Made by a program: the position numbers and the translations under genes
Notes under the pieces: generated by a model
The model's input: the letters and a program-made list of their open reading frames with translations, nothing else
The model's database searches: none
Told to the model about the DNA's origin: nothing
Shown: piece after piece, positions 1-64,000 of the stretch
Layout of the letters: the number at the start of each line of letters is the position of its first letter
Numbering within the stretch: the stretch's first letter is position 1
DNA from: Anadara kagoshimensis
Lineage: Eukaryota > Mollusca > Bivalvia > Arcoida > Arcidae
Direction: 5' to 3'
Length of the DNA stretch: 64,000 nucleotides
Assembly (NCBI GenBank): GCA_021292105.1
Contig: CM037860.1
Span: forward strand, 13,038,698-13,102,697

Positions 1-179
1 ACAAAGCGAGACAGAGGTACATATATTACTATATCCCCTTCATCACTGGTGGTAGTAAAACAACCGACCTCGTCTCCAGGTCTTCTATTTTTGAGTCTGG
101 ACTTCTGTGTACACCTACATTTTTGATGTTGTCTGAAATCTAGTGTACTGTAACAAGCAAATTCAGTGCACTTATGTTC

Positions 180-392
180 AAAGAGCAATAATCCCAGGAA
201 ATTGAGCAAACTTGGATAAACAATATGGGCATCGCCTATCAATGTTGATGCTTTGTACCAAGTTTCATGAAAAAGTGATTCATAGTTTTGGAGAATTTTG
301 ATAGTTTTGGAGAATTTTTGCAGACTAGAATTTTTGAAGGTCAGAACTCAAATTTAATATCCCCCTCTTTCTTCGAAAAGTGGGGGATAAAA
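180..392 (+). repeat. Dispersed bivalve-type repeat, copy 1
   Basis: This copy carries the phrases 'TCAATGTTGATGCTTTGTAC', 'AGTTTTGGAGAATTTT' and ends with a run of the type CCCCCTCTTTCTTCG...GGGGGATAAAA. The same blocks in the same order recur around 23225-24480 and 24670-24872, and in reverse orientation around 48066-48292. It is non-coding and no target-site duplication was identified. The family identity is unknown to me. Confidence 0.55.
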
Positions 393-525
393 ATGTGACT
401 TACAAATTCTTGGGTACACTATAATATGTATTCAATAAATTATAAGTCGGAGACACAAGTCATACTGTAATTCAAATTCTATAGATTTTTAACTTAGATT
501 TACATTTATTGTTTTTTCTTTTCAG

Positions 526-612
526 ACAATGGTGATCATAGAGAAATAGATTAACTTTGGCTTTTGGTTTACCTGATCCTTTATTTTTCACTGCTGACCA
601 TTCCTCAGATAG
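526..612 (+). other. Candidate 5' UTR exon of the zinc-finger gene
   Basis: A good acceptor (GTTTTTTCTTTTCAG, ending at 525) and a donor (ATAG|GTATGT at 613) bracket 87 bp with no useful ORF. The coding exon downstream also opens with an acceptor (TTCTATTTTCAG, ending at 2401) 8 bases before its ATG, so the gene needs at least one upstream non-coding exon and this is the best candidate. The true transcription start is probably before the window. RNA evidence is absent, so it is only a splice-consensus call. Confidence 0.35.
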
Positions 613-624
613 GTATGTATCATT

Positions 625-945
625 GATTGAATGGGTTGTTATGTCTCAGTCAAAAATATTTCATGTCACCAGCTGTAGGTGAAGTGGCAAAAATTTTACC
701 TTTGCAGTGCGTTGAGGGCAATGTGTTGGGAAGACACGTGTGCCTGCAGTAACACAAAACTTTGGTTTTTAAGGTATCCAGAATGACCCAGTGACTTTAA
801 TTTCTAAATATATGCAGAGTGATTGGTGAAAGAACTCACTACAGGTACCTATTTTCAAGTTTTGGTCAGATCCTGGCCAGAGTTCAGACCCATGATCTCC
901 ACATACGGAGCAAGCACTCTACCAACTGAGCTACTATATTGGTTT
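625..945 (-). mobile_element. tRNA-derived SINE (family 1), minus strand
   Basis: Read on the minus strand, the right end begins with GTAGCTCAGTTGGTAGAG, a tRNA A-box, followed by a degenerate B-box (GGGTCTGAACTC). The body passes through blocks shared with the fuller copy at 62568-62893, such as the CACCAGCTGTAGGTGAAG segment. It lies in the intron between the candidate 5' UTR exon and the coding exon of the zinc-finger gene. It is a SINE, not a working tRNA gene, because the acceptor and anticodon arms do not pair. Confidence 0.65.
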
Positions 946-2409
946 AATGTTTCATTGTAGGCTGCAGAAGTTTAAAGATCAAACTTGCTACTCATCAATA
1001 TATTTGATTAAATCTGAAAAAAAAAAATGGTTTTTAAAAAATCTTGCTTTAAAATTTCATTAAGAGTCATTAGCTGGATGAGCTATTGAGATCAATCTTC
1101 GTCTTGAGCCATCTCAACTTTCATTGTAAACACAGTAGAGTCAATATCTTCACCAAGTTTGCTCAGAATAATATTTTTTACAAAAACTAGGGCAAGAGAA
1201 ATTTTGGATTAGTGGTACAAGAGTCGCTGTGAAAATCATGAATACTTTTTTTCTCGCAACTGTTTCTTCCTATACGGTATTCAAACTGGCTAAGAATGAT
1301 CAAAATTTCAAGTATGGGGTTATGTCAAAAAGTAGGTCACAGGGTCAAATCACCGAAAAACTTTGTTAGCATATAGGGCATATAATTTGTTTTCCTGAAA
1401 AACTGTATGAAGAAATATTGGTTGTGTCAAAAACACAGACTACAAATGTAGCTAAAGCTTCTTCAAACAATAAATACCATGATAGGTCATGTTTTTTTGC
1501 TTATTCTTTAAAATGTGCTTAGAATGGCATTAAGCAGAAGCTAGATCAGGTTCATATAATGACTGGTAACAGGGTAAGAAGTAGGTCATTATAGGCTATA
1601 ACTGAGTATTTGGTATAAATAGTACATTTTATACAACAATTTCATGACATTAAACTTTCATGATTATTTTGTCCTCGGGAAACATGAATAAAAAGTGGTT
1701 TACAGCACATGGATTTTCTGTTCATTTTCATCTTGTTAAGACATGATTTACTGCATTGGATTTGTACCTGTTCTTGTCATCTCACTATAAATATATATAA
1801 CTGGTAACATATTTTAAAAAGAACAGCAGATCTCTGAAGTTGATGGCTTAAATAGATACAACACACAGAGATATACTACTATACAGCGTATGTGACAGTG
1901 ACATGCTTAATTTCCATAGAAAACCCAATAAAATTTAATAAAGATTGATATTGTTCACTTACTTGACCTGGTCATAACTGAAAATCTGTATGTGCATCTG
2001 CGATTATCATAGAGTATTTCTGTAGCATGGCAAATGTTGGTATTATGGGGACTTTACATGGCAAAAAATCCAGTGATTACTGAAGTGATGTCCTCAGTGA
2101 TTTTTATGTCATATGTGCAATAGGGTCCACTATTTGTCTGGTTCTGAACATGTTAAATCCCCATAGCACCAACGGCTTACTTTGTGCAGAAATATGCTAT
2201 GCTTAACAGATGCGCATGCAGATTAGGTACAATAAAGTGAAAAAATATCAATTTGTATTCAAGCTTATTTGATTTTCTATGGAAATAAAGTGTAATTCAC
2301 TGTCACAAACATACTGACTCTGATTGTAAACAAATTATCTAAATGAAGTAAAAGTTACATTTTCTTCTGTTGTTTAAAACTTTACTTATTTCTATTTTCA
2401 GGATAAAAA

Positions 2410-5400
2410 ATGTCTGGCATCCAGATAGAGAATATAGTAAGTCTGACACCAAATGATGACAGTGACGGTGTACAAGTTAAATCAGAACCTGTAGATCCAG
2501 AGTATGAAACTGCTCTAGATAGCGGAGAGAGAGAAAGTAGTAACCATAGTGAGAGTTCCTCAAACTCAAAGTCGTCGTCGGATCCTGTATATCCAAGTGC
2601 TGATTCTAGTCAACGGATACGGGGAATATTAAATAACATGATTAATGATAATAGTAAAGAACTGAGTGTTAAAGGTGTCATAGAAGATCTGTTACAAAGA
2701 AATGAGTATCTGTTAGCACAGAATGATGCTGGGTTATATAAACCACAACCCAGAAACATGTCCCTAAAAGATACGAGGAAATGTTGAAAAACCGTGGCCA
2801 GTCTTCTACATCAAAATCAAATGGAAATTCTACACCTAAGTCAGATGTTCCAGGTGAAGGGCAATTTTGAGACCAAGTAGTCCAACTCAAAATTGTTCAT
2901 TACCTGAAAAAGATGCACCAGATCAGACCTTAATGGAAACACAAGTGATTGAAAATGATGATGATAGTGGCATGAAACCTGAAATGGTGTGTGGTGTGGC
3001 ATCTAAAGCTTATGTGATGACTAAGGAGGGTGTTAACATACAAACTGACTTACAATTTTACTGGTGTAATTTTTGTCCCTATAAAACAGAGGCTAAAGAT
3101 GTACTAATTCAGCATGTGATGGAACACCGTTTTCACTGTAAATATTGTTCTTATCAGTCATTCTCTAGAGCCGATGTGATAAGACACGCAGCTTCAAAAC
3201 ATGAGGAATTTGAGGATATAGCTAAGACACTGAAATATTGTACATTTATGCCAGATTATTTACAAATAGAAAAATCAAAGAAAAGAAAAAATGCTGATAC
3301 GGATGAAAATGGAGATAATTCTGAGATTAAACGTGCAAAAGCGAATGATAAAAACGAGCCTGTGGTTCATGAATCTCGAAGGAAAAAAAAGACAAAGACA
3401 GGTGGAAGAAACAAACAGTTTTAAATCAGTACAACAAGCAATACCACAAGATGATGAATATGATGCTTTTGATATGGAAGTTGATGAAGTGGACGAGGAG
3501 GAGGAAATGTATGAAGAGGATAGTGAGACATCAGACCGGGTTATTGTACCTCGATCAAAATTAAAATCAGGGGCATCAAAAATGCCAGCCAAGAATGTAA
3601 CATCCACCATGGTAACTGTAACACCTTCAAATTCTGCACCGGCTAATTCGTCAGGAAAACCATCAAGTACAGTGACTGTTTCTTCTGGTTTGTGCTGGAA
3701 TTGCGGATATTGTGATTTTGTTACATTAAGTCAGACTTTCTTAAAGACCCATCTGAACACACAGCATGCTGGAAAAGCTAAATATGTAGCTATGCTTGTC
3801 TCATCACAGGAAGAAATGAATAAAATCAAAGAGAGAGATGCACAAATGTACCAAAATCCAAACCCTGCTCTACTTTATGGTAACGTTTCTAGGTCTGCAG
3901 CTTTTGCAAATGTACCGACAGTTACAGCACAGAAAAATATGAATCAGTCACCAGTATCAAGTGCTATTGAAACATCTGCAAGTTATGATGATTCTGGTGA
4001 TGAAGATGAAAGTCTTCCTGAGTCGGAAAAGAAGAAATATCCTCTTACCTACAAGTGTGCCCACTGCAATTTTAATGCTCCAGTGAGTTTCAAAATTAAG
4101 GAACATCTGCAGATCAAGCATATTGGATGTGTCCTATATGCATTAGATATGAGAGCTGTCAAACTTAAACAGCGTAGATATGTATTCTTTTGTCACAGAA
4201 AGAACTGTTCATTTACCTCAAAGAAGACAGAAGAATATTTAAACCATTCTGAAAGTTGTACACCATGGTTGTTGGAAAATTGCCCAGAACCTGTTGATGC
4301 CAATACAAAGAAATGCTTAGAACTGACACGATCTTTCTCACAAAAGATTTCACAAAAAGTTTTCAGTATGGCAAAGAACTTTAAGACCAACAAAAGTGCT
4401 GAATATGCGTGTATCCACTGTTCATATACCTCCAATAACAACACTAGAGTGAAGAAACATATCTTGTCTAACCATAAAGATAGTGACACGACTATGAGAG
4501 ATCTACAGGCAAACAAGATGAACAAAAAACAGCATGTATTTTTTTGCAGGCACTGCTTATGGGAGACCAGAGAGGGTGGTGAACTTTCTACACACTTGAA
4601 GGAAAGACATAATGAAGAGAGTGCTGGCACTATTTCTGAACCACCTTCCTCCATGGATCGTTCCCATTTAGAAGCACCTTCTATAACTGCAGCTGAATCA
4701 TCTACACCAGACATTCCTAGAAATGTTAATCTGCTGAGGGTGAAGTTTGAACGGCCACAAGGTGAGGCATCGCCAAGTTCTATGGATTCCTCACTGTCTC
4801 CATCACCATCTGAGGAGTACACTGAGAAAGATGAGGAGGATTATATAGATGATTTGGAAGTCCCAGAGGAAGATGTCCGCAATTTGATGGACCTGTATAT
4901 TGCTGATGAAGCTTCAAGAGGAGGCAACTCTCCAGGTCGTCCAACGAGGGAAGCAGCAGCCAGAGCTTCAATCCGAGTCCGAGCACAGGGACAACAACCC
5001 CCTTTGTACAGATGTATACATTGTTATTGTTTAAATTTTGGAGTTAATTTGACAAGGAAACATATCAGAATCCATCACCCTGAAGAAGCATACAGAGCTC
5101 TGGATATAAAGAAGAAAAATTCTAAACAAGCATGTTATTTCTGTTTTTGTCCCAAGGATGGTTGTCACTATGCTAATGTCAGTGAAGAAGCTGTTATCAA
5201 TCATGCTATACAAGATCATAAATACAGGAAAGAAGAAGAGGAATTACAAAGGTTACAAGTCCTATTTAATGCCTGCTATAACTCTCCACATTCCAAGTCT
5301 TCTGATCATAGGCAGGAGAAGCACGGTAGTTCATTTGAATGCATATATTGTTCACAGAGCTTTGTTAGAGCCAGTATGGAAAAATTGAGGCAACATATTC

Positions 5401-5741
5401 ACACCTATCACCCGGGAGAGGAGGTCATCTTCCGAGATTGTATTGCTAGGAAACTTCGGAAGACATCTCGTGTGTTTATGTGTGGTCATCCACCTTGTAT
5501 GTTTAACACGGCAGATCAAAAAGAATACACCCTTCATAAGTTGGCTCATGATCAGTCACAGATATATGAATGTGCTCGTTGTCAGTGGTTCACGGCTAAT
5601 GCTGACCAGGTCGGGAATCACATGTCTGCTGTACATGCAGGAGAACAAGTTACGACCATGGAGATCTTTCTGGATCTAGATGATAAAGGATCTGTGGTAA
5701 AAAAGGTTGGTGGTACAGTTATCAAACAGGAACCTGAATAA
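2410..5741 (+). CDS. C2H2 multi-zinc-finger protein (frame broken at three homopolymers)
   Basis: Probable nuclear DNA-binding protein. I count 12 C2H2 fingers: near 3058-3126, 3130-3201, 3695-3775, 4050-4125, 4180-4260, 4402-4480, 4537-4610, 5008-5078, 5128-5218, 5334-5410, 5473-5550 and 5567-5636. Ordinary C-X2-C fingers are mixed with long C-X4/5-C forms (CHRKNC, CPKDGC, CGHPPC). Acidic and Ser-rich linkers separate them. SUMO-like motifs occur at both ends (VKSEP near the N-terminus; VIKQEPE at the C-terminus). The start at 2410 follows an acceptor at 2401. The frame changes near 2755 (after CCCAGAAAC), near 2860-2868 (GGG/TTTT) and near 3382-3389 (A8). Sensible protein continues in the new frame each time, and each break sits in or beside a homopolymer, so assembly indels are more likely than decay. 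Small introns at these places cannot be excluded. I do not recognise an orthologue. Confidence 0.8.
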
Positions 5742-6470
5742 TTCAAACTAATATAAATCATTTCAACTTGACATACATTATCATTTAAAATTTTGGGGTC
5801 AATAGTTTACACTTTTAGTGTGGCAAATTCTGTTAAAGCCAGAGATATTATCAGTGATGATAAGTTTGTGGTGATTCTGTTATTCTTCAGTTGAATACAG
5901 TCATACATTATTGTAAAGTATAACAATCACAAATATATGTGATATGTATATGTATTTTCTGAGGGGGGGGGGGGGGGGGGGGGGGGGGGATTTTAAAGAC
6001 CAAAACAAAAATTTCAGCATTCATATAATATTAAATTTATATTGCCCACTAAGGCCTTAATAATGGGGTCATTTGGTAAAATAAGGGATCAATGACCAGC
6101 CCCTTCTAAAATGAACATAAGTCTCATATGTATTTCTAAGGTCTTGATGTAATTGAAATGATGCTGGTCATTTTTACTAGTATTATGTAACTTGATAGAT
6201 GACCAATGTTTCCAGACTCCTCTATAAACTGTACATATAACATATATACTAGTAGTAGCATTTTATTTTATATCAATGTATTTACGAGTATGGTAATTAA
6301 TTTTTGTCCATGTCAGATCATTTCTAATAGTAAAATACCTTAAATTGCATTTACTTAGTTGTTACTGCGTAATCACTATTCATGACTTACTTTCAGTATT
6401 ACAGGATTACAAGGAGATGCAAATTGTTAAGTATTTAGAGCAATATTTAAACAATTTACTTATAAATAAA
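5742..6470 (+). other. 3' UTR of the zinc-finger gene
   Basis: AT-rich non-coding sequence follows the TAA stop. It includes a 27-base G run at 5963-5989. From ~5990 to 6140 there is a repeat related to 22620-22810, sharing the CTAAGGCCTTAA block and CCCTTCTAAAATGAAC. A canonical AATAAA lies at 6465-6470 and is the first good polyadenylation signal; another (AATAAA near 7067) would give a longer UTR. Confidence 0.4.
5963..5989 (+). repeat. G27 homopolymer
   Basis: An uninterrupted run of 27 G lies on the sense strand of the zinc-finger gene, about 220 bases after its stop codon. If it is transcribed, the RNA could form a G-quadruplex. Its length is unreliable in any sequencing technology. 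Confidence 0.9.
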
Positions 6471-7846
6471 GGTAGACTTCCATTTTGTACCCTCTGCTGA
6501 AAACTTAATTTTACCTGAAGAAACCAAAAAATGCTGGAATCTTGAACATTTCTGTTAAAAATAATTTTCCAAATATTTTACATAGAATTTAATGGATAGG
6601 GTACCAGTACAACGCTATGTATCAACTATCAAGCAGTTCATTTGTTAAACAGCTTATAGAAAACTTTAAAAACTGAACCTAAACCAGTCAAAATTAGTAC
6701 ACCATCTTTTGTACTGTTTAGTATTAATTGGAATTTCTAATTTATTAATTCAGTGTTTTTGATCGATCATAAGTTTAATGAGTTGGTGGCATTGTATCGT
6801 AAACAATTCTTACCAAGATAATTTGTGTGATATGTGTACATTTGTTTCACTATTTTCCCATACTGTAAACATTAATTTTAGCGGTGCAGTAATTTTATCA
6901 AATTTTAGCGGTGCAGTACCCCTGCTAAAAAATTTGATCATGACAAGATGAAATTTATGCTTATCTGTGTCCATGTGAGTTTACGTAAATTATAATTTGA
7001 GCTAAAATTTGTACTCGCTTTTTATTTTGTTAACAAAGGTTTTCCGATTTATGTCAAGTTAATGTGAAATAAATGCTGAAAAAATTTTGTAAATGGTTGA
7101 CCCGTTGCTTTGATATAAGTATTTATATGTTAAAATTTTGATTGTTATAGCTATATATTAAATACTGGTCAGTGTTTCAAGCATATTGTATATTGTCATA
7201 ATTATTTAATTCAGTAAATTGTGAAGTAGATGAAGTTAAAATATCAGGGGTTCAAAATTAAATTTTATAGTGGAAGGTCCAGGACCTTTTGCTTTTAATT
7301 TTGGCAGGTCCCACATTAAGTTTTGAAAGTCCAATATTATGATTAGAATGTACATGAGCTATTATATAGCAAAGGTAGTATTATCCTCAACCTGGTGAAA
7401 ATGGCAGGTTAGGAGACTTTTGCTGTTGAAATATCAAGGGATCCAATGTAAAATCAATAGGTCCTGGACCTCTGACCAGGGAAATTTGAACTCCTGAAAT
7501 ATTTTTTAGACATTACACATATTTTCTTCAAATTTATTCATGTCATCAGTATTGTTTGTTTTTGTTTTTTTAATTACAAAATGAGACTTTTCCTCAAAAC
7601 CTCACAATGACATAGTTAAAGTCCTGGAGATAAGATCTGAGTAACTTGTAAAGTGGAAGTGTATTACATTGTGCAGTTATATTATCATTGTCATACTGCA
7701 CATTTGGATAAAATTTTTGCAAAAGAGTTCATATTTGTTACTGAAAATTACAGAGATTGCATATGATGTAACAACTGGTTTAGTACACCACTTTTGGATA
7801 ATGCATTTATTTTTTGTAGTATGTATTCTTTCAATGTTCTTATTTA

Positions 7847-8390
7847 CAGTAAGTCAACTTATGCCAGTACTGGTATAAAGTAGTATCATGAAATAGATAA
7901 AATTTCTCACTTACAGTCAGTCAACTTATGCCAGTACTGTTATAAAGCAGTATCATGAAAAAGATGAAATTTCTCACTTACAGTCAGTCAACTTATGCCA
8001 GTACTGTTATAAAGCAGTATCATGAAAAAGATGAAATTTCTCACTTACAGTCTGTGAACTTATGCCAGTTCTGGTATAAAGTAGTATCATGAAAAAGATA
8101 AAATTTCTCACTTACAGTCAGTCAACTTATGCCAGTACTGTTATAAAGCAGTATCATGAAAAAGATGAAATTTCTCACTTACAGTCAGTCAACTTATGCC
8201 AGTACTGTTATAAAGCAGTATCATGAAAAAGATGAAATTTCTCACTTACAGTCTGTGAACTTATGCCAGTTCTGGTATAAAGTAGTATCATGAAAAAGAT
8301 AAAATTTCTCACTTACAGTCAGTCAACTTATGCCAGTACTGTTATAAAGCAGTATCATGAAAAAGATGAAATTTCTTATTTAGTCAATCA
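7847..8390. repeat. 67-bp tandem repeat with 201-bp higher-order structure
   Basis: Eight 67-bp units start near 7847, 7915, 7982, 8049, 8116, 8183, 8250 and 8317. There are two variants: A (AGTCAGTCAAC ... CTGTTATAAAGCAG ... GATGAAAT) and B (AGTCTGTGAAC ... CTGGTATAAAGTAG ... GATAAAAT). After a B-like first unit the order is A A B A A B A, a trimer of about 201 bp. Each unit also holds a splice-acceptor-like TTTCTCACTTACAG. No gene contains it, unless the zinc-finger 3' UTR extends this far. Confidence 0.9.
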
Positions 8391-9129
8391 ACTTTTTTAT
8401 GCCAGTACTGGTGTAAAACATCAGGTTTTGTAATATTGATTTAATTTTGTATGAAAAAGATAAACACTTCCAAGCATTTTGTGTTGTGTAAATACAAATT
8501 GTATAATAAATCAAATAATAAACTTTGCATTTTGATATACTTTAATTCATACTGTTCTATGACTATTACTAGTCCTCTTTTGCCCAATCAATTTGCAGTA
8601 CTTATTCATCTGTAGTTGTGGCATAATCTTCCTAAGTACTACTAGTCTGAAGATATCAACATAGAGAAGTGTGAATGGATTTTGGTGTCTGAAATCAAGA
8701 TTAATTCACTTGTATCTAGCTGTCTATACTTGAAGTTGCATAAATGTGTATTTTGTGTACCCTTGCATTGACCAATGAGAGTTCTTTTATAATTTTTACT
8801 GTGGCATTAACTGTTTTTAAAAACTCATCTGGAGAAGTTCTTAACTATGCCTTTTGAGTCAAGTGGAGTAATAGTGTTTTGTGTCCCAGTCAAGAATATT
8901 TAACCTACATGTACATCAAGGCAGTCTGATCTGATAAATAACTTAGATACCCAGAGAAAATACATTTTTGTCAAGAAAACCGACAAACTTTCTTGCACTA
9001 AGATCTACCCTAATAAAGTTGAGAAGTACTGTGATCTGCTATTCCACACTATAGACCACTGGGGCCCCTTCCTAGTCCATTGACCCACATTTTCAGTTTG
9101 GTGAAAGTAAAAATTACCATGTCTGATCC

Positions 9130-9345
9130 AGCCTGCAATGGGGTTTGCCACTGTACCACATGGTACCCCCTAATGTTTGTGAGGAACACTTATTTTTAAT
9201 GGATATGGAATCGCACTAGATGTTTTCTTGTAAAAGAGACAATATTAAGGCAATATGCAACGTTAACATTCTCTAATGTGTTCTACACAAATGCTCAGTG
9301 ATATTGATTATGTGGTACCTTGGTGAACCCCGTTGAATCCTGAAC
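9130..9345. mobile_element. MITE with TGGTACC-type inverted ends
   Basis: The left side reads GGTTTGCCACTGTACCACATGG and the right side reads back as the approximate inverse (GTGGTACCTTGGTGAACCCC). A shorter, clearer member is at 48870-48968. No protein is encoded. The superfamily is uncertain because no target-site duplication was resolved. Confidence 0.45.
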
Positions 9346-9639
9346 ATCCAATTATAAAGCTGGCACTTGATTAATTGGGCCACCATGCAATAAATGATTT
9401 GAGAACAAAACTAGCAGGACAAGGGATTTTATTCGTGCATTACATGTTGCCATTCTGCAATTACATGAAACCTTTATTTACCAGTTGCTGCATTTTTCGA
9501 GGAACGGTCAAAAGGATTCAATAAAAATATTTAATATTCAGTAGAAATAACTATTGAGGAATTCTAGTGATCTGTCTTCAGACTGGTGAATTTTTCAAAC
9601 CGAGTTTCAAAATACATGCATGTCCATCCAGTCAATGAG

Positions 9640-9840
9640 GACTAAAATATCCTCTAGCATTGTTTCACACAACTGTCAAGATTCTATGTGGTCAGTTAAT
9701 GGATGGTTGAGAAAACAATTGACCTTCAGCAAGTGAACTGACAACTTTTCTTACTCAAGGATATCGTCTGCCCAAGCTTAATTCAAACCTATGCTGCAAG
9801 AGACACTATGATTCATAAATGTGTGCTCTAAACCACAAAT
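9640..9840 (-). mobile_element. SINE family 2 fragment, minus strand
   Basis: Blocks such as 'AAGTGAACTGACAACTTTTC' and 'TTCAAACCTATGC' match, in order, the family-2 copy at 59955-60210. On the minus strand these give a tRNA-like B-box region. The copy is old and diverged. Confidence 0.4.
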
Positions 9841-10054
9841 TGAGAAAGATTACAACCACACAATATATTTGATATTGTTTATATTTAGTTGGTGTTAGCG
9901 TTCATTATCCAAATGCAAATTGCTATTTTTCAACCAACACTAAGCCTTGGTGGCCAAGTGATTAAATGCACCTGTTTACAGATCACAGCACCTCTTGCTT
10001 TTTAGGTTTGACTTCCATTCAGGCAGTTCCTTATATGATTGATCTGATGAATTG

Positions 10055-10270
10055 GGTTTTATGGCCAAGTCGAGAATATTTCATTTATATCAAGATGTCG
10101 CCAGCTATAGGTGAAGTTGCAGAAAATTTGACTTTACAGGGTTAGTTTGCTGCAGACAAGCATGCCACTTCCCCATTCACATTACATCAAACATCAGGTG
10201 AAACAGAGAGCCAGACCACGACCTCCCACTTATGGAGCAAGCACTCTTATCAACTGCAGTAGAGAAATGA
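10055..10270 (-). mobile_element. SINE family 1 copy, minus strand
   Basis: The order of blocks (AGTCGAGAATATTTCA..., CGCCAGCTATAGGTGAAG, then a tRNA-like end with GGAGCAAGCACTC) matches the family-1 SINE at 625-945 on the same strand. The A-box end is degraded. Confidence 0.5.
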
Positions 10271-11305
10271 AAACCATGGGTCTTTTTCCTCAAATTGCTT
10301 TTGCATCAGTGTGAGAGTATAAATTACGCATTTACTTCATTTCTAATTTTATTGAAAGACAGACCATGGGCCATCTGAGCCAACAAAACACATGGGTCCA
10401 TAGACTCCATACTATCAGTGGAAGCCAGATTTGCTTTGGAACAGTTAGCATTCTTGTCAGTATTTTATAAATTGGAGACTGTAAAATTTGCTGGGATTCA
10501 AGTGAGGATGATAAAACTAAAAATCAATCAACTGAAACACTTAAAATTACCAATTGAATAATTTATTTCAAGTATAGTAGTAACATGATTCAAATGATTG
10601 CTTTTACAAGAAGTTGATACATGTTATAAAATTTAAAGGATCAAATCATTAATGGTAGGTAGTAAGGTTCACACCATACATGTAACATGATACCAAATCA
10701 TGTTAGTGTGGATCTACCATTCCAATGGGATTCACAATTGTATCCCCCGATACTCCATTGCGATTCTGCAAACAATTATTTCCAATGGAGATGGAATCCA
10801 TCCAGTTCACATTCCTTGTTAAAATGATGTTATTCTGGAAAATTTCGACGTACATTTTTTTTCAAAACGTTCGGCACAAATGTTAGTCGGTATTGATCAT
10901 GTGTTACGCTGGTAAAACTCCATTGATCATGGAAAAACATATAACACATTTCAATCAAATACTCCTGAAATATCTGTAACACTTATTAAAGAGAAAAATC
11001 AAGTTCAATATCAGATTTCTTACCAGACCACAAAGGTTTTAGAGTAATAATATGGTATGCAGAAGAATCACATATAAAAACTAAGTCCTTTATAATATAA
11101 AAGCCTTTAAAAGGATTATCAGCACTTTAAACATTCTCATTATCACATCAAAAATTGTTATAGATTACGATCATCTAAATAAATTACAGGTAAATGATTA
11201 ATCTATGGAACAATTTGAGTTTTTATATACCATAACCAAGAGTAGCATCTATCTGATGCAGGTCAATTCTCATTATGTCATACTAAATTATCACATTAGT
11301 ATACA

Positions 11306-11311
11306 TTTATT
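11306..11311 (-). terminator. Candidate PRIM2 polyadenylation signal
   Basis: TTTATT on the plus strand gives AATAAA on the minus strand, about 160 bases past the PRIM2 stop codon. This is a plausible 3' UTR length. AT-rich sequence makes chance matches common, so it is only a candidate. Confidence 0.35.
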
Positions 11312-11470
11312 ATTCAAATTCAAGTTAAAGAGCAATATTTGTTCCAGAATCATTTTAAAATCAACCAAGCTCTTTAAACATATTGAAATTTCCACAGGAA
11401 GAGATATTGTACATATAGTATTTAGTAGTTAATATAGCACATTGTTTGTTATATAACTGCTTTGAACACA

Positions 11471-14400
11471 TCATGATGATTTTTTGTCAGATCCTGTATC
11501 TGTTTCCATGGCAATATCCATAAATTCATCATCACCCATGTCATCAAAATCTTCAACAGTTGAGTTCTGTGTTGGTTGTGTTTGACTTGTGAGTTGAGAG
11601 CTTGGAGTACCGGTACCTTCTGTTTTGACTGGGTTTCTGTTTGTCCTTGGTGTTCCTATATGTGACTTGTTCATATTGCCTTTAAAACAAACACAAAATC
11701 AATTAATTGAAAAAGTTAAAGAATACAACATGAAAATTGACGTTACTTTCTAAACAAAAACAAGTACAACGTATTACCACTCTTCTCTGTTTTTATCAAA
11801 TTTTAATAGCTAAAGTGCTTGGTTCACAGTTGTAACACACCAGTGGACCGATATCATTTGTTAAAGTTTCAGTAATTTCTGCAGAACAGGAATTATCGAG
11901 AAACAATAATAAACTAGAACTGTTAGGAAGGGACTTATACCCCCTCTTTCATAATTTTAATCCAATGTCTCAGACATCCTTTGTGACTTTGACCTTTGCC
12001 ATATGATCTTATTTCAATCACATGGCATACTATTGCACCATGGGTATCATATGTGTAAAATCAAATGAAATTCCTCCACAATCATATTGACTTATGGCCT
12101 GAAAAGGATTTTTCACAAAAGCATCCTGTAACCATGACTAGTTATTTTGTTACAGTTTTTTAAAACTTGAGTGGGAAAATTTTAAACACTCAGAATTTTG
12201 TGTTCTTACATAAATAGCAAGGATCATCATTACAAATGTGTTCTACTGTGACAATAGCTGAATTTTTGTTATGTCAGACCAGTCATTGGACAGCTGGATA
12301 TATCTTGTGTAAACTTTTTTGCTTGTGTGTGTCTTGTTTTCAGAACTTTGGTGGTCAGATTGGGAAAGTTTAGTCATTTTTCTCCAGGGGAAACAACATT
12401 TATTCAGTAGTAGTTTTAGGCAAATAAAATCACTGATGACCTTTCAAGATATAACCTTGAGCTTTCAGCTCGGGTGGGCTAAAAAAGCAATTCAACTGAC
12501 TAAATATAGATTGTAAATATTGGTACCTTTGTCTGGATTCAGAAATCTTCTACTCTCTTCAAAATACCCATTAGGATGATTAATGTTGATGTCATCCTCA
12601 AAGTTAGAATGTGTGACAGCAAAATAATGTTGACAAGCAACTTGATAATGGCCTTCTTTGGCATAATTAACAACCTACAAAAGAAAGAGAAACAAACATA
12701 AACAATGACAATATGGTGGTGATAAAGTTAATGGTGTCATTATATGGTGATGTTGACAATGGTAGTAATAGAGAGGGTGGTGATATCAGTAATGCATTTA
12801 AGAAACTTGCACAAGCAGTTATGGTTCCACTTGTAAATTGACATGTCTAAAATTATATAAATGTAAATGCTACAAATTTTTAATGGCAGCTTGTTTTAGA
12901 AATGAAGTTTTTTTTTCTGATAACATCATCTTTGTGAATGATAGATTTTTAAACGTAAAAAAAATGTCTTACCGAATCAATTGCATCTTTAGATAAAGAC
13001 ATTGATCTTAATTTCTGTGCAAGTAGATCTGGATCAGTGTGTTTAAAAGGACATCCTACAGAAAATAAAAATCATACATGCTATTATTCTTACATACTGA
13101 TATGTCACTTGTCAGGAAATACAGTGAAACCTTGTTATAATGCTCCATTGATGACTTTGCCAATTTGCTTATTACCGCAATTTTTAAGGTCCAAAAAATC
13201 TATGTCTTTTATGTCTATCTTCATAAGTCTCCTCAATTTATCATAGAATCCCTTCCAAAATCTGGCTGAACAAGAAATCTGTGAGCTTCTGCTCACTTAG
13301 TATACCCCGCTTTTAACATATGTTACAAATGTGAAGTAGATGTCTTGCAGATTTGAAATTGGTACATGCGGCATGGGACCTCATACTGAACTAGATACAA
13401 AATATACATTTTATATACAAGAAAGTTTCTAAAGGGAGCCACTCTGCATGTATGTGACCTTTAAATTTTAAATCCAATTTGAGCCTTTTAAAAATTGACA
13501 CCGGCAAGGAATTTTCTATAGCAAAATACAAAAGATCCAAATATAAAGAAAAATAAATACCATGAAAATCTCCTGGTCCTGGGGTGTTTGACATAATTAT
13601 CTTCACACAACTGTATGGTGTATAGTCGGCTCTCTTCCCTTCTTTACCATAGTTGTGGCGTATGTTATAAGAATATTGTTTATCAAACTGTTCAAAAATA
13701 AACAATATTTATAAATACATACAAGTTTAATTAACCAAATAAAAACAAAATACTGTTAAAATGTCCCTTTCATTACATTGTCACTGTAGTGACTGTGTAT
13801 CACTAAGGTGTTTTTAAAGTCCTGAACTTAGAAGTAAAATCACTTTATCACTTTATAACGTGCTAGCGCGCGTTATTTGGTTTGCTTTGCACGGCAATGG
13901 AAGTTATAGCACTATAAACGCCATTTCTAGACAGTTTAATGGTTAATTATGGTGTTTGATTGTATTAAACTCTGTTTTAGACCAAATGAAGTTATAGGAC
14001 TATAATTACATTTGCTAATGTGACATCACTCATTTCTTGCTGACACCTATGCTCGTGATGTCATTGATAGGCTGTTCCAGGAATTGGAATTGCATGTCGT
14101 ACACGACAGTGTTTTAAATTTATTTCAGGGTCCAAAAACAAAAATAAGATTTTCAAAAAATGCAAAATGTAAACATAACCATTGAACTGTCTAGAAATGG
14201 CGTTTATAGTGCTATAACTTCCATTGCCGTGCAAAGCAAACTAGTCGTGATGCTAAAATGATTGAACAATATACAGTCAAACTCACTTACATGTATTACC
14301 ACATCATTCTATAATTCTATGAGTTGATATTTTCAGTTTTTTTTCAATAATTTTTCTTTTGGTATGTGACAAGTCCTGTCAGTACAGATAGAAAATGACT

Positions 14401-17400
14401 GGACAGACCTTTACCAAATACTCTGGTTTCCTTTACACCCCACAACAAATGAACTCAATATAAATTAACAATTCTTGACTGGTTTATTAGTTGCTTGCAG
14501 AAAGTCTGCCAAATTTCTCCAAATACTTTGGTCTCCTTGACAACCCACAACAAATGAACTCAATATAAGTGAACAATTCTTGACTGGTGTGTCATACACC
14601 ATTACTCCACTCTACAGGATTTAATTATTGCTTTTACAATACAAAATGTTATCTTTTGACTTTGTTCTATTTTCCTGTGGCTATTTTCTCTTATATTCTC
14701 AAGAGGCCTCTGTGCCCAAATTACCTAAAGCCTGATTAAAGATCACAGTACCTCTCATCCAAATTGGAGTCTAAACTCAGGACAGATCTTTGTATGAGAA
14801 AATTTGTCAGTTTGCCGAAGGTCAGTAGTTTCCTGCATCCTCAATTTACTGACCATCTTCGATATATAAGTGAAAGAATCTTGACTGGGGTGTAAAACAC
14901 CTTTACTTCATTCTTAATAGACTCATTGAATATAAGTTTGGTATGTCTGAACAGATACAAGGCAGAACATTGGATATTGCCACTTGTGTTTCACTTTCAG
15001 ATATTTTTACTTTCTTTTGAATCAAGTTCCTTCGGTACAAAGAAGTCTACACTATCCCATACATGGTTCCCGCACTTGACTTAAAAATTTTCTGACAATT
15101 AAAATTCCCTGACCTTGAAAACCAATAAAAAATTTATGACTTTTTCTTGACGCGTGGGAACCATGTCATATATGGGGTACATTACAAAGCCCAGACTTTG
15201 TTGTAAGTTCTCCCTTTATTTTGCTTTGCAAGGGTATAACTGTTTCCAGTACCTTATCACCATCTATGGCTTTTGTAAATTCATTTTTCCAAAATTTCAT
15301 AGCTTCTTCTAGTGACAGACCAATGCCCTTCAAAAACAAGCCATACTGCTGACGGCCTCCATGTCGAAGATGATGGTTCTGTCTAAATGATTGATGTAAA
15401 TGTTGCATACACAGAGGGAAAGACTGTTTTGATAACTGAAAGAGATATCAAAAGCTTCAATGCAGGTAATAATGTTTCTACACATTAAACAAATATATTT
15501 AATAAATAAATAAAATATCACAGATATAATTGTTTTCATGAATTTGTTTTCAAGTCTTAAAATCTAAGGGATTCATGAAAAATAAATATCAGTCAATGGA
15601 AGAGTGTACAAAACACTGAATTTCCTTAAATATCTGATGCTATTGTCATGGAAATCTGAATGTGGGTGTGTTACAGCTCTCAAATATTACTCAATTTTAC
15701 AATATGTTTGATAAATGGCTATCTAGCTACTAGAATTTTTAAGATACAAGTAATACATCAAAATTGATGAGTTTTCTCATGGTTTTAATCATGACAGTTT
15801 TAATTTCACCAATCTATGTACTTCTGAGGACAATATATAAATTCCTACATGAATAAATATTGGGTGCAAGTTTTCTCACCATATCAATTATATCACATTA
15901 AAATTCATCAATTTGAGCACTTCTGAGGACAACATGAAAATTCTAACATGAATTAGTATTGGGTGTAAGTTTTCCGACCACATCAATTTAATTTCACCAA
16001 TTTAAGTATTTTTAAGGATAATTCAAAAGTTCTAAAATGAATTAATATTGATGCAATTTATCTCACCATATCGGTCATAATTTCACCAACCAAACACTTT
16101 TAAGGACAATATAAAATTCTAACATTAATTATAATTGGTGTAAGATGTCTCACCATATCTATCATATCAGCTGTAATTTCACCAACAGTTGATTTCTTGT
16201 TACCATAATCTTCTCCTATATATCGTTTACTGAGACCACACAACATAGGTAACAATCTGTCATCTTCTTCTAAGTGAGGTAAGGCCCTACATGTTACCTA
16301 TTGAAATAAATTGGTATGTGCATAATGAAATTTGTCATCTTTAAACCATCATGTAATATTATTATACATAACCTACATTGTTTTAAAAAAATCTGAAAAG
16401 GTGTCAAGAGAGGTTAACCAGTGTAGATATACACTTTCAGCATGTAACTGTATAAAGAGTTTGGGTGGAAAGAGAAATGTTGATTCTATGAAGTGTACCA
16501 AAAGTCAAGTTAAGTATCATGCACCTTGTAATGTGTACAATAGTGGTGCACGGTGTTACCGGTATACCGTGGCACTGACAGGTACCGGTAATACCGTGGT
16601 AAAGTCTTTGAATATCGGTATTTTAACATTGTTGAAATAACAGTTTGAATTTTGATGTGTTAATTTGAATTTTGTTAATTCTTTGTTTGACAATCTTATG
16701 AGATTTAGATTTCAAGTTTTGAACAAGAGGCCCATGGGCCTTAACGCTCACCTGAGGAAGAGTACATATCTTATGCAGAGGTTCAATGGTCAATGACATT
16801 AATAAAAGAGAAATCAAAATTTCCAGCAGTAAGGGCCAATAATATGCAAGTATTTTTGCAAATTAATTATAATAATTATTATATAAGTATGCTATATATA
16901 ACATATTTAAAGTCTAGCTACAATATATTATTTATAAATAGCTAAAACATCTGTATATTAAAATGTGCATTAGGCCAATACCTACAATATTCCAATATAC
17001 ATGCCTATACAAAGAGTTTATAGTTTTTGAGATAATTAACCATTTAAGTATTCGTTTGCATCTATGACCTTGACCTTTGAACCTATGACCTTCATTCATA
17101 TATCAAAATGATTGTTGTGCAAATGCCTACAATATTCCAATATACATGCCTATACAAAAAGTTTATAGTTTTTGAGATAATTAACAATTTAAGTATTTGT
17201 TTGCGTCTATGACCTTGACCTTTGAACCTATGACCTTCATTCATATATCAAAATGATCGTTAGGCCAATACGTACCTTATTCCAATATACATGCGTATAC
17301 AAAAAGTTTATAGTTTTTGAGATAATTAACCATTTAAGTATAGTTTGCATCTATGACCTTGACCTTTGAACTTATGAACTTCATTCATATATCAAAATGA

Positions 17401-20400
17401 TCGTTGTGCAAATGCCTAAAATATTCTAATATAAATGCCTATACAAAAAGTTTATAGTTTTTGAGATAATTAACCATTTAAATATTCGTTCACAGCTACG
17501 ACCTTGACCTTTGAACCTATGACCTTCATTCATATATCAAACTGATCATTAGGCCAATACCTACAATATTCCAATATACATGCCTATACAAAAAGTTTAT
17601 AGTTTTTGAGATAATTAACCATTTAAGTTTTTGTTTGTGTCTATGACCTTGACCTTTGAACCTATGACCTTCATTCATATATCAAAATGATCGTTAGGCC
17701 AATACCTACAATATTTCAATATACATGACTATACAAAAAGTCTATAGTTTTTGAGATAATTAACCATTTCAGTACTTGTTTACATCTGTGACCTTGACCT
17801 TTGAATCCATGACCTTTATTTATATATCAAAATGACCATTGTGCCATTACCTACAATATTCTGATATACATGCCTATACAAAAATTCATAGTTTTGCAGA
17901 TAATTAACTATTTTGGTATTCTTGGACATCTGTGACCTTGACCTTTGAACCCATGACCCTGATCTATGTATTAAAATGATCGTCATGTCAATACCTACAA
18001 ATAACTGAAAATCCTGCGCCATTATCACAAGAAATGTTAAAAAAATAGCATTTTTTATCAAAGGTCAAAAACTGGGACATGACCTTGACCTTCGACCTTG
18101 ACATCAATTGGAAGAAAATTGCAAGACAAGATCAACAGTGAAAACTCCATACAATTATCTTCAGCCGTTATGAAGTTATAACAATAAATTGTCTCATTTT
18201 AAAAATTAGGTAATTTTACGCAAAAAACGCGTAACCTATTTTTCGTCTAATTTTCATGAAAAACACAATTTTAATGTTTCCAGGTATGCTGAATCCAAAT
18301 ATCCAATCAAAATTTGCCTACACCTTTTGGTTTCAGAGAAGAAGATTTTTTTGTCTTTTTGCTATTTTTAGTAACAGCGGCCATCTTGTTGGGCGTGGCC
18401 AAACCCCGAACATAATTTTGAAAGGCTGTTACCCAGACATGATAATCACCAAGTTTCATCAAATATGGCCCAGTAGTTTTGGAGAAGAAGATTAAAATGT
18501 AAAGTTTACACACGACGGACGACGCACGACGGACGACGCACGACGGACGATGATAGATTGCAATAGCTCATCTGAGCCTTTGGCTCAGGTGAGCTAATAA
18601 ACTTGGTTGAAATACAAACAATTCTGTGAATTTTATTGTGTGTTAGCATCCTTGATATTCTTAAAATATCCAATGCCCAAATTCCTTAGCTGTTATTTTA
18701 GATAGGAATAGATATACTACATGTATTTCAAATCTTAATGGATGTGTGGTATACTGTGGTATTTGGTAAAATACCGTGGTAATTAATTTCTGCAGTATCC
18801 CATCTCTAGTGTACAAATACCTATATATACATGTATATAGAAGCAGATTCGCTGTTGTATTTCTATCCATATACTAGTACATTTTTCATACTTACTGCTA
18901 AAGCAGGGATTCAATATTATGTTTTGTAATGAAAAATCCAGGACCATTTGCCTTTATTTTTGGCAGGTCTTACATAAAGTTTTAAAAAGTCCAAGTCCAA
19001 TTTTATCATTGAAAGACTCAAGTGCATCTGGTCCATCTACCAGGTAAACCATTCTCCTTCTGACTAAACTCGGAACTTTCAATGAAATACTTACTGCCAA
19101 AGTGTGTGATAAATGTGCTCTGTAATGTGTTAACAAAATAGAAATCATATCATCTCTGGGAACAAAAGCATAACCATCTACCAGGTAAACCTTTCTACTT
19201 CTGACTAAATCCAGAACTTCAATAAAGGGAACCTAAAAAGGAAATATTCAAATACTGTTAAATTAAAGATGTTAAATTATAACATGTTGTTTTGGTTTCT
19301 TTTTAAATTAAAAGTTAGGTTAAAGTTTGTCCTGGCCTGCTAGCTCATCAGGTCATTGAATATCCCATTTTAATGATATGAACCAACACACACCCCACCC
19401 CCACCCCTCTCCCCATTGCCCTGAGCACACTGCAAAGGTGAAAATTTCTGAGTTCTGAGAAGTAAAACCACATTTAGTAGTGAATCAATAAATCAATGAC
19501 CCTAAGTGACAGGGAGTGCAATACTTCCCCCTGGATGCCAAGTCCATTGCAAAGTTAACCACATGGCAAAAGCTAAATTGCCACAATCCAATCATTTAGC
19601 ACTTGGGTGGACTGCAGTGAAGTGAAATTAAATGTCCTAGTCAAGGATACATTGTGCAGCCTTTTAGTTTTAAGGCTCAAAAACCACAAACCATGAATCA
19701 AGAGTTTGCTGTCATATTCATTATTCACAATACCATATGTTCCCATTAAATTTGAAAAGAATTACCTTAAAAAATTCTGTAACATCAACAGTAACATTAG
19801 ATCTGGGACCAGCAGCATCTGATAACTGTTTATATATGTCTGTCTTCTCTGATTCTTTTATCTGCAATTTAAACAATTATAATTACGAGGGCAAGTCTGA
19901 CAGCAAGTCAATAAGTAACCTGCCTATCCCATTTCTGATTGTTCGACAAGGTTAAGATTTTTGTACCATGTTTTAATACATGTTTTATACCTGGATACAA
20001 AATTGCATGCACATTGAGTCATTTTTTAATAAGACACTGAATGACAAATATGGTTAGTGATGCAAAGGTATGATTTGCATCTAAAGTTGAGTACTGTGCT
20101 GTAATTCACTACTAGTATTTAAAAGGTAAAACAGGAAATAAAAAGAGAGTTGGTCGAGGATGTATTATGGGTCTTCTGTTCCATCTTATGCTCAAGTTAA
20201 ATTCTGGGTAAGGGAATTCAAATGCAGTAGGGTGTCGTTAGATGATGAAGCCAGGTCTGGATGCCCAATGGATGTCATCAATGAAGAATTTTGTCAAAAA
20301 GTTTGGGATCTAGTATAATAAGATATGCAAATTCAGGTGGAAGAAATAGTGCAGATATTAGGCATTTCACAATGTAGCGTTTTAACAATCTTGCATGTTC

Positions 20401-23400
20401 AGATATGCAAACACAAACAGCCAGTTGGGTCCCCAAATCTTTTTCATGAGCAAATGGCAACCACAGCATCAGTGTGCAGCGCCTTATTGAAGTATTTTAG
20501 ACCAAAAGCTGTATAAACTTCAATATATTACTACGAGCATTTAAGCAGCAATATAGCAAAACACACACAAAAAATATATGGTAGGTATTTACTGGTTGGT
20601 AGTTGAGATTATTTTCCACAAGAAAAGATTTTCTTTCTTCTACAGTCAGTAACTGAAATCTGTATCTAAACAAATCCAATTCTTGTGCCAGGAACCATCT
20701 TCTTAATTCTTCTCTGTAACAAACAAAATTCCATGTCAATGTTAAACATAAATCAGTGTTTGACACTGTTATTACACCATTAGGGCTGGCTATCGCTGGT
20801 GAAATTTAATATCGATTATCGTTCTTTTCATGCCGATAACTATCGATACATATCGGAAAAAATAATCTGTGGAGATAAGTCTTGATACATCGTATCTAAC
20901 TACCTTAAATCATGTCATATGAAGCATTTTCTAATGACCATGTGCTAAACAACAGAAACAACTGAACCGTATCTTAATCATGCATATGCTTGAAGTACTT
21001 CTTACTGTAATAAGGGGCGCTCAAGCATCTGAAGAATTTCGCATCATTTTCAGAGGTGCCCAAGAATTGATGATGTACTTACCTGTATGTACAAATGCAC
21101 ATGTTATGACCATTGGAGCTCGATTTAATAAATATAAATAAAAACAAGTAAGGCATTGTTTTATATAATCGATCTTTTAATTGTTTTTATGAAGTTTTGG
21201 ATTTTCTAGTTACTTATCCATATTTGAAAAATCAATATCGATTATCATCGGGAGTAGCCCATCGAACGGTATATCGGTATACCGATATATCGTGCCATCC
21301 CTATACACCATGGTAGCAATAAATTGGCTGATGGTTTTTACATCAAATTGGTCATTGATCTCAATGTTTTTGACACAAAAGTGTTTGTTTATATTTTGTG
21401 GTCTCATGTGTGTCACTTTTTCATTCACTTTTTACATTGCTAACTTTTTCCACTTTCAGACATTTTTTTGAAGACATACTCTTTTTTGTTGTCTATAGTT
21501 TCCAAAATTATCCACCTTTTTCCAACTTGAATGGATCATACAATCTCAAACACAGCAATGCAGTTCTTATCTACCGTATAGTTGCAAATTTATATAGTTT
21601 AGGCATAGATACCACAGCAAGTGTCTCGATAGTAGACAAAGACAGAGTTTTACTTATTGATCCCTGGCACTGTTTAGTACCACCAGCACCGAACCAGATA
21701 CCACAGCAAGTGTCTCGATAGAAGACAAAAGACAGAGTTTTACTTATTCATCCCTGGCACTGTTTAGTACCACCAGCACTGACACCCCTATTTATAATTG
21801 ATATCGACAATCACTGCATCAATATTGAGAGTGAGAAATACACATTGACTGCCAAAACAAAATTTATCAGAATTGACATGACTTGTAGTGTTTGACAGTA
21901 CTGAACATAACTTTAACATAAGTTTCATAATGAATCTACATTACAAATCTGTCGAATTAGTTCTTTTGTAAAGTGGTTAGTTATAATTGTCAAATGTTGA
22001 ATTCCGAAAAGGGAAATGCAAGGAATCCAGTATAAATCTCAAGACTATGAATAAATTATAATAACATAGCTAATCATAATTGTAGTGATTCATTACACTC
22101 CCGTTAAATACTTATTATAACAATTAGTTCACTCTAAGCTAGGTGTCTACAATTTAAAAATTATTAGAAGCCAAATTTCCAAAGTTTGTGAAATATACTA
22201 CTTTTTAAAGTATTTTTTTCATAAATTTGCTAAAACAGATTCCTTTTGAAGGAATTTTTCACAAATTGGTATCCAATAATAATATTGGCTATCAAGAATG
22301 AAAACTTAGTCTAAGGTAATAAAGTAATGCAACAACTTACGATCTACAGTAGGCAAGTCTTAAAATAAAATGTGATATTAAATCCATTCGCTGTAATTCA
22401 AAATCATGGCCTTGGTCAGTCTGGAAAAAATATTAATTGAAATAAATCTACAGGTTATAAGAAAAAATTATCAATTATTTTTAAAATAAAATATGATATA
22501 CTAAACAGCAGTGTTCAATCAAAAACAAACATACTAATCCATGTCCCAATCACAATCAAGAAGCAAACTTCGAAACTGACAAATTAGCTTAAACATGTTA
22601 ACTTCCAACAAGGAAGTGAGGCCAGGTGCTCCTGAAATTTTTTCAGAGGGGACACCTTCAAAAACTTCCATTTAAAACACCATAACATCAATATTTTTGC
22701 AATTATGTTATTTTAAATATGGCTTACTAAGGCCTTAACAATGGAGTGATTTGGCAAAATATGGGGTCAATAAACCCACGGTCCCTTCTAAAATGAACAC
22801 CCCATATTTGTTAAAATATATTTTTTTCACAAATCTGCTCAAACATATTGCTCTTTGAAAGAATTTATCAGAAATGATTTTGGGTATGAATGAAAACAAA
22901 TTATGTGTATGTAAAAATAAGACCTAATGTTAATGGAAAGATCATCTTACCCTCAATATTCCTTTGAACTGTGTCTTTCTGATTTCTTTTTCCAGATGAT
23001 CTTTGTAGTTTTGAGTTCCTTTGATGAATTTCACACCAGTATTTTCTACTGCCTTTAAAACTGTAAATATATTTCAAATAAATGTCATATTATTGAAAAT
23101 GTTAAAACATATATGTTATAACTTATAACTAGATGTTGTCAATGAATTATACAGAATATTGCAGCCAAACTAGCCAAGAAACCCCACAGCAATGATTATA
23201 TTGTTTCCAACTATGGATGCACTTGTGTACAAAGGCCTTTAATGGCAATAACTTCCAGGAAAATGAGAAAACCAAATTGGGTTAATAATATGCATACAGG
23301 ATTAGATTTTGAAACAGGGAGAAGTGACTTCTCCCTCAGCCAAGATTAGGGAGAAGTTTTTCAAAACAGGGAGAAGTTTTTCTGCCGCGAAATATAATAT

Positions 23401-26347
23401 GCGTCGACGCATGTTCCAAGCTGTTTGTCTTTATAAATGGGAGTATCCCTATTTAGGACTTGCATATTACATAAATATTATATAATTATTTAATTAAAAT
23501 AAACTAAGATGTAAAATTCTTCTATTTTTTTTTTTTTTTTGGCAATGTGTAGAATTATATATGTACAAGGCCAGTGCCGCCATACTGATTAAAAATTTAA
23601 CAAAAAATATTGTTCTTATGTTATTGTAATTTAAAGAATCTTTTATTAAAGCCATATAAACTTGTCCTTATAATATTACATTGTCACATCACTAACACTG
23701 TCTAAATATTACAATGTAAATGTGAAGTACATGTACAATTTCTTGTAATAATTAATTTTAAAAATACAATGATTATAAACAAAAAAAAAAAAAAAAAAAA
23801 ATAAATCTAGGCCCCCTATGTGCACTTTTATTTTCTGATTGAGTTATCCCCTTGTTTAAAAGCACATGTGTCAATCAGCCTGACTCCAAATTTCTAGAGA
23901 TGATTTAACTCATTTTCAATCATTCAATCGGAAAATGCTTTTATTTATGGATTCCTTTGTGAGGAGGCAACATTCTAAGAAGGTCTGTTACTTTATTAAA
24001 TTTTCATAAAAAGAACGATCCACTATTTTGTTCAATACATCCCCCCCCCCCCTTTTCCACCATACTCCTACATACACATCGATAGAGACGTTTTTATAGC
24101 AAATATTTGAGGTTCTTCATCAAGATGGCATTCAATTACAATAGTCAACAGGTTGATGAATCCATGACATGCATAGATGATCTCAAGTTCAGCTAATTAT
24201 CGGATTAAAACACCTGTAGATATCGGGAGTTACCTGTGTTTACCTTTGTATGCATGTAATATACAGAGGCGCCTTGAGGGGTTAAATAAACTTGTCAAAA
24301 CTTAGGGCGACTAGAACTTCGCTTTTGAGACAGTTTAGGGCGAAGTTTTTTGAAACAGGGCGAAGATATCGCCCAACTTCGCCCTTATTTTGAGCCCTGG
24401 CATATCTGCTATCATTGTTGATGATTTGCACTAAGTTTTGCAAAATAGTGTTTTTATAGTTTTGGAGAAAAACTCTGGATAATTAGTGTTTGGACAAAAC
24501 AATTTAAAGGCATTTTGCAATTTTTTTAAATTCAACACAAAAAAGTGAAACCCATTTTTCAAACAAATTTAATGAAACGAATTAATAGCAAAGGTTTAAG
24601 ACTATAGATAAGCCTAACATTACAACAGATTATGACTCTTGTCATGTGTATTATGAAATTCAACCCTTTTTGTTTTTTCATTCAAAGGGCCATAACTCCT
24701 AGAAACATGAGCAAACCAACTCCGTTTAATGATATGCACATCAATGTTGATGCTTTGTACTAAGTTTCCTGTAAATAGTGCTGTCTAGTTTTGGAGAATT
24801 ACTCTGGATAGAGAGATGGACAGAACTTAGAATTTAATACCCCTCTGTCTTCGAGTTTGAAAGGTAGGGGATAAAATGCAGTGGCCAAACAAGGTCTTGA
24901 TACTGAAACTTTTTCAATAATAGTGGGTTACTCTACTGACTACATAACATGATCACCTATTGAGTAAACCTTGCTATATTCCTCCCTTTTTCGATATAAC
25001 TACGTTGGATTAAAACAACCATGTTCAACCCTAGAACCAACCTCTTTTGTCTGCCACTTTATAGGGTCAGATAAGCTCAAAAATAATAGGAAAGGAAAAC
25101 TGCAGGGACCAGACTTGGACTTGAATTAGGACCTTCTGCACTATAGTTGAGTACTAATTGGAAGACCGAGTTACTCAGACCACTGTAAAGATACCGATTG
25201 ATTTCATGTCCCAGTCAAGAATATTTCGCTTAATATATTGATGTCACCAGCTATTATAGGTAAAGCTGCAGAAATTTTGACCTTTGCAGAGCACTGTGGG
25301 CAATGTACAAGGAGGGTTCTTTTACATGCCATGACATGGGGCATCTCTTCTTTACGACCCCATGGTTATTTATGCCTTGTGCTCATCAAAAGTCAATCTC
25401 CCACATTACTAAAGATATAACGTGTCAAAGATTCAGAACCTATTTAAACCAGTCTGATTTTGGCATCATTTAATTTGATAAAATGGAATAAAGCTACAGT
25501 CTACTGGTTTAAAAGAACAGCAAAAAATTATGTTCATCAATATGGTGTCAACTAGCCCGAGATTCCTCTGGCCCGAAATTTTTTTTTTTTTTTTTTTATC
25601 AATTTCGGGCCAGAGATCGGGCTTCATTATTTTACATAACGTGATGCCGTTGAAATCCTACGGCAGGGTAAGATTTAATTTGGCGGATATGTTCACTTTA
25701 TTTTCACGGGCATTGGGTAATGAACCAGTCAGATCGCTTACCTGAACCTTTATTTACAAGAATCCATCGAAAAAACTACGTGGCAACCGTTTATATCCAT
25801 TCCAGCCATATAAATCCAACACTTGTGTATCAGAAAAGGGAGACTTTAACCCGCGAGATCTCGCGTTATTTGAATATCATAACATAAAAAATGGCGAGAT
25901 GATGAAGGATGTGTTGGATTTATATGACTGGAATGGATATAAAACGGAGTTGCCACATAGTTTTTTCGATGGATTCTTGTGAATAAAGGTTCAGGTAAGC
26001 GATCTGACTGGTTCATTACCCAATGCCCGTGAAAATAAAGTGAACATATCCGCCAAATTAAATCTTACCCTGCCGTAGGATTTCAACGGCATCACGTTAT
26101 GTAAAATAATGAAGCCCGATCTCTGGCCCGAAATTGATAAAAAAAAAAAAAAAAATTTCGGGCCAGAGGAATCTCGGGCTAGGTGTCAACCTTTCAATCT
26201 CTCGATTGCATATTCTTCAAATTTCTGTAATGATATAGTTTCACTTGGTGGGATTTTATAAAACTGTAGCGGATGGGTAAGTGTGTCTTGTTCCCTTTTG
26301 ATACTGTGCTTGTTTCTTCTAGCTTTGTTTTTTGTATAAATTTCCAT
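11471..26347 (-). CDS. PRIM2: DNA primase large subunit, complete 12-exon gene
   Basis: Nuclear subunit of DNA polymerase alpha-primase, which makes RNA primers for replication. Coding exons, 5' to 3': 26347-26191, 23060-22951, 22420-22341, 20713-20593, 19861-19766, 19232-19095, 16297-16154, 15435-15253, 13687-13561, 13055-12973, 12674-12527, 11679-11471. Every junction has GT/AG sites and compatible phase. The total is 1596 bases, 531 residues plus stop, against 509 in human. The C-terminal 4Fe-4S domain is intact: cysteines at about residues 291 (FPLCMQ), 370 (YSCVKII), 387 (GCPF) and 427 (VACQHYF). The last three are spaced 17 and 40 residues apart, as in the human protein. Recognisable family blocks include [44 protein letters not shown] and [13 protein letters not shown]. 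The acidic, Ser/Thr-rich tail is variable in the family. Introns carry many transposons. Confidence 0.95.
13121..13275. mobile_element. Tc1/mariner-type MITE fragment
   Basis: It begins CAGTGAAACCTTGTTATAAT and parallels the complete 187-bp element at 50072-50258 through the blocks GACTTTGCCA, CTTATTACCGC and CCTCAATTTATC. The right inverted repeat is missing or eroded. It lies in a PRIM2 intron. Confidence 0.5.
13880..14241. mobile_element. MITE with 65-bp terminal inverted repeats
   Basis: The left arm 13880-13944 starts GTTTGCTTTGCACGGCAATG. The right arm 14177-14241 is its nearly perfect reverse complement, ending GTGCAAAGCAAAC. The loop is about 232 bp and non-coding. A single diverged arm recurs at 48674-48736 in LMBRD1 intron 4, so this is a family. 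No clean target-site duplication was seen. It lies in the PRIM2 intron between exons 8 and 9. Confidence 0.8.
14705..14910 (+). mobile_element. SINE family 2 copy, plus strand
   Basis: The order 'GCCTCTGTGCCCAA', '...GATCACAGTACCTCTC', 'TATAAGTGAAAGAATCTTGA' and 'TGGGGTGTAAAACACC' matches, in reverse, the family-2 copies at 59345-59580 and 59955-60210. It has a decayed tRNA-like head and a conserved tail. Confidence 0.5.
15253..15435 (-). CDS. PRIM2: PRIM2 exon 8 (first Fe-S cysteine)
   Basis: This 61-codon exon is among the best conserved in the gene. It carries the first iron-sulphur ligand (FPLCMQHLH, residue ~291) and the primase-typical stretch [18 protein letters not shown]. Acceptor TCTCTTTCAG and donor AAG|GTACTG keep phase 0 on both sides. 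Confidence 0.95.
15768..16190 (-). repeat. Tandem repeat grown from the PRIM2 exon-7 splice donor
   Basis: On the minus strand exon 7 ends with TTGGTGAAATTACAGCTG...GATATG|GTGAGAC. The intron then repeats that boundary about four more times. The donor-equivalent positions are near 16153, 16066, 15978, 15879 and (degenerate) about 15780, so the period is 87-99 bp. Copies near 16066 and 15879 still read GATATG|GTGAGA. The one near 15978 has become GATGTGGTCGGA. Each unit holds the last ~30-40 exon bases, the donor and ~50 intron bases. Confidence 0.75.
16154..16297 (-). CDS. PRIM2: PRIM2 exon 7
   Basis: A 48-codon exon in phase 0/0, containing [16 protein letters not shown] and [17 protein letters not shown]. 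It aligns with the human segment before the Fe-S domain. Acceptor TTTCAATAG, donor ATG|GTGAGA. Its 3' boundary is the founder copy of the tandem repeat that fills the start of the next intron. Confidence 0.92.
16541..18808. mobile_element. hAT-type DNA transposon (non-autonomous) with 8-bp TSD
   Basis: The sequence GTGTACAA occurs at 16533-16540 and again at 18809-18816, an exact 8-bp target-site duplication. The ends are TAGTGGTGCACGG on the left and, read inward on the right, TAGAGATGGGATAC: short imperfect inverted repeats of hAT type. Subterminal ACCGTGGTAAT-like motifs occur at both ends. No transposase is present. Most of the interior is a separate Helentron-like insert (16723-18596). 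It lies in PRIM2 intron 6. Confidence 0.8.
16723..18596 (-). mobile_element. Helentron-associated (pearl/HINE-like) element, copy 1
   Basis: One end is CAAGAGGCCCATGGGCC...GCTCACCTGAG. The other carries a hairpin (CATCTGAGCC...GGCTCAGGTGAGC) next to an ACGACGG-type microsatellite (~18510-18552). Between them lie seven or so units of ~145 bp (measured steps 143-146), each with TATAGTTTTTGAGATAATTAA and TGACCTTGACCTTTGAA. This layout matches the non-autonomous Helentron derivatives described from bivalves as pearl/HINE elements. A second copy in the opposite orientation is at 56926-58755. The strand given is arbitrary. Confidence 0.65.
19033..19086 (-). repeat. Partial duplicate of PRIM2 exon 6 in the adjacent intron
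   Basis: A 54-bp stretch is about 85-90% identical to the first third of exon 6 (its partner is 19173-19225). It lies in the same orientation, 8 bases beyond the exon-6 donor. Both include CTACCAGGTAAACC. Read through the donor, the copy even stays in the exon frame (VYLVDG recurs). No good acceptor precedes it, so it is probably a dead local duplication. Confidence 0.7.
19095..19232 (-). CDS. PRIM2: PRIM2 exon 6
   Basis: A 46-codon exon in phase 0/0, encoding [20 protein letters not shown] and [20 protein letters not shown]. This corresponds to the conserved RKVYLEDGFAYVP region of human PRIM2. Acceptor TTCCTTTTTAG, donor GCA|GTAAGT. Confidence 0.93.
20140..20516 (+). pseudogene. Mariner-like transposase N-terminal fossil
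   Basis: Plus-strand frame from about 20155: [19 protein letters not shown], then [11 protein letters not shown], two stop codons near 20318, then [20 protein letters not shown] and [18 protein letters not shown]. This is the paired helix-turn-helix DNA-binding half of a mariner transposase (family pattern: SYATVKNWVAEF, LEDEPRSGRP, ISKGRVHNILH). The catalytic domain is missing and in-frame stops are present, so it is dead. It sits in PRIM2 intron 4, opposite to the gene. Confidence 0.7.
20781..21303. mobile_element. hAT-type MITE with 8-bp TSD
   Basis: TACACCAT at 20773-20780 and 21304-21311 is an exact 8-bp duplication. The ends are TAGGGCTGGC and, inverted, TAGGGATGGC. Subterminal sequence is rich in ATCGAT and TATCGG motifs at both ends, as expected for transposase-binding subterminal repeats. 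There is no ORF of note. It is inserted in PRIM2 intron 3. Confidence 0.85.
21610..21788. repeat. Two-copy tandem duplication, 89 bp
   Basis: ACCACAGCAAGTGTCTCGAT...CACTGTTTAGTACCACCAGCA occurs twice in a row with a step of 89 bases and only a few differences. It is non-coding, within PRIM2 intron 3. Confidence 0.9.
22620..22810. repeat. Dispersed repeat sharing blocks with 5990-6140
   Basis: Shared ordered blocks are TTTCAGAGGGG, CTAAGGCCTTAA, ATGG(A/G)GT(G/C)ATTTGG and CCCTTCTAAAATGAAC. A related edge may occur at 50530-50570. The family is unknown and non-coding. Confidence 0.45.
23225..24480 (+). repeat. Dispersed repeat copy 2, split by a transposon
   Basis: The halves 23225-23296 and 24400-24480 together give the same block order as the copies at 180-392 and 24670-24872 (CAATAACTTCC..., ATATGCA, GTTGATGATTTGCACTAAG, AGTTTTGGAGAA). 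The 1.1-kb insert at 23297-24399 interrupts it cleanly. Confidence 0.55.
23297..24399. mobile_element. hAT-like DNA transposon with 5-bp TSD and CAGG termini
   Basis: GCATA at 23292-23296 and 24400-24404 flank the element. It starts CAGGATTAGATTTTG and ends, inverted, CAGGGCTCAAAATAAGG. Subterminal GGGAGAAGT / GGGCGAAGT motifs repeat on both sides. The interior is non-coding and includes T and A homopolymers (~23527 and ~23783). Five-base duplications with CAGG ends fit a hAT5-like group; the assignment is tentative. It is nested in an older repeat in PRIM2 intron 1. Confidence 0.7.
24670..24872 (+). repeat. Dispersed repeat copy 3
   Basis: GGGCCATAACTCCTAGAAAC, then TCAATGTTGATGCTTTGTAC, AGTTTTGGAGAATTACTCTGG, and an end of the type CCCCTCTGTCTTCGAG...GGTAGGGGATAAAA. 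It is the most complete plus-strand copy of the family also seen at 180-392. Confidence 0.55.
25190..25335 (-). mobile_element. SINE family 1 tail, minus strand
   Basis: The blocks TCCCAGTCAAGAATATTTCG, CACCAGCTATTATAGGTAAAG, TTTGACCTTTGCAG and a following ATGACATGGGG-like segment match the tail-to-body part of the family-1 SINE. The tRNA-derived head is not clear here. Confidence 0.45.
25553..26181. mobile_element. Foldback (Mutator-like) MITE with 9-bp TSD at the PRIM2 exon-1 donor
   Basis: The arms 25553-25822 and 25911-26181 (about 270 bp each) are near-perfect inverted repeats around an ~88-bp loop. The tips read TAGCCCGAGATTCCTCTGG in both directions. Each tip is itself a hairpin (CTCTGGCCCGAAATT ... 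AATTTCGGGCCAGAG around poly-T/poly-A). GGTGTCAAC at 25544-25552 and 26182-26190 is an exact 9-bp target-site duplication. Long inverted repeats with 9-bp duplications are typical of Mutator-like elements. There is no transposase. On the minus strand the duplicated bases are the exon-1 donor sequence, GTTGACACC. Confidence 0.88.
26191..26347 (-). CDS. PRIM2: PRIM2 exon 1 (start codon)
   Basis: The ATG at 26347 opens 52 codons plus one base, including [20 protein letters not shown], close to the human N-terminal LQFYLQPPSENISL. The donor AAAG|GTTGAC is weak and lies exactly at the edge of the foldback transposon's target-site duplication. Joined to exon 2 it gives [13 protein letters not shown], as expected for the family. 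Confidence 0.92.
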
Positions 26348-26474
26348 TTTCCTTCACAAAGTTATTGACAAACTTCCCGCTAAATGATAAACATGTCAAT
26401 GTCAGTAAGATGCATGACACAAATCTATAACTTACAAACGTTTCGCTGAACACGATCTTCAAATCAAAACAAAC
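26348..26474. promoter_or_regulatory. Bidirectional promoter between PRIM2 and LMBRD1
   Basis: Only 127 bases separate the divergent start codons (PRIM2 at 26347 on the minus strand, LMBRD1 at 26475 on the plus strand). Both 5' UTRs and core promoters must lie within or overlap this spacer, unless upstream exons exist. No TATA box is evident. CTTCCCGC at 26373-26380 resembles an E2F site (TTCCCGC core), which would suit an S-phase gene such as primase. This is motif inference only. Confidence 0.55.
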
Positions 26475-29400
26475 ATGGCGACTCCAAGTGCTGTTTTGGC
26501 TGCTGGATGGATTCCTTTTGTTATCGTTTTAGTTGTAAGTATTTGTCACATGTTTTATTATGGTATTAACAAACACTAGGGAGAACACAATATGGATCTG
26601 AATGATTCGATTTCAATTTGCAGTGATGACAAAGTCCCAAGTTGTTTTACCAAAGTGAAAGTGACAACCTGACTATGCAGTCAAACAAAGTTTAGATTTA
26701 AAATTGTTTTATTGCCTCCTCGAACAGATTGTAAATCTGCGGGTAAATCAGAGGGTGAGAAACTACAAATACAAAAATCACAGAAAATACAATAAAATAC
26801 AACATGAAATACATGTACAGTAGTATAAAATACAACCTGAAATGGAGACATATAAAATGCACATGAAATACACATTTCCGTTAATAATGCAAAAATTACA
26901 AGAGAAAACAAATCAACAATTATAGAATGTCATATTAAAACAGTAGTGTAGCCCATTAAAAATGTCCCATAGAAATTCAACTGTATATACGATAAATGTT
27001 CATGTCAAATTCGCGGGAAATAAAAAGTAAACAAACATGTACTTTTAAAGGGAATAAACGATAAGTTACAAAATCATGATTTCAGTCCGTAATTTTCACG
27101 ATCAGATAAATGCTCAATATGTTCTTGTATAATATACAGCGATAAACTCACTCTTTGAGGCGTCTTAACTTGCCGGAAAATATCAAAACTTCAGCTGGAG
27201 GCATAACGCGGCACAACACATTTTTTCATGACGTAATACACTAATAACAGAAATGGAAAACGTATAGACCAGAATCCGGCAACATCACACTCCCCTTCTG
27301 ATTTCTTATGGAAATCACTATTTACATATTACATAGATGATAAAAGTCCAATCAATAAAACACATGAATCAAAGTCCATACTAATATCTCACGTTATGAC
27401 ACTAACTCCGACAAATTATAACACAGTCTTTTGAATCTTCAAAAGTAAACAGTCTCTAATTTTCACAGAACTTGCTTTCAGATCACAAAAAATTACAAAG
27501 TTAAAGTCTCTAATACACAATAATCCTTTGAAGTAAATCCCATGAATGATCACAAATGTAACAGTCTCTGTATGATTTCAAAAGTCCTTAAATGTTCACT
27601 TAGTCTGAATATATACAAAAAAGTCCCTAAATGTTCACTAACTATTCACTGAAAGCAAATGTTAACTAAATGTCCTTGAATGTTCATAAAAAATTTCACT
27701 GGATACAAATGTTCACTAAATGTTCTTGAATGTTCACAAAATGTTCACTAGATACAAATGTTATTAAAGTCTGATTTCTAAACATAATATGGTAATCACT
27801 GGTTAATCAGGGGAACAAGTTTATGAACAGGTCTGACATAATGTACATTGTTATGGTCTCTATTTACACGAATCTCAACTTCTCGAACATGTCCATCACT
27901 TGAGGGAAAAATCCTATTAACAACAGCAATAGGCCACATATTCCGAGGTAAATCAACATCTTTCATCAACACGACGTCACCTACTTTCAAATCTGGCTGA
28001 TCTGACATCCACTTGCGTCTCGGTTGGAGTGAAGATATGAACTCCTTTTCCCATCTCTTCCAGAACATGTTCGCTAGAACCTGAACATGTCTCCACTGTG
28101 ACCTAAACATTTCCTTAGGCTCTAACAACGGAATGGTTTCTGGCAGCTTCTGCGTCTTATGGGTAAGTATCATATTTGGCGACAAGATGACAGGATTCTC
28201 AGAATCTTCTGTTATAGGCGTCAATGGTCGAGAATTGACAATAGCACATACTTCTGCAAGAAATGTTGTGAGTGTCTCATGAGTCAAAGTCTTAACACTG
28301 TTTTGAAGAAGAACACCATCCAATATCCTTCGAACAATACCAATCATACGTTCCCAGGATCCACCAAAATGGGAGGCATAAGGTGGATTGAACAGCCACA
28401 TGGAATTGTTGTCCTGAAGAAACTTTTGTACTGGTTGACCTTCAACAAACTGGTGCAACATCTTCAATTCGTTAACAGCGCCTACGAAATTGGTACCTCG
28501 GTCGGAGCGAAACTGGCGAACAGGACCTCTGATGGAAAGGAATCGTCTGAGCGCATTTATGAAGGATGAAGTGCTGAGTTCCTCTACGACCTCTATGTGG
28601 ATTCCTCTTGAGACCAAGCAAGTGAATAAGATGGCCCAACGTTTATTTCTAGCAACTCCTCCACGTGTGCGTCTGGCAGTTACTTCCCATGGACCAAAAG
28701 TATCAACGCCTACAAATGTGAAAGGCGGTCCTGGCGTAAGTCGATCTTCGGGCAGACTAGCCATCTTTTGTCCACAAAATGAGCCTCGTAGCTTGCGACA
28801 GATCACACAATGGTGTATTTCGGATGAAATAAGACGTTTTGCACCGATTATCCAGTATCCTGCTGTGCGTACTTTGCCTTCTGTCAGATGACGGCCTTGA
28901 TGGTACACGGCATTGTGGCAATGACGTATAAGTAATATTGCAATGTGCGACTTCTTCGGTATGATAATAGGGTGAACATTCAAGTCAATTAACTTCTTAG
29001 CTGCTGCAAGCCTTCCACCAACACGTAGTAGACCATTCGAGTCTAGAAATGGTGACAGTGAAATGATACTGCTATTCTTCGGAATAGGAAGTCCTCTGGA
29101 GATACAACTGATTTCTGCTGCAAAAGCATCCTCTTGTACAACTTCAATATCAAGGTCTTGCTCGATCTGAGGAATCTGTATTCATGGACTCAGCAGTAAT
29201 GCCAACAGCTGTTGGAGTGTTTGCATGGAACCTTCTTTGATTTCATGATGTGCTGTAGTATGGATATAGCATTCACAAGACTTAACCATTTCGAAAATTT
29301 CTCAAAGCGCGGCAGTATGGATCCTGTTGCTTATCTGAAGAATTGATCTTGTTGACGTTTACAGTGGACCTGACTTCTTTATCTGTGTCTGGTGACATCA

Positions 29401-32400
29401 AAGGAAACTCCAAACTCATCGACTGGGCTAACAGGTGTATTCTGACGGAGTAAACTTGGTCCGGTATCCACATGCTGTTTGAAGAGTCTGAGCATCGAAC
29501 GAAGTAGCTGAATCTGCTGGATTATGATCTTGATACATGGCGCCAGTGGTCTGGTCCGTTAAAAGATCTGATTCGATTGACTCGATTAGCGACGTAAACA
29601 TGAAATCTTCTGACATCATTTGCTATATAACCTAATGCAATTAGGCTATCTGTGTAGAACCAAAATTGTCTCTATCTAATCCAAGCTGCTCCTTGATAAA
29701 CTCTGCAATTTCGACGGCCATTACAGCAGAACATAACTCCAAACGTGGTATGGTGTGCCCGTGCGATGGAGCTACCTTAGCCTTTCCAAACAGGAAACTG
29801 ACATCACTGGACATCTCGCTGTTCCACACCTTTAGGTAAGCTACAGCTGCTATGGCATCTTTGGAGGCATCTGAAAATATGTGGACTTGGACTCTAGTAG
29901 CTTTCATAACAGAGAACTTGCTATACATACGAGGAATATTAAGTTCTTCAAGGAAGTGAAGTGACTCCACCCAGGTAGTCCATCTTGCAGAAATGTGCTG
30001 TCCAGCGGTTCATCCCAATCCATTTTCTTATCCGACATCATCTCTCGAAGCAGCATCTTTCCTTGTATTATAACTGGACATGCGAAGCCAAGTGGATCAA
30101 ACAAACTGTTGATTGTGGAAAGGACTCCTCTGCGGGTGAATGGTTTAGAATCCACATTGATCTTGAAGACAAAGACGTCATCGTTGATGTTCCAAGATAA
30201 ACCAAGACTTCTTTGGATTGGCAGGTCATCTTGTCCGATGTCCAGATTCTTCAAATCAGTCGCAAGATCGTCCTTTTCAAACTGCAACATGACCGCTTTA
30301 GAATTGGAAGCTATCTTATGCAATCGAAGTTGTCCGCCTTCCTTCAAGTCTCTTTGTGTCCTTTTCATCAGATCTACAGCTATATCATCACTAGGGCAGC
30401 TAATTAATCCATCATCAACATAGAAGTTGTTGCAAACAAAATCTTTAACATCTGGATCACTATCATCTACAGAGCGACGAAGTCCATATGTAGCCACAGC
30501 TGGAGATGGGCGATTACCAAAAACATGGACGGTCATTCGGTACTCAATCAAAGGTCTGGAAAGATCATTCTCTGGATGCCAAAGAAAACGAAGATAGTCT
30601 CGGTGTTCTGCATGCACTCTAAAATTGTGAAACATTTGCTCTATATCTGCTGTTAATGCAACTTGTTCACGGCGAAATCTTAACAGGATACCTTGGAGAT
30701 TGTTGTAAATCTGGCCCCTTGAGTAGTACTTCATTTAGTGATACTCCTTTGAAACATGCAGACGAATCAAAAACCATGCGGATGGAGTCTTTCTTCTTAC
30801 GGTGGTAAACTCCGAACATAGGTAAGTACCATCTTTCACTGGATTCTGGAATAGAGGGTGCTATCTCTGCATGTCCTCGTTCAAAAATTTTAGTCATGAA
30901 CTGTGATGCATGTTCCTTCTTGACTGGATTACGGCGTAAGCTACGGTCGAGAGATTCGGCACGGTTCACGGCTTGCTGTATATTGTTGGGTAATGGAGGT
31001 CTGTTGGAACGAAATGGTAATGGTGCTGTCCATCTTCCATCTGGATCCTTTTTGAAACCTGAATCCATGACATCTAAAAATCTCTGGTCATCAATTGAAA
31101 TGGCAGTCTTCTCGTCTAGTTCTGTCTTTACAAAGATGTTATCTTTCACAATAAGTTTACTGTCACAAGGCTCGAACAAGGAAGGACGACCATTTCCCAA
31201 TAAGCAGTTTTGTTGACTGAAATATGTCAGGTACATGAAGCTCATCTAGACAAACTGAACCAATGATAACCCAGCCAAGTGGAAGCTTCTGTGCATAAGG
31301 AACTCCACCACTACAATAACGCTGATCTTCGACAACATGTGCAGCAATCAGGTCTCTCCCAATAAGGATTTCAATATCAGCATCATTGATAAGCTCAGGA
31401 ATGGCATCTACAATATCATGCAGGTGAGTATATTGCCCAGCAATATGAGGTGACGGGATCTCATCTCTGTTATTTGGCAATTCGGCACATTCTATAAGAG
31501 TAGGTAGCTTGAAGACACAGTTCCTGTCGATAGATTCAATGACAAATCCCGGAGCTCGCCTTCCACTTGTAACAACTTTACCGGAACAGGAAGCTAAAGT
31601 ATACGCATATGAAGGTCCATTCTGGTTAAAAGCATCAAAAAATGAACTGGATGCCAGGCAATGGTTGCTTTGGTCGTCAATCATAGCATACACTATCCTA
31701 GATTGTTGTTGCAAACCTTCTGGATACACTCTAGCGGGACTATCTTGGCGCATGACTTGCTGGTTCCAGTGGTACTTCCACAAACTTGGGTACATGTAGA
31801 TGAAATTTTCTTTGTAGCAGTCTCCCCTTCATGGAGTTGTATACTATCATTGAGAGCTGTAGGAGTATTAGGATGCGAGGACGATGAAGTTTTCTTTGTT
31901 GGTATCTCCCCTTCATGAACTCTTGTACTGTCATGGAGCGCTGTGGGATGTGACGATGCTTTACAAACACTGCATTGGATGGTGGCTTTACAATTTCTAG
32001 CGCGATGTTTCTTCGGACCACAACATCTAATACAAATTCCATTGGCCATAATAAACTTCTTTCTATCCTGCATCGATTTCTGACGAAAACCATTACATTC
32101 ATTCAATAAATGTCTTGTGTGATGAAATGGACATCTAGCAGGATCAGATTCACCAGTCGGTTGTGTTTCTGTCTTCTTAGATACAACAGGTATGGTTGAC
32201 GAAACATTACGGTATGTGCGTGGTTGCTGCACTCTCTCTGTGTCATAGTTGAAACTCGGGTCATTTTTCATCTTGGCGAGATCCTTGATGAATTTAACAA
32301 AGAAAGTGAATGGTGGATACACTGCAGTTTCACGTTTCTTGTACTTGGTAGCTTCAACGGTCCATTTCTCTTGTAAGTTAGGAGGTAGCTTAGCAACAAG

Positions 32401-35400
32401 TGAGTTGATACCAGTGGGAATCAAAATATCCAAACATAACTGCATATTGGGGTTGCCTTTTCACAGAATCAATCTCAGCAGCCAGGTCTGCAAGATTATA
32501 CAGCCGTTTGTAGTCTTGGTTGGTAATTCTAGGGAATGTAGCAATGTTCCGCTTGAGGCTACTCTCAATCAGCTCTGGAGATCCAAACCGTTCTTCAAGT
32601 CGTTCCCAAACCAACTTAAGTGCTGTCACTGGATCTGCAGCATTACATTTCCGTATCGTGGCTGCTTGCCTTGAGGAGTCTGTACCAAGCCAACGTATAA
32701 GTAATCAAGCTCTTCCGACGGTGTAGCATCAAGCTCTGACATTACGGACTGGAACGTTAATTTCCACGCTAGATAAAATGTAGGATTGTCATCATACTTG
32801 GTAATCCTCGATAAAATAAGGTCTTTCTTCAGAAGGAACTTGGTGATGTCTGCAATAGGTTCACTCTTTCTGTCATCTGAAGACTGTCTGTTGTCATAAT
32901 GGCTGTTGGAACAATAGGGATTGTTGACAAGATGTGAAGATCTGGCAGCATTAGAACGTAGAGCAGGCTTTTCAAACAGGAAAGGTGAAGCATATGGATT
33001 CAATTGAGACTGCACTTCTGTAGGACCTTGAGGTGTCGAATCTAGCTGGAAGTTTGGCTTAGGCAACTGCAGTTGAGATGACGTAAAATGTGGCTTGAAA
33101 GTAGACCGAGCAGTAGTTGTCTGTGTCGGACAATGTTGACGAGGGAACTCATGTTGTTCAGATACATAGGTGTGTGTAATAACAGGTCGACTGGGTGTCT
33201 GAACCGGAAGTGGCTGTGCTATGGCTGGCTGTTGTTGAGTCATGTTGACATCAGCAGTTGACAAAGGTAAAACTGTCTTAAGTTGAGTTGTCACAACGGG
33301 GTCAGGGATGCAATCCTCCATACTGTTAGTTAATTCTAGCTCAGGATCTCTTAGGTGTGAAATTGCATCAGGTAGACTGTTGACATATTCTTGGGTTCTG
33401 GCATGTTGTTTACTAGACGTCACTGAACCAAGTTCTAATTTAACTGAAGTATTCTGGATGGCATCAATTTCTGCTTGTTTAATTTCAATGTCTTGTTCAA
33501 TCTTAAGAGCCTTCAACTTGGTTTCAAGTTCCACTTTCTGTCGGAGAATGTCAGCTTCTGCATTCAAAAACTTTTTCTTAATAACAGTGGCATCTAACTT
33601 GGCTTGTTTACGTTCGACACTGGATATTTTAGATCTTGAAGATGAAGATTTTGTTGAGCGACCATCTTTGCTTTTAGGTGGGGGGTTCAGCAATAAGTTC
33701 AGTCTTTTGAATGCCATGTCAACTTTACAATCCACTGTTCCCTTGATCAACTTGTGGGCTGCTTCTTCGCCATCACTTTCTGTGGTCCGCACTGTTCGCA
33801 AGTAATCAACAAAGTTCGTGGAAAGTTCACAGTATGCTCTGTAGCACGAATCAATCATCTTGTGCACTGACAAAAGCGCATCTGAATCAGTCTTAACTTC
33901 ATCAATGTGTGAGATGCCTGCATTGAGATCATTTTTAACCTCACGCAGCTGGCTGGCATACTTACTGACTCGAGACTGGAACTCGTCCTTGGCAGGACTG
34001 GTCAGTATGCGTTGTCTGGAAGACCTTCTAACTTCAGGTTCTGTTGATGAATGGATACTCATCATGAAAAGCAGCTGAACTTCTGTGATAATTCTGAAGC
34101 TGGATGTCGATAAATCTCACTGGGCTGGAGCTGGACGTCAAGATATATCATTGGTCTAGAGCTGGACACTAAGCCTTCTTACTGGGCAGGAGCTTGACAC
34201 CAAGATTTATCACTGGGCAGGAACTGGACACCAAGATTTCTCACTATGCAGTCAAACAAAGTTTAGATATAAAATTGTTTTATTGCCTCCTCGAACAGAT
34301 TGTAAATCTGCGGGTAAATCAGAGGGTGAGAAACTACAAATACAAAAATCACAGAAAATACAATAAAATACAACATGAAATACATGTACAGTAGTATAAA
34401 ATACAACCTGAAATCGGAGACATAAAATGCACATGAAATACACATTTCCGTTAATAATGCAAAAATTACAAGAGAAAACAAATCAACAAATTATAGAATG
34501 TCATATTCAAAACAGTAGTGTAGCCCATTAAAAATGTCCCATAGAAATTCAACTGTATGTATACGATAAATGTTCATGTCAAATTTCGCGGGAAATAAAA
34601 AGTAAACAAACATGTACTTTTAAAGGGAATAAACGATAAGTTACAAAATCATGATTTCAGTCCGTAATTTTCACGATCAGATAAATGCTCAATATGTTCT
34701 TGTATAATATACAGCGATAAACTCACTCTTTGAGGCGTCTAACTTGCCGGAAAATATCAAAACTTCAGCTGGAGGCATAACGCGGCACAACACATTTTTT
34801 CATGACGTAATACACTAATAACAGAAATGGAAAACGTATAGACCAGAATCCGGCAACATCACACTGACTGTCTGAGTCTCAGGGTTCAATTTCACAATTA
34901 AAGGGTTCACTGTAAATTACTGACAATGAATCATTAATAAAAAGCTGTCCCATAACAACTACATGTATTGATATTCAGAACAGCCACACTGTTCTACAAC
35001 AACAATTGATACTCGAAACAGTCACACTGATCTACAACAACTGATGTTCAGAACAGTCACACTGTTCTACAACAACAATTGATATCTGAAACAGCCATAC
35101 TGTCCCACAACAACTGGTGTTCAGAACAGTCGCATGTTCCATAATAACAGCATATGTTTAGAACACTCACACTGTTCTACAACAACAACTGATGTTCAGA
35201 ACAGTCACACTGTTCTACAACAGATGATGTTTTGAACAGTCACACTGTTCCACAACAACAACTGATGTATAGAACAGCCACATTGCTCTACAACAACAGA
35301 TGATGTTTAGAACAGTCACATTGCAGGGATTTATCAAGGGCCTATTTAGGGCCGAAATTCGGCCCCATTCCCAATGGAAAAAACATAGATTTTTCCCCAA

Positions 35401-38400
35401 AATCATCTGAGAAAATTCCCTATTAGAAAATTGTGTTGTTTTTAAATGAAAACGAGAGCAAATTTTGAAAAAAAACCCAATCACATAACAGCAAGTATTA
35501 CACAAAGTGCCGCAAGACGGAGGATGCAAAATCAAATAAAAAGATTCTAGAAATGACACCTGCAAAGCAAGATGAAAATACCACTTCTACATCAAAGGCT
35601 TCCAAGACTGTAAGTAAACCGACTTCTGACATAGATATTGAAAGTAAACTGGCAAAATCCGATGATGTCGAAGTTTTCCCAAAATGAGCAAAAAGTTGAT
35701 AGTTTTTCCCAATTTTTAGTTTAGGGCCTTTTCCCAAAAGACCCTGATAAATACCTGCATTGTTCCACAACAATTGATGTTCAGATCAGTCATGCTGTCC
35801 CATATCAACAATTGATGTTCAGAACAGACACATTGTTCCACAATAACTTATATTCAGAACAGTCACACTGTTCAACAACAAAATCTATTGTTCAGAACAT
35901 TAACCATGTCCGACAGATAGATAGTATAACACTGGAATAGAGAATTCTAGTAAATTTTTATATATATAAATGTTTAGGTATGTTTGTCACATTATTTGAT
36001 GTGTTTGTATTTACATATATTAGTAGAAAAGCCATTTTGTATTTCCATACTGTCCAGTTCTCAAGATAAAAAATCAGATAATGACTTGCATCAGGTTATA
36101 AAGTGTGACTATTAAAAGATTACCGGTAATGATAGATAGGTTACTTGATTACGGTAGTATGAATTTCTAGGATATGGAGATGGGGAAAATTGTAGAATTG
36201 AAAAATTTTAGCCTTTTAATATATTATACGTTATATGTGTTACAAATTGGACATGAACTGGTAAGTTTGTTTTTGAATATATTAATGTGTTTTGATTTCT
36301 ATTACAGCTGGTGTTACTGTTTTGTGTTTTGATTTCTATTACAGCTGGTGTTACTGTTTTGTGTTTTGTTTTCTATTACAGCTGGTGTTACTGTTTTGTG
36401 TTTTGTTTTCTATTACAGCTGGTGTTACTGTTTTGTGTTTTGTTTTCTATTACAGCTGGTGTTACTGTTTTGTGTTTTGTTTTCTATTACAGCTGGTGTT
36501 ACTATTTTGTGTTTTGTTTTCTATTACAGCTGGTGTTACTGTTTTGTGTTTTGTTTTCTATTACAGCTGGTGTTACTGTTTTGTGTTTTGATTTCTATTA
36601 CAGCTGGTGTTACTGTTTTGTGTTTTGTTTTCTATTACAGCTGATGTTACTGTTTTGTGTTTTGTTTTCTATTACAGCTGGTGTTACTGTTTTGTGTTTT
36701 GTTTTCTATTACAGCTGGTGTTACTGTTTTGTGTTTTGTTTTCTATTACAGCTGGTGTTACTGTTTTGTGTTTTGTTTTCTATTACAGCTGGTGTTACTG
36801 TTTTGTGTTTTGTTTTCTATTACAGCTGGTGTTACTATTTTGTGTTTTGTTTTCTATTACAGCTGGTGTTACTGTTTTATGTTTTGATTTCTATTACAGC
36901 TGGTGTTACTGTTTTGTGTTTTGTTTTTTTTCTATTACAGCTGGTGTTACTATTTTGTGTTTTGTTTTCTATTACAGCTGGTGTTACTATTTTGTGTTTT
37001 GTTTTCTATTACAGCTGGTGTTACTATTTTGTGTTTTGTTTTCTATTACAGCTGGTGTTACTATTATGTGTTTTGTTTTCTATTACAGCTGGTGTTACTG
37101 TTTTGTGTTTTGTATTCTATTACAGCTGGTGTTACTGTTTTGTGTTTTGATTTCTATTACAGCTGGTGTTACTGTTTTGTGTTTTGTTTTCTATTACAGC
37201 TGGTGTTACTGTTTTGTGTTTTGTTTTCTATTACAGCTGGTGTTACTGTTTTGTGTTTTGATTTCTATTACAGCTGGTGTTACTGTTTTGTGTTTTGATT
37301 TCTATTACAGCTGGTGTTACTGTTTTGTTTTGATTTCTATTACAGCTGGTGTTACTGTTTTGTGTTTTGTTTTCTATTACAGCTGGTGTTACTGTTTTGT
37401 GTTTTGATTTCTATTACACCTGGTGTTACTGTTTTGTGTTTTGTTTTCTATTACAGCTGATGTTACTGTTTTGTGTTTTGTTTTCTATTACAGCTGGTGT
37501 TATTATTTTGTGTTTTGTTTTCTATTACAGCTGGTGTTACTGTTTTGTGTTTTGTTTTCTATTACAGCTGGTGTTACTGTTTTGTGTTTTGTTTTCTACT
37601 ACAGCTGGTGTTACTGTTTTGTGTTTTGTTTTCTATTACAGCTGGTGTTACTGTTTTGTGTTTTGTTTTCTATTACAGCTGGTGTTACTGTTTTATGTTT
37701 TGATTTCTATTACAGCTGGTGTTACTGTTTTGTGTTTTGTTTTCTATTACAGCTGGTGTTACTATTTTGTGTTTTGTTTTCTATTACAGCTGGTGTTACT
37801 GTTTTGTGTTTTGTTTTCTATTACAGCTGGTGTTACTGTTTTGTGTTTTGTTTTCTATTACAGCTGGTGTTACTGTTTTGTGTTTTGTTTTCTATTACAG
37901 CTGGTGTTACTGTTTTGTGTTTTGTTTTCTATTACAGCTGGTGTTACTGTTTTGTGTTTTGTTTTCTATTACAGCTGGTGTTACTGTTTTATGTTTTGAT
38001 TTCTATTACAGCTGGTGTTACTGTTTTGTGTTTTGTTTTCTATTACAGCTGGTGTTACTATTTTGTGTTTTGTTTTCTATTACAGCTGGTGTTACTGTTT
38101 TGTGTTTTGTTTTCTATTACAGCTGGTGTTACTATTTTGTGTTTTGTTTTCTATTACAGCTGGTGTTACTATTATGTGTTTTGTTTTCTATTACAGCTGG
38201 TGTTACTGTTTTGTGTTTTGTTTTCTATTACAGCTGGTGTTACTGTTTTGTGTTTTGTTTTCTATTACAGCTGGTGTTACTGTTTTGTGTTTTGTTTTCT
38301 ATTACAGCTGGTGTTACTGTTTTGTGTTTTGTTTTCTATTACAGCTGGTGTTACTGTTTTGTGTTTTGTTTTCTATTACAGCTGGTGTTACTGTTTTGTG

Positions 38401-41400
38401 TTTTGTTTTCTATTACAGCTGGTGTTACTGTTTTATGTTTTGATTTCTATTACAGCTGGTGTTACTGTTTTGTGTTTTGTTTTCTATTACAGCTGGTGTT
38501 ACTATTTTGTGTTTTGTTTTCTATTACAGCTGGTGTTACTGTTTTGTGTTTTGTTTTCTATTACAGCTGGTGTTACTATTTTGTGTTTTGTTTTCTATTA
38601 CAGCTGGTGTTACTATTATGTGTTTTGTTTTCTATTACAGCTGGTGTTACTGTTTTGTGTTTTGTTTTCTATTACAGCTGGTGTTACTGTTTTGTGTTTT
38701 GATTTCTATTACAGCTGGTGTTACTATTTTGTGTTTTGTTTTCTATTACAGCTGGTGTTACTGTTTTGTGTTTTGTTTTCTATTACAGCTGGTGTTACTG
38801 TTTTGTGTTTTGATTTCTATTACAGCTGGTGTTACTGTTTTGTGTTTTGATTTCTATTACAGCTGGTGTTACTGTTTTGTGTTTTGTTTTCTATTACAGC
38901 TGGTGTTACTGTTTTGTGTTTTGATTTCTATTACAGCTGGTGTTACTGTTTTGTGTTTTGTTTTCTATTACAGCTGGTGTTACTGTTTTGTGTTTTGTTT
39001 TCTATTACAGCTGGTGTTACTGTTTTGTGTTTTGTTTTCTATTACAGCTGGTGTTACTGTTTTGTGTTTTGATTTCTATTACAACTGGTGTTACTGTTTT
39101 GTGTTCTGTTTTCTATTACAGCTGGTGTTACTGTTTTGTGTTTTGTTTTCTATTACAGCTGGTGTTACTGTTTTGTGTTTTGTTTTCTATTACAGCTGGT
39201 GTTACTATTTTGTGTTTTGTTTTCTATTACAGCTGGTGTTACTGTTTTGTGTTTTGTTTTCTATTACAGCCGGTGTTACTGTTTTGTGTTTTGATTTCTA
39301 TTACAGCTGGTGTTACTGTTTTGTGTTTTGATTTCTTTTACAGCTGGTGTTACTGTTTTGTGTTTTGTTTTCTATTACAGCTGGTGTTACTGTTTTGTGT
39401 TTTGATTTCTATTACAGCTGGTGTTACTGTTTTGTGTTTTGATTTCTTTTACAGCTGGTGTTACTGTTTTGTGTTTTGTTTTCTATTACAGCTGGTGTTA
39501 CTGTTTTGTGTTTTGTTTTCTATTACAGCTGGTGTTACTGTTTTGTGTTTTGTTTTCTATTACAGCTGGTGTTACTGTTTTGTGTTTTGTTTTCTATTAC
39601 AGCTGGTGTTACTGTTTTGTGTTTTGATTTCTTTTACAGCTGGTGTTACTGTTTTGTGTTTTGTTTTCTATTACAGCTGGTGTTACTGTTTTGTGTTTTG
39701 TTTTCTATTACAGCTGGTGTTACTGTTTTATGTTTTGATTTCTATTACAGCTGGTGTTACTGTTTTGTGTTTTGATTTCTTTTACAGCTGGTGTTACTGT
39801 TTTGTGTTTTGTTTTCTATTACAGCTGGTGTTACTGTTTTGTGTTTTGTTTTCTATTACAGCTGGTGTTACTATTTTGTGTTTTGTTTTCTATTACAGCT
39901 GGTGTTACTGTTTTGTGTTTTGTTTTCTATTACAGCTGGTGTTACTGTTTTGTGTTTTGTTTTCTACTACAGCTGGTGTTACTGTTTTGTGTTTTGTTTT
40001 CTATTACAGCTGGTGTTACTGTTTTGTGTTTTGTTTTCTATTACAGCTGGTGTTACTGTTTTATGTTTTGATTTCTATTACAGCTGGTGTTACTGTTTTG
40101 TGTTTTGTTTTCTATTACAGCTGGTGTTACTATTTTGTGTTTTGTTTTCTATTGCAGCTGGTGTTACTGTTTTGTGTTTTGTTTTCTATTACAGCTGGTG
40201 TTACTGTTTTGTGTTTTGTTTTCTATTACAGCTGGTGTTACTGTTTTGTGTTTTGTTTTCTATTACAGCTGGTGTTACTGTTTTGTGTTTTGTTTTCTAT
40301 TACAGCTGGTGTTACTGTTTTGTGTTTTGTTTTCTATTACAGCTGGTGTTACTGTTTTATGTTTTGATTTCTATTACAGCTGGTGTTACTGTTTTGTGTT
40401 TTGTTTTCTATTACAGCTGGTGTTACTATTTTGTGTTTTGTTTTCTATTACAGCTGGTGTTACTGTTTTGTGTTTTGTTTTCTATTACAGCTGGTGTTAC
40501 TATTTTGTGTTTTGTTTTCTATTACAGCTGGTGTTACTATTATGTGTTTTGTTTTCTATTACAGCTGGTGTTACTGTTTTGTGTTTTGTTTTCTATTACA
40601 GCTGGTGTTACTGTTTTGTGTTTTGTTTTCTATTACAGCTGGTGTTACTGTTTTGTGTTTTGTTTTCTATTACAGCTGGTGTTACTGTTTTGTGTTTTGT
40701 TTTCTATTACAGCTGGTGTTACTGTTTTGTGTTTTGTTTTCTATTACAGCTGGTGTTACTGTTTTGTGTTTTGTTTTCTATTATAGCTGGTGTTACTGTT
40801 TTGTGTTTTGTTTTCTATTACAGCTGGTGTTACTGTTTTGTGTTTTGATTTCTATTACAGCTGGTGTTACTGTTTTGTGTTTTGTTTTCTATTACAGCTG
40901 GTGTTACTGTTTTGTGTTTTGTTTTCTATTACAGCTGGTGTTACTGTTTTATGTTTTGATTTCTATTACAGCTGGTGTTACTGTTTTGTGTTTTGTTTTT
41001 TTTCTATTACAGCTGGTGTTACTATTTTGTGTTTTATTTTCTATTACAGCTGGTGTTACTATTTTGTGTTTTGTTTTCTATTACAGCTGGTGTTACTATT
41101 TTGTGTTTTGTTTTCTATTACAGCTGGTGTTACTATTATGTGTTTTGTTTTCTATTACAGCTGGTGTTACTGTTTTGTGTTTTGTATTCTATTACAGCTG
41201 GTGTTACTGTTTTGTGTTTTGATTTCTATTACAGCTGGTGTTACTGTTTTGTGTTTTGTTTTCTATTACAGCTGGTGTTACTGTTTTGTGTTTTGTTTTC
41301 TATTACAGCTGGTGTTACTGTTTTGTGTTTTGATTTCTATTACAGCTGGTGTTACTGTTTTGTGTTTTGATTTCTATTACAGCTGGTGTTACTGTTTTGT

Positions 41401-44400
41401 GTTTTGATTTCTATTACAGCTGGTGTTACTGTTTTGTGTTTTGTTTTCTATTACAGCTGGTGTTACTGTTTTGTGTTTTGATTTCTATTACACCTGGTGT
41501 TACTGTTTTGTGTTTTGTTTTCTATTACAGCTGATGTTACTGTTTTGTGTTTTGTTTTCTATTACAGCTGGTGTTATTATTTTGTGTTTTGTTTTCTATT
41601 ACAGCTGGTGTTACTGTTTTGTGTTTTGTTTTCTATTACAGCTGGTGTTACTGTTTTGTGTTTTGTTTTCTACTACAGCTGGTGTTACTGTTTTGTGTTT
41701 TGTTTTCTATTACAGCTGGTGTTACTGTTTTGTGTTTTGTTTTCTATTACAGCTGGTGTTACTGTTTTATGTTTTGATTTCTATTACAGCTGGTGTTACT
41801 GTTTTGTGTTTTGTTTTCTATTACAGCTGGTGTTACTATTTTGTGTTTTGTTTTCTATTACAGCTGGTGTTACTGTTTTGTGTTTTGTTTTCTATTACAG
41901 CTGGTGTTACTGTTTTGTGTTTTGTTTTCTATTACAGCTGGTGTTACTGTTTTGTGTTTTGTTTTCTATTACAGCTGGTGTTACTGTTTTGTGTTTTGTT
42001 TTCTATTACAGCTGGTGTTACTGTTTTGTGTTTTGTTTTCTATTACAGCTGGTGTTACTGTTTTATGTTTTGATTTCTATTACAGCTGGTGTTACTGTTT
42101 TGTGTTTTGTTTTCTATTACAGCTGGTGTTACTATTTTGTGTTTTGTTTTCTATTACAGCTGGTGTTACTGTTTTGTGTTTTGTTTTCTATTACAGCTGG
42201 TGTTACTATTTTGTGTTTTGTTTTCTATTACAGCTGGTGTTACTATTATGTGTTTTGTTTTCTATTACAGCTGGTGTTACTGTTTTGTGTTTTGTTTTCT
42301 ATTACAGCTGGTGTTACTGTTTTGTGTTTTGTTTTCTATTACAGCTGGTGTTACTGTTTTGTGTTTTGTTTTCTATTACAGCTGGTGTTACTGTTTTGTG
42401 TTTTGTTTTCTATTACAGCTGGTGTTACTGTTTTGTGTTTTGTTTTCTATTACAGCTGGTGTTACTGTTTTGTGTTTTGTTTTCTATTACAGCTGGTGTT
42501 ACTGTTTTATGTTTTGATTTCTATTACAGCTGGTGTTACTGTTTTGTGTTTTGTTTTCTATTACAGCTGGTGTTACTATTTTGTGTTTTGTTTTCTATTA
42601 CAGCTGGTGTTACTGTTTTGTGTTTTGTTTTCTATTACAGCTGGTGTTACTATTTTGTGTTTTGTTTTCTATTACAGCTGGTGTTACTATTATGTGTTTT
42701 GTTTTCTATTACAGCTGGTGTTACTGTTTTGTGTTTTGTTTTCTATTACAGCTGGTGTTACTGTTTTGTGTTTTGATTTCTATTACAGCTGGTGTTACTA
42801 TTTTGTGTTTTGTTTTCTATTACAGCTGGTGTTACTGTTTTGTGTTTTGTTTTATTACAGCTGGTGTTACTGTTTTGTGTTTTGATTTCTATTACAGCTG
42901 GTGTTACTGTTTTGTGTTTTGATTTCTATTACAGCTGGTGTTACTGTTTTGTGTTTTGATTTCTATTACAGCTGGTGTTACTGTTTTGTGTTTTGTTTTC
43001 TATTACAGCTGGTGTTACTGTTTTGTGTTTTGATTTCTATTACAGCTGGTGTTACTGTTTTGTGTTTTGTTTTCTATTACAGCTGGTGTTACTGTTTTGT
43101 GTTTTGTTTTCTATTACAGCTGGTGTTACTGTTTTGTGTTTTGTTTTCTATTACAGCTGGTGTTACTGTTTTGTGTTTTGATTTCTATTACAACTGGTGT
43201 TACTGTTTTGTGTTCTGTTTTCTATTACAGCTGGTGTTACTGTTTTGTGTTTTGTTTTCTATTACAGCTGGTGTTACTGTTTTGTGTTTTGTTTTCTATT
43301 ACAGCTGGTGTTACTATTTTGTGTTTTGTTTTCTATTACAGCTGGTGTTACTGTTTTGTGTTTTGTTTTCTATTACAGCCGGTGTTACTGTTTTGTGTTT
43401 TGATTTCTATTACAGCTGGTGTTACTGTTTTGTGTTTTGATTTCTTTTACAGCTGGTGTTACTGTTTTGTGTTTTGTTTTCTATTACAGCTGGTGTTACT
43501 GTTTTGTGTTTTGATTTCTATTACAGCTGGTGTTACTGTTTTGTGTTTTGATTTCTTTTACAGCTGGTGTTACTGTTTTGTGTTTTGTTTTCTATTACAG
43601 CTGGTGTTACTGTTTTGTGTTTTGTTTTCTATTACAGCTGGTGTTACTGTTTTGTGTTTTGTTTTCTATTACAGCTGGTGTTACTGTTTTGTGTTTTGTT
43701 TTCTATTACAGCTGGTGTTACTGTTTTGTGTTTTGATTTCTTTTACAGCTGGTGTTACTGTTTTGTGTTTTGTTTTCTATTACAGCTGGTGTTACTGTTT
43801 TGTGTTTTGTTTTCTATTACAGCTGGTGTTACTGTTTTATGTTTTGATTTCTATTACAGCTGGTGTTACTGTTTTGTGTTTTGATTTCTTTTACAGCTGG
43901 TGTTACTGTTTTGTGTTTTGTTTTCTATTACAGCTGGTGTTACTGTTTTGTGTTTTGTTTTCTATTACAGCTGGTGTTACTATTTTGTGTTTTGTTTTCT
44001 ATTACAGCTGGTGTTACTGTTTTGTGTTTTGTTTTCTATTACAGCTGGTGTTACTGTTTTGTGTTTTGTTTTCTACTACAGCTGGTGTTACTGTTTTGTG
44101 TTTTGTTTTCTATTACAGCTGGTGTTACTGTTTTGTGTTTTTTTTCTATTACAGCTGGTGTTACTGTTTTATGTTTTGATTTCTATTACAGCTGGTGTTA
44201 CTGTTTTGTGTTTTGTTTTCTATTACAGCTGGTGTTACTATTTTGTGTTTTGTTTTCTATTGCAGCTGGTGTTACTGTTTTGTGTTTTGTTTTCTATTAC
44301 AGCTGGTGTTACTGTTTTGTGTTTTGTTTTCTATTACAGCTGGTGTTACTGTTTTGTGTTTTGTTTTCTATTACAGCTGGTGTTACTGTTTTGTGTTTTG

Positions 44401-47400
44401 TTTTCTATTACAGCTGGTGTTACTGTTTTGTGTTTTGTTTTCTATTACAGCTGGTGTTACTGTTTTATGTTTTGATTTCTATTACAGCTGGTGTTACTGT
44501 TTTGTGTTTTGTTTTCTATTACAGCTGGTGTTACTATTTTGTGTTTTGTTTTCTATTACAGCTGGTGTTACTGTTTTGTGTTTTGTTTTCTATTACAGCT
44601 GGTGTTACTATTTTGTGTTTTGTTTTCTATTACAGCTGGTGTTACTATTATGTGTTTTGTTTTCTATTACAGCTGGTGTTACTGTTTTGTGTTTTGTTTT
44701 CTATTACAGCTGGTGTTACTGTTTTGTGTTTTGTTTTCTATTACAGCTGGTGTTACTGTTTTGTGTTTTGTTTTCTATTACAGCTGGTGTTACTGTTTTG
44801 TGTTTTGTTTTCTATTACAGCTGGTGTTACTGTTTTGTGTTTTGTTTTCTATTACAGCTGGTGTTACTGTTTTGTGTTTTGTTTTCTATTATAGCTGGTG
44901 TTACTGTTTTGTGTTTTGTTTTCTATTACAGCTGGTGTTACTGTTTTGTGTTTTGATTTCTATTACAGCTGGTGTTACTGTTTTGTGTTTTGTTTTCTAT
45001 TACAGCTGGTGTTACTGTTTTGTGTTTTGTTTTCTATTACAGCTGGTGTTACTGTTTTGTGTTTTGTTTTCTATTACAGCTGGTGTTACTATTTTGTGTT
45101 TTGTTTTCTATTACAGCTGGTGTTACTGTTTTGTGTTTTGTTTTCTATTACAGCCGGTGTTACTGTTTTGTGTTTTGTTTTCTATTACAGCTGGTGTTAC
45201 TGTTTTGTGTTTTGATTTCTATTACAGCTGGTGTTACTGTTTTTGTGTTTTGTTTTCTATTACAGCTGGTGTTACTGTTTTGTGTTTTGTTTTCTATTAC
45301 AGCTGGTGTTACTGTTTTATGTTTTGATTTCTATTACAGCTGGTGTTACTGTTTTGTGTTTTGTTTTCTATTACAGCTGGTGTTACTGTTTTGTGTTTTG
45401 TTTTCTATTACAGCTGGTGTTACTGTTTTGTGTTTTGTTTTCTATTACAGCTGGTGTTACTGTTTTGTGTTTTGTTTTCTATTACAGCTGGTGTTACTGT
45501 TTTGTGTTTTGTTTTCTATTACAGCTGGTGTTACTGTTTTGTGTTTTGTTTTCTATTACAGCTGGTGTTACTGTTTTGTGTTTTGTTTTCTATTACAGCT
45601 GGTGTTACTGTTTTGTGTTTTGTTTTCTATTACAGCTGGTGTTACTGTTTTGTGTTTTGTTTTCTATTATAGCTGGTGTTACTGTTTTGTGTTTTGTTTT
45701 CTATTACAGCTGGTGTTACTGTTTTGTGTTTTGATTTCTATTACAGCTGGTGTTACTGTTTTGTGTTTTGTTTTCTATTACAGCTGGTGTTACTGTTTTG
45801 TGTTTTGTTTTCTATTACAGCTGGTGTTACTGTTTTGTGTTTTGTTTTCTATTACAGCTGGTGTTACTATTTTGTGTTTTGTTTTCTATTACAGCTGGTG
45901 TTACTGTTTTGTGTTTTGTTTTCTATTACAGCCGGTGTTACTGTTTTGTGTTTTGTTTTCTATTACAGCTGGTGTTACTGTTTTGTGTTTTGATTTCTAT
46001 TACAGCTGGTGTTACTGTTTTTGTGTTTTGTTTTCTATTACAGCTGGTGTTACTATTTTCTACAGTATATATAAAGTACTTTATGAGTAAATATGACAGT
46101 GCAGTCAGTAGTACTATATCATCTATAGTAGCTCTGAATGTCACGCTCTTCACTACTGCTTTAGTACCAGTGGATGTATTCTTGGTGTCCTATATGAAAA
46201 CAAGTGATGGACATTTTAAGGTAGGTTTGAAATCTGTTTATATATCCTTGATCAGTCTGTCTGTCTATCCTGGTTAAATGTTTAATAAATCTGTCTATCT
46301 TTTTGCATGTCTATATACACTGTACCCACCTATCTATCCATCTGTCCATCCATCCTACTTTCCTTTCTTGCTCCATGACCATCCAGCTGACTGACCACAA
46401 AATAAACTGTTCAAAGATCATTGCACTCAGCAGTAGACCAAATATGCAATTGGAGGTCTAGGAAATAATATTATATTAATATATATATAAATATATATAT
46501 ATAAATTATATGATATATATATTATGTATCACAAAATTAAAACTATATTTTACTCAATTTGTCATAGATGGTATAGCTAATAGTCCTATATTTTCTTCAG
46601 CTTCTGTTGTTTTTGCCTAATTGTAAACAAAGGAACATTTATTACAGTTCTGCCTCTATAGTCATTTCTGCACTTGTTGTTATTTTAGCCTTTTTTAAAA
46701 AAATCAACCCATTCATTAGAACTTTCTCATCTAATGCTATGACTGAATATCGAACCTGGCCCTTCTGGGTGAATAGTGAGCATTCTTCTGCAGAGTTAAA
46801 ACATCTGTACCAGAAAGTCTAAGTAAATCACTCTATTATCAGATTATGTCTTCAATATATAACACTAAAACACCATGACTAGCTCTGCCCAACTAGGTTA
46901 ATTAGATCTTCTGTGATAGACATGAAATGTTTTACAAAATGCCCAATATGTTATTTAATATCCTCATTTAACATTTCAGACTTGGTAATTATAGAAAAGC
47001 CAAGTCTGTTTTTGTTTCAAAACAAAGTCATTTGTAATATAGTATATTTAACTTTATTTTTATAGGATTGGGCCAATGATTCCAGTACCAGACAGTCCAT
47101 AGAGAGTTCTGTGTCTATAGCTTACTATAGTATGTATCAGATAAAGTATTAACTGTTGAAATCACTGTGATCGTGACGGTGAATTAAGCTTGATTTCCAT
47201 AGAACATCAACTGAGCTTGAATAAAGATTGATATTTTTCACTTACTTGTACCTAGTTGTAACAGGAAATCTGTATGCACATCCATGATTAGGGTATAATA
47301 TTCCTGCACAGAGTAAAACATTGGCGCTCTAGGGATTTAACATGTTGAAAAACCAGGCAAAAAATGATGGATCCTGTTGCACATATGATGTAAATTGTCA

Positions 47401-50400
47401 CCAAGGACATCACTTTTTGTGTAAACATCTCCATAGTGCCAACATTTTCCTTTCTACAGAAATACCAATTGCAGATGCACGTACAGATTTTCATTTACAA
47501 CTAGGCACAAGTAAGTGAACAATATAAAACATTGTACAAGTTTAATGGATTTTCTATGGAAATAAAGCCCACAGGTAATTTACTGTCACAAACACAATGA
47601 TTAGAACAATAGTTTGCAATTTCAATAAAACAGTCATTAATAGAAATCTAAATATCACCTTAACAAAGATAACAATATCTTTATATCAATATATCATGAT
47701 TTCAAATACCTATTGAAAATTGGTTTTACGTCATGTTTGGTCCAAGGGGTGATTATACATGTATGTGTGTGTTTTTGTAAGATATTTTAAATGAAAAGAT
47801 TCTGTCTAAAGTTATCTACAGTGCTAGTGTGAGTCTTGGTACTGTTTTGGAAATTTTGTGTATTTGTAATTTATAAAAATATTGAAAATTTAACCAACTA
47901 CTCCAATTAGATAGATTCAACTTAAGAATTTTACTTTTAAATTGTTATACATGTATTAACGTGCATTATATTAAGTAACAACAGTAATAGTGGATGTGCA
48001 TGTTATTAGCATAAGTGCAAATCATAAAAAGACAGGAGATCCTAATTCACTGTATTTACTTTTTTTTTGTCCCCGGTATTTCAAAGAAAGAGGGGTATAT
48101 TAAATTTGAGTTTCTGTCTGTCCAAAAGTCTTGTCTATGCAAATTCACCAAAACTATGAAGCACCATTTCATGAAACTTAGTGCAAAGCATTAACATTGA
48201 TAGGAGATTGGTATATCATTAACCCAAGTTGGTTAGCTTTTTTTCCTGGGAGTTATTTTCCTTTGAATGTAAGTGAAAGCAAAAAAAAAACCTTCTGGTG
48301 GGGGATCCTGATTCACTGAATTTACGTCTTTTTTTTATTTTCAGCATTGTATGGACTAATAAGCTTCTGTTTGTTTATCCTGTTACCATTTGTCTACTTC
48401 TTTTATGAAGAAAAAGATGAGGAGACATCAAACAAAGCAGTAAGTATGTTAGTGAATATGTACATGTTGTAAGTCAGTCCAAAGGCTACCCATGTTGTAA
48501 TTCAGTCACAAAACTATAGGGCTAATCATACTGTGTATTCAGGTCTATTGAGAGATTACTCTCCCTCGGGGTAAGGCAGAAGTCTATAACAAGAATAATT
48601 CAGTATCTCTATTGGTACCCTTGCATTTTATAGTTGTTATAATTACCAATTATGGCTTGCTAGCACAAATTAAGTTTGCTTTGCATAACTGTAAAATCTA
48701 CAGCACTTTAAATACCATTTCTAGACAGTTCATTGGTTAATTAGTTTACATTGAAAATACAGTATATTGCCATATTTTGTTATTAAAATTGACAACAACA
48801 TGAACTTCTAACCATTTTATCTGATATGATGACAGCTTTGAAAAAGATAAAAAAAAATAAGTTTTAATAAGGTTTGCCTCTGTACCATGTGATACCCTCT
48901 AACCGTCGTTCAGCACAAATGTTAAGAGGTATTGATCACATGGTACAGTGGCGAATCCCGTTGGCCAAACTTTAAATTGTTATCATATATTTTATTTATT
49001 TTACAGAGATGTTGTTCAGCATTCAAGTTTACCCTAGTCTTTTTGATACTGGCTGCTGTACTATTCTTAATTGGGTATGTATATTGTGCTATATAAATTA
49101 ACTATTGTACAGAACAAATGAAGAAATGAGTAACTGTTTTTTTTTATCAAAAATATTCAGGAGAAGGAATTTTGTGGATTTAGATCAACTAAATGTTGTT
49201 TTTTTTTCTTGTCTCCTAGGAAATTGTATTTACAAGGCAAAAATTAAGTTTGATATACACACATTTATATAGCTCTTTAAATGTAATATAGATTGGTTAA
49301 GTGCTCGCTTCATTTGTGGGAGGTTGTGGTTGGGGTCTGACCAAGACTTGAAAATGGGTAGTAAATGTTCCTTCGCCAAGCACTCAGCATTCAGAAATGA
49401 AGGTCAGTTGGGTTCTTTGGAAGAGAGCATAAAAACTGATGCCCATGTCATGTTAAAGAACATTACCAACACTTTGCCCTGAGTGCACCACAAAGGTAAA
49501 AATTTCTGCCACTTTACCTATAGCTGGTAACATTTCGATGTAAGTGAAATATACTTTACTGGGATATACATGTATAATCCTATTTAATCAATCAATCAAT
49601 CCAGAAATCACAAATCTTTAACTCAGGATGAAATAACATGTCATATTAAAATAAATAAATAAATTATTATATTTAAAAAAACAGAAACAAATTAAAAAAA
49701 AATTAATTGAATGTGTAAGTACAATAACCAGGTAATCACACTGCATTGGTTTTATATGAAATAACTTTTTAAGACGTGTAATATTTTAGATTTTGTTTAT
49801 TGTAGAGCATTTGTTCCTAAGAAGACCATTCCTAGTACAAATTCTACAGAGTGGGAGAAAGTTAAATCATTGTTCTCAGATTTAGCCAGCAATGGTAATC
49901 ATTACATTATTTTATTATTACTATTATACTACAAACTATTATATGACTGATTGCTTTCCTTTTCTTTGATTGATCAATTTCAGCGGTAAATATAGTGATA
50001 TTGAATGAAACATTTCTCATATTCTCTCAATTTTGATGATACAAATAACTTTAAAGAGTAAAAAGTAAATACAGTAAAACCTTGTTATAATGCCCCTCGA
50101 TAACTTTGCCATCTCGCTTATTGCCACACTATTTTGAAGTCCCAAAATCCATTTTGTTTATGTTTTTCTTTATGAGCCTCCCTCAATTTATCGCCAAACC
50201 CCTTTATAACGCCAAAATATGACTGAACAAATGGTGGCAATGAATCGAGGTTTTACTGTAATTAGTTTATTTTCAGTGTGTTATATTGAATTTGTTTATT
50301 GAATTAGGTTTAAGATTAAAATAATGTTTCTATTTCTTTCAGATGGTGAAGATGCATTGTCATTTATTATAAGTGTTCTTAGCCTGATTGGAATGTTGGC

Positions 50401-53400
50401 TCTCATGACGTACACAGTAAGTAAATCATAAATCCATGCTGTAATAGTGTACGATTGCTATCTTCAACACATTTTATTGCCCACAAAAGTAATTATTACC
50501 CAAGAGCACTGTCAGTGTTAAAGCTAGGATTTTTCAGAGGGGGGTCTTTCCTTTGAAAATTAGAACATAAATATTTTTAAAGCATCAGCCATGCTGAATG
50601 CTTTATAGCGATCGTTGGATTTTTTCGTATTTAGCGCCGCTCTCATTTTACCTTGACAGCCAATCAAATCCTTCGTTTCGACTGAAATTACGGGAATTTC
50701 CATATACGGTATCCCAGGTATGTATAAACTCTAATCTGAGTGATTGGGTCTCCCGGAGAGTTACGAAAGCAATGTTTTCATCATGTACACATGTGCCGAT
50801 CTGAAATGTATTCATACGCGTATTTTTTGCTGGATATATATTTTAATTCTTCACTTTTGTATGATAATTTTAAGATAAAAACCATAAAAATCCATTAAGT
50901 ATACGCCCCTCGGAAAACCCAACAAAAATGACGATCTTGTCAGTTCGCGCCGACGTTCTTTTTGACCTACAGTGCTGTGGTACATGTGGTTGTTTTACTG
51001 TCGCCGCCATATTGGATTTTTTTAATTTACGCAAAGTGACATCGATAAATAAACATAAAGTATGCTCATTAAACAGTTTTTAAGTTAAATAACTTTAAAC
51101 ATGGATCACATTTGATGATAAATTATATATATTGTTTAAAAATTGATTGTCAATAATATTTCGTGTTTGGGATATCCCGACCTGGTTCATTAATATTCAT
51201 CATAACGTCACGAGGATTTTCCCGCTTTCATTGGCCATGATTGGGTATTAAAATTCATTCCTGTCAGTTTGCCGGTAGCGAAATTGTGCATAACAAAAAA
51301 GTAGAAATCAAAGATTATTCCCAAAAATGTGATACGAAACTGAAAGAAGAAGTGTATTTACAAGTTACTGTCTATTTTGATAAATCGTTTGTGACTCGTG
51401 AAGTTGTGTAGGCAATATCGATACCGTAGTTCGTATGCAAATTAGCCATGTGTTTGGGGGCATGCCTGCATAATTAAATTGACACCCGATGCCCCTGCTC
51501 AACACCCTTGCCCCTTTTAAAATGATCATGACACCCTGTCCTTTTCAGTTATCAGTTTAATATAAAAACGACATGCTTTATTCTCGAATCCCGATCTTCC
51601 GCACACACTCCACTTCTCACCATATGTCTCCGAAGACAGACAATTTCATCATCAATGTTCATTTAAATATCCTCGACCGTCCGTGATTCGAGACTCTAAT
51701 AAAAAACGAACTAAATTTGCTAACGTAACAAGAATTTGAGAGCTGAAAAATAGACAACTGATTTTTCTGGATAGTTGCACAGTAAATACCTAAATTTTGT
51801 CTTTAATGCATGAAATCGTCACTGCAGAGACGATACTAGTTAGCGTATATGTTATGAAAACAAAAATGGCATCGAATCTTAGGACGCTCTCGATTTTAGG
51901 ACGGTCAACGATACCTTTTTAAGTTGTTTATTTTGAATCAACAAAATAAATCGACAAGAAAGAACAACTTGAAATCAAAATCTAAACAAAACTGAAAAAA
52001 AACGATGTTTTAAAATTTTCAGATAAAATTTATTTACCTTGTTACAAGTCCTTATTAAATCGTTTTTACAGTGGATATCCGATTAAAGTTGTTGTCAGTA
52101 GTTAAATCCATGGTTTTTACAACCTTTAATTTCTTTTCATGAAGCCATATTACTTTATTTCACATAATGCAGGAAAACAAACAAAACGGTTATTGTGCTT
52201 TCGTAAGTTCTTCCGATTTCTAGAGCACCGTTGGTGAAGTAGAACAGAAACTAAGGGCGGGAAAATATGGTTCCAACTTGTGAACTCAACTCCTCTTACA
52301 GATTTCAACCAAAAACCTTGAAACTTCACAGAATGTTTCTATATATATTGAGGATGTGCACCTGACTTTATGGAAATATTTCAAGATTTTTTCCCCATTT
52401 TTCAAGACTTTGAAACTTAGTCACTTTTTAGCAAGTATTTGAATGGGGGTACCTACTTTGTGAAATCAACTCCTCTTACAGATTTCAACCAAAAACCTTG
52501 AAACTTCACAGAATGTTAATATATATATTGAGGATGTGACCTGACTTTATGGAAATATTTCAAGATTTTTTCCCCATTTTTCCAGACTTTAAAACTTAGT
52601 CACTTTTTAGCAAGTATTTGAATGGGGGTACCTACTTTGTGAACTCAACTCCTACAGTTTTTAACCAATAGCCTTGAAACTTCACAGAATGTTTATATAT
52701 ATATTGAAGATGTGCACCTGACTTTATGGAAATATTTCAAGATTTTTTCTCCATTTTCCAGACTTTGAAACTTAGTCACTTTTTAGCAAGTATTAGAATG
52801 GGGGTACCTACTTTGTGAACCCAACCCCTCTTACAGTTTCTCTTAAATTCAAAGTAATTTTATTTTAACATTTTAGTTGTCTAAATAATAATCAATTAAT
52901 TTTCAATGAATCATATTCAGAAATATTTCCCCCTTTTGTACACAATTCTTGTCAACAAACTTTTTTTGAAAGAGACAGTTGCTTGGACAACTTCTGTAAT
53001 TGGGAGGTACAGATTATTAGCTTATTGTGTCAGGATGGTTTATACCAATTCAGGCTTTTGAAGCTCACTTGGACAATTTATATATATTCAACAATAATTT
53101 TAAATACATTTAAATTATTTCTAAAACAAAGGTTTTATTTCTATTTTTATTATTTATTTTTTTTCAAATTAATTGTGAATTCAATGAATAAAATTAATGA
53201 CTTCAACAATGGTTAATCTGTCAATTGCAAGTCAAGGGAAATAGCTGGTCATGGTGAAAGTTTTTTTTTGTGATGATGACACTGTCGATGATGATGTGGC
53301 ATGATGAGCTGGTGAAGATGATGACAATAATAATGATGATGATGACATTCAGTTCTGCTGCTGCCGATGATGATGACATGAGGAGATATAATAATGATGA

Positions 53401-56400
53401 TGATGTGACATGAGGAGATATGATGATGATGTGACACGAGGAGATATGATAATGATGGTGATGAAATGAGTTCTGTTGATGCCGATGATGATAATGATTA
53501 TCGTGATGAAGAAGATTATAGTGATGGTGGTGATGAAAATAAGCTCTGTTGCTATGAATGATGATGATGACGATGTAACTTGACGAACTATGATGATGAT
53601 TATGATGGTGACATGAGTTCTGTTGCTACCGATGATGATGATGGTGGCAATGATGACATTCAGTACTGCTGAGCACTGTCGATAGTATGATGATGATGAT
53701 GATGTTGATGGTGATGACATTCAGTTCTGCTGCTGTCGATGATGATAATAATTCACGATGATGATGATGACAAAGCCAATGTCTTCATGCTGATGATGAT
53801 GATGATGACATTCAGTACTGCTGCTGCTGATAATGATGATGATTATGTGACACGAAGAGCTATAATGATGATGTGACCATATTAATGATGTAACATGAGG
53901 ATTTCTGAAATTGATTAATATAATGGTGGTGGTGATTGTCATGGCATGGGTTCTACTGCTGCTGCTGCTAATGACGACGACGACGATGATGATGATGATA
54001 TCTTCATGTTGATGATCAAAATGTGATATGAGGAGTGATAATGATAATGATGGTGGTGATTACAGATCCAGTTTGGGTTTTCTTCCAGTCAACTGCGTTT
54101 TAGTGGAGTTATGCCCCTTTCACTTTGTGAATTTTATCAAAATGATGGTTTGTCTGGACTTTTTTCCGTTACTCTTGAGATATTTCACTCAGATTTGGGG
54201 TCAGGTCTTTAGTAACCTCTCTTGGTTTTTGAAAAATTGAAACTTTATATTTATGCGAATTACTTAGTTTACTCAATTGATAAACATTGCGTGGCATGTC
54301 CATTTTGACCATTGTAACATATTTATATGTTAGAACCTAACAACTTGCATAAAAAGCAGACTTGTTAGAAGCTTCCCGATCACAGTATCTATTATTTGCA
54401 TGATTTTCATTTGTTACTGATTTATTAGACAAATCTCAGTTCCAAGTGCACATTTTTTTTATCAAATTGCTCAGTTTAGCTGATGCTTCAGTACCTTCAG
54501 TACTTTGATTACACCATGTTTTGACACTTTCATTGGAATTAAAATTGGCGGAGTAAGGGAATGGTGCTGTTCTATGCCTCAGTCAAGTTTCTTTCACTTA
54601 TATCAAGGCATCAGGTTTGGGAAACTGCAGAAAACTACCTACATTTTGACACTGTAATGGTACATTTATATCAAACTTCTCACTAGGATTTAGCCAACAT
54701 GAGATGATGTACCACACACACATTTAGTGTTATTGATCAAGGTCACAAGGTCAAATCTTAGTTGGGGGTGGGGTGGGGGGTTGGCTCTCATGAGACAGTT
54801 TTTCTGGTTTGTTTAATTTCTCCTGTTTTCTTTATTGGACAATATATTACTTGTCATTATCTTGATTTCATTTCTACTGACAGAAAATGTCATAAAATCG
54901 ATAGCCAATTTCATCTCATGTCTTTATTTCTATGTATTTTCCAGCTAGAGAAATTTTGTTTTTCTTTTATTGATATTACATTTCTTTTTGTTGTTATCTT
55001 GTAGGCATATGGTATGAGTGCTTTCCCAATGGGTCTTATCAAAGGTCACAGTAGTGCAAAGAAAGAAAGGATGACAGTACAGAGTGAAAGGTCAGAGGTC
55101 AGAGACAGAATCAGCAGGATCAAGGACAAGGTGATAACATAGAGCTTTATGTGGTTTCTAAGTACATAACCTTACATGTTCAGGGTTTATCATATGAAGG
55201 TCAAAGGTCAGGGGTTAGAGACATTCAGTAGGATCAAGTACAAAGTAATAACTTACAGCTTTATGTGATTTTTAAGTACATGACCTTACATGGCTAGAGT
55301 TTATCTTATGAAGGTCAAAGGTCAGGGGTTAGAGACAATCAGTAGGATCAAGTACAAAGTAATAACTTACAGCTTTATGTGATTTTTAAGTACATGACCT
55401 TACATGGTCAGAGTTTATCTTATGAAGGTCAAAGGTCAGGGGTTAGAGACAATCAGTAGGATCAAGTACAAAGTAATAACTTACAGCTTTATGTGATTTT
55501 TAAGTACATGACCTTACATGGCTAGAGTTTATCTTATGAAGGTCAAAGGTCAGGGGTTAGAGACAATCAGTAGGATCAAGTACAAAGTAATAACTTACAG
55601 CTTTATGTGATTTTTAAGTACATGACCTTACATGGCTAGAGTTTATCTTATGAAGGTCAAAGGTCAGGGGTTAGAGACAATCAGTAGGATCAAGTACAAA
55701 GTAATAACTTACAGCTTTATGTGATTTTTAAGTACATGACCTTACATGGTCAGAATTTATCTTATGAAGGTCAAAAGTTAGGAATGTAATCAGTTGAATT
55801 CGACATACCCTGATCTTATGTTACCGTCAACACATGTCTTTGTTTAGCAAAAGGTCAGAAACTGACAGAACCTAAAAAATTACACAAGACTGAATCATGT
55901 TTTATACTAAAATTGAACTGAAGCTTACAGATTGCAATAATTCTTATATAATATAGTAATAAAGAGAAAGATAAACTTTCCATAATCTATCTTCAACATT
56001 GATTAAATTACTTCGATTTTCAGAAAAAAAGGAAATTGTGAAATTAAACATTTTCTTCCACTGTGTAGTAAATAAGTCTAAAATCATATCTGGATATACA
56101 GTATATACAAAAATGTATTGTGATTGCTAAAGATGGATGAAAATACAAGTATTAAAATGGCATCTATTTGAAACAAAAGGTACAGACATGATACAGGTCA
56201 TAGTTGTCACCCAAAAAGTAAATGTTAAAGAACTGACATGAAATTAAATGAATGTGTCTTTTAGGAATATGCATTGCCACTGTATCCAAATTTATCTACA
56301 CACTTTGTTATTTTGCATTACAACATCCTTTGACAAAGCATCCAAATTCCAATGTAGTTTTGTCTGAATAATGAAAACCTGGACAATAATATTACTTATG

Positions 56401-59400
56401 TGTATAGAGTCAGATAATTTGTTAAAAATATTTATAATTTAATCACCATTTAATTTCATATAGAAGTTAGGTATACATCAAAGTCACAGTTCTGACAATC
56501 ATGACATGTACATGTACATAACAATTTGTAATATAAACAATATTGCATCACTTGTGGAGATATATTAGATTGAAACATTAACAGATCCTTGCTTAAATAG
56601 ATCTCTTTCTGTATTTTGAAAAACAGCTATTTTAATTCCGAAAAATTTTATTGACAGTATTCTGGCAAAAACATGTCATCCAGGAATAGAGAGAGAGTAC
56701 AAAATCTAGAGGAATCAGAGAGATTGATGGAAAGAAGAGAACAGCATCTAACATCAAAAGAGACAAGCTGTCTGCAAAAATGTCTGCTGATTTTTAGACC
56801 ATTTGAAGTTGTTTTTGGTGTCGTTTTCTTTCTAGTCACATTGTTGATTTTTGTGTCACTTTTGTTAACAAAGTAAGTTTTTTACAGGCCTGTAAGGGTT
56901 GGGGGACCTAACCATTCCCTTTTTTAAGTCACCCCCAACTAAATAGTTGGGGTGACTTATCGATTTACCCTGTATGAGCTCACCTGGTCAAAGGCCATGT
57001 GAGCTTATGGCATGGCGAGGTGTGCGTGCGTGCGTCAGTAAACATTAATCTTCTCCTCCGAAACTACTGGGCCAACTGAAACCAAATTTGCTATGGAAGG
57101 TCCTTGACAGAGTCAAACTATAGTTTGTTCAAATCATGGCGATTGAATATCCAAGATGGCCGCTGTAACTAAAAATAGACAAAACCTAAAAAAATCTTCT
57201 TCTCTTGAACCAGTCATAGGAGGCAAAAACTGATGTGATATTTGGATTCTACATAGTCTTAACCTTAAAGTTTGTTCATTTCATGAAATTTGGTTGAAAA
57301 ATAGGTTACACGTTTTTGTGTTTAATTTTGCAAAAATTGTAAGATATTTTTAAATTGTTATAACTTGACTGTATGACCAGATAATGACACGGGGTTTTCA
57401 GTTTTGACATATTCTTGTAATTACCTTCAAAATGATGTCAAGGTCAATTATGAAGGTCATGACCTAATTTTTTACCTTTCTATTATTATTTATTATCTCG
57501 AAAACTATAAACTTTTTGTATAGGCATGTATATTGGAATGTTGTTGGTTTTGATGTAACGATCATTTTGATATATAGATTAAGGTCATTGGTTTGAAGGT
57601 CAAGGTCATATATGCGAAAGAAAACTGAAATGGTTCATTATCTTGAAAACTATTAACTTTTTGTATAAGCATGTTTATTAGAATGTTGTAGGTATTGATA
57701 CAACAATAATTTTGATGTATAGAAAAAGGTAATGGGTCCAAAGGTCAAGGTCACAGTAGCAAATCAATACCAAAATAGTTAATTAACTCGAAAACTATAA
57801 ACTTTTTATAGAGGGATGTACATTAGAATATCGTTGGTATTGAAGTAACGGTCATTTTGATGTATAGAAAAAAGTCATGGGTCCAGAGGTCAAGGTCACA
57901 GTAGCAAAACAATACCAAAATTGTCAATTATCTTGAAAACTATAAACATTTTGTATAGGCATGTATATTGGAATGTTGTTGGTTTTGATGTAACGATCAT
58001 TTTGATATATAGATTAAGGTCATTGGTTCAAAGGTCAAGGTCACAGATGCGAAAGAAAACTGAAATAGTTCATTATCTTGAAAACTATAAACTTTTTGTT
58101 TAAGCTTGTATATGAGAATGTTGTAGGTATTGATACAATGATCATTTTAATGTATAGAAAAAGGTCATGAGTCCAAAGGTCAAGGTCACGGTAGCAAAAC
58201 AATACCAAAATGCTTAATTATCTCGAAAACTATAAACTTTTCATAAAGACATGTATATTAGAATATTGTTGGCATTGATGTAACAATTATTTTGATATAT
58301 AGATTAAGGTCATTGGTTCAAAGGTCATGGTCACAGATGCGAAAGAATACTGAAATGGTTCATTATCTTGAAAATTATGAACTTTTTGTATAAGCATGTA
58401 TATTAGAATGTTATAGCTATTGATACAACGATCATTTTGATGTATAGAAAAAGGTCATTGGTCCATAGGTCAAGGTCACGGTAGCAAAGCAATACCAAAA
58501 AGGTTAATTATTTGGAAAACTATAAACTTTTTGTATAGGCATGTGTATTAGAATATTGTTGATATTGATGCAATGATCATTTTAATATATAGATTATGGT
58601 CATTGGTTCGAAGGTTAAGATCACAGATGCAAGTAGCAAGTTTCATAAATATCTAAATAATACACAGAGTTATTGCTCCTTAAGTATAGTATTTATTGTT
58701 TTTGTGCTGTTTACGGCCCAGGTGAGCGATACAGGCCCTATTGGGCCTTTTGTTAGTTTTATTTTTTGATAATATAACATTCAGTTTCTAAGATATGTAA
58801 TTCATTAAAAACTTAATAGATAAATCTGTAAATTGCAGTATAACTTAATATAAATTTTTATTTTATGTTGATGATACAGTTTCCCGAAAATGAAATTTGC
58901 CATTTTATAGATCCTTAACTTTCTTTGTACTACATAAAGCTTTCCATGTTTTCCCTATTTTTTCTTTGTTTCCTAATTGTTGTGTGTTTAATTTTGCAGT
59001 ATTGACAAGGCCATTCCTGGACATAGTCTTGGTTATAAGTATGGTTACGCCTTACCACACAGGACATTACCCAACCCAGTAGACATGGTATTAGTGTTTT
59101 CTCAGAAGGTCAGTAATAATCTGTCATAGTTGAGTTTTCTGTTAGTCCTGAAAACTATATTTAGAATCATTGGTAGGATGGATACCTTGAATTTGCAATT
59201 AGAATTACATGAAAATTGAAATCAGAAGGAACTCATTAAATCGCAACATCAAGTTCAATTTATCCCTATGAAATAATTTAAAAAGGGGAAGCACAGAAAT
59301 TGAAAACTCTTACTCTGCATATTTCTAATTGAATATTAGAAGAGTTGAGTAGTGTTTTATTTCCCAGTCAAAATTCTTTCACTTATATTGAGGTGGTCAG

Positions 59401-62400
59401 TTCAGGGATGGTAGAGGGTCTGGAATGCCAGGAGGAAACCACTGACCATTGGTAAGCGAATTGAGTTTTTTTACACTAGTATCTGCCACAAGTGGGATTC
59501 CAAGCTATGGTAGGTGGTGAGAGGCATTGTGATCCCTAAGTGCATACTTTTGACCACTTGACAACCAAGGCCCCCTAGAACAGTCAAGAAATTATTTTAG
59601 TTAAAATAAGTCTGTCCCGAGCCATTAGGCCCATCAGGCCGGAGCTTATCCCAGTTTCTATGGCGTTAAGCGACTGAGAGTACAAGACTCTCCCCTGAAT
59701 GGGAAGCCGGTCCATCGCAGGGTTAACCCCCAGCATTTTGCTGGTACTCATTTATTTTTCAGCTAATGATAATTAATAAAGCAAAATTTATGTTCTTCAT
59801 TACAGGTATTTCCCCTGGACTACATCATGTTTTCTGCTCTGGTGGTATATCTTGTATTTTGTTCTATCTCTGGAGTAAGAAACATTGGTATCTGGTTCTT
59901 CTGGCTAAGAGTAAGTACATAAATATATAGAAAAAATTGGAAAAATTTTCTATCTGGTGTAGGAGTGGAGTGGTGTGATGGAGTTTTACATCCCAGTCAA
60001 GATTATTTCACTTATATCGAGACTGTCAGTTCTTTGATGATGGAAGCAGTACCTGGAGTGACCCACTTACCTTTGGTAAATGAACTGACGAACTTTCTCA
60101 CACTAGATCTTAGATCTGTCTCGAGTGGGATTCAAACCTAGGCAGTGAGAGGTGCTGTGATCCCTAAACGCATGCTTTAGTTCACTCTGCCACCAATGCC
60201 CCCTCTACCAGGTGTAGGGACTTTGTGTGAAGGGTTTAAAAAATGGGACAGTCTGTATGTCCAACACGTGTCACTTTCCAGTCAGACCAGTAATTTCTAG
60301 TCAGTCCATTAGTTTGTAATCAATGTAATTTTTCATTTGGAACTGTAAGCTTTCAGTTTAAGCTTTTACATTTTAGTATTATTTAATTCTCTTATATGAT
60401 CTAATCAACATGTGGATGAATTAAATCTTTATAATAAAATATCACCACATTTATAATATTGAATTATTTTAAAGGTATGTATGTAACAGTTGTGTATAAC
60501 AAAGCCATAGGGGACTCTATTTATAACTTGTTTATAAAGCGACTTTGTTATTTTGTTGTAAATACTTAGTACAAGTAGTCTTATATAGAGGAGCAGTCAG
60601 GCCCAATATTTGACTTCGTACGATCTATGTATTCAGTTTAAGCATGTTCCTGTTTTGTACCTGTTTGTAGCTGGTTTCATCATGTGCAACACAATAAAAT
60701 GAATGCTGATCTCTGTTTTTTAGATGTACAAGATAAGACCCAGAAGGACACGCCCCCAGGGCATACTGATGATGTGTATGATACTGATGTTTATAATGTT
60801 GGCTGTCAACATCATCATCTATGAACTAACACCACAGTACTCAACATTTGGAAGTCAACAGTACATGGTAAGTCTAAAACATAGCTTCAGAAATTGGCGC
60901 ACATTAGGTCCTAGCACTTTGAAACTGTGAAAAATGGAAAATTTGAACCTACACCTTGTATTTTGTTGTTGATGCAACACAATCATATTCAATGATGGAT
61001 TATCTTCTGTGCACAGGCTTCTTTAAAATGATTGCAAATTTGAGCTATTAATTAATTTTGAAAAAAAAAAAAAAAAATAGAAAAGTAATTGACTGAAAAT
61101 TATCACATTCTTGAAGTTATCTATTCTATAAAAGATTAATTCCACATGGATTTATTTCAGAAAAAAACCTATCTTTTCTGGTGTCTTCTTAATCGAGTTG
61201 TCGAGTGGTTAAAAGTTTCAGCTTATGGACACAGTGTCTCTCGACTCATAGGTCTAGACCCTAGTGTGAAAAAGTTTGTCATTTCATTTGCCAAAAGTTG
61301 GTGGGTATCTCAACCATACCAGAACTGATCATCTCAATATAATTGATAAATCTTGACTTGTGCTGTAAAACATCATTGCTTCACTCTTTGTGCTTATTTT
61401 CGCAAACTGATTAGTGATTGTTTAATGATATTAATTTTTGTTGATCGTTGTAGCAACAGGTGAACACCACAATAGGAAAAAATACTACTACTGGTTATGT
61501 GTTAAAGAAATGTACAACTGAGTCTACCACAGGTAAAATAATGTACATGTATTATTATGCCGTTTGTATTGTCTGACATCAGTATACAGAGGATTGTTTG
61601 GTGTTTGTGCGGAACAGTGTAGAATATGTCTCAATTTTTGTCTTTATAAAAAACTGTCACCTGATATACTTAAGCCTCTGTGGCCAAGTGGTCTTGAGTG
61701 TGTGTGCCCTTATGCGGCAACTCTCACCCCATAGTGTGAGAAAGTTTGTTAGTTCACTTGCCAATGATCGAAGGTTTTCTGTGGGTATTCTGATTTCCTC
61801 TACATCCCAGAACTAGTTGTCTTGATATAAGTGAAAGACTGATTTCCTCTACCATCCCAGAACTAGTTGTCTTGATATAAGTGAAAGACTGATTTCCTCT
61901 ACCATCCCAGAACTAGTTGTCTTGATATAAGTGAAAGACTGATTTCCTCTACTATCCCAGAACTAGTTGTCTTGATATAAGTGAAAGAAGCTTTACTGGG
62001 GCTTCAAACACATTATTCCACTCTGATCCACTCAACTTATGTGGTTTTATGTTCTAATTCGTTTCACTCAAACGAACATAAAACATTTATAAAATAAACA
62101 ACAACACTCATTACGGGTGGTGCCACTAACTAAACAGTGCAACCTGTCTACAGCTTTATATAATATAAATAAAATATATAACAAAAAATGTTCATTCACA
62201 CGCGATGATGCCATCCTGTTCATCCTCTTCATTAATCTACAAAAACATAAAAATAAAAATTACTATTATTTTTAAAATAAAAAACAACCTGCGCCTTGAG
62301 AAGTTATGGCTCGAATGACAACGCCTCATATAGCTATTCATATCATCAACTTCGTACTCATGAACAACCCGTGAAATCATTCACGCATAAACAACCGGTT

Positions 62401-63068
62401 ATCATCTATACACCCTATATAGTATATCTATGGCAGCCCATACATGCCATAATTCGTTTAGATATACCTTTTATAAATAAATTTACATCCATTGGATATA
62501 AATGTTCTTCACAAACACTATAGTGTATTACATGATATGCTGACAAACCTCATTGAATCTGAAACAACTGCAGTAGCTCAGTTGGTCAAATGCTCACTCC
62601 GTAAGTTGGAGGTCTTATGTTCAAATCCCAACCAGGTCTGACCCAAGACTTTAAACTGGGTAGTGACTATTCTTTTGCCAAGTACTCAACATTACGAAAT
62701 GAAAGTTCTTTTGGATGGGAACTTAAAATAAACGAGATCCCATGTCACAGTAGGCAGGATAAAGAACCCTGCTGTATAATGCCATCAGCGCATTGCAGAG
62801 GCAATTTTCTGCACCTTCGCCTACAGCTGGTGACGTCTCGATGAAAGTGAAATATTCTTTACTGGGAAATAAACACCATTACTCAACTCAACTCATTGAA
62901 TCTGCCCTTAATTACTTTGATATCTTATTGGAAGTTTTTATTTACGTCATTGTGTTATTTACAGATGATTGTGTTATGACTAGAATGACATTATTACTGA
63001 CAAGGTTCTTTTATAAGATGTGGTTCTTTGGAGCAGCTTATTACTGGGCTACATGGGCCTTCATTGGA
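26475..63068 (+). CDS. LMBRD1: Lysosomal cobalamin transport protein LMBRD1 (3' end beyond window)
   Basis: Multi-pass lysosomal membrane protein that, with ABCD4, exports vitamin B12 to the cytosol (cblF locus in human). Exons: 26475-26534, 46044-46220, 47066-47129, 48345-48439, 49007-49074, 49806-49894, 50343-50416, 55005-55130, 56658-56872, 59000-59108, 59806-59910, 60724-60867, 61454-61532, 62965-63068. All have GT/AG and compatible phases, together 1509 bases or 503 codons. Human LMBRD1 has 540, so only ~35 C-terminal residues are missing. Hallmarks: VPVDVFLVSYMK, PFVYFFYEEKDEETS, STEWEKVKSLF, LIGMLALMTYTAYGMSA, GVRNIGIWFFWLRMYKIR, RRTRPQ and FFGAAYYWATWAFIG. There are about nine hydrophobic segments; exons 1 and 2 together make the first. 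Intron 1 is 19.5 kb and carries a retrotransposon and a huge satellite made from the exon-2 acceptor. Confidence 0.95.
26675..27290 (-). repeat. 3' LTR of the BEL/Pao element
   Basis: This 616-bp copy is nearly identical to 34246-34864. On the minus strand it begins (G)TGTGATGTTGCC and ends TTTGACTGCAT. A polypurine tract (AGAAGGGGA, 27291-27299 complement) lies just before it, as expected for a 3' LTR. TGACT occurs at 26670-26674 and again at 34865-34869 beyond the other LTR, a likely 5-bp target-site duplication. Confidence 0.88.
27796..28983 (-). CDS. BEL/Pao integrase region
   Basis: An open stretch of 395 codons. An HHCC zinc-binding module (HCHNAVYHQGRH near residue 21 to CVICRKLRG near 59) precedes the DDE core: D94 in VGVDTFGPW, D161 in RSDRGTNF, E211 in GGSWERMIG. 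A C-terminal DUF5641-like part (WMSDQPDLKVGDVVLMKD) follows. It is the least damaged part of the element and ends at a normal stop close to the polypurine tract. Confidence 0.9.
   Translation of the reverse strand: MNVHPIIIPKKSHIAILLIRHCHNAVYHQGRHLTEGKVRTAGYWIIGAKRLISSEIHHCVICRKLRGSFCGQKMASLPEDRLTPGPPFTFVGVDTFGPWEVTARRTRGGVARNKRWAILFTCLVSRGIHIEVVEELSTSSFINALRRFLSIRGPVRQFRSDRGTNFVGAVNELKMLHQFVEGQPVQKFLQDNNSMWLFNPPYASHFGGSWERMIGIVRRILDGVLLQNSVKTLTHETLTTFLAEVCAIVNSRPLTPITEDSENPVILSPNMILTHKTQKLPETIPLLEPKEMFRSQWRHVQVLANMFWKRWEKEFISSLQPRRKWMSDQPDLKVGDVVLMKDVDLPRNMWPIAVVNRIFPSSDGHVREVEIRVNRDHNNVHYVRPVHKLVPLINQ
29282..29970 (-). pseudogene. BEL/Pao RNase H and connecting region, frame-broken
   Basis: Three short ORFs in different frames cover this stretch. 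The best (29641-29970) shows VHIFSDASKDAIAAVAYL and PRLELCSAVMAVEIAEF, the RNase H-like segment that follows reverse transcriptase in BEL/Pao. A further ~300 bases (28984-29281) before the integrase ORF are also out of frame. Described as broken; not reconstructed. Confidence 0.75.
29904..31245 (-). pseudogene. BEL/Pao reverse transcriptase, frame-broken
   Basis: Two overlapping ORFs (30667-31245 and 29904-30734). The first has RWYLPMFGVYHRKKKDSIRMV and FDSSACFKGVSLNE. The second has the catalytic NNFYVDDGLISC box and the LFDPLGFACPV block typical of BEL/Pao. A frame change near 30700 separates them. Confidence 0.85.
31163..31795 (-). CDS. BEL/Pao protease region
   Basis: This ORF contains YAMIDDQSNHCLAS, the modified aspartic-protease active site, and EILIGRDL, then PLGWVIIGSVCL before the reverse transcriptase. 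These correspond to the DUF1758-type peptidase of BEL/Pao elements. It overlaps both neighbours in other frames. Confidence 0.8.
   Translation of the reverse strand: MYPSLWKYHWNQQVMRQDSPARVYPEGLQQQSRIVYAMIDDQSNHCLASSSFFDAFNQNGPSYAYTLASCSGKVVTSGRRAPGFVIESIDRNCVFKLPTLIECAELPNNRDEIPSPHIAGQYTHLHDIVDAIPELINDADIEILIGRDLIAAHVVEDQRYCSGGVPYAQKLPLGWVIIGSVCLDELHVPDIFQSTKLLIGKWSSFLVRAL
31693..34065 (-). pseudogene. BEL/Pao gag, frame-broken
   Basis: Three ORFs in sequence: 32626-34065 (coiled-coil and Q/P-rich N-terminal half), 32390-32629 (LVWERLEERFGSPELIESSL, DUF1759-like) and 31693-32445. The last ends with a zinc-knuckle region, CIRCCGPKKHRARNC, and a second CSVCKASSH motif. Frame changes near 32630 and 32450 break it. 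Confidence 0.82.
34246..34864 (-). repeat. 5' LTR of the BEL/Pao element
   Basis: A 619-bp copy of the LTR at 26675-27290. The differences are almost all single-base indels, such as extra bases near 34489 and 34585. It carries the promoter end of the antisense element; transcription from it would run toward PRIM2, antisense to LMBRD1. Confidence 0.88.
34960..35910. repeat. Degenerate ~36-40 bp minisatellite (interrupted)
   Basis: Variants of GAACAGTCACACTGTTCTAC followed by AACAACAACTGATGTTCA repeat from ~34970 to 35323 and resume at 35758-35905. The AGAACA/TGTTCT pairs within the units are partial palindromes. A 434-bp transposon (35324-35757) splits the array. Confidence 0.8.
35324..35757. 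mobile_element. hAT-like element with 5-bp TSD and a coding remnant
   Basis: CATTG at 35319-35323 and 35758-35762. The ends are CAGGGATTTATC and, inverted, CAGGTATTTATC. On the plus strand ~35510-35687 is open, giving a Lys/Ser-rich peptide that includes SKASKTVSKPTSDIDIESK and ends at a TGA. It looks like the basic N-terminal tail of a transposase gene caught in an internally deleted element. The termini resemble those at 23297-24399. Confidence 0.72.
36288..46048 (+). repeat. 37-bp satellite, ~264 copies, built from the LMBRD1 exon-2 splice acceptor
   Basis: Each unit is GTTTTGTGTTTTG followed by TTTTCTATTACAG and then CTGGTGTTACT. The final copy is the genuine intron-1/exon-2 boundary: TTTTCTATTACAG ends at 46043 and exon 2 starts CTGGTGTTACT at 46044. 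So the unit is ~26 intronic bases plus the first 11 coding bases. Nearly every unit keeps the pyrimidine tract and AG. Exceptions are ACACC (~37419 and ~41491) and ACAAC (~39081 and ~43191). Common variants are GTTTTGATTT, ACTATTTTG and TTTTATG. A few units differ in length (35 bp near 37319, 38 bp near 45240 and 46020). The paired exceptions show a ~4.07-kb block duplication. The many ORFs seen across it are a by-product of a unit with no stop in any forward frame. Confidence 0.97.
46044..46220 (+). CDS. LMBRD1: LMBRD1 exon 2
   Basis: 59 codons in phase 0/0: LVLLFSTVYIKYFMSKYDS, then the conserved ALVPVDVFLVSYMK. Joined to exon 1 it gives GWIPFVIVLV-LVLLFSTVYIKYF. This matches the human first membrane segment in length without gaps, and so fixes the acceptor at 46043. 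The next AG (46065) would put TAA in frame within three codons and is rejected. Donor AAG|GTAGGT. Confidence 0.94.
46250..46530. repeat. Microsatellites after exon 2
   Basis: Degenerate (CTGTCTAT)/(CATC)-type repeats at ~46255-46375 and an (AT)n-rich patch at ~46470-46525. These are simple-sequence intronic DNA. Confidence 0.7.
48066..48292 (-). repeat. Dispersed repeat copy 4, minus strand
   Basis: Inverse copy of the family at 180-392 and 24670-24872: GTCCCCGGTATTTC...GAGGGGTATATTAAATT at the left, then CACCAAAACTATGAAGCAC, AACTTAGTGCAAAGCATTAA and a right end with GGGAGTTATTTTCCTTTGAA. It is intronic in LMBRD1. Confidence 0.55.
48674..48736. repeat. Single arm of the 65-bp-TIR MITE
   Basis: GTTTGCTTTGCATAACTG...CCATTTCTAGACAGTTCATTGGTT matches one arm of the MITE at 13880-14241 with moderate divergence. 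No second arm is seen nearby. Confidence 0.55.
48870..48968. mobile_element. Short palindromic MITE
   Basis: GGTTTGCCTCTGTACCATGTG at the left is inverted at the right as CACATGGTACAGTGGCGAATCC. The centre is CCGTCGTTCAGCACAAATGTTAAG. It is a member of the family at 9130-9345. Confidence 0.65.
49290..49580 (+). mobile_element. SINE family 1 copy, plus strand
   Basis: A decayed tRNA-like head (GGTTAAGTGCTCGCTTCATT...) is followed by the family body: GTCTGACCAAGACTTGAAAA, GCCAAGCACTCAGCATT, CATAGCTGGTAACATTTCGATG-like and ACTTTACTGGGATATA. It parallels 62568-62893. It lies in LMBRD1 intron 5. Confidence 0.6.
50072..50258. mobile_element. 187-bp Tc1/mariner (pogo-type) MITE
   Basis: It starts CAGTAAAACCTTGTTATAAT and ends, inverted, CAGTAAAACCTCGATTCATTG. 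TA dinucleotides flank it on both sides. Internal ATAATGCC / ATAACGCC motifs are inverted too. TA targets and CAGT-AAACC termini fit the pogo/Tigger branch of Tc1/mariner. A degraded relative lies at 13121-13275. Confidence 0.8.
50521..51540. other. Unclassified intronic block in LMBRD1 intron 7
   Basis: Locally GC-richer sequence with CpGs (for example 50605-50645 and 50930-51010) differs from its surroundings. It opens with TTTTTCAGAGGGGGGTCTTTCC and closes near GACACCCTGTCCTTTTCAG, both resembling the edges of the repeat at 22620-22810. It may be a larger member or an insertion inside one. No ORF, inverted repeat or duplication was established. Confidence 0.3.
51541..52265. other. Intronic stretch, nothing recognised
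   Basis: AT-rich sequence of LMBRD1 intron 7 with stops in all frames, and no repeat structure or RNA-like fold that I can support. Confidence 0.4.
52270..52840. repeat. ~180-bp tandem repeat, 3.2 copies
   Basis: TCCTCTTACAG starts at 52291, 52471 and (altered) about 52650, with a fourth partial near 52826, so the period is 175-180 bp. Shared blocks are CAACCAAAAACCTTGAAACT, ACCTGACTTTATGGAAATAT and GAATGGGGGTACCTACTTTG. It is intronic and non-coding. Each unit contains an acceptor-like CTCCTCTTACAG. Confidence 0.88.
53265..54055. repeat. Degenerate GAT-rich low-complexity array
   Basis: Long runs of (GAT)n/(GATGAC)n are broken by recurring GACATTCAGTTCTGCTGCTG and GTGACATGAGGAGATA segments, which suggests a decayed compound minisatellite. 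The His-rich ORFs on the minus strand are artefacts of this composition. It lies in LMBRD1 intron 7. Confidence 0.85.
54560..54700 (-). mobile_element. SINE tail fragment, minus strand
   Basis: The blocks TATGCCTCAGTCAAGTTTCT, TTCACTTATATCAAGGCATC and AAACTGCAGAAAACTACC resemble the tail part of the family-1/2 SINEs. It is short and diverged. Confidence 0.35.
55005..55130 (+). CDS. LMBRD1: LMBRD1 exon 8
   Basis: 42 codons, phase 0/0: AYGMSAFPMGLIKG, then a basic cytosolic segment ending SEVRDRISRIKDK. Acceptor ATCTTGTAG, donor AAG|GTGATA. The last ~45 bases contain AGGTCA-G-AGGTCA and are the founder of the downstream 114-bp tandem repeat. Confidence 0.92.
55083..55790 (+). repeat. 114-bp tandem repeat grown from the LMBRD1 exon-8 splice donor
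   Basis: The phase marker AAGGTC falls at 55197, 55311, 55425, 55539, 55653 and 55767, exactly 114 apart. A founder copy inside exon 8 (~55088) is 109 away. Intronic units read GGTCAGGGGTTAGAGACA...AGGATCAAGTACAAA|GTAATAAC, against exonic GGTCAGAGACAGAATCAGC...AGGATCAAGGACAAG|GTGATAAC. So each copy includes the end of the exon, a GT at the donor position, and ~65 bases of intron. Five units keep a perfect AGGTCA-A-AGGTCA. Confidence 0.92.
56926..58755 (+). mobile_element. Helentron-associated (pearl/HINE-like) element, copy 2
   Basis: The left end has a hairpin, AAGTCACCCCCAACT...AGTTGGGGTGACTT, then GAGCTCACCTGG...GTGAGCTTATGG and a GTGC microsatellite. The right end is GGCCCAGGTGAGCG...CAGGCCCTATTGGGCC, matching the CAAGAGGCCCATGGGCC end of copy 1 in inverse. 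Inside are about eight ~146-bp units with AAAACTATAAACTTTTTGTA and AGGTCAAGGTCA. It lies in LMBRD1 intron 9. The left boundary is the least certain part. Confidence 0.65.
59345..59580 (-). mobile_element. SINE family 2 copy, minus strand
   Basis: The tail (TTTATTTCCCAGTCAAAATTC) is on the left and the tRNA-like end on the right (GTGATCCCTAAGTGCATAC...CTTGACAACCAAGGCCCC). A full parallel exists at 59955-60210. Confidence 0.55.
59615..59755. repeat. Dispersed repeat with CCCCTGAATGGGAAGCC core
   Basis: AGTACAAGACTCTCCCCTGA...CCATCGCAGGGTTAACCCCC. A diverged relative lies at ~19500-19580 (CAATACTTCCCCCTGGATGC...CCATTGCAAAGTTAACC). It is non-coding. Confidence 0.45.
59955..60210 (-). mobile_element. 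SINE family 2, best minus-strand copy
   Basis: Minus-strand reading gives a tRNA-like head: GGCATTGGTGGCAGAGTGA (A-box-like), ATCACAGCACCTC and TAGGTTTGAATCCCAC (good B-box). The tail is AAGTGAAATAATCTTGACTG and TGTAAAACTCCAT. It lies in LMBRD1 intron 11. Confidence 0.65.
60920..61140. other. Intronic stretch, nothing recognised
   Basis: Part of LMBRD1 intron 12. AT-rich, with an A-run near 61060. No feature is supported. Confidence 0.35.
61190..61380 (+). mobile_element. SINE family 2 copy, plus strand
   Basis: GTTGTCGAGTGGTTAAAAGT (A-box-like) and a decayed B-box (ATAGGTCTAGACCC), then GTGTGAAAAAGTTTGTCATT and a tail CTTGACTTGTGCTGTAAAAC. It lies in LMBRD1 intron 12. Confidence 0.55.
61668..62035 (+). 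mobile_element. SINE family 2 copy with internal 50-bp tandem expansion
   Basis: The head is CTCTGTGGCCAAGTGG...CACCCCATAGTGTGAG. The pre-tail segment CTGATTTCCTCTACCATCCC...TATAAGTGAAAGA is then repeated four times at a 49-50 bp step (starting 61791, 61840, 61890, 61940) before the common tail TTTACTGGGGCTTCAAACAC. It lies in LMBRD1 intron 13. Confidence 0.6.
62568..62893 (+). mobile_element. SINE family 1, near-complete plus-strand copy
   Basis: The head has the A-box TAGCTCAGTTGG and the B-box-like TGTTCAAATCC at tRNA spacing. The body shows GACCCAAGACTTTAAACTGG, CAAGTACTCAACATTACG and GCATTGCAGAGG. The tail is CAGCTGGTGACGTCTCGATG, GTGAAATATTCTTTACTGGG and a (CAACT)n-like end. It is the reference copy for the family in this window. 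It lies in LMBRD1 intron 13, directly before exon 14. Confidence 0.75.
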
Positions 63069-63119
63069 GTAAGTACCAGTATATGATTAATAGAATCTAT
63101 CCCTGCTATGTAGAGGAGA

Positions 63120-63245
63120 ATATGGGAGAAAATAGAATCAATATTCTGATTTGTAGTTGGGACATAGAAATTGCATCCCGGAGGCTGAGATTTCTATGTC
63201 TTCATTACAAACCATGAAATGATTCTTTTTCTCCCATATCCAATA
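63120..63245. repeat. Inverted repeat after LMBRD1 exon 14
   Basis: ATATGGGAGAAAATAGAATCA (~63120) pairs with TGATTCTTTTTCTCCCATAT (~63220). Inside, ACATAGAAAT (~63165) pairs with ATTTCTATGT (~63190). A small non-coding foldback, probably a MITE. Confidence 0.6.
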
Positions 63246-63379
63246 AAATTCTGTTTTGTAAAGCTTTTATAGTAAAAAAATCATCCTTTATCTACACTAA
63301 AAGTACACCATTTTGGTTTGCAACCAATTTCATCACAATCCAAATCGTTGATGTGACATCATAGTGTGTACCTTTTCTT

Positions 63380-63610
63380 TATCAGGGGGTAAGACAGAAA
63401 AATCCTACCCTGTTAAAATGTGGGATTTTCTTGTCCGATATTAGAGAATAATAGAATCTAACACCAGTAACAGGGTAAGACAGAGATATCACATGCGAGG
63501 ACAAATATTTTCCTGTCCAGAACGAGCTTTAGCGAGTTTTGGACATTGAAAATATTTATCCGAGTTTGAGATATCTCTGTTTTACCCTGTTACTGGTGTA
63601 GGATTCTTTT
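63380..63610. repeat. Inverted repeat / MITE with ACCAGTAACAGGGTAA arms
   Basis: ATCTAACACCAGTAACAGGG...GACAGAGATATC (~63456-63490) is inverted at ~63569-63605 (GATATCTCTGTTTTACCCTG...TACTGGTGTAGGAT). AATATTTTCC/GAAAATATTT pair further in. Similar half-arms precede it (63383-63420) and follow it (63835-63880). Confidence 0.7.
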
Positions 63611-64000
63611 TCTCACACATTTGCAACATAAAATATGATTTGTAAACAAAAAATTGCATCAAATGTTCAGTTTTCATGTCACCATCCGTGCCCACTGAAA
63701 ATGACGTAATCAATTTTTGTTGACGTTCTCACGTTAAATGATTATGACGTCATCATTTAAGCGTGTGTAAGTGATTGTAAGGTTGGGGTTATGACGTCAT
63801 GACGAGCCAAACAGCGCATGTAGCCTGTCTTACAAAGTGGGGTGTAAGACAGAGATATCTTACACCTAGCAACCAACGGAATAACTTGGTGAAGTATGAG
63901 AGAAAAATAATCTTGTTTCCAGTAAGAATAATTTCAATGTATTGATATTAGCATGTACAAATTTTAGCACAAATTATAAGATGGCAAAATCGTTTATTGC
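63611..64000. other. Intronic stretch of LMBRD1 to the window edge
   Basis: No further LMBRD1 exon was found. Sequence resembling the expected C-terminus (continuing after WAFIG) does not appear before 64000. Repeat-arm fragments occur near 63835-63880. Confidence 0.4.

Follow-up and report, generated by a model that had tools for sequence, protein, structure and literature searches.

The window analysed here, a stretch of 64,000 nucleotides from Anadara kagoshimensis, contains on its forward strand the gene LMBRD1, which we take to be a vitamin B12 transport gene. The gene had been named in a first-pass annotation of this DNA, and its identity is confirmed by the exon 2 peptide, which matches LMBD1 in the PDB (24vc_C) with an E-value of 1.5e-11, and by the product of the joined exons 1–12, the last of which are only partly delimited. 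These exons give 442 open codons, and the resulting protein is 77% identical to that of Ylistrum balloti and 76% identical to that of Mizuhopecten yessoensis, the nearest sequences among the best 120 of 433 homologues compared (7997 candidates scored). In a protein alignment with 11 relatives, the junction of exon 1 with position 46044 is gap-free in each of the 10 whose N-terminus is present; the remaining one, P0021 (96% identical, on a contig of 1485 bases), starts later in the protein. The strand and boundary first proposed, with the exon beginning at 46044 inside the last unit of a long tandem array, thus hold, and the alignment supports this last unit as the real exon 2 acceptor. A search with the N-terminal part returned 8 proteins of 39–61% identity and found no N-terminal transcript from the same species.

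LMBRD1 is single-copy in the 1.115-Gb assembly, in which 11 of 11 protein matches lie at this locus. Queries with the protein, the upstream flank and the downstream flank found in the assembly neither a further allele nor a paralogue that differs in copy number. The upstream flank has one full-length match. The downstream flank has 64 matches, of which one, at its own locus, is full-length and the other 63 belong to a dispersed repeat (query bases 661–836). A 40-bp similarity to the upstream flank at C17:36153261-36153300 was discarded because it does not continue into exon 2.

Table 1. LMBRD1 features and tandem arrays in the window (positions counted from its first base).
Feature	Position	Strand	Remarks
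LMBRD1 exon 1, coding part, 20 codons	26475..26534	+	MATPSAVLAAGWIPFVIVLV, then GTAAGT donor; best junction partner of 46044
LMBRD1 intron 1, 19.5 kb, with LTR element and array	26535..46043	+	from exon 1 donor and exon 2 junction
TTAAT, likely original branch point (A36285)	36282..36286	+	inferred from YTNAY consensus
37-bp x 264 array	36286..46059	+	per unit 21 nt of intron end and 16 nt of exon 2 start
Two blocks ~4.1 kb apart in array	37326..45058	+	exact shared runs of 1454, 1256 and 917 bp
GTTAC copied from exon 2 codons	46011..46015	+	A46014; branch-point use inferred
AG of real exon 2 acceptor, last unit	46042..46043	+	junction and protein alignment
LMBRD1 exon 2, 177 nt, 59 codons	46044..46220	+	then GTAGGT donor
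LMBRD1 exon 8	55005..55130	+	donor AAG/GTGATA at 55131
Exon 8 donor-spanning array, 114 bp x 6.1	55087..55782	+	44 nt of exon end and 70 nt of intron start

As assembled, the array before exon 2 has a period of 37, 264.0 copies and 97% matches according to TRF, in line with the roughly 264 tandem copies of a 37-bp unit with the LMBRD1 3' splice site counted initially. Given this length and identity, chance is no issue. The exon part of the unit, originally put at 11 bases, had to be corrected to 16 bases of exon 2 (46044-46059), which follow 21 nt of the intron. Between 36286 and 46050 there are 260 AG dinucleotides, spaced by 37 bases in 248 of 259 cases and by 74 bases in 4, which means that the AG has been lost in 4 of the 264 units and kept in 260. 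Consistent with this count, the G of the AG column is changed in 4 of the 258 full-length aligned units. Hence, the statement that almost every copy keeps one acceptor motif is right for the AG itself, whereas the bases preceding it vary (GTTTTCTATTAC in 192/260, GATTTCTATTAC in 44/260 and other variants in 24/260). Alignment to the consensus unit produced 265 pieces, a count that takes in end fragments and one double piece; they fall into 25 types, and 145 of them are identical to the consensus. The units at the edges of the array have an A at columns 8 and 32, which is also found in 52 and 41 of the 258 full-length units, respectively.

A DNA query of two units had at least 119 matches in the assembly, and all 119 of the matches listed lie at the LMBRD1 locus, so the array is not part of a dispersed satellite. 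The consensus unit is free of stop codons, to which no special meaning can be attached since 17.6% of shuffled units are equally stop-free.

The position of the acceptor within the array has large consequences for the reading frame. Splicing to any one of the 259 upstream acceptors would introduce a premature stop in 256 cases, 245 of them inside the extension and 11 later. The remaining 3 stay open through the joined exons and would add 25, 62 or 99 mostly hydrophobic residues. As nearly all upstream acceptors break the frame, the choice of the last unit matters. Rules of proximity or scanning would favour the first unit, which is nearest to the donor, and predict mis-splicing; under exon definition only the last few units would compete, exon 2 being 177 nt long. 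A search with the array-encoded peptide gave 2 matches among the candidates scored, both to exon 2 only.

The array starts at the last base of the TTAAT that is the likely original branch point, and its A36285 precedes the A of the first AG by 21 nt. The annotation had recognised a branch-point-like motif only there, upstream of the array, and thereby overlooked a candidate in every normal unit, namely GTTAC, whose A stands about 27–28 nt before the next AG and which misses the YTNAY consensus at its first base (one of five places). The AG-free sequence leading up to the real acceptor contains, apart from its last 8 nt, no adenosine other than A46014 of this motif. Since the array begins just after what is likely the original branch point, the adenosine serving the last acceptor probably derives from coding sequence. 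Provided that AG exclusion applies to the real acceptor, the branch point used there would be exon-derived.

A comparison of the array with itself by exact diagonals shows the two blocks listed in Table 1, which are due either to a recent unequal exchange or to a duplication in the assembly. Of the 16 distinct single-base changes in the units, some of which may be ancestral, 2 fall on AG columns where 0.86 are expected, and the array thus gives no sign of purifying selection on the AG. The retained acceptor motif is explained by homogenisation, which agrees with the earlier caution that homogenisation of the units alone could keep it. Two near-identical ORF records from one other species (P0130 and P0131, on contigs of 1,232,809 and 151,283 bases) run from the intron end into exon 2. 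Their 24 codons before exon 2 contain no repeat of the exon 2 start, and the array is therefore not common to the two species.

A second array in the same gene spans the donor of exon 8. The real donor lies in its first unit, and AAA/GTAATA is kept in 5/5 further full copies; if such an extra donor were used, a TAG would be encountered three codons into the intron. The first unit is identical to the others in 95–98 of 116 columns and the others agree among themselves in 110–114 of 114, so that the inner units are clearly homogenised and the edge unit has been left out. Among the candidates scored, the exon 8 unit occurs only at its own locus. Elsewhere in the genome, two related myosin loci on C11 (L027 and L029, with longest flank matches ~86% identical) carry acceptor-spanning units of 94–97 bp that consist of TATATTACAG/ATTAA and ~60 exon bases. 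Their arrays have 5 and 8 copies including the real acceptor, which stands last, and every upstream acceptor choice has stops in all three frames.

The prevalence of such arrays was surveyed in 40 of 77 planned regions, comprising 194,006 bases and 81 of 196 myosin and dynein exon matches, with kinase matches left out. Seven match ends were retrieved: two are real exon edges inside arrays, those of the two myosin loci, four delimit 2 partial copies of exons in the same myosin arrays, and one (L034) is 11 bases away from a two-copy repeat. Tandem repeats with a period of at least 10 cover 9.7% of the surveyed regions, yet no more than 2 real exon edges are situated within arrays. The survey, in which match ends approximate exon ends and a profile search would miss exon pieces as short as 16 nt, gives a hint that such arrays are for the most part excluded from exon edges.

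The initial impression that no such satellite had been described does not stand, as comparable repeats have been published for amphioxus (PMC3087553, PMC3902484) and human (PMC5954066), and we class the LMBRD1 array with these known boundary-spanning repeats. According to the accessible parts of the reports, the amphioxus "mirage" minisatellites are tandem repeats that span exon boundaries in the globins BflGb6 and BflGb9, in Adh3 and in TnC (PMC3087553, PMC3902484), the TnC mirage and similar PGBD5 repeats having been added by PMC3902484. In BflGb6 the repeat is on the acceptor side; two haplotypes carry 6 and 3 units, each 150-160 bp long, and splicing appears to be regular according to RT-PCR (PMC3087553, PMC3902484). 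Three of the features by which mirages are recognised are found in LMBRD1 as well: the 37-bp unit spans the exon-intron boundary and carries splice signals, the AG is kept in 260/264 units, and the authentic boundary lies in the copy joined to the exon body (gap-free junction at 46044). Mirages, which occur at either exon edge, are homogenised inside and have the real boundary at the exon side. Unlike BflGb6, however, the LMBRD1 array has 264 units of 37 bp and belongs to a bivalve, and unlike in the mirages described, its unit does not seem to include the original branch point. Furthermore, length variation and undisturbed splicing are reported for the mirages, whereas the LMBRD1 array is known from the DNA of one assembly.

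In size, the array is similar to the VNTR in intron 18 of human ABCA7, also boundary-spanning, whose 25-bp unit starts with the exon 18 donor GT and is repeated ~12 to 427 times, reaching 10,678 bp (PMC5954066). The available text of that report describes retention of one unit, exon skipping that rises with length and an inverse correlation with expression (PMC5954066). Such effects on splicing and expression were measured for ABCA7, and its repeat is on the donor side whereas the exon 2 array is on the acceptor side; in kind, the ABCA7 repeat has its closer counterpart in the LMBRD1 exon 8 array. Papers citing the work on the IFI6 (6-16) minisatellite likewise describe repeat units that serve as splice sites of one gene, but these are donors, and downstream units are used in the mRNA. 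The duplicated segment of potato RdRp, which spans intron 1 and exon 2, acceptor included (PMC4974935), and the human internal tandem repeats at exon-intron boundaries that can form introns (PMC2812944) differ in that a new intron arises, as far as the accessible text goes, whereas the LMBRD1 copies enlarge an existing one. A TSSK1-like gene of abalone contains a 27-bp minisatellite in an intron, which the accessible text does not describe as boundary-spanning (PMC6905558), and no mollusc case of a boundary-spanning array was found in the literature searched, which took in few of the subscription papers.

We consider it probable that the LMBRD1 array is a very large minisatellite of the mirage type, tolerated because the exon-proximal copy is used. 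A 37-bp segment over the exon 2 acceptor (polypyrimidine tract, AG and 16 exon bases) would have been duplicated in tandem, and the copies would then have expanded and become homogenised by slippage or unequal exchange, with a recent duplication of a ~4.1 kb block. The extra copies would sit on the intron side and leave with intron 1, while the copy joined to the exon body would be used and pair, by exon definition, with the exon 2 donor 177 nt downstream. The original branch point probably stayed upstream of the first copy, and the acceptor in use would then most likely rely on the coding-derived adenosine of GTTAC. The make-up of the unit, the gap-free junction in 10/10 relatives, the single gene copy, the block duplication and the absence of any sign of selection on the AG all point to a tolerated mirage, as do the exon 8 array, the two myosin arrays and the published arrays, among which RT-PCR suggests undisturbed splicing in amphioxus. 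Against it, the first unit is nearest to the donor and has the better branch-point match, for which simple rules predict mis-splicing. Moreover, the assembly holds one copy of the locus and offers no view of the length variation that marks mirages, and the ABCA7 case demonstrates that repeats of this sort can upset splicing (PMC5954066).

Repeats growing across exon edges are a known, rarely noticed kind, of which the LMBRD1 array looks like an unusually large member. Known from amphioxus and from human ABCA7, boundary-spanning arrays are now also found in a bivalve, in several genes and at both exon edges, and their recurrence there makes the origin and tolerance of such arrays testable by comparison. 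The new parts are the size on the acceptor side, the geometry of the branch point and the recurrence in a bivalve. The array is also an extreme natural test of 3' splice-site choice, in that a single exon of a conserved single-copy gene is preceded by ~260 almost identical acceptors, most of which would break the frame, and the branch point probably comes from coding sequence.

Among the other explanations, the least improbable, though still unlikely, is that the array is real and part of its length is an artefact, the ~4.1 kb blocks being a false duplication or merged alleles. The identical stretches that the blocks share (1454, 1256 and 917 bp) would fit, and many loci are present in two copies on one contig, separated by 0.2-2.6 Mb, as expected of uncollapsed haplotypes or duplications; however, the flanks are not duplicated, with one full-length match each, and unequal exchange yields the same pattern. 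We regard as rather doubtful a regulatory role, in which the array acceptors would bind U2AF/U2 and divert transcripts to non-productive splicing, so that array length would set LMBRD1 output. In its favour, 256/259 upstream acceptors lead to premature stops, and the ABCA7 VNTR is correlated inversely with expression and directly with exon skipping (PMC5954066). Yet the AG shows no sign of selection inside the array, P0130 and P0131 have no repeat before exon 2, and the available reports describe amphioxus mirages without disturbed splicing (PMC3087553, PMC3902484). It is equally doubtful that the ~260 acceptors, most with a branch adenosine from exon 2 codons, act as a length-tunable decoy that sets the dose of LMBD1 and with it B12 transport; were the decoy explanation true, exon-edge arrays would repeatedly give rise to expression variation in bivalve genomes.

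Partial use of the upstream units nearest to the exon, giving LMBD1 isoforms with 25, 62 or 99 extra hydrophobic residues, also has little to recommend it. The 3/259 acceptors that keep the frame open would permit it, but the junction has no added residues in any of the 10 relatives whose N-terminus is present, and the array-peptide matches among the candidates scored are confined to exon 2. Finally, the array may hinder correct splicing, and as the assembly has only one haplotype of the locus, the sequenced allele might be a damaged one, with a functional LMBRD1 allele outside the assembly. This is very improbable, as exons 1–12 of the allele at hand are open over all 442 codons and encode a protein 76-77% identical to those of scallops.

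Besides the 37-bp array at the acceptor of LMBRD1 exon 2, there are other tandem repeats whose unit crosses an exon–intron edge ("mirage" minisatellites). One of these lies at exon 8 of the same gene, where the unit comprises the end of the exon together with the donor, and the first unit carries the real donor. Two more, on contig C11 of the searched assembly (G000), span the acceptor and precede a myosin exon; the loci concerned, L027 and L029, are related to each other. Ahead of the 37-bp array, a strong donor-like site (CTG/GTAAGT, window 36258-36266) is located 45 nt upstream of the first AG of the array and could be the mark of a decoy exon.

Coordinates of tandem arrays and of the intron 1 retroelement
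Feature	Location	Unit	Copies	Strand
Donor-spanning array, LMBRD1 exon 8	window 55087-55782	114 bp		
Acceptor-spanning array, myosin	L027 (C11) 3058-3555	94-97 bp	5	
Acceptor-spanning array, myosin	L029 (C11) 3003-3787	94-97 bp	8	
Tandem array	window 16954-18000	145 bp		
Tandem array	window 57492-58630	145 bp		
Tandem array (another region, same assembly)	L025 3429-6427	145 bp		
Tandem array	window 7837-8394	67 bp	8.4	
LTR retroelement, LMBRD1 intron 1	window 26669-34865			mainly -

Judging by their consensus sequences, the two 145-bp arrays of the window appear to belong to a single family, one being inverted relative to the other. Most units of the 67-bp array contain CTTACAG, without a link to a known exon.

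The retroelement in intron 1 appears to be BEL/Pao-like, as judged from its open frames; it has LTR-like ends at 26669-27291 and 34240-34865, which share 98.3% identity. An inverted repeat of about 200 bp, read by eye at ~25540-25755 and ~25975-26185 with a short insert in between, resembles DNA transposon termini.

On contigs C1, C5, C6, C9, C13, C16 and C18 of the assembly, many loci are present twice per contig with ~0.2-2.6 Mb between the copies, and these are either uncollapsed haplotypes or segmental duplications. Kinase matches are clustered at 37.37-37.48 Mb of contig C2, where 19 of them tie for the top score and several are spaced ~1.84 kb apart; this region is a tandem kinase gene array.
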